This document shows positions 1-64,000 of a stretch of DNA of 64,000 nucleotides, piece after piece. The stretch covers positions 1-64,000 of the forward strand of contig CAMDGQ010000008.1 in assembly GCA_945897955.1 (NCBI GenBank), in the 5' to 3' direction. The DNA comes from Tepidiphilus sp. J10 (lineage in GTDB: Bacteria > Pseudomonadota > Gammaproteobacteria > Burkholderiales > Thiobacillaceae). Numbering within the stretch: position 1 is the first letter of the stretch; each line of letters starts with the position of its first letter. Under the pieces are notes generated by a model. The model ran no database searches, was not told the origin of the DNA, and saw only the letters and a list, made by a program, of their open reading frames with translations. The position numbers and the translations under genes were made by a program.

Positions 1-5
1 AATTA

Positions 6-33
6 CTTGAAATCACACATCTCAATCCCACTT
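6..33 (+). promoter_or_regulatory. Sigma-32-like heat-shock promoter of dnaK
   Basis: CTTGAAA at 6-12, a 13-base spacer and TCCCACTT at 26-33 match the heat-shock sigma factor consensus (CTTGAAA, 11-15 bases, CCCCATnT) at all -35 positions and five of seven informative -10 positions. It sits about 50 bases before the dnaK start, which has a GAGGAA ribosome site. The functional assignment is inference from consensus and position. Confidence 0.6.
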
Positions 34-83
34 GGCTATTACGTTTAATCAAACACGTTTAATACATTCTGAGGAACATAAAA

Positions 84-2000
<1,917 letters not shown>

Positions 2001-2013
2001 TCGGTAAGCGTTA

Positions 2014-2047
2014 AGCGGTGAGCGGTGGAAACCGCTCACCGCTTTTT
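2014..2047 (+). terminator. Intrinsic terminator between dnaK and dnaJ
   Basis: A perfect 13-bp stem (2014-2026 with 2031-2043), GGAA loop and a run of five T form a classical Rho-independent terminator 14 bases after dnaK. Because dnaJ follows in the same direction, it may act as a partial terminator lowering DnaJ relative to DnaK. Confidence 0.8.
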
Positions 2048-2088
2048 GCATTTTCCGCTTCCTGCTCACTGCTTACTGATCACCCATC

Positions 2089-3213
2089 ATGTCAAAACGC
2101 GACTACTACGAAGTCCTCGGCGTTGCCAAAGGCGCTACCGAAGAAGAAATCAAGAAGGCTTTCAAGAAGCTGGCCATGAAGCATCACCCTGATCGCAATC
2201 AGGGCGACAAAGGCTCGGAGGAGAAATTCAAGGAGGCCAAGGAGGCTTACGAGATTCTTTCGGATGGCAACAAGCGTGCCGCCTACGACCAGTACGGTCA
2301 TGCCGGAGTCGATCCATCCATGGGCGGTGGTGCCGGCGGTTCAGGCAACTTCCGCGATTTCGCCGATGCCTTCTCTGACATCTTCGGCGACGTATTCGGC
2401 GGCGGCCGAGGCGGGCGTTCGCATGTCTATCGCGGCGCCGATCTGCGCTACAACCTCGAAGTCACGCTGGAAGAGGCTGCACGCGGCACCGAAACCAAGA
2501 TACGCGTGCCGGTGCTGGCCGAATGCGAGCATTGCCACGGTACCGGCGCCAAGCCCGGCACCGAACCGACTACCTGCCCGACTTGTGGCGGCCATGGTCA
2601 GGTGCGTATGCAGCAAGGCTTTTTCTCGGTGCAACAGGCCTGCCCGCGTTGCCACGGCAGCGGCAAGGTCATCGCCGATCCGTGTACGCATTGCCATGGC
2701 GAAGGCCGTATCAAGAAACACAAGACCTTGTCGGTCCGCATACCGTCCGGCGTTGACGAGGGTGACCGCATTCGCCTTTCCGGCGAAGGCGAGGCCGGCA
2801 TCAACGGCGGGCCGCCGGGTGATCTGTACGTGCAGATTCACCTCAAGACCCACCAGGTTTTCCAGCGCGACCATGACGACCTGCATTGCGAAATGCCGAT
2901 TTCCTTCGCCACCGCAGCGCTTGGCGGCGAGATCGAGATTCCCACGCTGGAAGGCCACGCCACGATCAAGATTCCCGCCGAAACCCAGTCCGGCAAGGTA
3001 TTCCGGCTGCGCGGCAAGGGCATCAAGGGCGTGCGCAGCCAGCATCCGGGCGACTTGATGGCGCATGTTGTGGTGGAAACCCCGGTCAACCTGACCGATC
3101 GCCAGAAGGAACTGCTGCGCGAGTTCGATTCATGCTGCAGCGGCCACGATGGCAAGCACAACCCACGCGCCAAGGGCTTCATGGACAAGGTCAAGGCGTT
3201 CTTCGCACAGTAA
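2089..3213 (+). CDS. dnaJ: Co-chaperone DnaJ (Hsp40)
   Basis: Class I J-protein that delivers clients to DnaK and stimulates its ATPase. The 374-residue protein shows the J domain with HPD in KHHPDRNQ near residue 34, a Gly/Phe-rich linker (about 75-110), a zinc-finger domain with four CxxCxGxG repeats ([32 protein letters not shown], about 145-210) and the C-terminal peptide-binding domain. The order and spacing are canonical. It lies 88 bases after dnaK behind a terminator hairpin, so it may depend on read-through or a weak promoter of its own. It converges with recJ. Confidence 0.99.
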
Positions 3214-3292
3214 AGCGGAATCCGGGAGGAAGGTGGCGCCCAAGCTCCCCGTAGCCCGGATGCAGCGAAAGCGGAATCCGGGAGGCAGGTGG
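3212..3292. repeat. Intergenic 25-bp direct repeat pair
   Basis: Two copies of AAAGCGGAATCCGGGAGG(A/C)AGGTGG start at 3212 and 3268 with one mismatch; the first includes the end of dnaJ. The second is preceded by GTAGCCCGGATGCAGCG, which resembles a widespread intergenic repeat seen in beta- and gammaproteobacteria (recalled, not searched). It occupies the gap between the convergent genes dnaJ and recJ. Confidence 0.7.
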
Positions 3293-3342
3293 TACGCAAG
3301 CCGAAGCCGCTGCGCTGCGTGCAGCCAGCGCCGGAAGCAGCC

Positions 3343-5031
3343 TCACATCCCGGCCCAGTGGGCCAGGTTGAGTTGCAGCCCCTGATTGCCGTTCCAGTCG
3401 TTCACTTCCAGCCGGTAAACCGCCTGGATTCTTTCCGGCAGCGGTGTGTCCTGGAAAAACAGGATCGCATCGGCATTGATGCCGCCGCCGGTCAGGCGCA
3501 GTTTCAGGTGTTTTTCGCCCACCAGGCGCTGGCTTTGCACCCTGAATTCGGCTTGAAACAGCGGTGTCGGAAAGCCCTGGCCCCAGACCGCGCCGGCCAG
3601 GCTCCGGGCGTTTTCCAGTGTGAATTCTGCCGGGTCGAGTTCGCCATCGGTTTCGATGACGCGGGTGAGATCCGCAGCCGTCAGACTTTCATGCGCAACC
3701 GTCTCGAACAGCGCCTTGAATTCGTCGAAACGTTCGCGCCGGATCGACAGGCCGGCCGCAGCGGCGTGGCCGCCGAATTTGAGGATCAGACCGGGCGCGC
3801 GCCGGTCCACCGCATCCAGGGCATCGCGCAGATGCAGGCCGGGAATGGCGCGGCCGGAGCCTTTCAGCAGGCCATCTCCGCCGTCGGCGAAGATGATCGT
3901 CGGGCGGTGGTGGCGTTCCTTCAGGCGTGACGCCAGCAAACCGACCACGCCCTGATGCCAGGCCGGGTCGAACAGGGTCAGGCTGGCGCCGTCGCTGACC
4001 TTGATGCCATCGAGCAGCGCCAGGGCCTGATCCTGCATGTCTGCTTCGATATCGCGCCGGGCGCGATTGAGCTGATCCAGTTCGCGCGCCAGCGGCAGCG
4101 CCTGCGCCATGTCCTCGGCGAGCAGGCATTCGATGCCGATGGTCATGTCGGCAAGGCGCCCGGCGGCATTCAGGCGCGGGCCGACGACGAAACCAAGATC
4201 TTCCGCGCCGGCTTTTTCCGACTTGCGCCCGGCCGCTGCAAATAACGCAGCGATGCCGGGGCGGGCGCGGCCTTCGCGCATGCGTCTGAGACCCTGCGCA
4301 ACCAGCAGGCGATTGTTGGCATCGAGTTTGACCACGTCGGCGACGGTGCCGAGCGCGACCAGATCGAGCAATTCGCCCAGATTGGGTTCGGTTTGGGTGG
4401 CGAAGGCGCCGCGCTTGCGCAACTCGGCGCGCAACGCCAGCAGGACATAGAACATCACGCCGACGCCGGCCAGATGCTTGCTGGGAAAGGCGCAACCGGG
4501 CTGGTTGGGATTGACGATCAAGGCGTCCGGCAGCGTGTCGCCAGGCAGATGATGGTCGGTCACCAGCACGTCGATGCCGAGCTTGCGCGCCGCTTCGATG
4601 CCGGCGTGCGCGGCGATGCCGTTATCGACGGTGATCAGCAGATCGGGTTTTCGCTCTGCCGCTAGGGCGACGATTTCCGGCGACAGGCCGTAGCCGTATT
4701 CGAAGCGGTTCGGAACCAGATAACCAACCTGCGCGCCCATCGCTGCCAGACCGGTCATCCCGACAGTGCTAGCGGTGGCGCCATCGGCATCGTAGTCGCC
4801 GACGATCAGCATCTGTTCGCCGCGCGAGATGCCATCGGCCAGGCGTATTGCCGCCGCGCCGACATTCTTCATGGTGTCGAAGGGCAGCAGTTCTGCCAGC
4901 CTGCTCTTCAACTGATCCGGCGAGGTGACGCCGCGAGCGGCATAGAGACGGGCGAGCAGGGGAGGGGTGCCGGCGGCTTGCAAACTGTGTCGCGCTGCGT
5001 CGGAGGCGGGACGAGTCTTGAGATTCAGCAT
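3343..5031 (-). CDS. recJ: Single-stranded-DNA-specific exonuclease RecJ
   Basis: 5'-3' exonuclease on single-stranded DNA used in RecF-pathway recombination, mismatch repair and restart. The 562-residue product, close to the usual 570-580, carries the DHH-family metal motifs: GDYDAD at residues 78-83, a VDNG motif near 135 and TDHH near 155-160, followed by the DHHA1 region with GGHAAAAG near 405 and a C-terminal OB-like domain. It is convergent with dnaJ and divergent from the oxidoreductase at 5092. Nothing appears disrupted. Confidence 0.97.
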   Translation of the reverse strand: MLNLKTRPASDAARHSLQAAGTPPLLARLYAARGVTSPDQLKSRLAELLPFDTMKNVGAAAIRLADGISRGEQMLIVGDYDADGATASTVGMTGLAAMGAQVGYLVPNRFEYGYGLSPEIVALAAERKPDLLITVDNGIAAHAGIEAARKLGIDVLVTDHHLPGDTLPDALIVNPNQPGCAFPSKHLAGVGVMFYVLLALRAELRKRGAFATQTEPNLGELLDLVALGTVADVVKLDANNRLLVAQGLRRMREGRARPGIAALFAAAGRKSEKAGAEDLGFVVGPRLNAAGRLADMTIGIECLLAEDMAQALPLARELDQLNRARRDIEADMQDQALALLDGIKVSDGASLTLFDPAWHQGVVGLLASRLKERHHRPTIIFADGGDGLLKGSGRAIPGLHLRDALDAVDRRAPGLILKFGGHAAAAGLSIRRERFDEFKALFETVAHESLTAADLTRVIETDGELDPAEFTLENARSLAGAVWGQGFPTPLFQAEFRVQSQRLVGEKHLKLRLTGGGINADAILFFQDTPLPERIQAVYRLEVNDWNGNQGLQLNLAHWAGM

Positions 5032-5091
5032 GTCCGAATATTACAGGTCGCTGTTTGGAGCCACGTCCTTCGGCGGCTAAGATTCGCGCCC

Positions 5092-6543
5092 ATGTCGCAC
5101 TATCTCCCCCTGTCCCGAGTCGCTCGCCTGGTTGGCCAGCCGCGTTCCGAAATTCAACGCCTGATCCATGCCGGCTCGCTGTCTACCTTTGATGGCATGG
5201 TCGACATGAACGAATTGTTGCGGGTTTTTCCCGATATCCGCTGGGAGGACGACGGTGAATTCCGCCGCGTCCAGGAAATCAAGGAAAAAGCCTTCGGCAA
5301 GCGGGTTTACGAGCGCGCTTTGCCGGACAAGGAAGTATTGGCGGAGCGCCTGTTTGAACTTGGCAAGGAATTCGCCGCCGCAAAAACCTTGCTGCTGCAT
5401 TACCACGAAGTCCTCAGTTTCATGGGCGACAAGCTCAACGATGTGGCGGACACCGGGGGCGTGGCGACTCTGGACGCCGTGACCGGACTCAAACAATGGC
5501 TCAAACGTGAGCTCAATGCCGCGCCGAAGGAAGCTGAACGCGCCGAGGCATTGCTGGCTCAGGAAAGTGTGATGCGCATCATGTCCGCTCAAGTGACCAT
5601 CCAGCCCTCCGGCCACGAGTTTTTCGTGGAAGGCAACGATACGCTGCTGGAAGCCGCGCTGCGTGCGGGCATTCCGCTGAACTACGGTTGCAGCAACGGC
5701 AATTGCGGCGAATGCAAGGCACGTCTGGTTTCAGGCCAGGTGAAGAAGGTGCATCCGCATGATTTCGTCATCAGGGAACCGGACAAGGCCAACGGCGCTT
5801 TCCTGCTCTGTTCCTACACCGCGATCACCGATGTCGTGATTGAAGCCCGGGTCTATGGCGCCAACGACATTCCCGAGCAGGGCATCACGACGAAAGTCAA
5901 GGCGGTGGAAATGCTCGGCAATGGCATCGCGGCTTTGCATCTGACTGCGCCGCGCAGCCAGCGGCTGCGTTTTCTCGCCGGCCAGCACGTCACGCTGTCG
6001 GTTGATGATGCCGAGGGCGAATACTACGTCGCCAGTTGTCCATGCGAGGACAGACACATCGAAGTCCATGTGCGGCGTGACAATCGGGGTTTCTCGCGCA
6101 GGATTTTCGATAATCCGCGCAAGGAAACGCCGGTACGCCTGGAAGGCCCGCATGGGGAATTCGTGATGAAGCTGGATTCTCGCCGACCGGTGTTGTTCAT
6201 TGCCTGGGAGGATGGCTTTGCGCCGATCAAGAGCCTGATCCAGCATGCCATGTCGCTGGAAATCGCCGAGGCCATGTACCTTTACTGGGCCGCCGATGAT
6301 GTCGGCCATTACCAGGACAATCTCTGCCGCGCCTGGGCCGACGCCCTCGACGATTTCGTTTATCAGCCGATGCAGATCGCTTCCGGAGCGAAGGCCGTTG
6401 CCGAAGCCATCCTTGCACATCACCCTGATCTGCAACGGGTGGATATCTACGCCGCCGGCCCGAGTGATTTCCTTGACGCCTTGTATCGTGGTGCATTGCT
6501 GCATGGCTTGTCGGAGCTGGGCTGGCACGGAGAGGTGATTTGA
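5092..6543 (+). CDS. 2Fe-2S ferredoxin / FAD-NAD(P)-type oxidoreductase with N-terminal extension
   Basis: Predicted electron-transfer reductase of the ferredoxin-NADP reductase superfamily; substrate unknown. From the ATG at 5092 (483 residues) it has an N-terminal segment of about 165 residues that begins like a small helix-turn-helix, a plant-type 2Fe-2S domain with CSNGNCGECKA and a distal LLCSY cysteine (about residues 170-260), then a reductase domain. The usual FAD-binding RxYS is replaced by EYYVAS in GEYYVASCPC, and the NAD(P) region reads LFIAWEDGFAPIKSL instead of the common GGTGxxP form. The last part resembles CDP-6-deoxy-hexoseene reductase-type proteins. An earlier in-frame start at 4978 would extend into recJ and is less likely. 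Confidence 0.8.
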   Translation: MSHYLPLSRVARLVGQPRSEIQRLIHAGSLSTFDGMVDMNELLRVFPDIRWEDDGEFRRVQEIKEKAFGKRVYERALPDKEVLAERLFELGKEFAAAKTLLLHYHEVLSFMGDKLNDVADTGGVATLDAVTGLKQWLKRELNAAPKEAERAEALLAQESVMRIMSAQVTIQPSGHEFFVEGNDTLLEAALRAGIPLNYGCSNGNCGECKARLVSGQVKKVHPHDFVIREPDKANGAFLLCSYTAITDVVIEARVYGANDIPEQGITTKVKAVEMLGNGIAALHLTAPRSQRLRFLAGQHVTLSVDDAEGEYYVASCPCEDRHIEVHVRRDNRGFSRRIFDNPRKETPVRLEGPHGEFVMKLDSRRPVLFIAWEDGFAPIKSLIQHAMSLEIAEAMYLYWAADDVGHYQDNLCRAWADALDDFVYQPMQIASGAKAVAEAILAHHPDLQRVDIYAAGPSDFLDALYRGALLHGLSELGWHGEVI

Positions 6544-6681
6544 TCGGAGGCTCACCGGCCTTTCCAGCCGCGACAGGTTCAACACACTGAACAGCGGCCG
6601 GCCGGCGGGGTTTCCGACCTTGACCAGCAATCGCGGCATCGCCATAGTCCGGCCCTGTTCCCATTGCAAAGCCCGTTCACC

Positions 6682-7068
6682 ATGAAGTTTGTTTTCAGGA
6701 TGTTTTTCAAGACGCTGCGCATCATCCTCGCGCCGATGATTCTGATCTGGGAGTTCGTTACAACGCCGAAAGGCATTGAACGGGCGCCGGAGGACCAGCG
6801 CAGGATTGACGCGGAATGCCTCAATCTGTCGCTTTATCAGTTCAGAACCTGTCCGTTTTGCGTCAAGGTACGCCGCGAAATGCGGCGCTTGTCGCTCAAT
6901 ATCGCGTTGCTGGATGCTCAACCGGACGGACCCATCCGGGGCGATCTGATACGCGGCGGCGGCAAGGCCATGGTGCCCTGTCTGAAAATTACCGATGCCG
7001 ACGGCAATAGCGAATGGATGTATGAGTCGGGGCAGATCATCCAGTATTTGCAGACGCGATTCGCTTGA
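6682..7068 (+). CDS. Membrane-anchored glutaredoxin-like protein
   Basis: Probable thiol-disulfide oxidoreductase. The 128-residue product begins with a hydrophobic segment (FKTLRIILAPMILIWEFV, residues 9-26) followed by a glutaredoxin/GST N-terminal fold with the redox motif CPFC near residue 56 and the cis-Pro VPCL and ESGQI glutathione-site motifs near 100 and 115. The active site therefore probably sits at the membrane surface. ATG 6682 is preferred over an in-frame TTG at 6664. The next gene starts at or immediately after its stop, indicating translational coupling. Partner proteins are unknown. Confidence 0.85.
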   Translation: MKFVFRMFFKTLRIILAPMILIWEFVTTPKGIERAPEDQRRIDAECLNLSLYQFRTCPFCVKVRREMRRLSLNIALLDAQPDGPIRGDLIRGGGKAMVPCLKITDADGNSEWMYESGQIIQYLQTRFA

Positions 7069-7070
7069 TC

Positions 7071-7487
7071 ATGCCGGACGCTGAACCGCTGCGCAGCGAG
7101 TGGATTACGCTGCAGGACAATTACGAGCAGTACGAGAAAGGCGGTTTGATCATCAAGCTGCTCGCCGTCGTGCTCTGTGCAGCGGGTTTCGTATTGGCGC
7201 CGAACATTCTGGTGATCGTGTTTCTGTTGCTGGTTCTGTGGTTGCAGGAAGGGATTTTTCGGACTAGTCAGGCGCGTCTGGGCGCCCGCATTGTGCGCAT
7301 CGAACAGGGCCTGCTGGCGGGCGAAGGCGTTGCGTTTCAACTGCATTCCGAGTGGCTGGCATCCCGCCCGGGTACATTCGGATTGCTGGCCGAATACGCT
7401 TGCAGCGCGCTGCGGCCCACCGTCGCATTTCCCCATGCCGCATTGCTGGCGCTGAGCGCGCTTCAATTCGTGCTGTCAGGCAAGTGA
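7071..7487 (+). CDS. Small membrane protein of unknown function
   Basis: A 138-residue protein I do not recognise. It has a hydrophilic N-terminus (about 30 residues), then a near-continuous hydrophobic region (LLAVVLCAAGFVLAPN and ILVIVFLLLVLWL, about 25-65) likely to form two membrane helices, and a C-terminal cytoplasmic or periplasmic part. It begins 3 bases after the glutaredoxin stop (an alternative TTG start overlaps that stop) and ends 13 bases before the ABC permease, so it is likely co-transcribed with both. No function can be inferred beyond this context. Confidence 0.75.
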   Translation: MPDAEPLRSEWITLQDNYEQYEKGGLIIKLLAVVLCAAGFVLAPNILVIVFLLLVLWLQEGIFRTSQARLGARIVRIEQGLLAGEGVAFQLHSEWLASRPGTFGLLAEYACSALRPTVAFPHAALLALSALQFVLSGK

Positions 7488-7500
7488 TTTTGTTGCAGTC

Positions 7501-8478
7501 ATGCTGAACTACATCCTGCGCCGTGTGCTGTATGCCATCCCCATTCTGCTTGGGGTGAATCTGCTCACCTTTGCGTTGTTCTTCATGGTCAATACGCCGG
7601 ATGACATGGCGCGCATTCACCTGGGCGCCAAGCATGTGACGCCGGAAGCGATCACGCGCTGGAAAAGCGAACATGGCTATGACAAGCCGTTGTTCGTGAA
7701 CCCTGCGGCTTCGGGCATCGAGAAGGCGACCGATACCCTCTTTGTAGAAAAGTCGCTCAAGCTGTTCGTGCTCGACTTCGGCGCGGCCGACGACGGCCGC
7801 GACATTGCACGCGAGATCAGCCAGCGCATGTGGCCCAGCCTGGTAATCGCTTTGCCGACCTTTGTCGTCGGTCTCCTGGCCTATCTGAGCTTCGCGTTGC
7901 TGCTGGTGTTTTTTCGCGGTACGCCGCTGGACACCGGCGGCGTCATTCTGTGCGTCGCGTTGATGTCGATTTCCGGCCTGTTCTATGTCATCGGCGGCCA
8001 GTACCTGATGGGCAAGCTGTGGCACTGGTTTCCCATTTCCGGCTATCAGCCCGGCCTGGATGCCTGGAAATTCATGGTCATGCCGGTGCTGGTCAGTCTG
8101 ATCGGCGGCATCGGCGATTCCAGCCGCTTCTACCGCGCCTTGTTCATCGAGGAAATCGGCAAGGACTATGTGCGCACGGCGCGCGCCAAGGGACTGTCCG
8201 ATCTGCGTGTGTTGTTCAAACATGTTCTGGGCAACGCGATGATTCCGATTCTGACCGGTGTGGTGGTGGTGATTCCGCGACTGTTCATGGGCAGCCTGAT
8301 CATCGAGTCTTTCTTCGGCATTCCGGGCCTCGGCAGTTACACCATCGACGCGATCCAGGCACAGGATTTCGCAATCGTTCGCTCGATGGTGTTCCTGGGT
8401 TCGCTGCTCTATATCGTCGGCCTGGTGCTGACCGATATCTCCTACACCTGGGCGGACCCCAGGGTGAGACTGGAGTGA
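7501..8478 (+). CDS. ABC transporter permease, DppB/OppB/YejB type
   Basis: Inner-membrane permease of a peptide/nickel-class ABC importer. The 325-residue product shows the typical opening of the family (MLNYILRRVLYAIPILLGVNLLTF), a periplasmic loop of about 100 residues, then five membrane helices and the cytoplasmic coupling (EAA) region around RTARAKGLSDLRVLFKHVLGNAMIP. It is followed after 4 bases by the second permease and then by the fused ATPase. No substrate-binding protein gene is adjacent, so the substrate remains open; dipeptides or oligopeptides are the default guess. Confidence 0.9.
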   Translation: MLNYILRRVLYAIPILLGVNLLTFALFFMVNTPDDMARIHLGAKHVTPEAITRWKSEHGYDKPLFVNPAASGIEKATDTLFVEKSLKLFVLDFGAADDGRDIAREISQRMWPSLVIALPTFVVGLLAYLSFALLLVFFRGTPLDTGGVILCVALMSISGLFYVIGGQYLMGKLWHWFPISGYQPGLDAWKFMVMPVLVSLIGGIGDSSRFYRALFIEEIGKDYVRTARAKGLSDLRVLFKHVLGNAMIPILTGVVVVIPRLFMGSLIIESFFGIPGLGSYTIDAIQAQDFAIVRSMVFLGSLLYIVGLVLTDISYTWADPRVRLE

Positions 8479-8482
8479 CGGC

Positions 8483-9886
8483 ATGATGATCAAACCCGTC
8501 CTGCTCTGGTCCGACGCGCTGATTCTCCTGCTGCTGGCAACCGTGGCGGCGCTGGTCTGGCTGGCGCGCAAGAACGATACGTTCCGCGCCCCCTGGCGCC
8601 AGGTCATGTCGAGCCGGATGGGGGCGGGGACGGCGCTGATTCTGGCGGTATATGCCGGCATCGGTCTGCTTGACTCGTTGCATTACGTCGAACGTCTCCC
8701 CGGTGCACCGGGGCAGACTGCCGGTCAGCAAGCCCAGTACAGCGGCGAGGTGCGCTCGGCGCTGGATGCGCTGCTGAAGCCTTTGCGCGAGAACGTCGAA
8801 AAGACCTATTCGGCGCCCTTTGCCACGCACCTCTATGCCAAGGAAACGATGCCGGGGCCGGATGGCCGGGAAGTTCGTGATTTCCCGCGGCTGAAACATG
8901 GCGGAGCGCATCTTGCCGACCCGGAAAAGGATTTCTGGAGCGATGTTTCCGAGCGCGCCGGGCTTGGTTTGCTGGGCGGCTGGGTGGTCTGGCTGTTGTG
9001 GCGATCCTGGTTTGGTTGTCGGAATGGGGGAGCCCGCTTCGGTTTGCCGGGCAGCAGTTGTTCTGCCGCCGGTCCGCCGCGACGCAATCTCACCCTGCTG
9101 GTCATTCTGCTCACCGCTGGCGCACTGATCGCTCTTGCGCCGCACTATCACGTGCTCGGCACGGACAAGGTAGGTCAGGATGTGCTCTATCTCTCGCTCA
9201 AGTCGATTCGCACCGGCTTGCTGATCGGCAGCCTGACCACCTTGATCATGCTGCCCTTCGCGCTGGGGTTGGGCATCGCCGCCGGTTATTTCGGCGGCCG
9301 CATCGACGATGCCATCCAGTACCTCTACACCACGCTGAACTCCATCCCCGGCGTCCTGCTGATCGCCGCCGCAGTGCTGGTGGTACAGGTTCAAATTGAA
9401 GCGAATGCCGAGTTTTTCGATACCGCAGCCGCTCGGTCCGATGTGCGGCTGCTGGCGCTGTGCGCGATTCTCGGAGTAACCGGCTGGACCGGGTTGGCGC
9501 GCTTGCTGCGCGCCGAGGCATTGAAGCTGCGCGAACTTGAATTCGTACAGGCAGCGCGCGCCTTCGGGGTCACCGATGCGCGCATCCTGCTGCGCCACCT
9601 GCTGCCCAACGTCATGCATCTGGTGCTGATCAGCGTGGTGATCGACTTCTCCGGCCTGGTTCTGGCCGAGGCGGTGTTGTCCTACGTTGGTGTCGGCGTC
9701 GATCCGGGAATGATCAGCTTCGGCAACATGATCAACGGCGCAAGACTGGAACTGGCGCGCGAACCGGTGGTGTGGTGGCAACTGGCCGCTGCTTTTGTAT
9801 TCATGTTCGTGCTGGTACTGGCGGCCAATCTGTTTTCGGATCAGGTGCGCGATGCGCTCGATCCCAAGTCGGGAGGGCGCAAATGA
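8483..9886 (+). CDS. ABC transporter permease, DppC/OppC/YejE type, enlarged
   Basis: Second inner-membrane subunit of the peptide-class ABC importer. At 467 residues it is well above the usual 280-340 of this family. Extra length comes from an N-terminal part with two hydrophobic segments and a hydrophilic stretch of about 80 residues, a further hydrophobic segment (LGLLGGWVVWLLWRSW) and then the conserved core starting at HYHVLGTDKVGQDVLY. The coupling EAA motif region is RAFGVTDARILLRHLLPNVMH. Its stop overlaps the ATPase start in ATGA, implying translational coupling. Confidence 0.9.
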   Translation: MMIKPVLLWSDALILLLLATVAALVWLARKNDTFRAPWRQVMSSRMGAGTALILAVYAGIGLLDSLHYVERLPGAPGQTAGQQAQYSGEVRSALDALLKPLRENVEKTYSAPFATHLYAKETMPGPDGREVRDFPRLKHGGAHLADPEKDFWSDVSERAGLGLLGGWVVWLLWRSWFGCRNGGARFGLPGSSCSAAGPPRRNLTLLVILLTAGALIALAPHYHVLGTDKVGQDVLYLSLKSIRTGLLIGSLTTLIMLPFALGLGIAAGYFGGRIDDAIQYLYTTLNSIPGVLLIAAAVLVVQVQIEANAEFFDTAAARSDVRLLALCAILGVTGWTGLARLLRAEALKLRELEFVQAARAFGVTDARILLRHLLPNVMHLVLISVVIDFSGLVLAEAVLSYVGVGVDPGMISFGNMINGARLELAREPVVWWQLAAAFVFMFVLVLAANLFSDQVRDALDPKSGGRK

Positions 9887-11781
9887 GCGCCCCGGTCAGC
9901 AAGCTTGTTGTTGAAAACCTGTGTGTCGAGATAGACGCCGGCGGCCGTGTACTCAAACCTGTCGATGGCGTTTCCTTCGAGATCGGCCCGAATGAATGTG
10001 TCGCCTTGCTTGGCGAATCGGGCTGCGGCAAATCGCTTACCGCGCTGGCTCTGATGCGCTTGTTGCCGGAGGGCGGCCGTGTTGCATCCGGTAGCGTGCG
10101 ACTTTCGGATGACGATCTGTTTGCGCTGGCCGAAGCCGAGATGGGCGAGGTGCGCGGCGGGCGTCTGGCGATGATTTTCCAGGAACCGCAGACCAGCCTG
10201 AATCCGGTGATGACGGTGGCCGAACAGATCAATGAAGCGCTGGCTGCACATCGCGGCTTGAACGACGTGGCGGCGGCAAAGGAAGCGGCGCGCTTGCTGC
10301 GGGCGGTTGGCCTGGGCGACGACAAGCTGGCGTCCTACCCGTTCCAGCTTTCCGGCGGCCAGCGTCAGCGCGCGTTGATCGCAATGATGCTGGCCGGCGA
10401 GCCGGAGCTGCTGATTGCCGATGAACCGACCACGGCGCTCGATGTCACGGTGCAGGCGCAGATCCTGAAATTGCTGAAGGAATTGCAACAGCAACGCGGC
10501 ATGTCGCTGTTGCTGATCACGCACGATCTCGACGTGGCGCATGACATGGCTGACCGCGTCGCGGTGATGTATGCCGGTCAGATTGTCGAGTGGGCGCCCA
10601 GCGCCGCGCTTTACACCTCGCCCCGGCATCCGTACACGCAGAAATTGTTTGCCGTGCTGCCGCGCCTGGATCGACGCGGCGAGCGCCTGGACAGCCTGCC
10701 CGGCCGCGTACCGGGGCCGGACAGCGTATTCAGCGGCTGCCGTTTCGCCGATCGCTGTCCGGCGGTGTTCGAGCGTTGCCGGCTGGAAGCGCCGGCTTTC
10801 CATGAAACGGTGCCGGGACATTGGTCACGCTGCCATCTGGCGGAAGCCGAAGAACCGACATCAAGCAGGGTGCGCCATGCGCACCAGGTAACGCCAACTG
10901 GTACACACGGCGCAGCGGAGTCGTTGCGCTTTAGCGCTTACGAATCCGGCGTGCCCCTTGCGGGCGCACCCAGCGCAGTCTCGCTTTCTCCGGTGCTCGA
11001 TGTACGTGATCTCGCGGTTCATTTCCCGATCCGCAAAGGTTTGCTGAGGCGTACCGTCGGCCAGGTCAAGGCGGTGGATGGGGTCAGTCTGCAAGTCTCG
11101 GCGGGCGAAACGCTGGCCCTGGTTGGCGAGTCCGGTTGCGGCAAGACCACGCTGGCACGCGCGATTCTGCGTCTGATCGAGCCGACAACGGGGCAAGTGA
11201 GACTGCTCGATGAATCGCTCGCCGACTTGAGCGGGGAGGGTTTGCGGCGCAAACGTGCGCAAATGCAGATCGTGTTTCAGGATCCGTTCTCGTCGCTGAA
11301 TCCGCGCATGAAAGTCGGTGAAATCCTGGCTGAAGGCATGGCGGCCCTGCTTTCGTTGTCGGCTTCCGCACGACTTCAGCGGATTGCGAATTTACTGAAT
11401 CAGGTCGGTTTGCCCGAGGATGCCGCCAGCCGCTATCCGCATGAATTCTCCGGTGGCCAGCGCCAGCGCATCGCCATTGCGCGGGCGCTGGCGGTGGAAC
11501 CGAAATTGCTGATCCTGGATGAACCGACCAGCGCCCTGGATGTGTCGGTGCAGGCGCAAATCCTGAATCTGCTGGCGGATTTACAGCAAAAACATGGTCT
11601 GGCTTATCTGTTCATCACCCACAACCTGTCGGTGGTGAGTTATCTGGCACACCGGGTAGCGGTAATGCGGGGCGGCAAGATCGTGGAAACGGGTGATGCG
11701 GAAGCGCTGCTGACCCGGCCGGAACATGCCTATACCCGGTTGTTGCTCGACTCTGCGCCGGGGAAAACCGGCGCGGCCTGA
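9883..11781 (+). CDS. Fused dual ATP-binding subunit of a peptide-class ABC transporter
   Basis: Energises the two permeases encoded upstream. The 632-residue protein contains two complete ABC cassettes, as in YejF-type proteins: Walker A GESGCGKS at about residues 45-52 and again near 415-422, signature LSGGQRQR and FSGGQRQR, Walker B LLIADEPTTALD and LLILDEPTSALD. Each is followed by a peptide-transporter C-terminal region; the first includes the cysteine-rich SGCRFADRCPAVFERC typical of OppD/DppD. The start at 9883 (ATGA overlap) gives the family N-terminus; an in-frame earlier start at 9772 would translate permease sequence in another frame. Confidence 0.93.
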   Translation: MSAPVSKLVVENLCVEIDAGGRVLKPVDGVSFEIGPNECVALLGESGCGKSLTALALMRLLPEGGRVASGSVRLSDDDLFALAEAEMGEVRGGRLAMIFQEPQTSLNPVMTVAEQINEALAAHRGLNDVAAAKEAARLLRAVGLGDDKLASYPFQLSGGQRQRALIAMMLAGEPELLIADEPTTALDVTVQAQILKLLKELQQQRGMSLLLITHDLDVAHDMADRVAVMYAGQIVEWAPSAALYTSPRHPYTQKLFAVLPRLDRRGERLDSLPGRVPGPDSVFSGCRFADRCPAVFERCRLEAPAFHETVPGHWSRCHLAEAEEPTSSRVRHAHQVTPTGTHGAAESLRFSAYESGVPLAGAPSAVSLSPVLDVRDLAVHFPIRKGLLRRTVGQVKAVDGVSLQVSAGETLALVGESGCGKTTLARAILRLIEPTTGQVRLLDESLADLSGEGLRRKRAQMQIVFQDPFSSLNPRMKVGEILAEGMAALLSLSASARLQRIANLLNQVGLPEDAASRYPHEFSGGQRQRIAIARALAVEPKLLILDEPTSALDVSVQAQILNLLADLQQKHGLAYLFITHNLSVVSYLAHRVAVMRGGKIVETGDAEALLTRPEHAYTRLLLDSAPGKTGAA

Positions 11782-11788
11782 GCGCCGT

Positions 11789-13165
11789 TTAACTTGCGAC
11801 CGGGATGGTCAGCGTAGTACCTGGCAACAAGGGCTCTGCATTCTCGTTCAATTGCCGGATCGCAGCGATTTTGACGTTGTAGAGCTTGGCGACGCGCGCC
11901 AGGGTGTCGCCCTTGCGGACCTTGTGCGTGCGCAAAACGGGACGCTTCAACGGTCTGTCGACTTCTACTGGTGCAGTAACCTGTGCAACGATGCGCGGCG
12001 CGGAATTTCTGGCAACCGGCACCAGCAATGTCTGAGGTTTGGCGACTTTGCCCCGAAACAGGTTGATGGGGTTGTTTTCCTTCAGCCAGTCCAGCGAGAC
12101 ACCAAATTTCGACGCGATGCTGGCCACGGTTTCGCCCCGCTTGGCGGCATAGTTTTGCAGCCTGTGCTGGCCATCCTGCTGATGCAGATTGAACTGGAAG
12201 GTTTCGATCTTGTCCGCCGGCAACAGCAGGACATTCTGGGTTTCGGTATGGATGACGCGGCGCTGAAACGCCGGGTTGAGCAGCAGAAATTCATCCATGT
12301 CCATTTCCGCCAGGCGCGCCGCCTGACGTGCTTCCATCGGGTGCTTCAGCTTGACTTGCAGGAAATAGGGCTCGTTGGGCAGCGCATCCAGTTTGATGCC
12401 ATAACGCTGCGGCTCCTGGATGATGTTGCGCACGGCAACCAGCTTGGGCACGTAGTTGCGCGTTTCGTTGGGCAGCTTGATGGCGGCATAGCTGTTGCCG
12501 GCGCCGCGCGACTGAGCCCGGGCGACACAACCCTCACCGCAGTTGTAGGCGGCCAGGGCCAGTTCCCAGTCGCCGAACATGCCGTGCAGTTTTTGCAGGT
12601 AGTCGAGCGCTGCGTTGGTTGCTTGCAGGATGTCGCGGCGGCCGTCATACCAGGCATTCTGTTGCAGTCCGTAAATCCGGCCGGTCGCGGGCATGAACTG
12701 CCAGATGCCGGAGGCCTTCATCGGCGACTGAGCCTGCGGATTGAACGCAGATTCGATCATCGGCAGCAGGGCGATCTCCATCGGCATGCCGCGCCGCTCG
12801 ACTTCTTCCACGATATAAAACAGGTAGGGGCGACTGCGCTGGGCAACACGCTCGATATAGGCAGTATTTCGGGTAAAGCTCTGTTCATGAATCCGGGTCA
12901 GACGCGGGTCCGATTCAGGCAATTTGAAACCGGCGCGAATGCGTGACCAAAGGTCATTATCGATCTGGACCTGTTCCGTCTGTTCCACCGGTGGTTCGGA
13001 GATCGAATAGCTGATCTTGAGGTCGGTTTCGGGGTTGGCAATTGCAGCGCCAGCACCTCCGGCAAGCGCCGCGGATGCAGTCAGGGCAAGGCTCAGCAGC
13101 GCAGCGATGGTTCGAAATATTGGTGTCATCAGGCTCGCAGGAATCTCAAGAAAATAACGCAACAT
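11789..13165 (-). CDS. mltD: Membrane-bound lytic murein transglycosylase D
   Basis: Cleaves the glycan strands of peptidoglycan, leaving 1,6-anhydromuramic ends. The 458-residue protein has an N-terminal signal segment (FRTIAALLSLALTASAALA), an SLT domain with the catalytic Glu in LLPMIESAFNP and GIWQFMPATGRIYGL, and two C-terminal LysM peptidoglycan-binding modules (RGETVASIASKFGVSLDWL and KGDTLARVAKLYNVKIAAI). The ATG at 13165 is used here; an internal Met, MTPIFRT, 12 codons later would give a more standard signal peptide. It lies upstream-to-downstream next to gloB in the E. coli order. Confidence 0.95.
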   Translation of the reverse strand: MLRYFLEIPASLMTPIFRTIAALLSLALTASAALAGGAGAAIANPETDLKISYSISEPPVEQTEQVQIDNDLWSRIRAGFKLPESDPRLTRIHEQSFTRNTAYIERVAQRSRPYLFYIVEEVERRGMPMEIALLPMIESAFNPQAQSPMKASGIWQFMPATGRIYGLQQNAWYDGRRDILQATNAALDYLQKLHGMFGDWELALAAYNCGEGCVARAQSRGAGNSYAAIKLPNETRNYVPKLVAVRNIIQEPQRYGIKLDALPNEPYFLQVKLKHPMEARQAARLAEMDMDEFLLLNPAFQRRVIHTETQNVLLLPADKIETFQFNLHQQDGQHRLQNYAAKRGETVASIASKFGVSLDWLKENNPINLFRGKVAKPQTLLVPVARNSAPRIVAQVTAPVEVDRPLKRPVLRTHKVRKGDTLARVAKLYNVKIAAIRQLNENAEPLLPGTTLTIPVAS

Positions 13166-13246
13166 ATTGATGTCATTGGAGATTCTAACCTGGATTGGGG
13201 CCCGGACTCAAGCCGGGCCCGGGCAACACCGGAAAACGGGGGCGAT

Positions 13247-14023
13247 TCAGTCTTCGTCTTTCCAGGCTCGGATGGCCGCAAACGTGTCTGCGCCGGGGTT
13301 GAGGCGGGTATTGAAGTGTTGCGAAGCCGCATCAATCGGACCCGGCTCATGGCAGCGCAAAAACGGGTTGCTGGCACGTTCGCTGGAAATGGATACCGGC
13401 AAAGTAGGCCTGTTTTGCCTGCGCAACGAAAGTGCTTCGCTATGCCTGGCAATCAAATCGGGATTGTCGGGTTCGACTTCCAGCGCAAACGCGATATTGG
13501 CCAGGGTGTATTCATGGGCGCAGTAAATCTGTGTTGATCCGGGCAAAGCGGCCAGACGAGTCAGTGACGCATGCATTTCGGCGGGTGTTCCCTCGAACAG
13601 GCGACCGCAACCGCAGGAGAACAGGGTGTCGCCACAGAACAGATGCATTGCGTCGATTTGTTCCTCGCTGACCAGGTAGCAGACATGATCAAGCGTATGT
13701 CCAGGTGTTTCAATAACCTTTAAATTCAATCCCATATCAGGGAAATCCAATAATTCACCTTCACAAACGGCAACTGATTTCACAGCGTCGCGCGTCGGGC
13801 CGTAAACCGGTATCGAGGCGTGATCGAGCAAGCCGGCAATGCCGCCGACATGATCGTGATGGTGGTGGGTGACCAGGATCGCACGGGCGGTCATGCCTCG
13901 ATTCTTCAGCCACGCTAGAATCGGGGCCGTTGCGCCGGGATCGACCAGAATGGCCGAAAGACCGTTGTGGATGACCCAGACGTAGTTGTCCTGCAGGATG
14001 GGGATGGCTTCAATTTTGATCAT
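13247..14023 (-). CDS. gloB: Hydroxyacylglutathione hydrolase (glyoxalase II)
   Basis: Hydrolyses S-D-lactoylglutathione to D-lactate and glutathione, the second step of methylglyoxal detoxification. The 258-residue metallo-beta-lactamase-fold protein has the binuclear metal motif THHHHDHVGG at residues 52-61, GHTLDHVCY near 108, and FCGDTLFSCGCGRLFEGTP near 128-146, with the C-terminal glyoxalase II domain including CAHEYT. It is divergent from yafS with about 40 bases between starts, so the two share a short promoter region. Confidence 0.97.
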   Translation of the reverse strand: MIKIEAIPILQDNYVWVIHNGLSAILVDPGATAPILAWLKNRGMTARAILVTHHHHDHVGGIAGLLDHASIPVYGPTRDAVKSVAVCEGELLDFPDMGLNLKVIETPGHTLDHVCYLVSEEQIDAMHLFCGDTLFSCGCGRLFEGTPAEMHASLTRLAALPGSTQIYCAHEYTLANIAFALEVEPDNPDLIARHSEALSLRRQNRPTLPVSISSERASNPFLRCHEPGPIDAASQHFNTRLNPGADTFAAIRAWKDED

Positions 14024-14061
14024 GTTGGCTATTTATTCGAGGGAGCCTCAGGGCGTCAACC

Positions 14062-14802
14062 ATGCTGCGCTGGTATGAAAGCGATCTTGGCCGTTATGTG
14101 CTGGCCCGCGAGCTGGATTGGTTCGATTATGTCAGTAGCGATCTGTTCGGGTTCATCGCTTTGCAGATGGGCGAATGTGATACCGACTTTCTCCGTGCCA
14201 ACCGTATGCCGCACCATTTCTGCGCAGGATTCGATGCTGGCCCCTTGCGCGCCGCGCCCGAGATGCTGCCCATCGCCAGCCAAAGCCTGGATTTGCTTGC
14301 GCTGCCGCATGTGCTCGAGTTTTCTTCACATCCGCATCAGGTCCTGCGAGAAGCCGAACGGGTGCTGCGACCGGAGGGCCGCCTCCTGATCAGTGGTTTC
14401 AACCCGATGAGCCTGTGGGGGCTGCGCCGCGTTGTCGCGGCGCGCATGTCGTGCAACCAGCCGACCCATCCCTGGCATGGCCGCTTCATTCATCTGACCC
14501 GGATCAAGGACTGGCTGGCCCTGATGGGGTTTGAAGTGGCTGGAGGGCGCATGGCGTGTTACGCCCCGCCGCTTGATCGCGCCGCCTGGCTGGATCGTTT
14601 TGGTTTCCTTGAGGCGGCGGGAGATCGCTGGTGGGCGTTGGGCGGCGGCGTTTATCTGATCCACGCCGTCAAGCGTGTGCATGGCATGCGCATTCTCCTG
14701 CCGAAACGAGACAGTCCCTGGCGCGCGCGACCCGCCTGGGCGCAACCGACACGCACTTCATCACAGAAAATCGGACATGAGCACAACACTCCCGGCAAGT
14801 GA
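14062..14802 (+). CDS. yafS: SAM-dependent methyltransferase, YafS type
   Basis: Putative class I methyltransferase with unknown substrate. The 246-residue product has the post-motif I signature [19 protein letters not shown] and the [16 protein letters not shown] strand-loop typical of this superfamily, while the glycine-rich motif I is weak. Position, between divergent gloB and rnhA, matches yafS in E. coli, which supports orthology. Its 3' end overlaps the rnhA start by 26 bases, so the two are likely translationally linked. Confidence 0.82.
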
Positions 14803-15235
14803 AAACAAAGTGGTTGACCTCTATACGGATGGCGCATGCAAGGGCAATCCGGGTCTCGGCGGCTGGGGCGTGCTGCTGCGCTATGGCGAAGTCGAGAAGC
14901 GACTGTGCGGCGGAGCGCGCGACACCACCAACAACCGCATGGAGTTGATGGCGGTGATCGAAGGCTTGAAGTCGCTCAACCAGGTTTGCCAGGTGCGCGT
15001 GCATACCGATTCGCAGTATGTGCAGAAAGGCATTTCCGAGTGGCTGCCTAATTGGGTGCGCCGTGGCTGGAAGACGGCGTCCGGCGGCGCGGTGAAAAAC
15101 CAGGATCTCTGGCGTGAACTTGCGGCACAGGCCGCGCGGCATCAGGTCGAATGGTTCTGGGTCAAGGGACATGCCGGTCATCCAGGCAATGAGATCGCCG
15201 ACTTGCTGGCCAACGAAGGAGTAAAGAAAGCATGA
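14777..15235 (+). CDS. rnhA: Ribonuclease HI
   Basis: Endonuclease degrading the RNA strand of RNA:DNA hybrids, removing R-loops and primers. From the ATG at 14777 it is 152 residues, the normal size. Catalytic residues are visible in [11 protein letters not shown] (Asp), [12 protein letters not shown] (Glu), VHTDSQYV (Asp) and [14 protein letters not shown] (Asp). The start overlaps yafS and the stop overlaps the dnaQ start by 4 bases. An earlier in-frame start at 14675 would add non-homologous sequence. Confidence 0.98.
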
Positions 15236-15924
15236 CCCGCCAGATCGTTCTCGATACCGAAACCACCGGCCTCGATCCGGCGCAGGGGCACCGCGTCATC
15301 GAAATCGGTGCGCTGGAAATACTGAATCGCCGCATCACCGGCGCTACCTATCATGTTTACCTGAACCCGGAGCGCGACATTGATGCCGGCGCCCTGGCGG
15401 TGCACGGATTAAGCCGCGAATTCCTGTCCGACAAGCCCCGTTTCGCCGATGTCTCCAGCGAGTTTCTCGATTTCGTGCGCGATGCCGAGTTGATCATTCA
15501 TAACGCGCCGTTCGATATCGGCTTTCTCAATGCCGAACTGGCCTATCTGAATGACGGGCCGATGAAGCGGTTTTGCGGGGTGCTGGATACGTTGAAACTG
15601 GCCAAGCAGTTGCACCCTGGCCAGAAGAACAACCTGGATGCCTTGTGTCGCCGGTATTTTGTCGATAACGCCGGCCGAACATTTCACGGCGCGTTGCTTG
15701 ACGCGCAATTACTGGCCGAGGTTTATCTGGCGATGACGCGTGGTCAGGAAACGCTGGGCATCGACATCAGCCAGCCAGGCATCAAGGCGGGAGGCGGCTG
15801 CCGACGACAGCCGGGGGCCGCCGGGAGTCTGAAGGTGTTGCGAGCAGGCGAGCACGAGCTGGAATTGCATCAAGCCTATCTGGCCGGTCTTGGCAAAGAA
15901 TCCGGGGAGATTCCGTCATGGTGA
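15232..15924 (+). CDS. dnaQ: DNA polymerase III epsilon subunit (proofreading exonuclease)
   Basis: 3'-5' proofreading subunit of the replicative polymerase. The 230-residue protein shows the DEDDh exonuclease motifs: [11 protein letters not shown] (Exo I), [14 protein letters not shown] (Exo II) and [15 protein letters not shown] (Exo III with His and Asp), followed by a short C-terminal tail expected to contact the alpha subunit. It overlaps rnhA by 4 bases and the TonB receptor gene by 7 bases, so a housekeeping operon continues directly into a transport/signalling cassette. Confidence 0.97.
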
Positions 15925-17906
15925 AGTGGCGGTTGCGCTTCCTGGCGATCAGCTTGCTGCTGGCGCCGACAACGGGGTCGATGGCGCAGGAACTGAGCGA
16001 GGCCGATTTCTTTGCCGAGTTGCCGGAGGTGCTGACTGCCAGCAGATTGTCGCAACCGCTGATGGATGCGCCGAATTCGGTCACGGTTCTCGACCGGAAA
16101 CTGATCGAGGCGACCGGCTATCGCAATCTGTCCGATCTGTTTCGCCTGGTTCCAGGCATGTATGTCGGTCAGGAAAAAGGCTGGTTTCACAATGTATCGC
16201 TGCATCTTGCCGATTCCTTTGCCAGACGCATGCAGGTGCTCATCGACGGACGCTCGGTCTATTTGCCCAGTTTTGGCGGCGTGCGCTGGGATGCCTTGCC
16301 GCTCGCCATTGAAGATATCGAGCGGATCGAAGTGGTTCGTGGCTCCAATGCCGCCAGTTTCGGGGCGAATTCCTTTACCGGCGTGATCAACATCATCACC
16401 CGACACCCTGAAGATGTGGCAGGGCGCATGCTGCATCTGTCAGGTGGGGACCATGCCCATCAAGAGGGCTGGTTTCGCTGGGCCGGACAAGGCGGTGCGG
16501 CCAGCCACCGGATCACCCTGGGCCGGCGCGAGGATGGCGGTTTGATCAACCAGTTCGACGACGAGCGTTCGGATATCCTGAACTATCGCGGCGACTATGC
16601 ACTGGGCGGAGGGGAATCGCTCAGCATCCAGCTTGGCTATCTTCAGGGGGAACGCGGTTCCGGCGATTCGATAACGCTGTCGGATTTGCCGCATGACCAG
16701 CATGTGAAGAGCTACTCCCTGCAAGTGGATTACCGGCGGATGCTGTCCGGCGATCGGGAATGGATGCTGAAGGCTTCACTCGACCACCTGTTGACACGGG
16801 AAGTATCGCCCGCCGCGTTTCCGCCCGTCCTGCCAGCCGGCAGCTATTCCCTGCTTGATCTGTTGAGTCGGCGCTGGCATGTCGAGTCGCAACTGAACAG
16901 CGAACATGCGGCCGGATTGCGCAGTTCGGTCGGAGCCTACCTGCGGCGGGATCAGGTGCAGTCCGACTATTACTTCAATGTTGCCGACACCCTGAGCGCC
17001 GATTCGTGGGGCGTTTTTGGCCACCTTGAGTGGCGCATCGCACCGGAATGGCTGGCCAACATGGGCGCGTTTCTGGAAGGCTACGACACTGTCGGCACGC
17101 GACTGTCGCCGCGCCTGACCCTGCACTGGCAGCCTTCGTCGCGACATGCCTGGCGGCTGGGTATGTCGCGCGCCTATCGCAACCCGGCGCTGCTGGAAAC
17201 CTATATCACAACGATCAAGGATTTCCTGGGGCCGAACGGTGTATCCCTGGGCTTGCCGCCGACACAACCATATTTCGTGGCTGCCGGCCCGGTCGATCCA
17301 GAGGTTCTCCTCAGCCAGGAACTGGGCTATCTGGGCAAATGGCCGGAACATGGGCTGGACCTTGACGTGCGCATCTTCAATGAAAAAATTTCCGATTTGA
17401 TCGACGCCAGTTGCACCTCGCCTGCTACCAGAACCTGTAGCGGCATATTCCCGATCAATCCTCGCCGCTTCGACAACATCGGAGGCGCCGGCCAGAAGGG
17501 CATCGAAGGGCAGCTTAAATGGCAGCCAAGTGCCTTGACCGGTGTTATCGTCAACTATGCCGCGATGGATATCGACAGCGGCATCAATGACAAGCGCTAT
17601 TCCCCATCACAACAATACGGCCTGCATGTCATGCACGAGTTTTCGGGAGGACTCGATATGACCCTTTCACATTATTGGTTACCTGCGTTCAACCCCATCG
17701 GGCAAGGCGACCTGCATGGCTACAAGCGGCTGGATGCGCGTCTGGCCAAGCGGTTCAGGCTGGACGGATCCAATGGACAAATTGCGCTGGTCTGGCAGAA
17801 CCTGACCGACGATTACATCGAGTTTTCCGATGACAAACTGCCCAACGGAACGCCGTACAACCTGTTCGATAGTCGCTTCCAGGTCAATTTTCAGCTTGAG
17901 TTCTGA
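15918..17906 (+). CDS. TonB-dependent outer-membrane receptor
   Basis: Outer-membrane active transporter; ligand unknown. The 662-residue protein has a signal peptide (LRFLAISLLLAPTTGSMA), a plug domain starting near NSVTVLDRKLIEATGYRN, the RIEVVRGSNAASFGANSFTGVINIITR plug motif, and a beta-barrel ending in Phe (QVNFQLEF), as expected for barrel assembly. It overlaps dnaQ by 7 bases and is followed 22 bases later by a periplasmic binding protein gene. The segment after the signal peptide (DFFAELPEVLTASR) is very like that of the second receptor at 45467, so they are paralogues of the same subfamily. Confidence 0.93.
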   Translation: MVKWRLRFLAISLLLAPTTGSMAQELSEADFFAELPEVLTASRLSQPLMDAPNSVTVLDRKLIEATGYRNLSDLFRLVPGMYVGQEKGWFHNVSLHLADSFARRMQVLIDGRSVYLPSFGGVRWDALPLAIEDIERIEVVRGSNAASFGANSFTGVINIITRHPEDVAGRMLHLSGGDHAHQEGWFRWAGQGGAASHRITLGRREDGGLINQFDDERSDILNYRGDYALGGGESLSIQLGYLQGERGSGDSITLSDLPHDQHVKSYSLQVDYRRMLSGDREWMLKASLDHLLTREVSPAAFPPVLPAGSYSLLDLLSRRWHVESQLNSEHAAGLRSSVGAYLRRDQVQSDYYFNVADTLSADSWGVFGHLEWRIAPEWLANMGAFLEGYDTVGTRLSPRLTLHWQPSSRHAWRLGMSRAYRNPALLETYITTIKDFLGPNGVSLGLPPTQPYFVAAGPVDPEVLLSQELGYLGKWPEHGLDLDVRIFNEKISDLIDASCTSPATRTCSGIFPINPRRFDNIGGAGQKGIEGQLKWQPSALTGVIVNYAAMDIDSGINDKRYSPSQQYGLHVMHEFSGGLDMTLSHYWLPAFNPIGQGDLHGYKRLDARLAKRFRLDGSNGQIALVWQNLTDDYIEFSDDKLPNGTPYNLFDSRFQVNFQLEF

Positions 17907-17928
17907 GTCCCAGCGCCTGTCCTGATTC

Positions 17929-18846
17929 ATGTTTCGCCGACTCCTCTTTCTTTGCCTGATCTGGCTGGCATTGCGCCCGGCCTGGGCGGAAGGTGTCATT
18001 CATCTGATCCTGAGCGATAGCGGCGTCGCTTATCAGGAAGCATCCGAAGCCTTCCGCGCCGATATCGGCGCGCGTGCGACCGTCAAGGTCTGGACGCTTG
18101 CCGAACTCGGCGCCGAGCAAGCCCAGAATCTTTCACGCGTGGCGAAGATTCTGGTACCCGTCGGAGTCAAGGCTGCACGCTTTGTCGCCGAACATCACAT
18201 TGGCCAGGCGCCCGTTCTTGCCTTGATGATTCCGCGTGCGGCAAGCGAAAAACTGCAATGGCCGACCAGCCTGGGGCGCAGGAAAATTTCTGCCATATAC
18301 ATCGACCAGCCACCCAGTCGTTCGCTCGGTCTCGCGGCAGCCGCCTTCCCGGCTGCGCGCAGAGTGGGCCTGGTGATTTCGCCGGAAAATGCCGCTGTCG
18401 CGAAGGATTTGCTGAAGGAGGCGACGTTGCGCAATCTCAGATTGACGGTGGAAACCATCAATTCCGCAGATGATGTCGCTGCCGCGTTGCGCCGCGTGTT
18501 GCAGGACAGCGATGTCTTGCTGTTGGTGCCCGATGCGATCGCCATCAATGCCGGCAACGCCCAGAACGTCCTGTTGACCACTTATCGGTTCAGAACGCCG
18601 GTTATCGGTTTCTCGCAAGGGTTGTCCAAGGCCGGTGCGGTGGCCAGCGTGTATTCCTCGCCAAAGCAGATTGGTCAGCAAGGCGCCCAGTTCGTGCATC
18701 GCATGGAAGAGGACGGCGAGTTGCCGATGCCCCAGCATGCGGGAGAGTTTTCGGTCGTCTTCAACCCTCATGTCGCGCGTTCACTCGGGGTTGCCCTGCC
18801 GAATGAAACCGAAGTGCGCCGCAAGCTGGGAGCGCGGCTTGAGTAA
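17929..18846 (+). CDS. Periplasmic ABC-type substrate-binding-like protein (ABC_sub_bind family)
   Basis: Predicted periplasmic ligand-binding protein. The 305-residue product has a cleavable signal (FLCLIWLALRPAWA) and a two-lobed fold with features of the ABC_sub_bind family: VGLVISPENAAVAKDLLKEA, DSDVLLLVPDAIAINAGN and PVIGFSQGLSKAGAVASVYSSP. No ABC permease or ATPase is adjacent; instead the gene is sandwiched between a TonB receptor and a membrane GGDEF/EAL protein, so it more likely serves as a sensor or relay than as a transport component. That role is inference. Confidence 0.85.
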   Translation: MFRRLLFLCLIWLALRPAWAEGVIHLILSDSGVAYQEASEAFRADIGARATVKVWTLAELGAEQAQNLSRVAKILVPVGVKAARFVAEHHIGQAPVLALMIPRAASEKLQWPTSLGRRKISAIYIDQPPSRSLGLAAAAFPAARRVGLVISPENAAVAKDLLKEATLRNLRLTVETINSADDVAAALRRVLQDSDVLLLVPDAIAINAGNAQNVLLTTYRFRTPVIGFSQGLSKAGAVASVYSSPKQIGQQGAQFVHRMEEDGELPMPQHAGEFSVVFNPHVARSLGVALPNETEVRRKLGARLE

Positions 18847-18853
18847 TCCCTGG

Positions 18854-20929
18854 ATGAGCAATCGAGGCATCCGCCAGCGGGTACTGATGCTGGCGCTTCT
18901 GCCCTTGCTGCTGGTCGCGGCGGGACTGTCCTGGTATTTCATCGCATCGGCATTCTCCGAAATGGATCGCGCGCTCGAACGCCGCGCTCTGGATCGTGCC
19001 GATCAACTGGCGAAAGCCTGCGAGTTCCCCCTTTTCTCCGGCAACATGGAAGAGCTCGCGCGTCAGGCCCAGCCGATGCGACATGAATCCGGCATTCAGT
19101 CCGTCGCCATCTACGATCGCAACCAGGATGAGCTGTTCAAACAGGGCGCGCCGAAACGGGCAGCACATTGGCAAGGCACGGGGTCCGGCATCATTGTTCG
19201 TGACGATGACGGCATTCTGGTTATCGCGCCGATTACGCAGCATGCCCTTGAAATCGAGGATATCTCGTTGCCAGAAGTCGATGCAGGCACGGCTCCCAGG
19301 CTCGGCTTTGTAGCCCTGGAAATCTCCCGAAAATCCACCCGGGAGCGGCAACAGACCATTCTGCTGGCGGGCTTGTCGATCACCGCGCTTGGCCTGCTTC
19401 TGTCCAGTCTGCTTGCCTGGCGACTTGGCCGGGATATTGTGCGGCCGATCGGCGTTCTGACCCAGGCGGTGGAAAAAATCGCGGCCGGCGACTTGAACGC
19501 ACGCGTACAGGTCGAAACCGGCGGCGAATTTGCGCTGCTGGAGCACGGGGTCAACCACATGGTGGCCGAGTTGAAAAACTCTTACGACACCCTGCAGGAG
19601 AAAATTCGCGAAGCCACCGCCAAGTTGTCCTGGCAGGCGCACCACGATGCGCTGACCGGTTTGCTGAATCGATCCGGTTTCGATATCGCCCTGCAACAGG
19701 CTTGGGAGGGATCACGCCAGAACGGCGTGCGGCATTGCCTGCTTTATCTCGACCTCGATCAGTTCAAACTGGTCAATGACACCAGCGGACATCAGGCTGG
19801 TGATGAATTGTTGCGCCAACTGGCCGGAGAGATGCGACGCGCATTGCGCGCCACCGATGTCGTGGCGCGACTGGGCGGGGACGAGTTCGGCGTATTGCTG
19901 AGCGAATGCGATGCCGGCATGGGCGAACAACTCGGCGAAAAGCTGCGCCGCATGATCAGCGATTTTCGATTCTCCTGGCTCGGACGCTTGTATCAGGTCG
20001 GGGCAAGCGTCGGGCTGGTCGAACTGGATCAGGACTGGCCGGACACCGCACACCTGATGAGCGCCGCCGATGCCGCGTGCTATGCCGCCAAGGACGCCGG
20101 TCGCAACAAGGTGCGCCTGTACCGGCGGGGCGACGAGGAAGTCGAGCGCCGGCGTGGCGAGATGGCATGGGTGGGACGCTTGACGCGGGCGATGCAGATG
20201 GACCACTTTCGGCTTTATTTTCAGCCCATCGTCGGTTTGGCTGATACGTTAAGCGAACCGCACTACGAACTGCTGCTGCGCTTGCATGACGAAGAGTTTC
20301 CCGTGCTGCCAATGGCGTTCATCCCGGCGGCGGAGCGTTACCAGATGATGCCGACGATAGATCGCTGGGTTATCGAGCAGGCGCTTTACCAATGCGCCGA
20401 CAGTCTGCTGGCGCTGGATGGAAGACGCGTCATTCTTGGCATCAATTTATCCGGTGCTTCCTTGAACAATGCGCAATTCCAGGCTTTTATCCGTGCAGCC
20501 ATGCAGGAACATGCCAGCATCGCGCCGCAATTCTGTTTCGAAATCACCGAAACAGTCGCCATCTCCAATCTGGACTCTGTGCAGGCTCTGATCAACGACC
20601 TGAAAACATTGGGCTGCCGATTCGCGCTGGATGATTTTGGCAGCGGCCTGTCCTCGTTCGCCTACTTGCACAACCTGTCGGTGGATTATCTGAAGATCGA
20701 CGGCGCTTTCGTGCGGGATATGGTGCGTGATCCGATTGATGCGGCGATGGTGGAAGCCATCGCCAAGGTGGCGCGCATCATGGGAATCCGCACGATGGCG
20801 GAGTTCGTCGAAGACGCGGAAACAGCCATCGCGCTGAAGGGCCTGGGGGTTGATTTCGGCCAGGGCCATCACTTCGCCATCGCGCAGCCGCTATCCATGC
20901 TGTGTGCCGAACTTGCCGCGCGGGCCTGA
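18854..20929 (+). CDS. Membrane GGDEF/EAL cyclic-di-GMP enzyme with HAMP domain
   Basis: Synthesises and/or degrades cyclic-di-GMP. From the ATG at 18854 (691 residues) it shows a membrane helix (about 9-33), a periplasmic sensor of about 130 residues, a second helix (about 172-194), a HAMP linker with RPIGVLTQAVEKIAAGDLNA, a canonical GGDEF at 341-345 and an EAL domain in which the motif reads ELL at 472-474 with the catalytic Glu kept; DDFGSG at 593-598 and LKIDGAFVRD are also conserved. Both activities are therefore possible. It follows the binding-protein gene by 7 bases, suggesting that the periplasmic protein signals to it. Confidence 0.95.
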   Translation: MSNRGIRQRVLMLALLPLLLVAAGLSWYFIASAFSEMDRALERRALDRADQLAKACEFPLFSGNMEELARQAQPMRHESGIQSVAIYDRNQDELFKQGAPKRAAHWQGTGSGIIVRDDDGILVIAPITQHALEIEDISLPEVDAGTAPRLGFVALEISRKSTRERQQTILLAGLSITALGLLLSSLLAWRLGRDIVRPIGVLTQAVEKIAAGDLNARVQVETGGEFALLEHGVNHMVAELKNSYDTLQEKIREATAKLSWQAHHDALTGLLNRSGFDIALQQAWEGSRQNGVRHCLLYLDLDQFKLVNDTSGHQAGDELLRQLAGEMRRALRATDVVARLGGDEFGVLLSECDAGMGEQLGEKLRRMISDFRFSWLGRLYQVGASVGLVELDQDWPDTAHLMSAADAACYAAKDAGRNKVRLYRRGDEEVERRRGEMAWVGRLTRAMQMDHFRLYFQPIVGLADTLSEPHYELLLRLHDEEFPVLPMAFIPAAERYQMMPTIDRWVIEQALYQCADSLLALDGRRVILGINLSGASLNNAQFQAFIRAAMQEHASIAPQFCFEITETVAISNLDSVQALINDLKTLGCRFALDDFGSGLSSFAYLHNLSVDYLKIDGAFVRDMVRDPIDAAMVEAIAKVARIMGIRTMAEFVEDAETAIALKGLGVDFGQGHHFAIAQPLSMLCAELAARA

Positions 20930-20933
20930 GTGC

Positions 20934-22184
20934 TCAGGCCGCAGGCAGTGCGATCCTGCCGTCCTTGCTGAACTGGTAGTCGTGAAAAACATGCTCGGCG
21001 GAAAGCAGGGCGTAGCTGCCGTCTTCCAGTTTTCGAGAAGTATCTTTCAGGCGATAGGTGTAATGCCCGCAAGTCCACAGATCGAAGTCGCGCATGTGGG
21101 TACACAGGCAGGTCTTGTCCCATACCCGGATTTTCTTTTCTCCCGGATGCTCGGCAACCGTGCGGTTGTAGGCGTCGATGTAAGCGCAGCGCCCGTTCGC
21201 GTCGAGCAGATAACCGAAGGACTCGCAGTTGGGATGCGTGCCGGCGCCAATGGCGGGACTGCTCTTGATCATGCGCATCGGATAACCGGTAGGTGAAATG
21301 CCGTTGACTTCGATGTCGTCCTCGTCAGCCTTGTAATACTCCTGCTTGATCGGGTCGGGCAGGCCGCATTCCCTGCTCACGGTAAAGCGGGTGGCTACCT
21401 GAACAGCGGCGGCGCCATGTTCGAGGAAGGCGGTGGCATCGCTGCCGGTGAAAATGCCGCCGGCCGGGATCAATGGAATATCGAGTTGCTCGGCCTTGAG
21501 CCAGGTTTGTATCTCGCCGACGATGCTGGCCAGATCGTATTGCGCCCAGTCCATGCCGAAACCGAGATGGCCGCCGGCAAGCGGTCCCTCTACCACGACG
21601 TAATCGGGCAGCCTGTTGGTGCGCGCGTTCTTGCGGATGAACAACTGCAACGCACGCAGGCTGGAGACGATGATGCCGATTTGTGCGTCGCGAAAGCGCG
21701 GATGCTCCTCCATCAGGCCGAAAGAACCCAGATGCAGGCCGGCAGCCAGCGTGATGCCGTCTATGCCGGCGTCGAGCGCGGCATTCAGGCGCACTTTCAG
21801 GGTGTCCTTGGGCGCGTTCATGGTCAACTTTTCCATACAGTTGATGAACACCATGCCGGAGCCTTGCTTGGCATCCATCGCCCGGCGGACATGCATGCGA
21901 GTAGCTTCTTCCAGCTCGCCGAGATGGAATTTGACCAGGGTTTTATCGGCCAGATTGGTGACGTTGGCCTTGTAAAGCTTGAGCTTGTCCTTGACGAATC
22001 GGGTCTTGAAGTGGCGGTCGATGACGGTCGGCACCATCGCATCGGAGATATGACCTACACCGCCGAGGCGCGCGGCTTCAAGCGCCAGCTCCACGGTGGA
22101 AATATCGACCCCCATGCCGCCGATCATGATGGGAACCAGTTCGTGCTGGCCTAAGCGGAAGCGGAAATCATCCACGCATTTCAT
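20934..22184 (-). CDS. Nitronate monooxygenase-like flavoprotein
   Basis: TIM-barrel FMN enzyme of the nitronate monooxygenase / 2-nitropropane dioxygenase superfamily. The 416-residue product starts with LVPIMIGGMGVDIS and includes GPLAGGHLGFGMD (FMN/catalytic-loop region), IPLIPAGGIFTGSDATAFLEHGAAAVQVATRF (phosphate-binding strand) and a cysteine-containing C-terminal extension (DKTCLCTHMRDFDLWTCGHYTYR) that is unusual for the class and could bind metal or form disulfides. It is convergent with the GGDEF/EAL gene. The true substrate is unknown; a trans-2-enoyl reductase of the FabK type is an alternative. Confidence 0.85.
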   Translation of the reverse strand: MKCVDDFRFRLGQHELVPIMIGGMGVDISTVELALEAARLGGVGHISDAMVPTVIDRHFKTRFVKDKLKLYKANVTNLADKTLVKFHLGELEEATRMHVRRAMDAKQGSGMVFINCMEKLTMNAPKDTLKVRLNAALDAGIDGITLAAGLHLGSFGLMEEHPRFRDAQIGIIVSSLRALQLFIRKNARTNRLPDYVVVEGPLAGGHLGFGMDWAQYDLASIVGEIQTWLKAEQLDIPLIPAGGIFTGSDATAFLEHGAAAVQVATRFTVSRECGLPDPIKQEYYKADEDDIEVNGISPTGYPMRMIKSSPAIGAGTHPNCESFGYLLDANGRCAYIDAYNRTVAEHPGEKKIRVWDKTCLCTHMRDFDLWTCGHYTYRLKDTSRKLEDGSYALLSAEHVFHDYQFSKDGRIALPAA

Positions 22185-22381
22185 GTTGATCCTGGGTCTT
22201 GAAGTGTGCCGGCGAAGTGGCCAAGAAAGAAGGCAAGGACATGGGTGCGAACAGCCGGCAAGGTGAGCGAAATGGTTCAGGCGCGATGATAAGCGTTATA
22301 CGAGGGGCCAGCCAGCCGAAGCGCTGGCAGGGGGTGGCACGCTTTCCGGCCAGCATTTGCCCGGATTGCCGAATTCCCGCC

Positions 22382-22410
22382 TTGCCGGTTGGAAACAGGG
22401 CCGCTATAAG
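22382..22410 (+). promoter_or_regulatory. Candidate sigma-70 promoter of radA
   Basis: TTGCCG at 22382-22387, a 17-base spacer and TATAAG at 22405-22410 form a good sigma-70 promoter. The predicted start of transcription falls at or next to the radA ATG (22416), which implies a leaderless or nearly leaderless mRNA; no ribosome site is seen. Prediction only. Confidence 0.45.
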
Positions 22411-22415
22411 GCCGC

Positions 22416-23768
22416 ATGGCGAAAACATCCACCTCCTATGTCTGCGCCGAATGCGGCGGTCAAACTTCGAAATGGCAGGGCCAGTGCCCGCACTGCATGG
22501 CCTGGAACACGCTCACCGAATCGGTGCGTGAAGCCAAGCCCAGCCGCTTCCAGGCGCTGGCGGCGAATGGTGAAGTGGTCCGGCTGTCCGCCGTGCAGGC
22601 CCTGGAGACACCACGCATCGCGACCGGCCTGGCCGAGTTCGATCGAGTGCTGGGCGGAGGCTTGGTTGCGGGCGGTGTCGTACTGATCGGCGGCGATCCG
22701 GGCATCGGAAAATCCACCTTGTTGCTGCAGGCGCTGGCGGAATTGAGCACCCGAACCCGAACGCTTTATGTCAGTGGCGAGGAATCGGCCGCGCAAATTG
22801 CTCTGCGTGCGCGCCGACTCGGTTTGAACGCGGATATTCCGCTGCTGACCGAAATCCGTCTGGAAGCCATCTTTGCCACGCTCAAATCGGAACGCCCCGA
22901 GGTCGCGGTGATCGACTCGATCCAGACCGTCTATACCGACCAGCTCCAGTCGGCGCCCGGCAGCGTGGCGCAGGTGCGCGAATGCGCGCAGGAACTGACC
23001 CGCCATGCCAAGCAGTCCGGCATCACCATCCTGCTGGTCGGCCATGTCACCAAGGAAGGCACGCTGGCCGGCCCGCGCGTGCTGGAACACATCGTAGATA
23101 CCGTGCTGTATTTCGAGGGTGACACCAGTTCCAGCTTTCGCCTGGTGCGCGCGTTCAAGAATCGCTATGGGGCGGTCAACGAACTGGGTGTTTTCGCGAT
23201 GACCGACAAGGGATTGAAAGGCGTGTCCAACCCGTCGGCGCTGTTTTTGAACCGCGATGAACGCGAGGCGCCCGGTTCCTGCGTGGTTGTCGCGCAGGAG
23301 GGCACGCGGCCGCTGCTGGTCGAAATCCAGGCCCTGGTCGATGCCGCGCATGCGCCGAATCCGCGCCGTCTGACTGTCGGGCTCGATGGCAATCGGCTCG
23401 CCATGTTGCTTGCCGTGCTGCATCGCCACGGCGGCATTCCCTGCTACGACCAGGATGTTTTCGTCAACGCCGTCGGTGGCGTCAAGATCACCGAACCGGC
23501 GGTCGATCTGGCCGTCGCGATGGCGGTCGTCTCCTCGCTGCGCAGCAAACCGATTCCGCACAAACTCGCCGTGTTCGGTGAAATCGGCCTGACCGGCGAG
23601 ATTCGTCCGGTGCAACGCGGCCAGGAACGCCTGAAGGAAGCCGCCAAGCTGGGTTTCTCCCAGGCGCTGTGCCCGAAAGCGAATTTGCCGAAGGGCAGGA
23701 TCGCCGGCATGGACGTCGTCGGGGTTGGCAGCCTGGCCGAGGCTTTGGAGTTTTTTCGGGGGTTGTAG
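22416..23768 (+). CDS. radA: DNA repair protein RadA
   Basis: RecA-related ATPase that drives branch migration of recombination intermediates. The 450-residue protein has the N-terminal C4 zinc finger (Cys 10, 13, 24, 27), Walker A GGDPGIGKST near residue 90, Walker B VAVIDSIQT near 165, the diagnostic KNRYG motif near 250, and a Lon-protease-like C-terminal domain (YDQDVFVNAVGGVKITEPAVDLAVA). The start is fixed by homology to MAK-type RadA N-termini. Its -10 element lies only about 6 bases before the ATG. Confidence 0.98.
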   Translation: MAKTSTSYVCAECGGQTSKWQGQCPHCMAWNTLTESVREAKPSRFQALAANGEVVRLSAVQALETPRIATGLAEFDRVLGGGLVAGGVVLIGGDPGIGKSTLLLQALAELSTRTRTLYVSGEESAAQIALRARRLGLNADIPLLTEIRLEAIFATLKSERPEVAVIDSIQTVYTDQLQSAPGSVAQVRECAQELTRHAKQSGITILLVGHVTKEGTLAGPRVLEHIVDTVLYFEGDTSSSFRLVRAFKNRYGAVNELGVFAMTDKGLKGVSNPSALFLNRDEREAPGSCVVVAQEGTRPLLVEIQALVDAAHAPNPRRLTVGLDGNRLAMLLAVLHRHGGIPCYDQDVFVNAVGGVKITEPAVDLAVAMAVVSSLRSKPIPHKLAVFGEIGLTGEIRPVQRGQERLKEAAKLGFSQALCPKANLPKGRIAGMDVVGVGSLAEALEFFRGL

Positions 23769-23813
23769 CCGCCGTCGGATGTGCCCGCAAACCATGTTCG
23801 GGGCGAGCGTGCG

Positions 23814-24764
23814 CTACACGGGCGAGCTATCGTTCCTGACCATGGCCTGGAACTCCGCCACATCGCGGCGCGGTCCGATCACCACCAGTACATCGTCGTA
23901 ATCGAGGTTGTGATCAATGCCTCTGGCGCTGAAGATCATGTCCTTGCCCCGTTCCAGGTCCACCACACCCAGCAAGATGACGTTCTGAGTCATGTGCTTG
24001 CGCAACAGGCTCAGGCGCACGCCATGCAGCCAGGAGCCGATGGGGATGGTGACCTCGGCGATGTTCAGGTCTTGCAGCCCGAACACCGTGTGCTCCATGA
24101 GCTCCACCACCTCCGGCCGTTCGATCAATTCATGCACGCGTGCGCCACTGACCTCGTAGGGGTCCACCACCTTGTCGGCGCCGGCGGCCAGCAGCTTGGA
24201 TGCGGCATCGGGCGAGCGGCAGACGGCGACGATACGCAGGCCGGGGGCCAGCGCGCGGGCCGAGATGGACAGGAACACGTTCTCCGAATCCTCGCGCAGC
24301 ATGCAGAACACGCCTTCGATATGGGCGCCGATACCCACACCGCGCAGCGCGTCGTCATCGGTGTAATCGACCTGTTCCGCCGCCAGCCCTTCTTCACGCG
24401 CTAGCGCCACCAGGGCCGGGTCACGGTCCAGCATGACAAATGCCAGCTTGACCATGGACAGACGCCAGGCCACCTCGATGGCTAGGGCATTGCAACCGAA
24501 CAGCGCGAAGCGGGGGATCCATCCTGGAATCCTCAGTTGACCGCTCCCCAGCCCTTGAGAAGTCGCATGAAATCCGACATCAACGCCTTCGATCAAGCTT
24601 GCCAGGTGGGTGACCCCGCTACGCGGCCGATTACCCGGTTTTCGGGCCGTCTGGCTGCGTTGCTCCTCCTTGCGGGCCCCGGCCCGCCGCGTCGTCGCGC
24701 CTTGCCAGCCGGCCCGAAAACCGCGTACTCGACCGCGTTCAACTGAGGAATCCAGGATCATCAT
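23814..24764 (-). CDS. TrkA-type RCK domain protein (potassium channel regulatory half), N-terminus altered
   Basis: Probable cytosolic NAD-binding/RCK protein gating a K+ channel. Residues from about 86 onward form a TrkA-N Rossmann domain (RFALFGCNALAIEVAWRL, VAVCRSPDAASKLLAAGADKVVDP) followed by a TrkA-C-like domain ending MIFSARGIDHNLDYDDVLVVIG. The ATG at 24764 overlaps the stop of the upstream channel gene in ATGA, suggesting translational coupling. Residues 3-81 are encoded by a nested palindromic element and have no family resemblance. The Rossmann glycine motif is degenerate (GCNALA for GxGxxG). If initiation uses a later codon the protein would be about 235 residues. Confidence 0.7.
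   Translation of the reverse strand: MMILDSSVERGRVRGFRAGWQGATTRRAGARKEEQRSQTARKPGNRPRSGVTHLASLIEGVDVGFHATSQGLGSGQLRIPGWIPRFALFGCNALAIEVAWRLSMVKLAFVMLDRDPALVALAREEGLAAEQVDYTDDDALRGVGIGAHIEGVFCMLREDSENVFLSISARALAPGLRIVAVCRSPDAASKLLAAGADKVVDPYEVSGARVHELIERPEVVELMEHTVFGLQDLNIAEVTIPIGSWLHGVRLSLLRKHMTQNVILLGVVDLERGKDMIFSARGIDHNLDYDDVLVVIGPRRDVAEFQAMVRNDSSPV
24521..24758. repeat. Nested palindromic element inside a TrkA-type gene
   Basis: Outer inverted repeats of 20 bp (24521-24540 and 24739-24758, 19/20 matching) enclose a second, exact 14-bp pair (24636-24649 and 24710-24723) and a short GCGGGC/GCCCGC pair (24672-24677, 24682-24687) sharing the same centre. The unit is about 238 bp, has no transposase and stays open in frame with the surrounding gene. 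It resembles a non-autonomous palindromic (MITE- or REP-like) element; the family is not recognised. Confidence 0.7.
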
Positions 24765-26368
24765 TTTCCTTGTGCGCGTTTCCAGCCCCGGCTGGCGAAT
24801 TCATGAAAGCGGGACAGGCTGGCCTGGTAGCCGATCAGCATCAGCAGGTCGCCGGAACGGAGCACCAGATCGGGACGGGGATTGAAGTAGAAATGGCGGC
24901 CGGCAAGATCGAAGCGGACATGGCCATCGGCAGCGGGGGATTCGTTCGACCTGATCACACCGAACAGCAGCAAGTGGTGTGCGTTGATGTCGATTTCGCC
25001 GATGCGCTGCTTCTCCAGCCAGTCGCCGGCGCGCACGGCGAAGGGTTCGAGATGCACGCCGGCGGCGCGCGTAACTACGTCGTAAAGCGCATCGAAGGCC
25101 ACCGGCTGGCCAATGAACTCGGCGGCCAGCCGCGCCACGACCTCGTACGGCCGCACCACATGGGTGGCGCCGGCCTGCACCAGTTTGCGCACCGTTTCCG
25201 CCTTGTTGGCGCGGGAAATGATCAGGATATCCGGCGAAACCTGGCGAGCGGTGAGGGTGATGTAAACGTTGCTGACATCATCGTGGGTCAGGCAAAGGAT
25301 GCGGCTTGCCTCTCTGCCGAGGCCCAGATTGGAGAGGAGGGCGCTGTCGGTGGCATCGCCGGACACTGCCAGATAGCCTTGCTTGCGAGCCTGTTCGACG
25401 CTCTCCGCGCTTTTGTCGATGATCACGAAAGCCTGATTGGCAGCGGCCATGCGTTGCGCCACAACCTGGCCGATGCGTCCGAAACCGCAGACTATGGTGA
25501 TGCCGGCCAACCGTTCCACCGCCGCGAACACCCGATTGTCATGCAGCTCGCGCATTTTCTCGTGGAAGGCCATGACCACGATCGAGGTGGCGAAGGAAAT
25601 CACGCCGATGCCGGCGAATACCAGCACCATGGCCACGACCCGGCCTTCCGGCGTGACCGGCACGATATCGCCGTAACCGACCGTGGTGAGAGTGATGACC
25701 GCCCAGTAGAGCGCGTCCATCAGGGTCAGCACCTTGCTGGCCGGCGCTTCCGCCTCGAACAGATAGATCGCCACCGTCGCGATCAACAGCACCGAGCCGA
25801 CAAATACGGACAGGGTGTAGAGCTCGAATCGCTTCTCCACCAGAACCTGTCCGAAAGCCGTCAGGTTGCGGGTGTAGCGGAACAGTTTGAGCAGCCGGAA
25901 CAACAGAAACAGGCGCAGGAAACGCAGCGGCCGATAACTGGGCAGGATGGCGAGCAGGTCGATGATGGCCATCGGCGATGCAGCGTAGGCCAGCTTGCGA
26001 CGCAGAATCGCCCACAGCGCAGCCCCCGGGCGGAACGGCAGGCCCATCAGTTCCGCCTTCTCCCAATGCTCGATCATGATTTTGTGGCTGTCGTTGAACA
26101 GCCACATGCGCAACAGGTATTCGGCAACAAAGATCGTCACCACGATGATCTCGAACACATCCGCCCAGAGTCCGAGCGGATGGCGCACCTCGTAGATCAG
26201 CAGCGTCACGCTGCTCAGCAGCAGCACGATCATGAAACTGTCATACAGCTTCCGACGGTGCGAGCGGGGATCGGTCAGCAGTTTGTGGAAGAACCCCTTG
26301 AGGCCGGCGTAACGCGCCGAGGCCTGCTGTCGATAAGCCAGATGGACCAGCAAATTGGCAAGGGGCAT
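24761..26368 (-). CDS. Voltage-gated-type potassium channel with RCK (TrkA) domain
   Basis: Six-helix K+ channel. In the 535-residue protein, S1 (IVLLLSSVTLLIYEV), S2 (FEIIVVTIFVAEYLLRMWL), S3 (MAIIDLLAILPSY), an arginine-rich S4 (RPLRFLRLFLLFRLLKLFRYTRN), a pore with the selectivity filter TTVGYGD and S6 are visible, followed by an RCK domain with CGFGRIGQVVAQRM and a TrkA-C domain near the C-terminus. It resembles Kch/KvAP-type channels. Its stop overlaps the start of the downstream TrkA-type gene, which would supply a second RCK unit. Confidence 0.93.
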   Translation of the reverse strand: MPLANLLVHLAYRQQASARYAGLKGFFHKLLTDPRSHRRKLYDSFMIVLLLSSVTLLIYEVRHPLGLWADVFEIIVVTIFVAEYLLRMWLFNDSHKIMIEHWEKAELMGLPFRPGAALWAILRRKLAYAASPMAIIDLLAILPSYRPLRFLRLFLLFRLLKLFRYTRNLTAFGQVLVEKRFELYTLSVFVGSVLLIATVAIYLFEAEAPASKVLTLMDALYWAVITLTTVGYGDIVPVTPEGRVVAMVLVFAGIGVISFATSIVVMAFHEKMRELHDNRVFAAVERLAGITIVCGFGRIGQVVAQRMAAANQAFVIIDKSAESVEQARKQGYLAVSGDATDSALLSNLGLGREASRILCLTHDDVSNVYITLTARQVSPDILIISRANKAETVRKLVQAGATHVVRPYEVVARLAAEFIGQPVAFDALYDVVTRAAGVHLEPFAVRAGDWLEKQRIGEIDINAHHLLLFGVIRSNESPAADGHVRFDLAGRHFYFNPRPDLVLRSGDLLMLIGYQASLSRFHEFASRGWKRAQGK

Positions 26369-26497
26369 GAAGCGATGGTTGGCGAGGAAACGGGCGAATT
26401 ATACGGATAGGCCGGCAAGCAAAACCGCAAGGCCTGCAACTGCGGAAACAACGCGGATTCGAAGATAATCGGGCACCTAGACCCAGCCGGAGCCTTC

Positions 26498-26827
26498 ATG
26501 AAATCGTCTTCCCGCCTGCTTGCACTGTGCCTGCTTGCTTCCACCCCCGCTGTCGCTGAAGACTGGAGCGGCGCCGACAAGGCGCAGCATTTCGCGCTCA
26601 GTGCGGCCTTCGGCACGCTGTCGGCGATGCATTTCGAGAACAAATGGACGGCTTTCGGCGTCGCGATGATTCCAGGCTTGCTCAAGGAGATCCATGACGG
26701 CAGCCAGTCCGGCAACCGGTTCAGCGGCAAGGATCTGGCCGCCGATGCCCTCGGTGCGGCTGTCGGTGTTCAATTCGGCCACTGGATCGTCACGCGCAAC
26801 GGCGTCGGCTACCAGGCCGCGTTCTGA
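26498..26827 (+). CDS. Small exported protein, YfiM-like
   Basis: A 109-residue protein with a signal peptide (LLALCLLASTPAVA) and no lipobox cysteine. The mature part contains DKAQHFALSAAFG, a motif shared with YfiM/DUF2279-type small membrane-associated proteins, a short hydrophobic stretch and KDLAADALGAAVGVQFG, which could form a second membrane-embedded helix. It is divergent from the K+ channel gene and lies 70 bases before ycaO. Family assignment is by motif memory and its function is unknown. Confidence 0.75.
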   Translation: MKSSSRLLALCLLASTPAVAEDWSGADKAQHFALSAAFGTLSAMHFENKWTAFGVAMIPGLLKEIHDGSQSGNRFSGKDLAADALGAAVGVQFGHWIVTRNGVGYQAAF

Positions 26828-26897
26828 TCCGTCAGGCGGCCGCCCCGGCCGTTTTCATCCCCGCTTGGCTTCATTCACCCTCCACTCGGAACACCCC

Positions 26898-28622
26898 ATG
26901 CATACCGAAAGCTTCATCGCCGGCAAGGACGCCTCGCTGGAATCCTCCATTCAATCCATGCAGGACAAATTGTCCGACCTGGGTTTCAACATCGAGGAAC
27001 GCTCCTGGCTCAACCCGGTAGCCAACGCCTGGTCGGTGCATATTCGCGATCAGGATTGCCCGCTGCTGTTCACCAACGGCAAGGGCGCGACCGAACTGGC
27101 GGCGCGGGCGAGCGCGCTGGGCGAGTTCTTCGAGCGGCTGGGCTGCAATTATTTCTGGTCGCATTACTACCTGGGTGAAACCGTCGCGCGGCGCGAATTC
27201 GTGCATTACCCGCAGGAAAAATGGTTTCCCCTGCCGGAAGATGATGCCTGGCCCGAGGAACTGCTCGACGAGGAACTGCGCGCGTTCTACAACCCGGATG
27301 ACGCCGTGCCGGCCAGCGCGCTGGTCGATCGCAATTCCGCCAACGCCGCGCGCGGCATCTGCGCATTGCCGTATCAGCGCCAGCGCGACGGCGGCACGGT
27401 GTGGTTTCCGGTCAACCTGATCGGCAATCTTTATGTCAGCAACGGCATGTCGGCCGGCAACACGCCGGCCGAGGCGCGCGTGCAGGCGCTGTCGGAAATC
27501 TTCGAACGGCACGTCAAGTTCCGCATCATCGGCGAGGGGATTTGCCTGCCCGATGTGCCGGCGGAGGTCATCGCGCGTTACCCGAAAATCGAGGCCGGCA
27601 TCCGCGACCTGCGCGCCGCCGGCTTCGGCATTCTGGTCAAGGATGCCTCTCTCGGCGGCCAGTATCCGGTGATGAACGTGACCCTGCTGAACCCGAACGA
27701 TCAGGGCTGTTTTTCCAGCTTTGGCGCGCATCCCCGCTTCGAAGTCGCGCTCGAACGAGCGCTGACCGAACTGCTGCAAGGCCGCGCGCTCGACGCACTG
27801 GGCGATTTCCCGGAACCCGGCTTTGACCTCGAAGAAATAGCCGATGCACAGAATCTGGAAATTCACTTTGTCGATTCCAGCGGCATCATCAGTTGGGAGT
27901 TTCTGCGCGCGACGCCGGATTTCGAGTTCGCCGACTGGGATTTCGGCGGCGGAGTCGGCAAAACCACGGAGGAAGAATTCGCCTGGTTGTGCGAAGCCAT
28001 TCATGCCGACGGGCGCGATATCTATATCGCCGATTTCCCGCATCTGGGCGTCTATGCCTGTCGCATCCTGGTGCCGAGCATGTCGGAGATTTATCCGATC
28101 GACGACCTGGAATGGAACAACAACAGCGTCGGCAACCAATTGCATCAAAGCCTGCTGCACCTGCCGCAACTGGACGATGCCGCGCTGAGCGCGCTGCTTG
28201 CCACCCTCGACGAACTCGGCCTTGATGATCAACGCCCGGTGCCCGCGCTGATCGGGCTGGCCGAGGATGCCTGGTCGCTTTGGCATGACTTGCGTGTCGG
28301 CGAACTGAAATTGCTGATCGCGCTGGCGATTCGGGATCTGGATGCAGTGGCCGAGGGCTGCCAGTGGGTGCGCCAGTTCGATCAACTCGACCCGGATCGC
28401 CGCCAGGTCTATCGCTGCATCGAAACCTTGCTGCGGATGGACGACCCGGATGCTTACCGCGACAGCCTGCTCAGCCTGTACGGCAATTACTCGCTGACTA
28501 CCGCCGAGGCCATGTTGCGCGGCGAAGAGCGTTTCTTCGGACTGGACGCGCCCGGCATGGACCTGAACGGTTGCGTCATGCACCAGCGCCTGCTGCGGGC
28601 GTATCGCAAACTGGTTTTTTGA
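26898..28622 (+). CDS. ycaO: YcaO-domain protein, E. coli YcaO orthologue
   Basis: ATP-dependent YcaO-fold enzyme. The 574-residue product (start ATG 26898) matches the E. coli YcaO type along its length: FIAGKDASLESSIQ, SWLNPVANAWSVHIRD, NGKGATELAARASALGEFFERL, GNLYVSNGMSAGNTPAEARVQALSEIFERHVK and SFGAHPRFEVALERALTELLQGR. The C-terminal part is the TPR-like tail of that orthologue group, not an azoline biosynthesis partner domain. No precursor peptide or dehydrogenase gene is adjacent, so a ribosomally made natural product is unlikely here; E. coli YcaO has been linked to ribosomal protein S12 methylthiolation. Confidence 0.95.
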   Translation: MHTESFIAGKDASLESSIQSMQDKLSDLGFNIEERSWLNPVANAWSVHIRDQDCPLLFTNGKGATELAARASALGEFFERLGCNYFWSHYYLGETVARREFVHYPQEKWFPLPEDDAWPEELLDEELRAFYNPDDAVPASALVDRNSANAARGICALPYQRQRDGGTVWFPVNLIGNLYVSNGMSAGNTPAEARVQALSEIFERHVKFRIIGEGICLPDVPAEVIARYPKIEAGIRDLRAAGFGILVKDASLGGQYPVMNVTLLNPNDQGCFSSFGAHPRFEVALERALTELLQGRALDALGDFPEPGFDLEEIADAQNLEIHFVDSSGIISWEFLRATPDFEFADWDFGGGVGKTTEEEFAWLCEAIHADGRDIYIADFPHLGVYACRILVPSMSEIYPIDDLEWNNNSVGNQLHQSLLHLPQLDDAALSALLATLDELGLDDQRPVPALIGLAEDAWSLWHDLRVGELKLLIALAIRDLDAVAEGCQWVRQFDQLDPDRRQVYRCIETLLRMDDPDAYRDSLLSLYGNYSLTTAEAMLRGEERFFGLDAPGMDLNGCVMHQRLLRAYRKLVF

Positions 28623-28641
28623 CTTCTCGACAGGGACGTGA

Positions 28642-30561
28642 TCAACCGGCGCGCCGCTGCGCCCGCAATGCAAACCGCGCCGGGTCGATCGCATCCGTCT
28701 GATCGCCGGGCAGCGGCAGCGGCTCCTGGTTGATCAGACCAGCCAGGTGTTCCGCCAGTAAAGCCGCCCAGACCAGCCCGCGCGAGCCCAGGCCGAGCAA
28801 GCCGTACAAGCCGGGATGGCGCGGAAAAGCGGGTAAACGGAGATCGCTCGGCAACGCGGCATCCAGATTGGGCAGCGCACCGACCAGCGGCAGATGATCC
28901 GGTGTGGTGGCCCGGAAGCCAACGCGGCCGCTCAGGGCATGGACATCGAATGACTGCGTTGCGGTCGGCAGAATACGGGCCAGACGGTGCAGATTCTCGA
29001 CATGCTCGCTCGCACGCAGCTCGTCGAAGGTGTCCTTCGCATAGCTTGCACCGAGGCAATGCATGCCATCCACCGCCGGCGTCAAGTAGCCCTCGCAGCA
29101 GGCGGCATGCTGCAACGCCGGCAAGGTGCCGGCGGGCAGATGGCTGACCTGGCCGCGGATGGGTTGAATCGGCAGGTGCGCGGTCTGGGGGAATGACGTC
29201 ATCTCTGGACATGCACCGGTCGCGATGATCACGACGGGCGCGCTTGCCATTACCCGCCCCGTGCCATCCAGCAAAACCCAGTCCTGATCAAGCCGCCGCA
29301 AACCGGCAATCGCACTGTTGCCATGAAACGCGATGCCGGCGCCACCTTTGGCCAGCCAGGCATGACAAAGACTGGGCGGATTGGCCCAGCCGCCGGCGGG
29401 AAACCACCAGCCGCCCAACGGCGTTTGCGCGCCCAGCAAGCGGGCGGCTTCCGGAGGTTCGACAAAACGGGCAAAGCTGTCGGGGAAGCCGCTGGTTGCC
29501 AGCAGTTCGCGTTGCCCGATTTCATCCGCCGCATCCCGCGCGATCTGGAGCAGGCCGTTGAACCGGCGGCGCGGTGGGTAGCCCGCCTGATCGAGCCGAT
29601 GCAGGCTGCGCTGGAGATGCAGAAAACAGGCCCGATTCAAGCGTGAAGCGAGGTTGTCATCGCGCGACAACAACGGTCGCACGATCCCCGCCAGATTGCC
29701 GGATGCCGCGCTGGCCGGCGTGGCATCCCGATCGAACAGATCAACCTGCCAGCCGCGCACAGCCAGACGTTCGGCAATCGCGCAACCCGCCAGCCCGGCG
29801 CCGATCACCACGGCATGGTGGCGTTCATCGCGTGGCGCAGGTGTGGCCTGGCGTCGGCGCGTGATCAGCCGGCCGGCCAGCATCTGCCGCTTGCTGCCGA
29901 AGCCAGGACGCTTTTCCGGCGCAAACCCGGCTTCGCTCAACGCACGCCGGACATGGCCCGCGACGCACCAGGTCGCGAAGGACGCATTCGGCGCGGCGAG
30001 TTGCGCACAGCGCCGCAACAGCGCGGGCGACCACATTTTCGGATTCCTGTTCGGGTCGAAGCCATCCAGATAGAACGCATCGACGCTGGCACGCAGCTGG
30101 CGCAAGCTGCTTTCGGCATCGCCCAGCAACAGCGTCAACACCACCCGGCCGGCGGCAAACTCCAGTCGATGCCAGCCCGGCATCAATTCGGGCCAGGCGT
30201 TACGCAAGGCTTCGGCGAGAAACTCCAGCGGCTTCCAGGCGCGATGCACCTGTTCCAGGTCGGCAACCTGAAGCGGGTGCATCTCGGTTGCCAGGTAATG
30301 CAGCTTGTCAGGACGCAGCGGGTCATCCCGCCAGGCCGCCCAGGTAGCGAGAAAATTCAAGCCGGTGCCGAAACCGTTTTCAAGAATCACGAACTGGCGT
30401 CTGCCCGCCCAGCCTGCCGGCAAATCGTTGCCTTGCAGAAACACATGCCTCGCCTGGCCCGGCCCGCCATCGGCCGAGTGATAGATATCGTCGAAGGTCT
30501 TCGAAACAGGCGTGCCGTCAGGCGCAAAGGCGAGGCTGGCGGGGGTCAGGGAAGGTGACAT
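28642..30561 (-). CDS. mnmC: Bifunctional tRNA wobble-uridine enzyme MnmC
   Basis: Completes mnm5s2U at the tRNA wobble position: a FAD domain removes the carboxymethyl group and a methyltransferase domain adds the methyl. The 639-residue protein has the N-terminal methyltransferase (FVILENGFGTGLNFLATW near residue 58, DAFYLDGFDPNRNPKMWS near 170) and the C-terminal FAD-dependent oxidase starting at AVVIGAGLAGCAIAERLAVRGWQVDLFD near 250, with FRATTPDHLPLVGALP near 570. It follows hslO by 15 bases on the same strand and is convergent with ycaO. Confidence 0.96.
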   Translation of the reverse strand: MSPSLTPASLAFAPDGTPVSKTFDDIYHSADGGPGQARHVFLQGNDLPAGWAGRRQFVILENGFGTGLNFLATWAAWRDDPLRPDKLHYLATEMHPLQVADLEQVHRAWKPLEFLAEALRNAWPELMPGWHRLEFAAGRVVLTLLLGDAESSLRQLRASVDAFYLDGFDPNRNPKMWSPALLRRCAQLAAPNASFATWCVAGHVRRALSEAGFAPEKRPGFGSKRQMLAGRLITRRRQATPAPRDERHHAVVIGAGLAGCAIAERLAVRGWQVDLFDRDATPASAASGNLAGIVRPLLSRDDNLASRLNRACFLHLQRSLHRLDQAGYPPRRRFNGLLQIARDAADEIGQRELLATSGFPDSFARFVEPPEAARLLGAQTPLGGWWFPAGGWANPPSLCHAWLAKGGAGIAFHGNSAIAGLRRLDQDWVLLDGTGRVMASAPVVIIATGACPEMTSFPQTAHLPIQPIRGQVSHLPAGTLPALQHAACCEGYLTPAVDGMHCLGASYAKDTFDELRASEHVENLHRLARILPTATQSFDVHALSGRVGFRATTPDHLPLVGALPNLDAALPSDLRLPAFPRHPGLYGLLGLGSRGLVWAALLAEHLAGLINQEPLPLPGDQTDAIDPARFALRAQRRAG

Positions 30562-30576
30562 TGCTCTCCGGGCGGC

Positions 30577-31440
30577 TCAATGCAGGCGATGCGCCGGCGC
30601 ATCGAACATTGCATCGAGTTCGTCCGGGAGGACGCGGTAATCACGGTTGCAGATATCGTCACGCACATGGATTTCACCATGATCCCGCACAATCGCCTCG
30701 CACTCCGCGCGCCCCAGACTGCGCAACATGGCGTGGATTTTTTCCCAGTCCTCCGGGCAATGATGGCTGACTGCGCGCGGGGAGAACACGCGCACCTCCT
30801 CCTCGGGAAACAGACGGCGCAGCAACTCAAGCGGGGCATGCGTCAACAGCTCGTCGGCGCTCAATGTGGCAAGCAGATGACCGATGCGGTTCCAGCCATC
30901 AGCATCGTGCCGATCCGCATCCGGCAGCTTCTGCAGCAGCAACCCCGCCGCGCGCCGCTCGTTCGCCGCCAGAACAAGCCGTGTCGGCTGCTGCTCGGAC
31001 AAGGTCAGATAGTGCTCGAAAACCGCTGCAACACTCTCGCCCTGCATAGGCACAAAACTCTGGTAAGGCTGCCGCATCGCCGCCGCATCGAGCGACAACA
31101 GCAACTGGCCTTCACCCAGCAATGCCGGCAATGACGCGCCCGCTACCAGGGTTTCCTGATTCCAGCGCGCCATGCCGCGCAAACGCAACTGCTCGTCGCA
31201 ATCGAGAACCAGCAGATTGATCGCGGCATCCCCGCGCATCTGAAATGTCATCCGCCCCGGCTGCTTCAGATTCGCCGCAATCAAAGTCGTCACGGCGCTC
31301 ATTTCACCCAGAAGCCGCGCCACATCAACCGGATAGTCACGCCCGGCAGCGAGTTCGCGCCACGACTGGTCAAGCGAAACCAGCGCCCCGCGTATGTCCA
31401 GATGTTCGAAAAGAAAGGGTTGGACGCAATCGGTCGGCAT
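30577..31440 (-). CDS. hslO: Hsp33-type redox chaperone with altered zinc site
   Basis: Hsp33 holds unfolding proteins during oxidative stress and is switched on when four zinc-bound cysteines oxidise. The 287-residue protein has the N-terminal Hsp33 fold (RGALVSLDQSW, MSAVTTLIAANLKQPGRMTFQMRGD, LVLDCDEQLRLRGMA) and the usual length. The C-terminal switch is changed: by alignment with E. coli Hsp33, the CxC is CPE (Cys 228, Glu 230) and the CxxC is DDIC (Asp 261, Cys 264), so only the first and last cysteines remain. It lies directly upstream of mnmC on the same strand. Confidence 0.9.
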   Translation of the reverse strand: MPTDCVQPFLFEHLDIRGALVSLDQSWRELAAGRDYPVDVARLLGEMSAVTTLIAANLKQPGRMTFQMRGDAAINLLVLDCDEQLRLRGMARWNQETLVAGASLPALLGEGQLLLSLDAAAMRQPYQSFVPMQGESVAAVFEHYLTLSEQQPTRLVLAANERRAAGLLLQKLPDADRHDADGWNRIGHLLATLSADELLTHAPLELLRRLFPEEEVRVFSPRAVSHHCPEDWEKIHAMLRSLGRAECEAIVRDHGEIHVRDDICNRDYRVLPDELDAMFDAPAHRLH

Positions 31441-31591
31441 GGGAAATGGTCAAGAACGTAAGGCGACGAATTTTATCGTCGTTGCGGAGGAATGCCGGGG
31501 TCCAGTGCAGTCGGCTCATATAAACAACGACTTCTGGAATTGCTCAATGTTTTCAAAACCCTGTCAACTTATCGCTGGCCCCGGTCGGATT

Positions 31592-32413
31592 TCAGGCTTC
31601 ATGTGCTTTCGTTGTCTGCTTCTTGTCGCGCAGGTAGATAACCTTGTCGATATCGCGCATCTCGAACAAGCCGATGGCCTGGAACAGGTCTTTCAGCTTG
31701 GCGTAACCAAAATTGCGCGCATCGAAGGACGCCTGCTTGGCAATATGCTGGCCCACTGCCGCAAGACCGGCCCACCCTTCATCGTCCGCCGCCGCTTCAA
31801 CCGATTTGCGCAGCAGATTGACCAGACGGGTATTCGCCTTGAGTTCCTTGCCCCCGACTTTGCCGACCGCCGGTTTCTCGGCTGGCGCCGACGCCGCAAG
31901 CGGCTCCAGTTCCGGCGCGACCTCCGCGATGGCTGCTTTTTTCGGCGCGGCTGACGCGAGAGGCGGTTGCAGCACCGGCTCGCCCAGATTCTCCAGATAC
32001 AGAAACTTGGAACAGGCATTGACGAACGGTTCCGGCGTCTTCTTCTCGCCGAAGCCGAACACCTTCAGGCCATTGGCGCGGATACGCATCACCAGCGGCG
32101 TGAAATCGGAATCGCTGGAAACGATGCAGAAACCGTCCAGATCCTTGGTGTAAAGCAGGTCCATCGCATCAATGATCATCGCCGCATCGGTCGCGCCCTT
32201 GCCCTTGGTGTAAGCGAACTGCTGCATCGGCTGAATTGCGTAATCATGCAACACCGCCTCCCAGCCCTTCAGATGCGGACTCTTCCAGTTGCCGAAAGCG
32301 CGCCGGATGTTGATCACACCGTACTTGGCGAGTTCATCCAGGATTTCCTCGATCTTGCTCGCCGGACTGTTGTCGGCGTCGATCAGCAGCGCGATGCTGG
32401 TGTCGTGGTTCAT
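31592..32413 (-). CDS. NYN-domain (LabA/DUF88-like) protein with C-terminal OST-HTH/LOTUS-like domain
   Basis: Putative PIN-fold ribonuclease or RNA-binding regulator. The 273-residue protein starts with ALLIDADNSPASKIEEIL, keeps the acidic residues of the NYN fold (KGKGATDAAMIIDAMDLL; VSSDSDFTPLVMRIRANG), then has an Ala/Pro-rich linker (about 165-205) and a C-terminal domain (LVNLLRKSVEAAADDEGWAG) of OST-HTH type that ends in a Lys-rich tail. LabA-like proteins are common in bacteria; the target is unknown. The gene opens the accessory region. Confidence 0.88.
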   Translation of the reverse strand: MNHDTSIALLIDADNSPASKIEEILDELAKYGVINIRRAFGNWKSPHLKGWEAVLHDYAIQPMQQFAYTKGKGATDAAMIIDAMDLLYTKDLDGFCIVSSDSDFTPLVMRIRANGLKVFGFGEKKTPEPFVNACSKFLYLENLGEPVLQPPLASAAPKKAAIAEVAPELEPLAASAPAEKPAVGKVGGKELKANTRLVNLLRKSVEAAADDEGWAGLAAVGQHIAKQASFDARNFGYAKLKDLFQAIGLFEMRDIDKVIYLRDKKQTTKAHEA

Positions 32414-32455
32414 GGTGGGTCTCCTTGGTTTATTGGTGTCCAGATCGAATCAGGC

Positions 32456-32785
32456 TTAGCCAAACCGCTGCGCCAATTCTTCGCGAATCACCGAGCGTAA
32501 ATCCGCCTCGATATGCTCGCTTTCGATCACGCGCCGCAAGGTGTCGTTGATCAAGGTCTGATAGCCACGTTCGCCCGCCAAATGTTTGAAGTGTTCGACG
32601 ATGGGGGTATCCAGCATGATGTTGACACGCTGTTTGGACACCTTGGCGCGAACCGCTGATTGCCACTCAGCGCGACTGGCATCCTGGCCGCCGACGCGGA
32701 AACGGGCGCGGTCGAAGTCCGCTTGAGTCAGCGGTGGAGCGTCGTCAGAAGTATCCGGTGTTGAGGTAGTAGAGGTCTGTTTCAT
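32456..32785 (-). CDS. brnA: BrnA-type antitoxin
   Basis: DNA-binding antitoxin partner of BrnT. From the ATG at 32785 it has 109 residues with a Thr/Ser/Asp-rich start and the conserved SKQRVNIMLDTPIVEHFK and GYQTLINDTLRRVI ribbon-helix-helix region. Its start overlaps the 3' end of brnT by 41 bases, the normal arrangement (toxin first, antitoxin second). An earlier in-frame start at 32845 would add 20 non-family residues. Confidence 0.9.
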   Translation of the reverse strand: MKQTSTTSTPDTSDDAPPLTQADFDRARFRVGGQDASRAEWQSAVRAKVSKQRVNIMLDTPIVEHFKHLAGERGYQTLINDTLRRVIESEHIEADLRSVIREELAQRFG

Positions 32786-33022
32786 CGCTTGTCGCCTCGC
32801 GCATGGAAATGATTCGAATCGTTGCATCGGATTCAACGTGGACAATCAGGATCACGGCAGCGGACAACATGCCGATGCCGATCAGACGTTGTTCGCCATA
32901 GGCTTCCCGGGTGTCCTCGAAAACCGCCATCGGACCCGCGAACACCTGCTCGCATCGGCGAAATCCAACCCGTGTTTGTTCAGGTTGGACTGCCTTTTCG
33001 CCTCATCCCGAATGAATAGCAT
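32745..33022 (-). pseudogene. brnT: BrnT-type toxin gene with single-base frameshift
   Basis: BrnT is a ribonuclease toxin neutralised by BrnA. Reading from ATG 33022 gives a good BrnT N-terminus (RDEAKRQSNLNKHGLDFADAS) up to about 32946; the continuation with family resemblance (FAGPMAVFEDTREAYGEQRL ... IRIISMREATS) is in the next frame. Restoring one base in the CC run at 32945-32946 (CCC on the + strand) would give DASRVFAGP and a 92-residue protein, the usual size. The gene is therefore either inactivated or affected by a sequencing error; the antitoxin next to it is intact. Confidence 0.8.
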
Positions 33023-33033
33023 ACTTGATTATG

Positions 33034-33049
33034 TGCATTTAAATATGCA
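33034..33049. promoter_or_regulatory. Candidate operator upstream of brnTA
   Basis: TGCAT and ATGCA arms enclose TTAAAT, 12 bases before the brnT start and inside an AT-rich stretch. BrnA represses its own operon, so an inverted repeat here is a plausible binding site. Weak evidence. Confidence 0.3.
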
Positions 33050-33077
33050 TTGGATAGTGCCGTTTCAAGTTGGCGGC

Positions 33078-33385
33078 TTATCTGCTTGTACCAATTTTGT
33101 TTCGGTATGGCGATTGATCGGCCGCCAGCTTGCGCAATGGCGCGCCATAGCGATTCTTCATCCAGCGATCCGCGCAGATGAAGCCCATCGCACCGCCCGG
33201 CGCAAGCAGGCAAAGGGAACGTTCGATGAACGGAATGTACAGATCGGCACGGTCGTAGATCGTGGCATACCGCGCGCGTAACTCCCGCAGCAACGCCTCT
33301 GGAATCCACTCCTGCCGCACATAGGGCGGATTGCCGACCAAAAAATCGAACGGGCCTTGCATCGGCGCGAGCAGAAAATTAATCG
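33078..33385 (-). pseudogene. Remnant of an N6-adenine DNA methylase (type IIG/Eco57I-like)
   Basis: A conceptual translation contains GPFDFLVGNPPYVRQEWIP with the catalytic NPPY motif, then DRADLYIPFIERSLCLLAPGG and GFICADRWMKNRYGAPLRKL, all typical of Eco57I-like adenine methylases and type IIG restriction-modification proteins. Only about 90 codons of the methylase core are present; the sequence loses resemblance at both ends, and the upstream side abuts the short boundary motif near 33398. No SAM-binding motif I is left. It is a broken fragment, adjacent to the ATPase-nuclease gene on the opposite strand. Confidence 0.8.
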
Positions 33386-33397
33386 AACCAGATCCCC

Positions 33398-33410
33398 TTG
33401 ACCCTTTTTT
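33398..33410 (-). repeat. Left boundary motif (inverted copy)
   Basis: On the minus strand this reads AAAAAAGGGTCAA and is followed within 20 bases by GGTTCGATT (positions 33380-33388). The same arrangement, AAAAGGGTCA followed by TTCGATT, lies in opposite orientation at 35629-35648 on the right of the ATPase-nuclease gene. Confidence 0.55.
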
Positions 33411-33484
33411 GACTTCGCGAAAATCCAAGAGGATGACAAACAGAGATATGATGCAATTGTGCAAACCTCTTGGCTCTGTCAATT

Positions 33485-35578
33485 ATGACAAATGTAAATC
33501 GTTTTGGTGACGTGCGTGCGGAACATGACCATGTAATGCTTGATGCTTCTTTCCACGAATCCCAAAACTATCGAACGCTACTTGAGAGCGGAGATCGATT
33601 CATCGTAGTCGGAAGACGTGGGACTGGGAAGAGTGCTTTAACTTATCGCCTATCCAAAGATTGGGCATCCAGAAAGTATTCGACAATTATTATTGCACCA
33701 AGCGAAGAACAAGTTATCGGCGTTAGACCTATCGCGCAGTTATTTGGAGACTCAATAACTAGAATACGAGCTGGAGTAAAACTTGCGTGGCGTTATGCAC
33801 TTCTCCTGGAAATTTCTCTTCTGTGCGAAAATAACTACAAAACCTCGGGCGAGATTTCGAAGTATGAAACACTAAAAATTCACTTGAGAAATTGGCGAAG
33901 TGCGGGTGATGAACCATTTCAAAGACTGCGCACTACACTACGTAATCGATTAAGTGGAATTGATAACCCTGAGGATAGAATCGCCGATCTGCCATCACTA
34001 CTTCAAATCAATCGCATTACAGAGGAAGTAACTACTCTTGCGCAATCACTCAAGCAAGGCATAGTTATCCTAATCGACAAGCTTGATGAAGGTTATGAGC
34101 CTGATACGATAGGCGTTGGAATCGTTGATGGCATCATCTACGGGACCGACGAAGTTCGCAGTGGTCTTGCCAATTCAATACAGGCGGTTGTTTTTCTTAG
34201 GGACAATATATTTAGAGCTATCCAAGTAGAGGATCCTGATTTTTCCCGTAATCTTGAGGGGCAAATATTGAGGTTGCACTGGGATCCAGAAGAACTTTTT
34301 TATATGGTATGTAAGCGCATTCGCGCAGCGTACAAAATGGAACGTGAAAGTGATGTTAAGGTCTGGAATGCCATTACAGCGGACGAACTACATGGCCGGG
34401 AAGGCTTTAAAGGATGTCTACGACTTACTCTCTACCGACCACGCGATTTAATTGCATTGCTAAATTCAGCTATTGAACACGCGAATCGAGGGCAGAGAGA
34501 AACGCTTATTGAGGCCGATTTTATCAACTCTGCCATGCAAATTTCCACCATTCGATTCGAAGACCTTGGAAAGGAATACGCAGCCGTTTTTCCCGGCATA
34601 ACGCAGCTGACTACAGAGTTTGCAAGTGGTCCTACGCAATTACTCGTCTCCGATGCGACAAAAATAGTAAAACGTGTTCAGGATGCGCCATTGATCGAAG
34701 CACAAGTTCTTCAACATCTGAAAATACTTGGCACTGAGGAGGAAATCATAAAGGCCCTATATGGGGTCGGGTTCATGGGTGTATTAGATCGACAAAGCAA
34801 TACGTGGGTTTTTTCGCACGATGGGAAGCAGCCAGATAAGGAAATAGTTGCTTCTGATCGCCTGATGATCCACCCATGTTACTGGAGCGCTCTTAATTTG
34901 CAAAAAGATTTACTTGAACAGACTGCTGCAGAGCAAATATTTGACGAATACGAAATTTCAATTTATTCTCAAAGCGTGGCTCAGCGCTCAACAAGATTGG
35001 GGCAAATAATCTCTGAACTCGCAACCATTCCTCTTGGTTTAGAAGGCGCAGCTGCGTTTGAGGAGTGGTGCAAACGTGCAGTAGAAATAGCATTTGCCCG
35101 TGAACTGACAAACATTCAGCTTCATCCCAATAAGGATGCTACCCAACGCCGAGATATTGTCGCAACAAATCAAGGAGTTCGTGGCTTCTGGAAAAGAATA
35201 CGTGATGATTATGAAACACGTCAGGTGATATTTGAGGTGAAGAATTTCGAGGAAATTGGTGTCGCAGAATATCGTCAAATGAACGGATACCTAAACCGAG
35301 AATACGGGAGGCTTGGGTTCATTATCTGCCGAGATAAGCAGCATGGACTTGTAAAGGGCAAAGAGCTCGAAGCGTTTCGAGAGTTCTATACTCATCAAAA
35401 ATTAATAATTAAAATTACTGCCTCAATGCTAACAAGCATTCTTTCGAAGCTCCGAAGCCCTGCCAAAATAGATGCAGGTGACATTGCTTTAGACAGTCAA
35501 TTAGATACTCATATACGCCTGTATTCGACTGGGCAGTCAGATAAGGTATCTCCTAAGCCAAGAAGAGATAAAAGGTGA
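33485..35578 (+). CDS. P-loop ATPase fused to a PD-(D/E)XK-type nuclease domain (candidate defence protein)
   Basis: Single 697-residue protein of unknown role. The N-terminal ATPase has Walker A GRRGTGKS at residues 43-50 and Walker B ILIDKLDE with Asp 198, Asp 201 and Glu 202; it resembles the Sll1717-type P-loop ATPases. The middle (about 230-480) is mostly helical. The C-terminus has a restriction-endonuclease-like core: helix with FEEWCKRAVEIAF, Asp 557 in RRDIV, and Glu 584 with Lys 586 in FEVKN. The gene is much more AT-rich, with many ATA, AGA and TTA codons, than its neighbours, indicating transfer. It is flanked by inverted boundary motifs and a methylase remnant. An in-frame TTG at 33470 is an alternative start; no clear ribosome site is seen. 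Confidence 0.8.
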   Translation: MTNVNRFGDVRAEHDHVMLDASFHESQNYRTLLESGDRFIVVGRRGTGKSALTYRLSKDWASRKYSTIIIAPSEEQVIGVRPIAQLFGDSITRIRAGVKLAWRYALLLEISLLCENNYKTSGEISKYETLKIHLRNWRSAGDEPFQRLRTTLRNRLSGIDNPEDRIADLPSLLQINRITEEVTTLAQSLKQGIVILIDKLDEGYEPDTIGVGIVDGIIYGTDEVRSGLANSIQAVVFLRDNIFRAIQVEDPDFSRNLEGQILRLHWDPEELFYMVCKRIRAAYKMERESDVKVWNAITADELHGREGFKGCLRLTLYRPRDLIALLNSAIEHANRGQRETLIEADFINSAMQISTIRFEDLGKEYAAVFPGITQLTTEFASGPTQLLVSDATKIVKRVQDAPLIEAQVLQHLKILGTEEEIIKALYGVGFMGVLDRQSNTWVFSHDGKQPDKEIVASDRLMIHPCYWSALNLQKDLLEQTAAEQIFDEYEISIYSQSVAQRSTRLGQIISELATIPLGLEGAAAFEEWCKRAVEIAFARELTNIQLHPNKDATQRRDIVATNQGVRGFWKRIRDDYETRQVIFEVKNFEEIGVAEYRQMNGYLNREYGRLGFIICRDKQHGLVKGKELEAFREFYTHQKLIIKITASMLTSILSKLRSPAKIDAGDIALDSQLDTHIRLYSTGQSDKVSPKPRRDKR

Positions 35579-35628
35579 TAGTCAGAACTGCTCACAATTA
35601 CTCGGGATTTCAAAAAATTAAATTAGAT

Positions 35629-35648
35629 GAAAAGGGTCAGCTTCGATT
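35629..35648 (+). repeat. Right boundary motif
   Basis: GAAAAGGGTCAGCTTCGATT is the right-hand counterpart of the inverted motif at 33398-33410 (with TTCGATT nearby), 51 bases after the ATPase-nuclease stop. The AT-rich stretch to 35721 contains no gene that I can support. Confidence 0.55.
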
Positions 35649-35721
35649 TGTTTTTAACCTTCAACCCACATAAAAAATCGTTGTGATGCTGAGTAATTTA
35701 GCTTGATACGCCAATTGCGCT

Positions 35722-36117
35722 TTATGCCGCCTCCCAATCATCAACGACCAGCCCCGTTACCCGGTTGAATTCCGCCACATTGTGCGTCACCAGCGTCAGT
35801 CCGCGCGCTTTGGCTTGTCCGGCGATCAAGACGTCATAGGGTCCGATGGACCGCCCCTGTTTGGCAAGTTCTGCGCGGATTTCGCCCGCCTGGCGGGCAT
35901 CTTCCTGGTCGAAAGTCAGGACTTCAAATTGCAGGGCATCGACCAGGCCTACATTCCGCTCCTGGCGTACGCTCTTGAAGGCACCGTAATAGAGTTCATG
36001 CGCCACGATAGCCGGCAAGCCGATGTCGGACGGATGCTCTATCCGTATCCTGTTATTCATGGCTGGATGGCCGTTCAGTAGCGCAATCACTGCATTGGCA
36101 TCAAGAAGGAACTTCAT
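35722..36117 (-). CDS. vapC: VapC-type PIN-domain toxin
   Basis: Putative tRNA- or rRNA-cleaving ribonuclease toxin. From the ATG at 36117 it has 131 residues with PIN-domain acidic positions in FLLDANAVIALL, IVAHELYYG, IGPYDVLIAGQA and LVTHNVAEFNRV. It overlaps vapB in ATGA, so translation is coupled. A longer frame to 36225 runs through vapB and is not used. The family and pairing are clear. Confidence 0.93.
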   Translation of the reverse strand: MKFLLDANAVIALLNGHPAMNNRIRIEHPSDIGLPAIVAHELYYGAFKSVRQERNVGLVDALQFEVLTFDQEDARQAGEIRAELAKQGRSIGPYDVLIAGQAKARGLTLVTHNVAEFNRVTGLVVDDWEAA

Positions 36118-36359
36118 TTGAAAAACGCATCCACGTCGTTTCTCGCTTGCTCGGGCACGGGTTCGGTTGCCGCCTTGACGAAGTCGTCGTCCAGATGTCC
36201 GGTCAGGGCATCCAGCCAGGACCAATTGGTGGCGATGGGCTCCAGAATGATGGCGCTGCCATGCCGTCGAATGCGGACTTCGTCGCTTTCGAAACGGTAT
36301 TCCATGGGGAGCCGGACGGCCTGGGAGCGACCTGACCAGAAGACTTTTGCAGTATCCAT
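36114..36359 (-). CDS. vapB: VapB-type (AbrB/SpoVT fold) antitoxin
   Basis: Antitoxin and autorepressor partner of the VapC above. The 81-residue product (ATG 36359) starts with TAKVFWSGRSQAVRLPMEYRF, the swapped-hairpin AbrB DNA-binding motif, followed by the VRIRRHGSAIILEP strand and an acidic C-terminal toxin-wrapping tail. It overlaps vapC by 4 bases. Two GATATATC palindromes lie about 20-40 bases before the start. Confidence 0.93.
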   Translation of the reverse strand: MDTAKVFWSGRSQAVRLPMEYRFESDEVRIRRHGSAIILEPIATNWSWLDALTGHLDDDFVKAATEPVPEQARNDVDAFFK

Positions 36360-36378
36360 ATCAGCCTCGAATGGTTGA

Positions 36379-36399
36379 GATATATCTTTAGGATATATC
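36379..36399. promoter_or_regulatory. Paired GATATATC palindromes, candidate VapB operator
   Basis: Two identical self-complementary 8-mers (36379-36386 and 36392-36399) spaced 13 bp centre to centre lie immediately upstream of vapB and overlap the end of the GIY-YIG gene. VapB antitoxins bind such repeats as dimers of dimers. Confidence 0.5.
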
Positions 36400-36801
36400 A
36401 GATTGCGCTGATACCGGCGGTAATACACCGAGATATTTGAGATGGCTGCCGCAGCCATTTCGGCAGTCGGATGCGCCAAACCCCGGCACCAGCACGACGC
36501 CCGGGTGGGTTTGGTTCATTTCGCATTCGTCACGCTCAGTGCGCACGACGGTGGTGACACGCGCTTCCATCGCGGCGAGCAGGTAGTCGATATGCCAGCG
36601 CAATGCCTTGTCACGCCGCATGTGCCGCGCGATGCGTGCCTCGAAATTGCGTTTTGCCGATCCGGTGTAGATGTATTCACCAGCCGGAAAATCGAACTTG
36701 CCCAAGCGGCCGATTTGCAGGCGCACAGCCTGGCTCAGGCGGATGTGGAGTTGGTAGGTGCGGAACATGGTGTGTTCGTTTGGCCAGGGGGTGGGGTTCA
36801 C
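36388..36801 (-). CDS. GIY-YIG (DUF123/Uri-type) family protein
   Basis: Small putative endonuclease of unknown substrate. The 137-residue product, read from a GTG at 36801 with an AAGGA ribosome site 8 bases upstream, contains YQLHIRLSQAVRLQIGRLGKFDFPAGEYIYTGSAKRNFEARIARH, the DUF123 core, then LRWHIDYLLA and CEMN and PGFGASDCRNGCGSHLKYL, which carry the family Cys/His residues. Met 12 is an alternative start. It is transcribed toward vapBC with a 28-base gap. Confidence 0.85.
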   Translation of the reverse strand: MNPTPWPNEHTMFRTYQLHIRLSQAVRLQIGRLGKFDFPAGEYIYTGSAKRNFEARIARHMRRDKALRWHIDYLLAAMEARVTTVVRTERDECEMNQTHPGVVLVPGFGASDCRNGCGSHLKYLGVLPPVSAQSDIS

Positions 36802-36852
36802 TGGCAGTTCCTTAAGTGCGGGGTGGTTGCAATACGCTTCGCTAATTGCAGC

Positions 36853-37242
36853 CTACCGCCCTTCGAAGCTTGCCTCCGCCCAAGTCAACATACACGTCGC
36901 GATGGACTCCACTTCGCCACGGCTGACAGTTGGGATGATCTCGTCGCCGTAGCGGAATTCCACGGCATAAGGGTTGATCTGCGCTAACGCATCCGCACTG
37001 ATGGGTAGCGTGATTCCCGCTTTTTCCAGTTTGTCGGCGAGTTCATACAGGTCATGCGTTTTGCGGAACTCTATGCCTTGAATGAAGAGCACCGCCTTCA
37101 GGCATTTTTCAATGGACTGTTGCGCATGAAAGTAGGCTAAGGCCTGACGGATGTGGGTCAAGTCCGCCAGTGCCCGGAAGGCGGCCAGATCGTCCGCCGC
37201 GAGGCGCAGGTATCGGCGGGCTTCGTCAAGCGAGGTTGTCAT
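36853..37242 (-). CDS. HEPN-domain toxin
   Basis: Probable RNase of the HEPN superfamily paired with the nucleotidyltransferase just upstream. The 129-residue all-helical protein starts with SLDEARRYLRLAADDLAAF and contains AYFHAQQSIEKCLKAVL and FRKTHDLYEL, followed by VEFRYGDEIIP, a common C-terminal pattern in this group. The catalytic RxxxxH motif of the strongest HEPN RNases is not evident, so activity is uncertain. The start overlaps the stop of the partner by 17 bases. Confidence 0.88.
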   Translation of the reverse strand: MTTSLDEARRYLRLAADDLAAFRALADLTHIRQALAYFHAQQSIEKCLKAVLFIQGIEFRKTHDLYELADKLEKAGITLPISADALAQINPYAVEFRYGDEIIPTVSRGEVESIATCMLTWAEASFEGR

Positions 37243-37549
37243 GCAGCACCCGGCCTTCCTTGACCGCCCAGTAGGGGAGTGTTCCGGGCACCTGACTGCG
37301 GCTTAGCGCTTCTTCTTCCGAATAAATCAACACATCCACGCCAACGCCGATGCCGCCTATGGCACGGCGCAGACGCAGGTATTCCGCCGCCTTGTCCGGC
37401 TGTCCCTTCTCGATGACCATCAGGTCCAGGTCCGAATCTTCGTTTGCCGTGCCGCGCGCGTAGGAACCGAACAGGATTACACGGGCTGGCGCGGATATGG
37501 CGGCAACCATTCGGTTCACCGCAGTCTGGATGGTTTCGTTGTTGAGCAT
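37226..37549 (-). CDS. MNT-type minimal nucleotidyltransferase antitoxin
   Basis: Antitoxin that can inactivate HEPN toxins by nucleotide transfer. The 107-residue product (ATG 37549) has the catalytic GSYARGTANEDSDLDLMV motif (GS plus DxD) and VDVLIYSEEEAL. It is encoded first and overlaps the HEPN gene by 17 bases, as usual for MNT/HEPN modules. Reading frames extending further upstream run into ettA and are not credible. Confidence 0.92.
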   Translation of the reverse strand: MLNNETIQTAVNRMVAAISAPARVILFGSYARGTANEDSDLDLMVIEKGQPDKAAEYLRLRRAIGGIGVGVDVLIYSEEEALSRSQVPGTLPYWAVKEGRVLHDNLA

Positions 37550-37595
37550 GTCGGGCTCCTGCGCGGATATGCGGGTTACGGATGCGCGGGTTAGT

Positions 37596-39260
<1,665 letters not shown>

Positions 39261-39275
39261 GGTGTTTTGAGCTAT

Positions 39276-39668
39276 TCAGATGGAAAAAGGGTTGAGCAAG
39301 GCGAGACCGCAACCTTCGAAATCGCGGGTGTTACGGGTAACCAGGGTGAGGCCGTGAACCAGCGCCGTGGCGGCGATCAGCATGTCGGCCTGCGTGCGCG
39401 GGCTGCCTTGCGCGGCAAGACCGCCACGCAGGTTTCCGGCGCGCCGGGCTATTTCCGGCGACACCGGCAGGACGGCGTGGCGCTCGAAGAATGCCGCTAT
39501 CCAGGCCTGGATGCGGGGGTTCGGCCGCCAAGTCAGGCCGCAGGCGATTTCTTCCAGGCTGATCGCTGAAAAGCGGAACTCGGTGGTCATGGCAGCCCAG
39601 GCCAGCACGCCAGGGTCGGGTTGTTTGCGACTGAGTTCACTGATGATGTTGGTATCAATCAGCAGCAT
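39276..39668 (-). CDS. VapC-type PIN-domain toxin (second copy)
   Basis: Putative ribonuclease toxin. The 130-residue product (ATG 39668) shows LLIDTNIISELSRKQPD, SLEEIACGL, RTQADMLIAATALVHGLTLVTRNTRDF, with the acidic PIN residues in place. It is paired with a Phd-type antitoxin that it overlaps by 14 bases; a longer frame to 39698 would increase that overlap. It differs in sequence from the VapC at 35722, so the two systems are unrelated acquisitions. Confidence 0.92.
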   Translation of the reverse strand: MLLIDTNIISELSRKQPDPGVLAWAAMTTEFRFSAISLEEIACGLTWRPNPRIQAWIAAFFERHAVLPVSPEIARRAGNLRGGLAAQGSPRTQADMLIAATALVHGLTLVTRNTRDFEGCGLALLNPFSI

Positions 39669-39927
39669 GTTCGTCGCGCGGCGTGGCGGCAAAGTCATTC
39701 AACCGATCCACGCGTGGCGGTGTGGTCAATTCGGTATTTTCCGCGCTCAGCAAAACACGCAACCCGGTGAGTTCATCCGCCAGGCTGATCGCGGACCGCG
39801 TATTTTCCACCGGCAGCAAACGCACCGCTGGCACGCCGTGATTCGCGATGATGACTTCCTCGCCGGCCTGCGCGGCTTTCACCAGCCTGGAAAGCTGGTT
39901 CTTGGCTTCGAGCATGTTGACTTGCAT
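39655..39927 (-). CDS. Phd/YefM-type antitoxin
   Basis: DNA-binding antitoxin for the downstream PIN toxin. The 90-residue product starts with MQVNMLEAKNQLSRLVKAAQAGEEVIIANHGVPAVRLLP, the complete Phd/YefM N-terminal dimerisation and DNA-binding fold; the rest is the flexible toxin-binding tail. The gene lies just upstream of, and overlaps, the toxin gene. Confidence 0.93.
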   Translation of the reverse strand: MQVNMLEAKNQLSRLVKAAQAGEEVIIANHGVPAVRLLPVENTRSAISLADELTGLRVLLSAENTELTTPPRVDRLNDFAATPRDEHAAD

Positions 39928-40183
39928 GGAGCTGCCTCGGATCAGTGAACTGCAAGAAGTCTAGCCTAAGCCGTCCCGTTCTGGCCAAGTTGGCTAATGC
40001 ATGGATCGGAGCAGGACGGGGTCGCCCGGAACCTGAAAATGAAGATTTCAGATCGAGCCAGTCCGAAGGTTGTGATCACATCAATCCGGCCTGAGAACAG
40101 CCTGGCTGATGGGTTTCTCCCCGTCCTGCCTGGACTTTCATCGACGGTTTTCGGCTGTCGTGTGCTGCTTGCATGCCGTCGTT

Positions 40184-41452
40184 TCACCCTCCCAAGGGCG
40201 CCGCTCTTTGCATGTATTCCAGCAATCGCGCCGAGGCATGGCCATCGGCGGGCAGGCCGACGGTTCTTTGGTAGTTCTGGATGGCCTGGCGGGTTTTGGT
40301 ACCAGGTACGCCATCTATGATCCCCAGCGGATAGCCAAGCTGAAGCAACATCTTCTGGATTTCAATGTACTGGTCGCGCGTCAGGCGACGGTTGTCGGCG
40401 TTGCGCCCCAGTTTCAAGGCTCCGCCACCGGAAAATCGGTCTGACAGATGGCAGACGGCGAGGGCGTAGTTGATGGAGCGATTCCATTCCATGATCACAT
40501 GGAAGTTTCGATAGACCAGAAAGGCCGGGCCTTCGTGTCCCTGCGGCAGGATGATCGAGCCGTTCAGATTGGCGGGCGGCAGCGGTTTGCCGGAAGTCTG
40601 ACGCACGCCGAGCCGGGTCCAGGCTTTGACCGACTTCAGGATTTCCGGGCTGGCGTTATCGAGTTCGAAGCCCTCGGGCAGTTTCACTTCTCGCCCCCAT
40701 AACTCGCCCGGCCGCCAGCCGCTCCGGCGCAGGTAGTTGGCGGCGGAGTTGAATGCATCGGGCAACGAATGCCAGATGTCCTTGCGACCATCGTCATCGG
40801 CATCGACGGCGTGATGCAGGAATGTGGAGGGCATGAATTGCATCTGGCCCATTGCACCCGCCCAGGAACCCATCATTTTGTCGGCAGGCAAATGTTGTTG
40901 CTCAAGGATGGTCAACGCGTGCAGCAGTTCCGACCGAAAGAATGCGCTGCGTCGATTGCCATAGGCCAAAGTGGCGAGCGCGGCCGGAGTCGGGAAACTG
41001 CCTGTGCTGGCGCCGTATCCGGTTTCCAGGCCCCAGAGCGCAAGCAGTACCGACGTTGGAATGCCGTACCTGGCCTGTACCGAGTTGAATGTTTTTCTGT
41101 GCTCGCGCAGTTTCTCTCGGCCTGTTCGGATGCGCTTTTCATCGACACGCCGGTCAAGGTAGTTCCAGAAAGTATCGACAAATTCCGGCTGGCGTTGATC
41201 CAGTTCAATCACCCGTTCAATCTTCTGCACTCCTTCCGGCAATGCGACGGCAAGGGTTTGCGGGCTGATGCCGCTGGCAAGCGCTTCCTGCTTGAACTGG
41301 GCTAGCCAGGCTGCAAACTGGGGGTCATTGGCGGTTGTGGGCGTCTGAACCTGGGCAGGATCAATCTGGACAGGTTCAGCGGCATGGGCTGCGACCGAAT
41401 GCAATAGCGCCGCGCAGACCATAAGGCGGCCAAGCCGAAGCAGGGCTGGCAC
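40184..41452 (-). CDS. mltB: Lytic murein transglycosylase, MltB family, with peptidoglycan-binding domain
   Basis: Cleaves peptidoglycan glycan strands. The 422-residue protein has a signal peptide (LMVCAALLHSVAAHAAEP), the SLT3 catalytic domain with VLLALWGLETGYGASTGSFPT carrying the catalytic Glu, the AMGQMQFMPSTFLHHAVDADDDG motif, and a C-terminal PG_binding_1 module (QLGYPLGIIDGVPGTKTRQAIQNYQR). No lipobox is obvious. The upstream HicA-like gene ends 2 bases before its ATG, suggesting co-transcription. Confidence 0.95.
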   Translation of the reverse strand: MPALLRLGRLMVCAALLHSVAAHAAEPVQIDPAQVQTPTTANDPQFAAWLAQFKQEALASGISPQTLAVALPEGVQKIERVIELDQRQPEFVDTFWNYLDRRVDEKRIRTGREKLREHRKTFNSVQARYGIPTSVLLALWGLETGYGASTGSFPTPAALATLAYGNRRSAFFRSELLHALTILEQQHLPADKMMGSWAGAMGQMQFMPSTFLHHAVDADDDGRKDIWHSLPDAFNSAANYLRRSGWRPGELWGREVKLPEGFELDNASPEILKSVKAWTRLGVRQTSGKPLPPANLNGSIILPQGHEGPAFLVYRNFHVIMEWNRSINYALAVCHLSDRFSGGGALKLGRNADNRRLTRDQYIEIQKMLLQLGYPLGIIDGVPGTKTRQAIQNYQRTVGLPADGHASARLLEYMQRAAPLGG

Positions 41453-41454
41453 TT

Positions 41455-41736
41455 TCAGCCCTTGTGGGCGATTTCGTATAGGGATGGGGTGACGCGCGCG
41501 GATGCGAGATATTGGCGCAGGTTTTTAACGTCCTGCCGCAGCAGCACATTGCTATGGTGCGGGTGATGCAGAAAACCTTCGACGCCATTCAGCACGACGC
41601 GAAAGCGCGCGCCCTGAATCGGCTCCACGGTAGCGCCAAGGTGATGCAGCAGCGATTCGATCTCGCGCCAGTGAATGTTGCCGCTGATCGGGTCCTGGAA
41701 GATGGCGTGGATAAGGTGTTCGTGTTTGTGGCTCAT
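41455..41736 (-). CDS. Solitary HicA-like protein
   Basis: The 93-residue product resembles a dsRBD-fold HicA mRNA interferase: HWREIESLLHHLGATVEPIQGARFRVVLNGVEGFLHHPHHSNVLLRQDVKNLRQYLASA. The catalytic HicA His usually lies in a GSH motif; here the corresponding position reads GARF, so activity is doubtful. No hicB antitoxin is adjacent; the following gene is mltB. Weakly assigned family. Confidence 0.7.
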   Translation of the reverse strand: MSHKHEHLIHAIFQDPISGNIHWREIESLLHHLGATVEPIQGARFRVVLNGVEGFLHHPHHSNVLLRQDVKNLRQYLASARVTPSLYEIAHKG

Positions 41737-42068
41737 GGTGTCAAGGGGGTAATGCGGTTGATGTTGTTAAAGCTTAGGCCTGGAAACCAGGAACAGACAA
41801 GCCGCATGAGCCTTGAATCAGCTGTTCACCGCTCCTTATCCCTCGTGAGGCCTGATGCTGGCTGATGTTTTGCGCTTCGATGACGTTCACCCATTGGGGG
41901 AGCCCGCTACCCGCCCTCGGGCGGGTTCAACTGCTGTTTCAATCAAGGTTGAATATTTCCGACTGCGGCAGGCTGCCAGGGAGGTCCGAGCCGCTTTTGA
42001 AAAGTCATTATGCGGGTCAAATGAGAATGGCTTGCATTTGAGAATGAATCGCATATAAGATGCGCTCC
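41737..42068. other. Intergenic region before hemP
   Basis: About 330 bases with no gene that I can support. It holds a GC-rich hairpin (ACCCGCCC/GGGCGGGT, 41909-41926) and, at its right end, the Fur-like and promoter elements described separately. Confidence 0.6.
42020..42060 (+). promoter_or_regulatory. Fur-box-like region and promoter of hemP
   Basis: Two overlapping AAATGAGAATG/TTTGAGAATGAAT-type stretches (42020-42050) resemble the Fur operator. They overlap a sigma-70 promoter, TTGCAT at 42033-42038 and TATAAG at 42055-42060 with a 16-base spacer. The hemP ATG lies 8 bases past the -10, so the message would have almost no leader. Iron repression of hemP by Fur fits the family; the site itself is a prediction. 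Confidence 0.5.
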
Positions 42069-42233
42069 ATGTTACAGAACCATGCCGCCAAACCTGTTTC
42101 AACGTTGCCAACGCCAAAAGTAATCAGTGCTGCTGATTTATTGCGCGATCAGCGGGAACTGGTCATTGAGCATGCGGGCGAGCGGTATCGGCTCAGCCTG
42201 ACCAGGAATGGCAAGCTGATTCTGACCAAGTAG
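42069..42233 (+). CDS. hemP: Hemin uptake protein HemP (first copy)
   Basis: Small protein of the HemP family, often encoded beside heme or siderophore uptake genes. The 54-residue translation ends LVIEHAGERYRLSLTRNGKLILTK, the family core. It is short enough to be missed by ORF callers. A second HemP lies at 43928. Fur-like elements precede it. Confidence 0.9.
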   Translation: MLQNHAAKPVSTLPTPKVISAADLLRDQRELVIEHAGERYRLSLTRNGKLILTK

Positions 42234-42315
42234 TTTTCCAGCGGGCCGCGAGGCCCCAGGTAGCCAGCAAAAGGGCGATTTCGTCGCACCCGGTAGCCAG
42301 CCAGAGATGACCAGA

Positions 42316-42358
42316 AGCCTGTCGGAGTGCGCCGTGCAAAGGCGCACTCCGACAGGCT
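42316..42358. repeat. Perfect 18-bp hairpin (REP-like)
   Basis: AGCCTGTCGGAGTGCGCC (42316-42333) and its exact complement (42341-42358) are separated by a 7-base loop. No T-run follows, so it is not a typical Rho-independent terminator. CTGTCGGAG-type palindromes recur as extragenic elements in proteobacteria. It lies between hemP and the small gene at 42416. Confidence 0.7.
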
Positions 42359-42415
42359 CCAAGCTAACTGATTCGAGATGTTGCGCAATCCCCCCAACTT
42401 TGACTGGAGCCTGAA

Positions 42416-42607
42416 ATGGAAAGCAATGACGCACTCATCGCCGGCGCACTGGACCACTTGATGCGCCATACCCTTACCGGTTGCGCGCAGGCCGCACAAC
42501 ATGCCGCGCAGTTACTTGACGTCCTGTCCGATCGACAGGACATAGACAGCGAGACACGCAGCCTGTGCGGACGCATGTGCGAACGATTGGAAACCGGTCA
42601 TGTGTGA
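42416..42607 (+). CDS. Small conserved-looking protein before the DUF2325 gene
   Basis: A 63-residue, His/Cys/Gln-containing helical protein, MESNDALIAGALDHLMRHTL at the start, with a GGAG ribosome site 7 bases before the ATG. Its stop overlaps the start of the DUF2325 gene, so the two are probably translated together. I do not recognise a family; the four Cys/His residues could bind metal. Confidence 0.7.
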   Translation: MESNDALIAGALDHLMRHTLTGCAQAAQHAAQLLDVLSDRQDIDSETRSLCGRMCERLETGHV

Positions 42608-43931
42608 TGAATGCGAGAGCAAGGGCTTGCTGGCCGGTCTTTTCGCAAATGCCGGCGTTGCCACGTTATTTCCGCCTGCTCCGATACCTGATGCGAAATC
42701 CGATCCGGAGCCTCGGGAGCAGCCGGCACGGCGGCGCCGAAAATTGTGGGAGTTGGAAGAAAAGCAGCACTGTCCGGTCATCGGTTCCTGCCTGAGCATG
42801 GAGGAGTTGAAGAAGATCGCGCGCAAGGCGGGGTATTCCGGCGCGATGTCCGGCAGCAGGTTCGATCCCTATCGGCTGCATGTCGAAGCGGTTTCGCTGT
42901 CCTGTTCCCGCAATGCTGCTGCCGAAGCTATGCACAAACTGCTTGAACGCAAATATGCGCTGACCATCACGCGCTTCGAGCGCGCCAGAACCGATGCCGA
43001 TGTGTTGGCGTTGTGGCGGGAATACCTGGAGCGCGGGGAAGTGGCCGGCGCGATGTGGGCGGCGCTGACCCACAAGGCGGCAAGCAAAGGCACCCGTCAT
43101 GTCGTTTACGGTGACGTACATATGCTGTCGCACCAGATCGGCGCCGGTCAGGCCGCAGACTTGCGGCGGCTGGAATGGCTGGAACGGCGGCATGGCGAAT
43201 TGGCCGATGAAAACGGCCGTCTGAAGACCGAATTGCAGGCGCAGGCAGAGCAGGACGCTCGCTTGCGTCAAAAGCTGATTGCCGAACAGGCGCAGAGCGC
43301 CCATCTCGACCCTTTGCTGAAGCGTATTCATGAGTTCGAATCCGGTCAGGCAATGGTGGCCATCGGACGCCGGTTGATGCTGGCCCAGGCGCAGGCAGCG
43401 CGCGCTCGCGAAGCGGAAGCCCGTATTCAGGCGCTGGAGGAAAGAGTCGGCGCGTTGCGTGCGGACAAGGCGCGGCTGATGCGAGAACGGGAAGAAGTCA
43501 GCCGGGAACGCGATGCACTTGAGCAACTCTGGTCGGCCGAGCCTGGCGCCACCGCCAATGAACCGGCCTGCACAGGCGATTGCACCGTGTGTCCGAACAG
43601 CCTGCGCGGCCGTTGCGTGCTTTGCGTCGGCGGCCGCACGCCGTTGCTGCCGCAATACCGGCAACTCGCCGAGCGACTCGGGGTGCGCCTGATTCACCAC
43701 GACGGCGGCAGGGAAGAGGCGCTGGCGCGTCTGCCCGATCTGCTGAACGCCTCAGATGCGGTGATCTGCCCGACCGATTGCGTCGGCCATCTGGCCTATT
43801 ACCAGCTAAAAAAACACTGCAAACAGAACGGCAAACCCTGCGTGCTGACCCGCAATTCCGGCGTCGCCGGTTTTGCCGCCGCGTTGACCCGTCTGGCCGA
43901 AGGCCGCGCCGACATCCAGGCCCAGACATGA
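42600..43931 (+). CDS. DUF2325 domain protein with coiled-coil
   Basis: A 443-residue protein of unknown function. An N-terminal Cys pair (CDEC) and Pro-rich linker lead to a domain with the SCLSMEELKKIARKAGYSG sequence, then a long charged, Glu/Arg-rich alpha-helical stretch (about 190-320) predicted as coiled coil, and the C-terminal DUF2325 domain with CTGDCTVCPNSLRGRCVLCVGGR and AVICPTDCVGHLAYYQLK. The cysteines suggest metal or disulfide. It is translationally coupled to both neighbours: upstream 8-base overlap, downstream ATGA with the second hemP. Confidence 0.85.
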   Translation: MCDECESKGLLAGLFANAGVATLFPPAPIPDAKSDPEPREQPARRRRKLWELEEKQHCPVIGSCLSMEELKKIARKAGYSGAMSGSRFDPYRLHVEAVSLSCSRNAAAEAMHKLLERKYALTITRFERARTDADVLALWREYLERGEVAGAMWAALTHKAASKGTRHVVYGDVHMLSHQIGAGQAADLRRLEWLERRHGELADENGRLKTELQAQAEQDARLRQKLIAEQAQSAHLDPLLKRIHEFESGQAMVAIGRRLMLAQAQAARAREAEARIQALEERVGALRADKARLMREREEVSRERDALEQLWSAEPGATANEPACTGDCTVCPNSLRGRCVLCVGGRTPLLPQYRQLAERLGVRLIHHDGGREEALARLPDLLNASDAVICPTDCVGHLAYYQLKKHCKQNGKPCVLTRNSGVAGFAAALTRLAEGRADIQAQT

Positions 43932-44080
43932 TCCCGACGCCACCGCCGGCCGGCAAGCAGCCGCCTGTGTACCAGAGCCAGGAGTTGTTCCAGGGCGGCA
44001 AGGTCGTGCTCATCGTGCATCAGGGACGCGAGTACTGGCTGCGCATCACCAACGCCGGCAAGTTGATCCTGACCGCGTGA
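43928..44080 (+). CDS. hemP: Hemin uptake protein HemP (second copy)
   Basis: The 50-residue product has the HemP core VVLIVHQGREYWLRITNAGKLILTA. Its ATG overlaps the stop of the DUF2325 gene (ATGA). Together with the copy at 42069 it brackets the DUF2325 gene; both are shorter than 60 residues. Likely a paralogous duplication within an iron cluster. Confidence 0.88.
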   Translation: MIPTPPPAGKQPPVYQSQELFQGGKVVLIVHQGREYWLRITNAGKLILTA

Positions 44081-44426
44081 AATCAGCCGTCTATCCGCAT
44101 CCATTCCGAACTGGAACTGTTAGTTTTCGGACTCGACGCACGCACGCCAGGACGGACGTGCCGCAAGTAAATCCCCGGGTTGATTGTGGTCAGGGAAGCG
44201 TGGCGACGCAGGCAAGTTCCGACTTGACGAGCGATCAGGGGCTTTTATGGATTGGCCCATTGGCAAGTAACCATTAAGCAGGCGCGGCGGGTTAAAGTGA
44301 CCTTGAAGCCGGGATAATGGAATATCTCCATGCAACCCCGGCGCCAACCTCGGTACTTTCGGCAAGCCTCCATCCGGTACAACCGAGATCCGCCACAAGC
44401 GCCGTAATGTCGAAAGTCTGTAACCG
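44081..44426. other. Intergenic region before chaN
   Basis: About 345 bases without a supported gene. The only clear structure is a two-step hairpin at 44308-44342, with GCCGGG/CCCGGC outside and ATGGA/TCCAT inside, roughly 85 bases before chaN. No known riboswitch consensus is recognised; in particular the cobalamin box is missing. Confidence 0.5.
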
Positions 44427-45290
44427 ATGAAAAAATTTCTGCTTGTCTTGACCCTGATCTGCGCACCGCATACTGCCTTGGCCGATGAAATTCGCCGCGA
44501 TGACGGCAGCGTTCTGACTCGCGGCGAAGTCGTTGCAGAACTCGCTCGCAGTGATTTCATCCTGCTGGGTGAACTGCATGACAACCCACACCACCACAGT
44601 GCGCGCGGCGAACTGATCCGCGAGTTGGCGACGCGCAAGCCGAGTGTCGTCATGGAGTTTCTCGATCGTGGTTCAAGCCTTGATCCGAAGCTGCCATTGC
44701 TGGAAGAAATGGAGAAGGCCGGCTTCAGCGCCAAAGGCTGGCGCTGGCCCCTGCATGAACCCCTGTTCTCCGCAGCGCGCGAAACCGGGCTGAGCATCCT
44801 CGGCGGCAATTTGCGTGGAGAAGATGCGCGGCGTGTGGCGAAGGAGGGTGACAAGGCGCTGGCTACGGAAATTGCGGCTCGACTCGCGCTCGCGCCCCTT
44901 GCCGCGACAGCGCAGAAAAAACTGGATGATGATCTGACCGCCGGCCATTGCGGCCATCTCTCCGCTGCTCGACTGCCCAACATGCGGCTTGCACAGCGCG
45001 CGCGCGACACGGCAATGGCGACGGCCATGCTCACGGTGGAGGATGGCCCGGTCATTCTTCTGGCCGGCAACGGCCATGTCCGACTGGACTATGGCGTTGG
45101 ATCGCAACTGCGCCAGCTCGCGCCGCAGCGACGGATTGTCAGCATCGGATTTTTCGAATCCGGCCCCGGTCTTGAACAGCGCCTGGCGATTCGGGAAGGT
45201 GCATTTGACTATGTCTGGATCACGCCACCCGCACAAAGGGATGATCCTTGCGCGGGCTTCAAATTTACCTCGCCTCCGCCGGCAAAGTAG
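44427..45290 (+). CDS. chaN: ChaN-family heme-binding exported protein
   Basis: Outer-membrane-associated or periplasmic protein of the ChaN/DUF399 family, which binds heme dimers in Campylobacter. The 287-residue product has a signal peptide (FLLVLTLICAPHTALA), the family motifs DFILLGELHDNPHHH, PSVVMEFLDRG, and LTAGHCGHLSAARLPNMRLAQRARDTAMA, which can provide heme ligands, and GPVILLAGNGHVRLDYG. No lipobox Cys is in the signal. It precedes a TonB receptor. Confidence 0.9.
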   Translation: MKKFLLVLTLICAPHTALADEIRRDDGSVLTRGEVVAELARSDFILLGELHDNPHHHSARGELIRELATRKPSVVMEFLDRGSSLDPKLPLLEEMEKAGFSAKGWRWPLHEPLFSAARETGLSILGGNLRGEDARRVAKEGDKALATEIAARLALAPLAATAQKKLDDDLTAGHCGHLSAARLPNMRLAQRARDTAMATAMLTVEDGPVILLAGNGHVRLDYGVGSQLRQLAPQRRIVSIGFFESGPGLEQRLAIREGAFDYVWITPPAQRDDPCAGFKFTSPPPAK

Positions 45291-45466
45291 TAGCGAGCAC
45301 ACGAAAAGGCCTCGCGGTGCAGTGTGTGGCAGTGCAACAACCTGCTTTGGTATCCATAGATACAATCCGGCGCTCCGCCTTCCAGGCACAGTCAGGTTCA
45401 TTCAAGCATTTGGCTGATCTGGCGGGCATTCCGTTTCACCCCGTTCCCGCGATTTCCGGATAAGCC

Positions 45467-47716
45467 ATGCGCGCTGCGCACACCCAGGTTCAAATTTCAG
45501 CCTGTGCATCAATCGGAATTCGATCTGCGCCGGGCCAATACATTTCCGGCTGCTGCCTTGGGTTTGGACTTGCGCTAGTGTCCTGCCTGGCGCTGGCCGA
45601 GCCGCATGATGTTTCCGAAAGCGACTATCTGGCGGAAATTCCTGTCGTGCTTACCGCTTCACGCATCCTGCAATCTCCGCTGGATGCGCCGGCGCCGGTG
45701 ACCGTCATCGACCGGGAAACGATCCTGGATTCCGGGTTCAGCGAAATTCATGACATTTTTCGCCTGGTCCCCGGATTTCTGGTTGCGGACTCCCCCTCCG
45801 GCTCGCCTGTCGTGGTCAACCAGGGCATGGGCGATGCACATTCCAGACGTTTGCTGATCCTGCTCGATGGACGTGCGCTCTACAACCCGTTTCAGGGCGG
45901 GGTGGACTGGCAGGATCTGCCGTTGCGACTGGAGGATATCGAACGCATCGAAGTCGTGCGCGGCCCCAATCCGGCAAGTTATGGTGCAAATGCCTTTCAG
46001 GGCGTCATCAACATCATTACCCGTCTGCCGCTGGGAGAGAAGGAGCAAGGACTGGTACTGCGAGCCGGCCAGCGCGAATTCGGCGATCTCTATGCATTCA
46101 TGGTGCGAGGCAGCGGCGACACCAACTGGCGCATCAGTGCATCGGCAAGGCATGCCACCAACTTCCGTGACCTGGGCCTCCCGCTGCAAGCCGCAAATGA
46201 GGCCATCCAGCGTCAAAGCATCAACGCGCAACTCACCAAGACCTTGCAGCGAGATGAAGAAGTCAGCTTCAGATTGGGCATCGGCAACGGACAAAACGAG
46301 ATTGGTCAAATTGCCGACGCCAGTGATCCGCCTCGCGAGGCAGAGGTTGACGAAGCTTTTTTCGACATCGGCTGGAAGCGTTTTTATGCCGAGAATTCCG
46401 AGGTCTCGCTGCGCTACTTCCATTACGGGCGCAAGGAACGCGATCAGTTCAGCGTATTTCCAGCCAATCCGGCGCTTGCCCCCGTTGCTTCGCTGAGCAT
46501 CATGAATAATCTTGATGTACGTCGCGACGATATCGAGTTTCAGCAAATCCATGCCTGGACGAATACGCTGACGGGTCTATGGGGCGTGGGTGTTCGCAAC
46601 GATGCCGCAGAATCGCCGAATGCGCTTTTCGGCATGGGCAGTGTGGGCGGCTGGCAAAGCCAGGTGTTTGGCAATCTGGACTGGGCCGCTTCGCCGAAGT
46701 GGTTGCTGCACACCGGTGGAATGGTCGAAAAGCACTACAACACCGACTTGCTCTTTTCACCGCGTCTTGCCTTCAACTTCCGCATTACGCCGTCGCAAAG
46801 CCTGCGTTTCAGTGTGGGGCGTGGATATCGCGCGCCCACCATCTTCGAGGCGAAAGCGCGCGAAATGGTGACCTGGAGCGGCGGCATCGCAGAGATTGAT
46901 CATTACGCCGATCGCAAACTGGAACCGGAGAAACTTGACTACGCCGAACTGGGTTACATCGGCCATTTGCAGCCTTACGGGATGCGTATCGACGCGCGCG
47001 TTTACCTGAACAAATACAACAATTTCATCGACGAGCAGTCCTGTGTGCTGGATGCGGAAACACGCGCCGCGAAACCCTTCATCGACTATGGCACGACCTG
47101 CGGCTTCAACGAACCGGCGGGCTACGAACGGCCGCTCGGTTACAGCGGAAAAGCCTGGATTCCGCACCCGGTCTACATTCCGGTGGGCGACCCGCGCAAG
47201 ATCGACCCGGCTTACATCAGCCAGCGCTATGGCCATTACAAGGCTTTCTACTTTTTCAATGCCGGCAATATCCGGGTGCATGGCGGCGATCTCGGGCTCG
47301 ATTGGGGCCATGCCGATTGGGGCCGGTTTCGGATCAGCCATGCCATCACACGTATCAGCGCCAGCGGTCTCGGCGCCGATGTGGTGACCAATGCGAGCAA
47401 TATCGACCGCGATGTCGACATGGAAACATCAGCACCCCAGCATTCCACCAGTCTGCTCTGGTCAAACCGGTTTTCGCATGGTGTGCGACTCAGTCTTGCC
47501 GGCTACTGGGTCGGTGAAATGAAATGGCCCAACGATGGCGACAAGCAGCCAGCCTATCGACGCTTTGACCTGCGACTGGGGAAAGTCCTCAATCTGCTTG
47601 GCAAAGACGACGAGTTGTCGCTCAGCTTGCAGAATTTCAACTCGGAACACACCGAATTCAGGGAAGAGTACCTGGTCGAGCGACGCGCCTTTCTGACTTA
47701 TCGGGTCAATTTCTAG
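45467..47716 (+). CDS. TonB-dependent outer-membrane receptor (second)
   Basis: Energy-coupled outer-membrane importer, probably for heme or a siderophore given its neighbours (inference). The 749-residue protein has a signal-like segment (CCLGFGLALVSCLALA) after a long polar start, a plug with PVTVIDRETILDSGFSEIHD and RIEVVRGPNPASYGANAFQGVINIITR, and a C-terminal aromatic residue (TYRVNF). The start is uncertain; later codons could be used. It shares its ESDYLAEIPVVLTASR post-signal region with the receptor at 15918. An operon with chaN is likely. Confidence 0.92.
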   Translation: MRAAHTQVQISACASIGIRSAPGQYISGCCLGFGLALVSCLALAEPHDVSESDYLAEIPVVLTASRILQSPLDAPAPVTVIDRETILDSGFSEIHDIFRLVPGFLVADSPSGSPVVVNQGMGDAHSRRLLILLDGRALYNPFQGGVDWQDLPLRLEDIERIEVVRGPNPASYGANAFQGVINIITRLPLGEKEQGLVLRAGQREFGDLYAFMVRGSGDTNWRISASARHATNFRDLGLPLQAANEAIQRQSINAQLTKTLQRDEEVSFRLGIGNGQNEIGQIADASDPPREAEVDEAFFDIGWKRFYAENSEVSLRYFHYGRKERDQFSVFPANPALAPVASLSIMNNLDVRRDDIEFQQIHAWTNTLTGLWGVGVRNDAAESPNALFGMGSVGGWQSQVFGNLDWAASPKWLLHTGGMVEKHYNTDLLFSPRLAFNFRITPSQSLRFSVGRGYRAPTIFEAKAREMVTWSGGIAEIDHYADRKLEPEKLDYAELGYIGHLQPYGMRIDARVYLNKYNNFIDEQSCVLDAETRAAKPFIDYGTTCGFNEPAGYERPLGYSGKAWIPHPVYIPVGDPRKIDPAYISQRYGHYKAFYFFNAGNIRVHGGDLGLDWGHADWGRFRISHAITRISASGLGADVVTNASNIDRDVDMETSAPQHSTSLLWSNRFSHGVRLSLAGYWVGEMKWPNDGDKQPAYRRFDLRLGKVLNLLGKDDELSLSLQNFNSEHTEFREEYLVERRAFLTYRVNF

Positions 47717-47791
47717 CAGGCTGCCAGGCATCTCGCGACAAGGTCGAACCTGAAATGATGTGTGACCGATTGTCTTGGCCGGCGCATTTTT

Positions 47792-47808
47792 GATCTATAA
47801 CGTAGATC
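47792..47808. promoter_or_regulatory. Palindrome upstream of ahpC
   Basis: GATCTA (47792-47797) and TAGATC (47803-47808) separated by TAACG form an inverted repeat about 105 bases before ahpC. It could be part of a peroxide-regulator (OxyR/PerR-like) operator, but it does not fill the full OxyR consensus. Confidence 0.3.
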
Positions 47809-47911
47809 GACGTGTTTGTAACATTCAATTGGATTGATTCCTTGCTGACGACTAGAGTTCGCTCCGTCGTATCGCTTTCACCCCCCGGCAATCCACCTAC
47901 TTAGGAGAAAC

Positions 47912-48481
47912 ATGATGCAATCCCTGATCAACACCCAAGTTCAACCGTTCAAGGCGCAGGCTTTCCACAACGGCAAGTTCATCGAAGTGACCGAGGCCAG
48001 CCTGCACGGCAAGTGGTCCGTTCTGATCTTCATGCCGGCCGCCTTCACCTTCAACTGCCCGACCGAGATCGAAGACGCGGCGGAGAATTACGCCGAGTTC
48101 GAGAAGGCCGGCACCGAGGTTTACATCGTCACCACCGACACCCATTTCTCTCACAAGGTCTGGCACGAGACATCCGCCGCCGTCGGCAAGGCCCGCTTTC
48201 CCTTGGTTGGCGACCCCACCCACGCACTGACCAACGCTTTTGGCGTCCATATCCCGGAAGAAGGCCTGGCACTGCGCGGCACCTTCATCATCAATCCCGA
48301 AGGCACCATCAAGACCATGGAAGTGCATTCCAACGAGATCGCGCGTGACGTGTCCGAGACCCTGCGCAAGCTGAAAGCCGCTCAGTACACGGCGGCTCAC
48401 CCGAACGAAGTCTGCCCGGCCAAGTGGAAAGATGGTGCTGCCACCCTGACCCCGTCGCTGGACCTGGTCGGCAAGATCTAA
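47912..48481 (+). CDS. ahpC: Alkyl hydroperoxide reductase AhpC (2-Cys peroxiredoxin)
   Basis: Reduces hydrogen peroxide and organic peroxides, itself reduced by AhpF. The 189-residue product has the peroxidatic Cys 49 in FTFNCPTE and the resolving Cys 168 in NEVCPAKW; the C-terminal TLTPSLDLVGKI is canonical. An AGGAG ribosome site precedes the ATG. ahpF follows 136 bases later in the same direction. Confidence 0.98.
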   Translation: MMQSLINTQVQPFKAQAFHNGKFIEVTEASLHGKWSVLIFMPAAFTFNCPTEIEDAAENYAEFEKAGTEVYIVTTDTHFSHKVWHETSAAVGKARFPLVGDPTHALTNAFGVHIPEEGLALRGTFIINPEGTIKTMEVHSNEIARDVSETLRKLKAAQYTAAHPNEVCPAKWKDGAATLTPSLDLVGKI

Positions 48482-48616
48482 GTTGTCATAACGCCTTCCC
48501 CGGTAGGGAGCGCACGGCGCACCTTACCGGGAGGGTTCCCCCAGTTCGCAACACCAAGCCGCTTGCATTCAAAGCTGCAGACGCCTTCGTATTGCCCACT
48601 ATTTCTGGAGAACACC

Positions 48617-50179
48617 ATGCTCGACGCCAACATCAAGACCCAACTCAAGGCCTACCTCGAAAAGCTGGTCGCCCCGATCGAACTAGTGGCCTCGCTCGAC
48701 GACAGTGCCAAGTCACAGGAAATGCGTGGTCTGCTGGAAGACATCGCAAGTGTTTCCGAGAAGGTGTCCCTCCTGGAAAACGGCATCGACGCCCGCAAGC
48801 CATCGTTCACCGTCGGCAAGGTCGGCGAGCCGGCGCGTATCGCTTTTGCCGGCCTGCCCATGGGGCATGAATTCACCTCGCTGGTTCTGGCCCTGCTGCA
48901 AGCCAGCGGTTACGCACCCAAGATCAGCGACGAACAGGTTGAACAGATCAAGTCGCTGACCGGCCAGTTCCGCTTCGAGACCTATATTTCGCTGTCCTGC
49001 CACAACTGCCCAGACGTGGTGCAGGCGCTCAACACCATGGCGGCGCTGAATCCCAATGTACGCCACGTGATGATCGATGGCGCCCTCAACCAGGCCGAAG
49101 TCGAAGCGCGCCAGATCATGGCCGTGCCCAGCGTCTGGCTGAATGGCGAACCGTTTGACGATGGCCGGATGTCGCTTGCGGAAATCATCGCCAAGGTCGA
49201 TACCGGAGCATCCACCCGTGAAGCTGCCAAACTGGCGGAAAAAGCCCCGTTCGACGTGCTGGTCGTCGGCGGTGGTCCGGCGGGTGCTGCGGCAGCGATC
49301 TACGCAGCGCGCAAGGGCATTCGCACCGGCATCCTGGCCGAGCGCTTTGGCGGCCAGGTGATGGATACGATGGCGATCGAGAATCTGATATCCGTGCCGC
49401 AGACCGACGGACCCAAGCTCGGCCGCGCGCTGGAAGAACACGTCAAGGAATACGACGTCGACATCATGAATCTGCAACGCGTCGAAGCGCTGATTCCGGG
49501 CGAGGCGGGCGGCTACCACGAAGTCCGCCTGGCGAATGGTGCGGTGATGAAGTCGAAGAGCATCATCCTCGCCACCGGCGCGCGCTGGCGCGAACTCAAT
49601 GTGCCGGGCGAGCAGGAATATCGCGGCAAGGGCGTTGCCTACTGCCCGCACTGCGACGGTCCCCTGTTCAAGGGCAAGCATGTTGCGGTGGTGGGCGGCG
49701 GCAATTCCGGCGTTGAAGCCGCGATCGACCTTGCCGGCATTGTCGGCCATGTCACGCTGCTTGAATTCGGCGACACGCTGCGCGCCGACGCGGTATTGCA
49801 GAACAAGCTGCACAGCCTGCCCAATGTCACGGTGATCAAGAGCGCACAGACTACGGAAGTCACCGGAGCTGGCGGCAAGGTCAACGGTCTGACCTATACC
49901 GACCGCACTACGGGTCAAAGCCAGCATGTCGCGCTGGAAGGTGTGTTCGTGCAGATTGGTTTGCTGCCCAACACTGATTGGCTCAAGGGCGTGGTCAACC
50001 TGTCGCGCTTCGGCGAGATTGAAATCGATGCCAAGGGCCAGACCAATCTGCCCGGCATTCTGGCGGCCGGCGACTGCACCACGGTGCCATACAAGCAGAT
50101 CATCATCGCGATGAGCGAAGGTGCAAAGGCCAGCCTGTCTGCGTTCGACTATCTGATTCGGAGTTCGGCGCCGGCCTGA
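48617..50179 (+). CDS. ahpF: Alkyl hydroperoxide reductase subunit AhpF
   Basis: FAD-dependent NADH:disulfide reductase that regenerates AhpC. The 520-residue protein (ATG 48617, GGAG 7 bases upstream) has a tandem thioredoxin-like N-terminal part with the CHNC redox pair in LSCHNCPDV, a FAD site [19 protein letters not shown], the NADH site [19 protein letters not shown] and the catalytic CPHC pair in [13 protein letters not shown] strong terminator hairpin follows. Confidence 0.98.
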
Positions 50180-50190
50180 TCGCGGTATAT

Positions 50191-50222
50191 ACACAAAACC
50201 CGGCTGCGGCCGGGTTTTGTGT
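50191..50222 (+). terminator. Terminator after ahpF
   Basis: A perfect 14-bp stem (50191-50204 with 50209-50222) with TGCG loop, A-rich on the left and T-rich on the right, lies 11 bases after the ahpF stop; a bidirectional Rho-independent terminator. Confidence 0.85.
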
Positions 50223-50396
50223 TTCAGGGCTGGTATCCATCCGCTTTAGCCCTGATGCGTCGGTATCCCGGGGCTTTTTGACCTTGTTTATCCAACTCAT
50301 CAGCCTCATGTCTTTCAGGTTATTGTCGATAACATTCAGGCATGGCGAGCCGGCATTTCGTCGCCGTGCTCGATCAGGCTAACCTGGGAATAAACT

Positions 50397-53300
50397 GTGA
50401 GTTATCTGAAGCTGGATACCCCCGCGATGAACAAAATCAATGCGCCCACTGTTCTCGAAGCCCAAATTTCGATTGCCTTGCTTGACGGATACCGGGTCAT
50501 AACAGTCAGCGAGAGCATCGAAGCCTTGCTGGGCTTTACACCGGCGGACTTTCGCGCCGGCAAGACGCGGCTGCAAAGCCGTATTCATGCCGATGACCAG
50601 GATATAGCGGACGCCCTGTTTTCCAGTGATCTGACCAATCCGGCGGGTGAATTCAATATTCGAATCAGACATGCGGATGGCCGCATTCGCTGCATCAAGC
50701 TTTTATTCAGTAAATCCCTGGCTGCTGACAACACGGCCATTCTGGATATGCGCCTGCAATGCGCAAAGAGTCTGTGTCATGACGATGGCGAGCTACAGCG
50801 CTTCGCCAGCTTTCGGGCAATGATGGAGAACACCGACGATTTCATCTATTTCAAGGATAGAAACCATGTTCTCACCGGCGCCAGCCAGACTCTGGTTGCC
50901 ATCACCGATCCCAGTGAACATTGGACCGATCTTCTGGGCAAGACCGATTACGATGTTTTTCCGGAGGATTTCGCAGATATCTACTATCGGCTGGAAAAAC
51001 AGGTTTTTGCCGGTGCGCCGGTTGCTCACGAGATACAGGGTTATCTGACCAAGGAGGGGCGGCCGGGATGGGTCGATAACCGCAAATATTCAATCAAGAA
51101 TGACACCGGGGAAATCATTGGCCTGTTTGGCATCGCCCGTGACGTCACGCAACGCAAACTGGCCGAGGAGGAGCTGGTCCGCAGTGAACAGCGTTTCAGG
51201 GCCATCTTCGAGCAGGTTCCATCAATCTCTGTGCAGGGTTATGACCTCGATCGTCGCGTCATTTTCTGGAACAAGGCCAGCGAGCGTCTTTACGGTTACT
51301 CGCTGGAAGAGGCGATAGGCCGAAAACTTGACGAGCTGATCATTCCCGCTCCGATGCGTGAGACTGTGATCAGCTTGACCACAAACTGGGTGAATGGCGG
51401 TCCTCCGATTCCTGCCGGAGAACTGACACTGCAACGTGCAGATGGCTCTCCTATTGATGTCTTCTCCAGCCATGTCATGTTGAGCGGGGCAAATGGTGCG
51501 CCGGAGATGTACTGCATCGATATCGATGTTTCCGAACGCAATCGCATGCAACAGGCATTACGGGAAAGCGAAAAACTGTTGCGAACCGTGATCGACGAGA
51601 TCCCCGATCCGGTCATTTTGAAGGATGAAAAGGGTGATTTCCTGCTCTGCAACCAGACTGTTGCGAGGCTCTACAACACAAAACCTGATGCAATGATTGG
51701 GAAAAGCGACGCCGATTTCGGCGTGCCGCCGGAAATGGCTGAATTCTTCCGCCAGAATGTGCTGGCGATCATGGCCAAGGGCATTACCCAGATCGTTTAT
51801 GAAGACAGCCTGGATACCGCTACCGGTGAAACCCACCACTACAAGTCGTTGAAGAAACCAATCAGGGATGCCGCCGGCAGGAACCAGATTCTGATCGTGG
51901 CGCAGGACATCACTGATGTGGTCAACGCACGCAACCGGCTTGCGGAAAGCGAAAGCCGTTTGCAGGAAGTGATGGAAATTACCCGCGAGGGCATCTGGGA
52001 CTGGCATGTGCCCAGCGGACGGGTTGAACACAATCAACAGTGGTATGACATGCTCGGTATCGCGCCCGATGCCTTGATCGACAATGTCGATGCATTTGCC
52101 GCGCTGATTCACCCCGATGACAAGGGGCAAGTCCTCGGTCGTTTAGAAACAATGCTGAAAGGCGGCTCCGACTACTACTCCGAGCACCGCTTGCTGGCTG
52201 CGGGAGAGCGGGCGATCTGGGTCCAGGATCGCGGGCGTATCGTGGAACGCGACAAAGCGGGCAATCCGTTGCGCGTTGTGGGAAGTTGCACGGATATTTC
52301 CGAGCGCCGGCTGGTTGAGCACGAGCTGGAAAAACACCGTCAACATCTGGAAGAACGTGTTCTCGAGCGCACGGTCGCGCTCTCCATTGCCAAGGAAGCG
52401 GCGGAAGCGGCAAATCGGGCAAAAAGCACATTTCTGGCAAACATGAGCCATGAGTTGCGTACGCCCATGAACGCCATCATGGGGATGACCGAGCTTGCGT
52501 TGCGCCGCGCCAAAGATCCCGGCCAGGAGGAGCAGTTGGCCAAGGTCATGCAGGCTTCGCGTCATCTGCTTGGCGTGATCAACGACATACTCGATATTTC
52601 CAAGATCGAGGCCGAGCGGTTGACGCTGGAGAGAATCGGCTTCAGCCTGGGCCATGTCCTGGACAACCTGCGCAATCTGATCGGCGCCAAAGCCAGAGAA
52701 AAGGGGCTTGAAGTTAAATTCGAAATTTCCCCGACTCTGGAACACAAGCCTTTGCGTGGCGATCCGCTTCGGCTTGGCCAGATTCTGCTCAATCTTGTCG
52801 GCAATGCGATCAAGTTCACCAGCAAGGGCGACATCAACGTAAGCGTGTTTACAGTTCGTGAGGGTGCCGGCGAGTTGCTTGCCCGCTTCGAAGTCAGGGA
52901 TAGCGGGATCGGGATCGCGCCGATGGACAGGAAAAGGCTGTTTACCGCGTTTGAGCAAGCGGATGGTTCAACCACCCGAAAATACGGCGGAACCGGCCTC
53001 GGGCTTGCAATCAGCAAACGTCTTGCTCACATGATGGGCGGCGAGATAGGCGTGGAAAGCCAGGTCGGCTTTGGCAGCACGTTCTGGTTTACCGCGCGGC
53101 TGGAAATCATTGATCAGCTTCAAGAGAAGCCGATCGCGACCGTGGACACCTCGGCTGAACAGAGCATCCAGTTACGCCATGCCGGCGCCCGTGTTCTGCT
53201 GGTCGAGGATGAGCCGATCAATCAGGAAGTGTCGAAGAGCCTCCTGGAAGATGCGGGCTTGCTGGTCGATGTTGCCGATGACGGGGTCATGGCTGTTGCG

Positions 53301-53555
53301 CTTGCGCGGAAAAATCTCTACAGCTTGATCCTGATGGACATCCAGATGCCCAACATGAACGGGCTGGATGCAACGCTCGCGATCCGCCAGATTCCAGGCC
53401 GGGAAAAAACACCCATTCTGGCCATGACCGCAAACGCTTTTGACGAAGATCGGGATATTTGTGAACAGGCGGGCATGAACGACCATATCGCCAAGCCGGT
53501 CGATCCTGATGTTTTGTTTGAAGTTCTGCTGCGCTGGCTGGACTTCAACGGCTAG
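50397..53555 (+). CDS. Soluble hybrid histidine kinase with five PAS-like domains and a receiver
   Basis: Sensor-kinase for an unknown signal. The 1052-residue product (GTG 50397; ATG 50427 possible) has no membrane helix and shows about five PAS-type repeats (roughly 20-130, 140-265, 270-390, 395-510, 515-640; for example [15 protein letters not shown] and [16 protein letters not shown]), a HisKA box HELRTP with His 685, the ATPase motifs [13 protein letters not shown] and [12 protein letters not shown], and a C-terminal receiver with phospho-acceptor Asp 981 in [13 protein letters not shown]. No response regulator is adjacent, so the output must pass through an unlinked phosphotransfer protein. 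PAS domains often bind heme, flavin or small ligands; none can be assigned here. Confidence 0.93.
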
Positions 53556-53628
53556 TTGTCGGTAGGGGCAGTACGGGCAGTGTGCGTCCCCGGTTCATGT
53601 CTTGAATCAGGGACGCTCATTTGCCGGT

Positions 53629-54147
53629 TTACCTCCGCCGTACCTTCGATTTCGTACCCGGAACGCTTTGTGCGCCGCCATCTTCCAGCAGCACACGCAA
53701 CATCCAGGCATTTTTCTCATGCACTTCCATGCGCTGTGTCAACAGATCGGCGGTGGGCTGGTCGTCGGCCGAGTCAGCCACCTTGAAGGCAGCGCGCGCA
53801 GTGCGGGCGACAGCTTCCTGGCCGGCGACGAGTTGCTGAATCATGTCGGTCGCGGAGGGGACGCCGTTTTCTTCCTGAATGCTGGAAAGTTCGACATAGC
53901 GCTTGTAGGAGCCGGGCGCAGGATGGCCGAGGGCGCGGATGCGTTCGGCGATCAGGTCGAGCGCGTTCCACTGCTCGGTGTACTGCACCATGAACAGGTT
54001 ATGCAGGGCCTGGAACATCGGCCCGGTCACGTTCCAGTGAAAGTTGTGCGTCTTTAGATACAGGATGTAGCTGTCAGCCAGCATTCTGGACAGCGCTTCC
54101 GCGATTTTGGCGCGGTCTTTGTCATTGATGCCGATGTCGATTGCCAT
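53629..54147 (-). CDS. dps: Dps-family DNA-binding ferritin-like protein
   Basis: Dodecameric ferroxidase that stores iron and protects DNA from peroxide. The 172-residue product carries the intersubunit di-iron site motif KTHNFHWNVTGPMFQALHNLFMVQYTEQWNALDLIAERI, the usual Dps signature. It is convergent with the hybrid kinase and lies 147 bases downstream of katA on the same strand. Confidence 0.95.
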   Translation of the reverse strand: MAIDIGINDKDRAKIAEALSRMLADSYILYLKTHNFHWNVTGPMFQALHNLFMVQYTEQWNALDLIAERIRALGHPAPGSYKRYVELSSIQEENGVPSATDMIQQLVAGQEAVARTARAAFKVADSADDQPTADLLTQRMEVHEKNAWMLRVLLEDGGAQSVPGTKSKVRRR

Positions 54148-54294
54148 GATTTGTGACTCCTTTGCGATTTTTGTGGACGTCGGGTTGGCGACGCTGAAAG
54201 CTGCTTTCTCCCGATGGCGGGAGAAAGGGGTGAGTTCCTCAAGCCTGGGAGTGGGCTCAACTCCTTAATTGTGGCGATGCCGGCAGAGTTCAAC

Positions 54295-55749
54295 CTACGC
54301 CGGCACTTCGCCGAGTGAAATCCCCAACGCATCGGCGACCCCCTTGCCGTAGGCCGGGTCGGCTTTCAGGCAATTGCCGATGTGGCGGATCTTCACTTCG
54401 CGCGGTGCGTCGCCCATTGCACGGCCGGTGTTTTCGCATAGCACCCGCTGCTGATCAGCCGTCATCAATTTGAACAGTGCGCCGGGCTGGGCGTAATAGT
54501 CCGCGTCATCCTCGCGATAGTTCCAGTGATCGGCCGGGCCGTCGAGTTGCAACGGTGGTTCGCTGTAATCCGGCTGTTCCTGCCACTCGCCATAGCCGTT
54601 CGGCTCATAACCCAGCGTGCTGCCGTGGTTGCCATCGACTCGCATGGCGCCGTCACGGTGGAAGCTGTGGAACGGGCAGCGCGGCGCGTTGACCGGAATC
54701 TGGTGATGGTTGACGCCCAGGCGGTAGCGTTGAGCGTCGCCATACGAGAACAGACGGCCCTGCAACATCTTGTCCGGCGAGAAGCTGATGCCGGGCGGTA
54801 CGTTGGCCGGGTTGAACGCCACTTGCTCGACTTCCGCGTGGTAGTTCGACGGATTGCGGTTGAGTTCAAGTACGCCGACGTCGATCAAGGGATAGTCCTT
54901 GTGCGGCCAGATCTTGGTCAGGTCGAACGGGTGATACGGCACCTTGGCAGCATCGGCTTCCGGCATGATCTGCACGGCGAACTTCCATTTCGGGAAATCG
55001 CCGCGTTCGATGGCATCGTAAAGATCGCGCTGATGGCTCTCGCGATCCTTGCCGATCAACGCTTCCGCTTCCGCGTCGGTCAGGTTCTTGATGCCCTGCA
55101 TCGACTTCATGTGGAACTTGACCCAGAAGCGCTCGCTGCCGGCATTGACGAAGCTGAATGTATGGCTGCCGAAACCGTGCATATGACGATAGGTGGCGGG
55201 AATGCCGCGATCACTCATCACCACGGTGATCTGATGCAGGGCTTCCGGCAACAGTGTCCAGAAATCCCAGTTGTTCGAAGCGCTGCGCAGATTGGTGCGC
55301 GGGTCGCGCTTCACGGCATGGTTGAGGTCGGGGAATTTCAGCGGGTCACGCAGAAAGAAAACCGGCGTGTTGTTGCCAACCAGATCCCAGTTGCCTTCCT
55401 CGGTGTAGAACTTGACGGCGAAGCCACGGATGTCGCGTTCGGCATCCGCCGCACCGCGTTCGCCGGCAACGGTGGAGAAACGGACGAACAACTCGGTCTT
55501 TTTGCCAATCTCGGAGAAGATTTTTGCGCGGGTGTACCGGGTGATGTCGTGCGTTACGGTAAACGTGCCGTAGGCCCCGGAACCCTTTGCGTGCATGCGC
55601 CGCTCGGGAATCACTTCACGGTCGAAGTGAGCGAGTTTTTCCAGGAACCAGATGTCCTGCATCAACAGCGGACCGCGCGGGCCGGCAGTCATCACGTTCT
55701 GGTTGTCCGGCACCGGTACGCCGGCATTGGTGGTCAATTTTGTGCTCAT
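54295..55749 (-). CDS. katA: Monofunctional catalase (clade-3 type)
   Basis: Dismutates hydrogen peroxide to water and oxygen using heme. At 484 residues it belongs to the small-subunit group. Visible are the distal His 53 in [12 protein letters not shown], Asn in [10 protein letters not shown], the heme proximal Tyr in [13 protein letters not shown] and the NADPH region. It starts with [19 protein letters not shown]. Operator-like sequences precede it, and dps and the peroxidase are adjacent on the same strand. Confidence 0.97.
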
Positions 55750-55828
55750 GACGTTTGCTCCTTGAATGATTGATCGGACCTGCTTGTGGAACAGGTGACC
55801 TCATTAAAGTCCCGGAACTATTTGTCAT

Positions 55829-55863
55829 CCAATGAATAGTCTTAAATAAAGCGATCTATTTGG
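55829..55863. promoter_or_regulatory. Interrupted palindrome upstream of katA
   Basis: CCAATGAATAG (55829-55839) and CTATTTGG (55856-55863) form an interrupted inverted repeat in an AT-rich stretch about 80-115 bases before katA. A peroxide regulator such as OxyR is possible; spacing does not match its full consensus. Confidence 0.3.
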
Positions 55864-55893
55864 TAGATGGCAATGCGAGGCGGCCGACATAAG

Positions 55894-55933
55894 GATCAAG
55901 GCCCGCTTCCGGGCTTGGAAGCGGGCCTTGATC
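55894..55933 (-). terminator. Hairpin after the cytochrome c peroxidase gene
   Basis: A perfect 17-bp stem (55894-55910 with 55917-55933) with a 6-base loop lies 26 bases after the peroxidase stop on the minus strand. No T-run follows, so termination strength is uncertain. Confidence 0.6.
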
Positions 55934-55959
55934 TGGTCTGGAAAAAGTCTGGATAACGC

Positions 55960-56946
55960 TTAACCGAAGGGTTTCGGTTTCGGCGTGTCGTTGGTGGAGG
56001 GCGGCAAAATCGGCAGTTTGAAATCGGGCTGTTTGCCGGTCAGGGTCTTCAGGAAAGCGACAATTTTCGCGATCTCGTCCGCACTGTAGGTGCGACCCAA
56101 TTGCAGCTTGCCCATGATATCTACGGCTTTCTCCAGCGTGTCGGCTTCACCGTCATGGAAGTACGGATAGGTCATTTCGACATTGCGCAGCGTCGGAACC
56201 TTGAACTTCATGCGGTCCACATCCTTGCCGGTCAAGCCGCCAAGGCCTTCGGCCTTGTTTTTTGTATCGTACTTGGCGACCACGCCCATGGTCTGGAACG
56301 AGTTGCCGCCCACGGCCGGGCCGTAATGACAGGCAGTGCAGCCGCTCTCCTTGAACAATTGGTAACCTTCAAGCTCGGTTTTGCTGATGGCTTTCTTGTC
56401 GCCCTTGAGCCATTTGTCAAAACGGGAATCCGGGGTGACCAGGGTTTCCTCGAAGGCTGCGATGGCATCGGTGACCATGTCGATATTAGCCGCGTCCTTG
56501 CCGAAGACACTCTTGAACTCGGCCTTGTAGGCAGGAATCGAGTTGAGCATGTCCACCGCCAGTTCATGCGTAAAGGCCATTTCACCCGGGTTGGCGATGG
56601 GTCCGCCGGCCTGCGCCTTCAGATCCTTGGCGCGACCATCCCAGAATTGCGCCAGATTCATGCTGGAGTTGAGCACGGTGGGTGAATTGATCGGACCTTC
56701 CTGCCAGTTGTGGCCGATCGAGGTCTTCAGATTGTCGGTTCCGCCCATCGACAGGTTGTGGCAGGAGTTGCAGGAAATGAAGCCGGATTTTGACAAGCGC
56801 GGATCGAAGTACAACTTTTTGCCCAGTTCGACCATGCCGGCATTCTTGACCTTGGCGGCGGGAACGGGCTGGATCGGCTCGGCAGCGACCGCAGCGGCTG
56901 GGGCAGACAGGGCGAGGAGGGCAACAATCAGTGTACGCAACTGCAT
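55960..56946 (-). CDS. ccpA: Periplasmic di-heme cytochrome c peroxidase
   Basis: Reduces hydrogen peroxide in the periplasm using electrons from small cytochromes. The 328-residue protein has a signal peptide (LIVALLALSAPAAAVA), a high-potential/low-potential pair of CxxCH heme sites at SCNSCH (Cys 59, Cys 62, His 63) and GCTACH (about residue 207), and the MauG/CcpA-type fold, including LPTLRNVEMTYPYFHDG-like sequence (VPTLRNVEMTYPYFHDGEAD). It extends the oxidative-stress group with katA and dps. Confidence 0.96.
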   Translation of the reverse strand: MQLRTLIVALLALSAPAAAVAAEPIQPVPAAKVKNAGMVELGKKLYFDPRLSKSGFISCNSCHNLSMGGTDNLKTSIGHNWQEGPINSPTVLNSSMNLAQFWDGRAKDLKAQAGGPIANPGEMAFTHELAVDMLNSIPAYKAEFKSVFGKDAANIDMVTDAIAAFEETLVTPDSRFDKWLKGDKKAISKTELEGYQLFKESGCTACHYGPAVGGNSFQTMGVVAKYDTKNKAEGLGGLTGKDVDRMKFKVPTLRNVEMTYPYFHDGEADTLEKAVDIMGKLQLGRTYSADEIAKIVAFLKTLTGKQPDFKLPILPPSTNDTPKPKPFG

Positions 56947-57181
56947 GGAATGCTCCTTGATGAGTTTGTGAGTCGGGTTCTGTGACCGGTTCTAAAAAAC
57001 AACCTTGGCTGGTTTAAGTTGGTGTTGCCTTGTTCAACATTTAAACCAGATATAAGTATCCGCATTGGAATTGATCCTGGTCAAGTGTCATTTTTCATGT
57101 TGAATTAATCGGCTCATGGATATCTTCTACTAGCCTGATAAAACAACGATCTAAAACTTGTTTGACAAAGGTTCTCATTTG

Positions 57182-57648
57182 TATGAAGTCATCCAGTAAC
57201 TCAACAAGGCCCTCACAGTTGAACTGACCGCGATCAACCAGTATTTCCTGCATGCTCGAATGTACAAAAACTGGGTTTCGCAGCGCTGGGCAAGCACGAA
57301 TACGAAGAATCCATTGAAGAGATGCACCACGCCGACAAGCTGATCGAGCGCATTCTGTTTCTTGATGGCCTGCCCAATCTGCAGGATCTGGGCAAACTGA
57401 TGATTGGCGAGAACGTGCCGGAGTGTCTGGCCTGCGATCTGAAGCTTGAGCAGAACGGCCACGCGCTATACACCGAGGCGATTCACTACTGCGAGTCGGT
57501 GAAGGATTATGTTTCGCGTGAAATTCTGCAAAGCATTCAGAGCGATACCGAGGAACACATCGACTACCTGGAAACCCAGCTCGGCCTGGTTGAGCAGCTT
57601 GGCGTGCAGAACTATTTGCAGAGTGCGATGGGGCCGATCGGAAGCTGA
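57182..57648 (+). pseudogene. bfr: Decayed bacterioferritin gene
   Basis: Codon-by-codon reading gives a bacterioferritin from VIQ through [25 protein letters not shown], then [33 protein letters not shown] and a complete C-terminus ending MGPIGS. Two lesions break it: TAA at 57197-57199 where a Tyr codon is expected (VIQ-stop-LNK) and a missing base near 57275 between W and FAALGK (TGG-GT-TTC instead of TGG-GGT-TTC). The usual start is also lost. The C-terminal two-thirds remain open from 57277 and retain the ferroxidase ExxH residues. Confidence 0.88.
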
Positions 57649-57668
57649 TCAACAACCAGGCGATCCGC

Positions 57669-58793
57669 TCAATCGCCTGGTTGTTCGATCAAACCCAGAT
57701 TCTCGAAACACAGGTAAAGCTCACGACTGGCCCAGGCATCGGTAGCGGCATAGCCGATTTGTACCTCGCTCAATTGCGGTATCGACCAGTTGGTGGTTTT
57801 AGCCCCTTTGGCCATACGCCAGCCAAGAAACAGCGCTGCAAGATTGCGCAGACCTGTCTGCGTATTGCCGTGCCGCTTGGCGATGTGCCCCAGATCGACC
57901 ACGGCTGCGGCTTCAAACGGAAAAAGTTGCTTCAATTTGCCGACATCGCCAGCCAGGGCAACACCGGCTTTGACAATATTTCGATCAGCCATGAACCCGG
58001 CCAGTGCCTGTGAACAATCCAGCTGCTGCAACTGCAGCAAATACACCCTTCGTGCCGTGGCGATCTGGACCAGGCAAGGCAGATAACTTTCGCCTTTGCT
58101 GAATGCCGGTCGCGTCTCGGTATCGAAGCCGGTGATGCGCTCCTGGCGAATATCCAGCATGGCTTCGCGCAATGCGGCCTCGGTGTTCACTACCCGGACT
58201 TCGCCTTCGTAACGTCGAATCGGCAAAGCGCTGATTTCTTCGTGACTGATTGCGCGGCGATATTCGGTTGGCAAGCCGGTGGTCTTTGCACGGGCGCGAG
58301 GCGCTTTCGCCGGAGAGGCGGGTTTCGGCCGGGCGATGAGGCTGGCTGCGAGCCAGGGAGTCAGCAATTCGCTGAGCAGGACCAGCGGCCACAAGCGCCC
58401 GGCGGCGAGGTTGTAGTTCGCCAGTAATTCAGACATCGGATGACCGGCGATGAAATGAAACACGCCGAACTCGAAGGCGACGGTCATTGCCATCCAGCCC
58501 GCCCCGATGCCCAGCGCCGGCAAGGGCTCAGGATGCAGGCGACGGACAAAGACAACGATCACACCGGCGATCAGCAGACTGACCACAATGGTGCCGATCT
58601 GATGCGCCGCAAGTTCGCCCAGTTGATGCGTGAGTACCGCTTCGCGCAGCGCGCCAATACTCACGGCAATCAGCATGAAGATCAGCCAGGCGCCCGCAGC
58701 GCTGGTCAACAACGATTTGATGTCCTTCACTGCCGGCAAGCTTCGGTGTGCATTGTTGTTCAAGGGGCCAGCAGCAATAGCGGCAACAGCCAC
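57669..58793 (-). CDS. Membrane-domain / 3'-5' exonuclease fusion
   Basis: The 374-residue protein joins an N-terminal four-helix membrane domain (helices near 35-48, 65-82, 95-115 and 133-153, including LGIGAGWMAMTVAFEFGVFHFIAG) to a C-terminal DnaQ/RNase-D-like domain of about 190 residues, with TGFDTETRPAFSKGESYLPCLVQIATA (Exo I), AGVALAGDVGKLKQLFPF (Exo II) and GYAATDAWASRELYLCF (Exo III, DEDDy type). The two parts are continuous in frame. Its start overlaps the end of the LysM-FecR gene by 34 bases. The combination of anchor and nuclease is unusual; substrate DNA or RNA is unknown. Confidence 0.8.
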   Translation of the reverse strand: MAVAAIAAGPLNNNAHRSLPAVKDIKSLLTSAAGAWLIFMLIAVSIGALREAVLTHQLGELAAHQIGTIVVSLLIAGVIVVFVRRLHPEPLPALGIGAGWMAMTVAFEFGVFHFIAGHPMSELLANYNLAAGRLWPLVLLSELLTPWLAASLIARPKPASPAKAPRARAKTTGLPTEYRRAISHEEISALPIRRYEGEVRVVNTEAALREAMLDIRQERITGFDTETRPAFSKGESYLPCLVQIATARRVYLLQLQQLDCSQALAGFMADRNIVKAGVALAGDVGKLKQLFPFEAAAVVDLGHIAKRHGNTQTGLRNLAALFLGWRMAKGAKTTNWSIPQLSEVQIGYAATDAWASRELYLCFENLGLIEQPGD

Positions 58794-60646
58794 CAGGGCT
58801 TGTAGTGCTGAACCATTACTTCCATCGATGCACTGGGCGGACTTTCCTGACGTGCCGCGTCAATCGCGATGACACGCAACCAGTAAGTGCCCGGTGCAGG
58901 TTTGATCAATCGTGCCTGCGGGCTGGTTACGGTTTGGCTGGACAGCAATGAGGAAAACGCTTTGTTGCCGCTCAACTCAAGTCGATATGCGGGCGACGAG
59001 CCTGACCAGGTAACCACCAGCAGCCCGCTTTCCTCGATGGCCTGCAATATCGATGGCTGCTGCGACGCAGCCAGATAACGCCAAGCGGCGTTTTGCGAGA
59101 AACCTTGAGTGTTGTCGCCCGTGCCGAGAGCCGCAACTCGCCAATGCCACTCGCCCTGCGATGGGAGGCTGACACTCAGTTGCGTCGCCTCGACCCGCTT
59201 GTCAACCACAGGCTGAACAAAGTCCGGCGTTGCCGCAACCTGAACCCGATATGCCAGCGCTCGCTCCGAAGGCAACCAGTTCAACGTCATCTCCGGGCTG
59301 ACGGAAATCAGAGGTAGCGCAGGCGTTATCAATACCGTCGGGGCAGGCGGCGGGAATATTCCGAAAGCGCGATGCGGGCTGAATGCGCGTGTCCGGCCCT
59401 GTTTGTCGAGGCTGGCGATGCGCCAGTGCCAATCGCCGGCGGGCAAGGTTTCCCGAGTGCTATCTCCGGGCGGCAGCCGGCGTTCGATCAGACCGGTACT
59501 GAATTCGGGAGTGGGCGCCAATTGCAGCAGGTAGCCCTGCGCGCCATCGGCGGCACTCCAGGCCAGTTCGACTTCATCCGCAAGCAAGCGCTCGCCGAGC
59601 GCCGGCTTGAGCGGCATCGGCGGCAATGGTCGCGCGTCGAGGGTGAAACGGTGTTGTGCATCGAAGCCCTCCAATCCGTACTGATCAATGCCGCGAAGCC
59701 GCAGGTAGTAAACGCCGTCCGGCAGATCCGCATCCCACTGCGCCACAGGTTGACTGAACACATTGTCCTGCAGCACGGTCTGGAAATCGGGCTCGGTTGA
59801 TAACTGGGCACGCCAGGCCCTGGCGGAAATACTCGCCGGCCAGTGCAAACCGAGCGGCAACCGCGTGATTGTGTCCGGCAGACCGGACAGATCGGGCCTG
59901 GGCAGCAAACTGACCGGCGGTGCAGGCGGTTTTCCCTGCTCGGCATAGGTGCCGAAGCCGGCTGCGACTTTGACTTCCTCGCCCTGGGCGGAAACCGCAA
60001 CAGCACCTTCAACCACTTCGTTGCGCATGGTTTTGCCGTCTTCCGCAACATTCAGCCGAAAGCCGGTGCCGCGCAAGCCCGCCACGGCCACCGGTGTATG
60101 CACCTGAAAACCGCCGGCGGGGGCAAGTTGTTTGCTGGCGCTGGCTTCGAGACGGCCGCTGTCGAGCGAGAGCTCGGTCGATACCATGCCGGTCTTGCCG
60201 TAACTGGCGAGGCGCCCAAAGTTCAGTTTGCTGGACGCCTGCTGGGTCAGGCGCGTGTCATCGGCAAATCGGTAACTGACGCTGGCACCCAAACCGGTCA
60301 GCACGGTTTCTCCGCCAGTCAGCGTTTCACCTGCTTTCAATGCTTGATAGGGGCCATCGGCGCGCTTGAAGCGGCTATTGCCGCTGACCGCGACGACAGC
60401 CACAGGCGCCGGCGTGACCTTGAGCAATTCGATCGGAATCTTCAGGCGGCTATTGGCAGGCAGATGTTTCGGGATGGGCACACCGTTGGCGGACTGAACC
60501 TTGGGCCAGTCTTTCGGATTGCGCAGATAGGTCTGGCCGATCCCGCTCAGGGTATCTCCCGGGACGGTGAGATAAAGCCAGTCGGCGGCTGACACCTGGC
60601 AGGCATGCGTGACCAGAATGGCGGTAATGAGAAGTGCTGTGCGCAT
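58760..60646 (-). CDS. Exported LysM / FecR-domain protein with C-terminal beta-sandwich repeats
   Basis: The 628-residue protein has a signal peptide (ALLITAILVTHACQVSA), a LysM module (LYLTVPGDTLSGIGQTYLRN) at about 23-70, a FecR domain (about 90-230: GGETVLTGLGASVSYRFADDTRLTQQASSKLNF, VHTPVAVAGLRGTGFRLNV), then two to three fibronectin-like repeats (about 270-600) with W-x-P and Y-x-L-R patterns and a hydrophobic C-terminal tail. Such proteins often precede CHASE2/adenylate cyclase genes, but none is here; the downstream gene is the exonuclease fusion. The FecR part may sense a cell-wall-linked signal; no sigma factor is seen. Confidence 0.85.
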   Translation of the reverse strand: MRTALLITAILVTHACQVSAADWLYLTVPGDTLSGIGQTYLRNPKDWPKVQSANGVPIPKHLPANSRLKIPIELLKVTPAPVAVVAVSGNSRFKRADGPYQALKAGETLTGGETVLTGLGASVSYRFADDTRLTQQASSKLNFGRLASYGKTGMVSTELSLDSGRLEASASKQLAPAGGFQVHTPVAVAGLRGTGFRLNVAEDGKTMRNEVVEGAVAVSAQGEEVKVAAGFGTYAEQGKPPAPPVSLLPRPDLSGLPDTITRLPLGLHWPASISARAWRAQLSTEPDFQTVLQDNVFSQPVAQWDADLPDGVYYLRLRGIDQYGLEGFDAQHRFTLDARPLPPMPLKPALGERLLADEVELAWSAADGAQGYLLQLAPTPEFSTGLIERRLPPGDSTRETLPAGDWHWRIASLDKQGRTRAFSPHRAFGIFPPPAPTVLITPALPLISVSPEMTLNWLPSERALAYRVQVAATPDFVQPVVDKRVEATQLSVSLPSQGEWHWRVAALGTGDNTQGFSQNAAWRYLAASQQPSILQAIEESGLLVVTWSGSSPAYRLELSGNKAFSSLLSSQTVTSPQARLIKPAPGTYWLRVIAIDAARQESPPSASMEVMVQHYKPWWLLPLLLLAP

Positions 60647-60702
60647 GGACAGTCCCTTAAGGTAAGCTCTACGCCAATATAAAGCGCAAGGATAACCCCG
60701 TC

Positions 60703-61905
60703 ATGCACATCGGCACGCCGCTATCTCGGACCGCCACCCGCGTAATGCTCCTGGGGGCAGGCGAACTGGGCAAGGAAGTCATCATCGCGTTGCAGCGTCT
60801 GGGGGTCGAGGTGATTGCGGTGGATCGATACGATGGCGCACCCGGCCATCAGGTGGCGCATCGCGCGCAAACCATAGACATGACCGATGGCAATGTTCTC
60901 GCCCGCCTGATCGATTCGGAAAAACCGGCCATCGTGGTGCCGGAAATCGAGGCTATCGCCACGGAAACCCTGGTCGCACTGGAAAGGGCCGGGCTTTGCC
61001 GGGTGATTCCCAGCGCGCGCGCGGCAAATCTGACGATGAATCGTGAAGGGATTCGTCGACTCGCCGCCGAAGAACTAAAACTGCCCACCTCGCGCTATGC
61101 CTTCGCCGATTCTTTGGCGAGTCTGCGCGCCGCAGTGGAGGGGCCGGAGGGTATCGGCTTTCCCTGCATCATCAAGCCGGTGATGTCTTCCTCCGGAAAA
61201 GGGCAAAGCCGGGTCGAAGGGCCGGACGATCTCGGAACAGCATGGGATTACGCCAACGCCGGCGGTCGCGTCAACAAGGGGCGGGTGATCGTCGAGGGCT
61301 TTGTCGACTTCGAATACGAAATCACCTTGTTGACGGTGCGCGCATACGCCGCCAGTGGTGAAGTGGAAACGCATTTTTGCGCGCCTATCGGCCATATCCA
61401 GGTGAAAGGGGACTACGTCGAGAGTTGGCAACCGCAGGCCATGCGCCCGGAAGCCTTGAAGCGAGCGCAGGCAATCGCCAAAGCGGTGACCGACAACCTG
61501 GGCGGTGTCGGCCTGTATGGCGTCGAGTGTTTCGTGAAGGGCGACGAAGTCTGGTTTTCCGAGGTCAGCCCGCGCCCGCACGATACCGGCATGGTGACCA
61601 TGATCAGTCAGAAACAGAGCGAATTCGAACTGCATGCACGCGCCATTCTGGGCTTGCCGGTGGATGTCTCGCTCCGCTCGCCGGGGGCATCGGCGGTAAT
61701 TTATGGCGGCATCGACGCAACCGGTGTGCGTTTCGAGGGTGTTGACGCCGCATTGCGGATTCCGGGAACCGATCTGCGCTTGTTCGGAAAACCGGTGTCC
61801 TACACGAATCGACGCATGGGCGTGGCGTTGGCGGAAGGCGAGGATACCGACCAGGCGCGGCAGCGGGCCAAGTTGGCTGCCGCGCTGGTAAGGCCGGGGG
61901 TTTAA
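60703..61905 (+). CDS. purT: Formate-dependent phosphoribosylglycinamide formyltransferase PurT
   Basis: Purine biosynthesis: converts GAR to FGAR using formate and ATP. The 400-residue ATP-grasp protein has the N-terminal Rossmann part ([30 protein letters not shown]), the phosphate loop [16 protein letters not shown], the metal-binding [27 protein letters not shown], and the C-terminal region. It is convergent with the secreted protein gene, from which it is separated by a shared terminator. Confidence 0.98.
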
Positions 61906-61926
61906 CGAGCTAACGGAACGCCAAAA

Positions 61927-61958
61927 CGCAACCGCCATCCGGTTGGATGGCGGTTGCG
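61927..61958 (-). terminator. Terminator between purT and the secreted-protein gene
   Basis: A 14-bp perfect stem (61927-61940 and 61945-61958) with a 4-base loop. On the minus strand it is followed by a TTTT run, so it best terminates the gene at 61981; it also lies just after purT and may act in both directions. Confidence 0.8.
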
Positions 61959-61980
61959 GATCAGCGAGGAACCGAAAGAA

Positions 61981-63123
61981 TCAGGAGCAGACCTGCTGCA
62001 GGTTGAAGGAAAGCAGATTGGTCTTGTTCAGACCTTCAAAGCCCAGATTCAACGCTTCATGCAGCAATTTCATCGGCGGCGGGGTGATGCCGATCACTTC
62101 GGTCGGGCACTTGAAATTGATCACGACCAAAGGTTTTTCGCCGGTCGGATAGACTTTCTTGATGGTCGGCAAAATGTTCGAGTCCCCGGTCAAGGGCACC
62201 ATCATTTTCAGGCTGGCAAAGATCTTGTTGAGGCCACTGGATGCGTCCGAAACTGCCGACTGCGCCTGCGATACATTGGACTTGGTTGATGAACCGGAAT
62301 TGGCTGCCTGTGGCGCGGAAGGAAATGACGGCAGAGAAGGGAGCGAGATTTTCAGACCATTGCCAAATTCACTGAACATCTTTGCCGTGTCGGGCGGTGC
62401 GTAACTTGGCTGGTTGGCGAAGTAGGGGTTGGCGAGATAAGGGTTACGCGACACTGCAACCTGTGCGACTGCCGGCTTGGGCGCAACGGGCATCTGAATG
62501 GCTAGCGGTTTTGCCGGTTCAACTGTTTCAACTGGCGTTTGTGCAACAGCGATGGGGGCGGCGGCAGAGGGGGCGGCAGCAACCGGCACAACGGCTTGTT
62601 GAGCGGCCAGCGCAGGTGTGGCGGAAGCAGGTGCTGCGGGTGACTCAACCTTGGGCTCGGAAGCAGCCGCTACCGCCGGCGCGGTGATGAGCGGCATTGC
62701 AACTACCGCAGCGGAAACTGCGGGCGCTGTTACAACCGGCGTTTTCGCAGCCGGAGCCGAGGCTGCCAAAGCTGCCATGGATGCGCTTACCGCACGCGGC
62801 AGAATAGCGGCGGGCTGGTTGATGAAGTAGGGATTGATGGTTACTGCGCTGGCTGATGGCGGGGTGTATTTCTGTATATCTGCGCTGGCCAGCTTAATCG
62901 AAGCAGGTTTTTTCGAAGAAACACCGGAAGCCGTTTTACTGCCGCCTGTTTTCCTGGCTTTGACTGTTTTGACTTTGACGGCTTTAGCTTTGGCTGCCTT
63001 GGCTTTTGCGCTTGCGGCAGGTTTGTTGGAAGCGTTTGGTTCCGCGCTGCTCGCTGTTCCGACATTCAGCAATGAAATCGAGGCGATGAGAGTGCAGCTA
63101 TAGATGAAGTGCGATGGTTTCAT
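61981..63123 (-). CDS. Ala/Pro-rich exported protein of unknown function
   Basis: The protein is 380 residues from the ATG at 63123 (an upstream in-frame start at 63153 adds ten). It has a signal peptide (FIYSCTLIASISLLNVGTASSA), a Lys/Ala-rich segment (AKAKAAKAKAVKVKTVKARK), and a low-complexity Ala/Pro/Val region (about 120-250) containing the repeated motifs NPYFINQP and NPYLANPYFANQP. The C-terminal part (NILPTIKKVYPTGEKPLVVINFKCPTEVIGITPPPMKLLHEALNLG) is globular, with two Cys. I recognise no family. The lysine-rich part might bind nucleic acid or cell wall polymers; this is speculation. Confidence 0.75.
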   Translation of the reverse strand: MKPSHFIYSCTLIASISLLNVGTASSAEPNASNKPAASAKAKAAKAKAVKVKTVKARKTGGSKTASGVSSKKPASIKLASADIQKYTPPSASAVTINPYFINQPAAILPRAVSASMAALAASAPAAKTPVVTAPAVSAAVVAMPLITAPAVAAASEPKVESPAAPASATPALAAQQAVVPVAAAPSAAAPIAVAQTPVETVEPAKPLAIQMPVAPKPAVAQVAVSRNPYLANPYFANQPSYAPPDTAKMFSEFGNGLKISLPSLPSFPSAPQAANSGSSTKSNVSQAQSAVSDASSGLNKIFASLKMMVPLTGDSNILPTIKKVYPTGEKPLVVINFKCPTEVIGITPPPMKLLHEALNLGFEGLNKTNLLSFNLQQVCS

Positions 63124-63426
63124 TCTGGCAGCCTTGTAAAGGAGACGTCGCAACGCCCGAGACGTTGAAACTAACCATCATTCGGCTTAGCGTCAATGAA
63201 ACAGTTCCCTATTGAATACATAGTTTCATTTAGTGTGTCGATATGAAATGTCGGAATATCTGCTTAACAAGAGCAAAGCCGAGCAAACCCGGGTTTTGCG
63301 GGTCTTCATGGAGCGGGCATGATGAGCTGGTCGAAACAACATTTCCGCAAGGAAACACGGGAGTCGGACGATGCGATGCATTTGTGGCTGCGGCCTGCCT
63401 GTAGGCCTGAGCGCAGGAAAATCGGC

Positions 63427-64000
63427 GTGAACAACATGACTTGCCGCGACGTTCTGCAACGCCGCATTCGCGTCGTCGGCATCGTCCAGGGAGTCGGTTT
63501 CCGGCCCTATGTCTGGCATCTCGCGCACGAGCTTGGCTTGACCGGCTGGGTGCGCAACGATGCGGCCGGGGTCGAGATCCTGGCGCAAGGCGAGGCGCAT
63601 CAGCTTGAAGTCTTCACCTGCCGACTACCCGTCGAAATCCCGCCGCTTGCCCAGGTACGAGAGGTGACCTGGGCGGATGAGCGCGTGACCGAATGCTTTC
63701 CCGACTTCAGCATTACCGCCAGCGGCGCCGGTCCGGCCGCCACCATGATCGGGCATGACAGCGCGGTCTGCCCGGACTGTCTGGCGGAAATGTTCGACTC
63801 CGCCGACCGACGCTGGCGCTATGCCTTCATCAATTGCACCCACTGCGGCCCGCGCTACACGCTGACGCGCAAGCTGCCCTACGATCGGTCCCGGACCAGC
63901 ATGGCGGCGTTTCCGTTATGCCCGGCCTGCGACAGGGAGTACCGCGATCCGGCTGATCGCCGTTTTCACGCCGAACCCACGGCATGCCCGATTTGCGGTC
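63427..64000 (+). CDS. hypF: Carbamoyltransferase HypF (N-terminal part, runs off the window)
   Basis: Converts carbamoyl phosphate to the thiocarbamate used for making the CN ligands of [NiFe] hydrogenase. The visible 191 codons from GTG 63427 (AGGAAA ribosome site about 9 bases before) include the acylphosphatase domain (RIRVVGIVQGVGFRPYVWHLAHELGLTGWVRN) and the double zinc finger, CPDC... CTHC and CPAC... CPIC, in HypF spacing. The YrdC-like and Kae1-like domains are beyond the right edge. It has no upstream hydrogenase genes inside the window; others may lie beyond. No stop codon occurs to 64000. Confidence 0.93.
   Translation, partial: MNNMTCRDVLQRRIRVVGIVQGVGFRPYVWHLAHELGLTGWVRNDAAGVEILAQGEAHQLEVFTCRLPVEIPPLAQVREVTWADERVTECFPDFSITASGAGPAATMIGHDSAVCPDCLAEMFDSADRRWRYAFINCTHCGPRYTLTRKLPYDRSRTSMAAFPLCPACDREYRDPADRRFHAEPTACPICG

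Follow-up and report, generated by a model that had tools for sequence, protein, structure and literature searches.

A miniature inverted-repeat element family enriched at start codons, and its copy in frame with a TrkA-type RCK gene in Tepidiphilus sp. J10

The window analysed here, the whole 64,000-nucleotide stretch at the beginning of contig CAMDGQ010000008.1 of Tepidiphilus sp. J10, contains a TrkA-type RCK gene whose reading frame opens with some 80 codons of nested inverted repeats, raising the question of how a palindrome came to stand at the N-terminus of this protein and what it might do there. The original prediction had treated the palindrome as one structured unit of about 238 bp, translated without a stop as residues 3-81 of the RCK reading. 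Both the unit and the open frame were borne out: the arms lie where they had been placed, the outer pair (24521-24544 / 24735-24758) being 24 nt long and 92% complementary and the inner pair 35 nt long and 89% complementary, with an exact 14-nt core (24636-24649 / 24710-24723, positions counted by hand); on either strand the fold surpasses those of all 200 dinucleotide-shuffled sequences (z -9.3 on one strand, -9.1 on the other); and the frame runs uninterrupted from the ATG at 24764 to 23814. The length required correction, as comparison with other copies showed the extra AT on each side to be part of a 5-bp target duplication, leaving an element proper of 234 bp (Table 1). The palindrome is a mobile element, a copy of a miniature inverted-repeat element (MITE). 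Rfam covariance models gave no match within positions 24300-25000 up to E=1.

Table 1. Features of the RCK locus in the window and, in the last row, copies of one longer length class at the loci named
Feature	Position	Strand	Remarks
Single frame joining the leader encoded by the element (residues 3-81) to TrkA-type RCK	23814..24764	-	316 aa; TrkA_N 87-202, TrkA_C 235-308
Upstream partner gene, potassium-channel type (Ion_trans + TrkA_N)	24761..26368	-	TGA 24761-24763 overlaps ATG 24762-24764
MITE copy	24523..24756	- (gene-sense)	234 bp; orientation called M; from repeats and comparison with other copies
Terminal inverted repeat CCTGGAATCCTCAGTTGA	24523..24540	+	18 bp
Terminal inverted repeat CCTGGATTCCTCAGTTGA	24739..24756	-	18 bp
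Inner hairpin arm	24621..24655		Partner arm 24704-24738; repeat search and two-sided compensatory changes in 93 copies
Inner hairpin arm	24704..24738		Partner arm 24621-24655; repeat search and two-sided compensatory changes in 93 copies
Target duplication, upstream copy	24757..24761	-	5 bp; gene strand ATGAT
Target duplication, downstream copy, degenerate	24518..24522	-	Gene strand ATGGA
GAGG in element end (Shine-Dalgarno-like; putative role)	24531..24534	-	8 nt before retained ATG
Retained ATG behind element	24520..24522	-	One base out of frame with RCK: ATG GAT CCC CCG
294-bp copies	L008 1503-1796; L009 1350-1643; L011 1503-1796; L006 151-444; L010 1501-1794

Further copies, for which the original prediction had proposed a search, were found in abundance. 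The element gave 56 matches in its own genome at E<=10, of which 30 had E<0.001 and lay at 25 places on other contigs. The survey took in 61 genomes: besides the own one, 22 from its genus, 14 from the family and 24 from the order. A match at E<=0.001 was present in 33 of them, including 22 of the 23 genomes of the genus when the own one is counted; per-genome copy numbers are lower bounds, at most 12 candidates having been scored in each. From the collected loci 124 pairs of terminal inverted repeats were recovered, 122 of which could be oriented (L151 and L193 were left out, and L184 and L190 each give two overlapping pairs): 64 were 234 bp long, 19 were 235 bp and the rest ranged from 133 to 407 bp. 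A looser pattern, RRGGAGGAATCMAGGATG with 3 mismatches, proved too permissive and was dropped from the counts. The family ends (CCTNGAWWCCTCAGTTGA) are of the type CCTNGAWWC..C.GTTGA and are flanked by 5-bp duplications of the type WTNAW, such as TTGAA, TTAAA, TTCAA, ATGAT, ATCAT and TTTAT. Among the 122 copies in the duplication tally, restricted beforehand to those with at most 2 mismatches, the duplication was perfect in 69, had one mismatch in 40 and two in 13, the window copy (ATCAT at 24757-24761 versus TCCAT at 24518-24522, 2/5 mismatched) being among the 13. This tally comprises a main set of 110 copies, drawn from the 122 oriented pairs and having flanks of about 300 bases or more, at most 2 mismatches in the duplication and a flank not previously seen (composite or overlapping pairs still among them being L184 twice, L190, L228 and L260), and a hold-out set of 12 copies recovered with an end pattern that differed slightly, 11 of them in regions fetched for a transposase search after the leader pattern described below had been seen, the 12th being L178. 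The family is thus short, bounded by terminal inverted repeats, devoid of a transposase and present in many dispersed copies with target duplications, although the duplication is degenerate in the window copy.

Alignment of 93 copies of the 231-236 bp classes (L184 left out) indicated that the fold itself has been retained. The 60 pairs of the window-copy fold were formed in 93.9% of cells, and two-sided changes occurred somewhere in 42 of them; such changes filled 591 cells, whereas shuffling gave 173.5 and sliding the partners no more than 172. Within the inner helix, outside the ends, 26 of 32 pairs had two-sided changes. These changes suggest that the hairpin is kept either by compensatory change or by correction of one arm from the other.

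No autonomous element or transposase with the same ends was found in the collected loci. Long pairs of terminal repeats, taken as a possible mark of such an element, yielded three candidates, each of which involved a known short copy, and an element end beside an IS1380 fragment (L162) was ruled out as a parent, the locus being a patchwork of separate pieces. IS1380 and ISEcp1 elements make 5-bp target duplications. The profile PF13701 had no match in the own genome and matched in 10 of the 23 genomes of the genus; in one relative (G016, L160 1249-2968) an IS1380-type element has ends, CCCTGAATCCGCAAGTTC and CCCTGAATCCGCAGGTTA, that are similar to those of the MITE. This element, the one IS1380 hit whose ends could be delimited, is a possible relative of the missing transposase, judging by its ends, although these are not identical to the MITE ends and no duplication was seen at L160.

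The same site in related genomes shows that the insertion is a derived state. RCK orthologues without the element were found in six genomes of the genus (G006, G011, G017, G019, G004 and G012) and in one of another genus (G034), their N-termini reading, in that order, MTPRYALFGC, MTPKYALFGC, MTPRFALFGC, MTPPKFALFGC (twice), MTAKLALFGC and MTHAKLALFGC. A protein alignment agrees for the rows it contains, two of which are shifted at the N-terminus, L036 starting just past its M and L032 two codons too early. The comparison with uninserted orthologues that had been suggested for this gene thus gave seven proteins lacking the 80 residues, and together with the other copies this rules out that the palindrome is ancestral coding sequence. 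Two further genomes carry an element at this site, in the orientation of the window copy and with ATGAT on both sides in G008, and in the opposite orientation in G007. With all three turned the same way, identity is 64% between the window copy (G000) and G008, 68% between G000 and G007 and 75% between G008 and G007, compared with 85% between the window copy and a copy in G021, and the three elements therefore probably represent three separate insertions, and at least two, to judge from these identities. The start codon of acpS has likewise been hit in two genera (L207 and L050, in G016 and G028), resembling the recurrent insertions at the RCK start.

To place the copies relative to genes, the flanks of the 110 main copies were joined with one duplication kept and genes were predicted with a home-made, error-prone codon-usage gene finder trained on 29 genes of the window. 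By this measure 54 copies extend over a start or stop codon (by 1-3 bases), 42 fall between genes and 14 within a predicted gene, compared with 138, 480 and 2031 background WTNAW sites, respectively, in the same loci. The window copy, whose duplication is degenerate, belongs to the 110 and was classed with the stop overlaps rather than the start insertions. With interiors left out, 54 of 96 copies are at gene edges as opposed to 138 of 618 background sites (p=5e-11), bearing in mind that copies of a family are related and that Fisher tests here overstate independence. The enrichment extends to duplications of the ATGAW type, 26 of 47 being on a start codon versus 87 of 1136 background sites, and half of those (13 of the 26) are on a start and a stop codon together, an arrangement found at 10 of the 1136 background sites.

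This distribution bears directly on the resemblance, raised in the original prediction, to in-frame insertion within genes in Rickettsia. The window element shares with the Rickettsia elements (RPE) its palindromic form, an open frame and, at the RCK locus, in-frame reading, and two reviews describe RPEs as inserting inside proteins and persisting there as protein modules (PMC10969869, PMC2229807). The resemblance does not extend to the family, however, which has clear 5-bp target duplications, clusters at start and stop codons and does not lie in gene bodies as a rule. The main length class amounts to a net insertion of 239 bp (234+5), which within a gene would put the frame out of register; there is no codon-position signature. 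Seven of the 14 copies inside predicted genes have at least 60 bp on each side. Inspected by eye, five of these seem to be antisense or 5'-extended predictions, L254 has the appearance of an insertion close to the 3' end of a gene, and L244 that of a genuine interior insertion. As the rule of the family, insertion of the RPE type into gene bodies was rejected, 14 of 110 copies being inside predicted genes, and as an explanation of the element it is considered very improbable.

At a start codon the duplication copies ATGA(T/A), and the gene keeps a start directly behind the element. Genes in this position include lpxC, acpS, rodA, lptG and leuD; lpxC and acpS are essential in well-studied bacteria. 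Of the 30 start-site genes, 28 (all but the two RCK genes) were compared with family libraries. In a sample of ten proteins submitted to NCBIfam and read from the ATG behind the element, the equivalogs for acpS, moaD, trpF, lpxC, lptG and leuD placed model position 1-3 at protein residues 1-3 (seven proteins, acpS being present in two genomes of different genera), while the best models for the other three, RodA, TolA and an ABC permease, began at residue 16, 151 and 9. A Pfam sample of 20 proteins, two of them repeated, gave 18 family matches, including SecB, MutL, LpxD and Asp/Glu racemase, with no Pfam match for those at L222 and L239. By these matches most start-site genes are conserved, and for seven of them the profile places the start directly behind the element.

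The element end that faces such a gene resembles a ribosome-binding site. GAGG is present there in 27 of 30 start insertions, mostly as GAGGxxTCxAGG directly before the ATG, and is absent in L011, L050 and L239. Among copies with Shine-Dalgarno-like motifs at both ends, 25 of 68 are start insertions; the figure is 4 of 14 where a single end has the motif and 1 of 28 where neither has it (both versus none, p=7e-4), a contrast that is not significant within ATG/CAT-bearing duplications only (25/42 versus 1/5, p=0.16). In 20 of 28 start copies a frame opening at the ATG of the upstream duplication crosses the entire element and stops at a TGA overlapping the start of the gene, this start being ATG except for TTG in L005 and one L268 copy. 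The complete leaders occur in elements of 108, 132, 156, 234, 246, 249 or 294 bp, all multiples of three.

The alternative to a function in translation is that the family is a plain MITE tolerated where it does least harm, i.e. at gene edges, with the GAGG and the open frame being accidents of the consensus and of the youth of the copies. In favour of this view, transposition presumably fixes the ends, 43 of the 64 copies of 234 bp have an open frame anyway, and the P orientation retains it less often. However, counting the window copy as open and on the non-start side, the leader in the M orientation is complete in 14 of 15 start copies versus 32 of 88 non-start copies (p=3e-5), a retention that is shown statistically for this orientation, and in the P orientation in 6 of 13 versus 11 of 88 (p=0.008). 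Restricting the comparison to copies with GAGG at both ends gave 12 of 13 versus 21 of 47 in M (p=0.003) and 5 of 10 versus 11 of 47 in P (p=0.12). Greater youth of the start copies is not evident from their duplications, which are not clearly cleaner (21/34 perfect versus 48/88), and the leaders are complete across elements of seven different lengths. A plain MITE on tolerated sites is regarded as unlikely, though a serious contender. In the hold-out set 4 of 12 copies are on starts, and the three of these with an ATG in the upstream duplication all have a complete leader; they are included in the 20 above. No sign of selection on the leader peptide was seen, as there was no third-position excess of variation in the frame; a possible signal in stop counts was not taken as evidence, since stops were rarer than in shuffled columns, yet four other frames also fell below the null.

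Predicted folding suggests what translation through the leader might accomplish. In silico, the GAGG position has an unpaired probability of 0.00 in 13 of 13 whole folded elements and of 0.01-0.73 once the upstream arm is removed. Without translation through the leader the GAGG site would therefore be closed, being hidden in the folded element, and its unmasking fits a need for such translation in these models.

The explanation that we consider quite probable as a whole is that a MITE family spread through the genus and that a copy targeting WTNAW, here ATGAT, would have entered the point where the stop of the channel gene meets the start of its RCK partner, duplicating 5 bp. With ATGA(T/A) duplicated, the upstream gene would keep its stop and a further start codon would follow the element, whose end would supply GAGG about 8 nt before this second ATG. 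The first ATG would open a leader of about 80 codons across the element, normally ending at a TGA that overlaps the second start, and ribosomes arriving from upstream may open up the hairpin and pass translation on to the gene; both the use of the GAGG and the coupling through the leader are inferred from position, frame and fold. In the genome of the window, one extra base behind the retained ATG would then have abolished the TGA and placed leader and RCK in one frame.

The junction in the window, on the gene strand, reads AAGGAAAATG, ATGAT, the element and ATGGATCCCCCGCTTC. Read from the retained ATG, the window has ATGGATCCCCCGC, one base more than ATGACGCCCCGC in the closest orthologue (G006). 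As printed, the RCK is therefore out of frame with the retained ATG, whereas the frame of the upstream ATG runs across the element into it: the extra base removes the TGA of the leader and makes leader and RCK a single frame of 316 residues. With one base fewer the RCK would read MDPRF..., similar to MAPKF in G007 and MMTPKF in G008, which is what would be seen if the fusion were a sequencing or assembly error and the RCK in reality began at the ATG behind the element. The longer stretch contains a run of five C, and the assembly is still in draft form, with 128 contigs. However, no broken genes stood out among the 16 predicted at 15000-35000, and the printed sequence has no stop in the frame across the element; an error is considered rather improbable. 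From the sequence as printed, a 316-aa fusion protein may be produced. The part that the element would encode has a high content of Gly and Arg, and a weak AlphaFold model (7 sequences, mean pLDDT 43.5) showed no confident structure there, with residues 1-81 at a pLDDT below 50 and the first strand of the Rossmann part at 86. A candidate second fusion, L222 in G011, in which the frame also reads through the element, was rejected because an apparent signal peptide (by eye) begins at a TTG behind the element, where the gene starts.

A broader reading, held tentatively and with somewhat less than even confidence, is that the element is adapted to landing on start codons, those of widely conserved genes included, its ends carrying a portable ribosome-binding motif and its hairpin doubling as the leader frame. 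Translational coupling would then outlast the insertion and the hairpin would become a translation-dependent gate, with occasional one-base changes fusing the leader to the gene and creating new N-termini such as that of the RCK in the window. If true, a transposable element could occupy the start codons of conserved genes without killing them, a MITE would carry its own module for translation initiation and coupling, providing a directly testable case, and there would be a concrete route from transposon sequence to protein N-terminus.

YPAL elements are often located at stop codons. Together with ERIC, Correia/NEMIS and RUP elements they have in common with the present family a small size, terminal inverted repeats, a target duplication, a long hairpin, multiple copies and the lack of a transposase. 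Two reviews describe open frames in several bacterial MITEs and their fusion to genes, stem-loops and RPE insertions in gene bodies, and report YPAL to be co-translated with upstream genes (PMC10969869, PMC2229807); MITEAba12 is another described MITE (PMC6382973). From ERIC, YPAL, Correia/NEMIS and RUP, as these sources describe them, the present family differs in its 5-bp WTNAW duplication, main size of 234 bp, start-codon enrichment, GAGG ends and leader ending on the next start codon. The term 'start codon' is absent from the main texts of PMC10969869 and PMC2229807, no such element was described in the titles and abstract beginnings of a literature search lying largely outside subscription journals, and no literature was found on MITEs in Thiobacillus.

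There is also variation within the family. A second, degenerate copy is present in the window at 41811-41944, with a length of 134 bp, CAGCAG-type ends and no clean duplication. The CAGCAG-ended subfamily has copies of 235 or 289 bp, their length plus the 5-bp duplication being a multiple of three, and its copies L012, L017, L020, L024 and L030 lack GAGG ends, none being on a predicted start codon. The 294-bp copies carry an extra palindromic piece of about 60 bp in the hairpin loop, and the loops otherwise differ among subfamilies, as if the loop were exchangeable.
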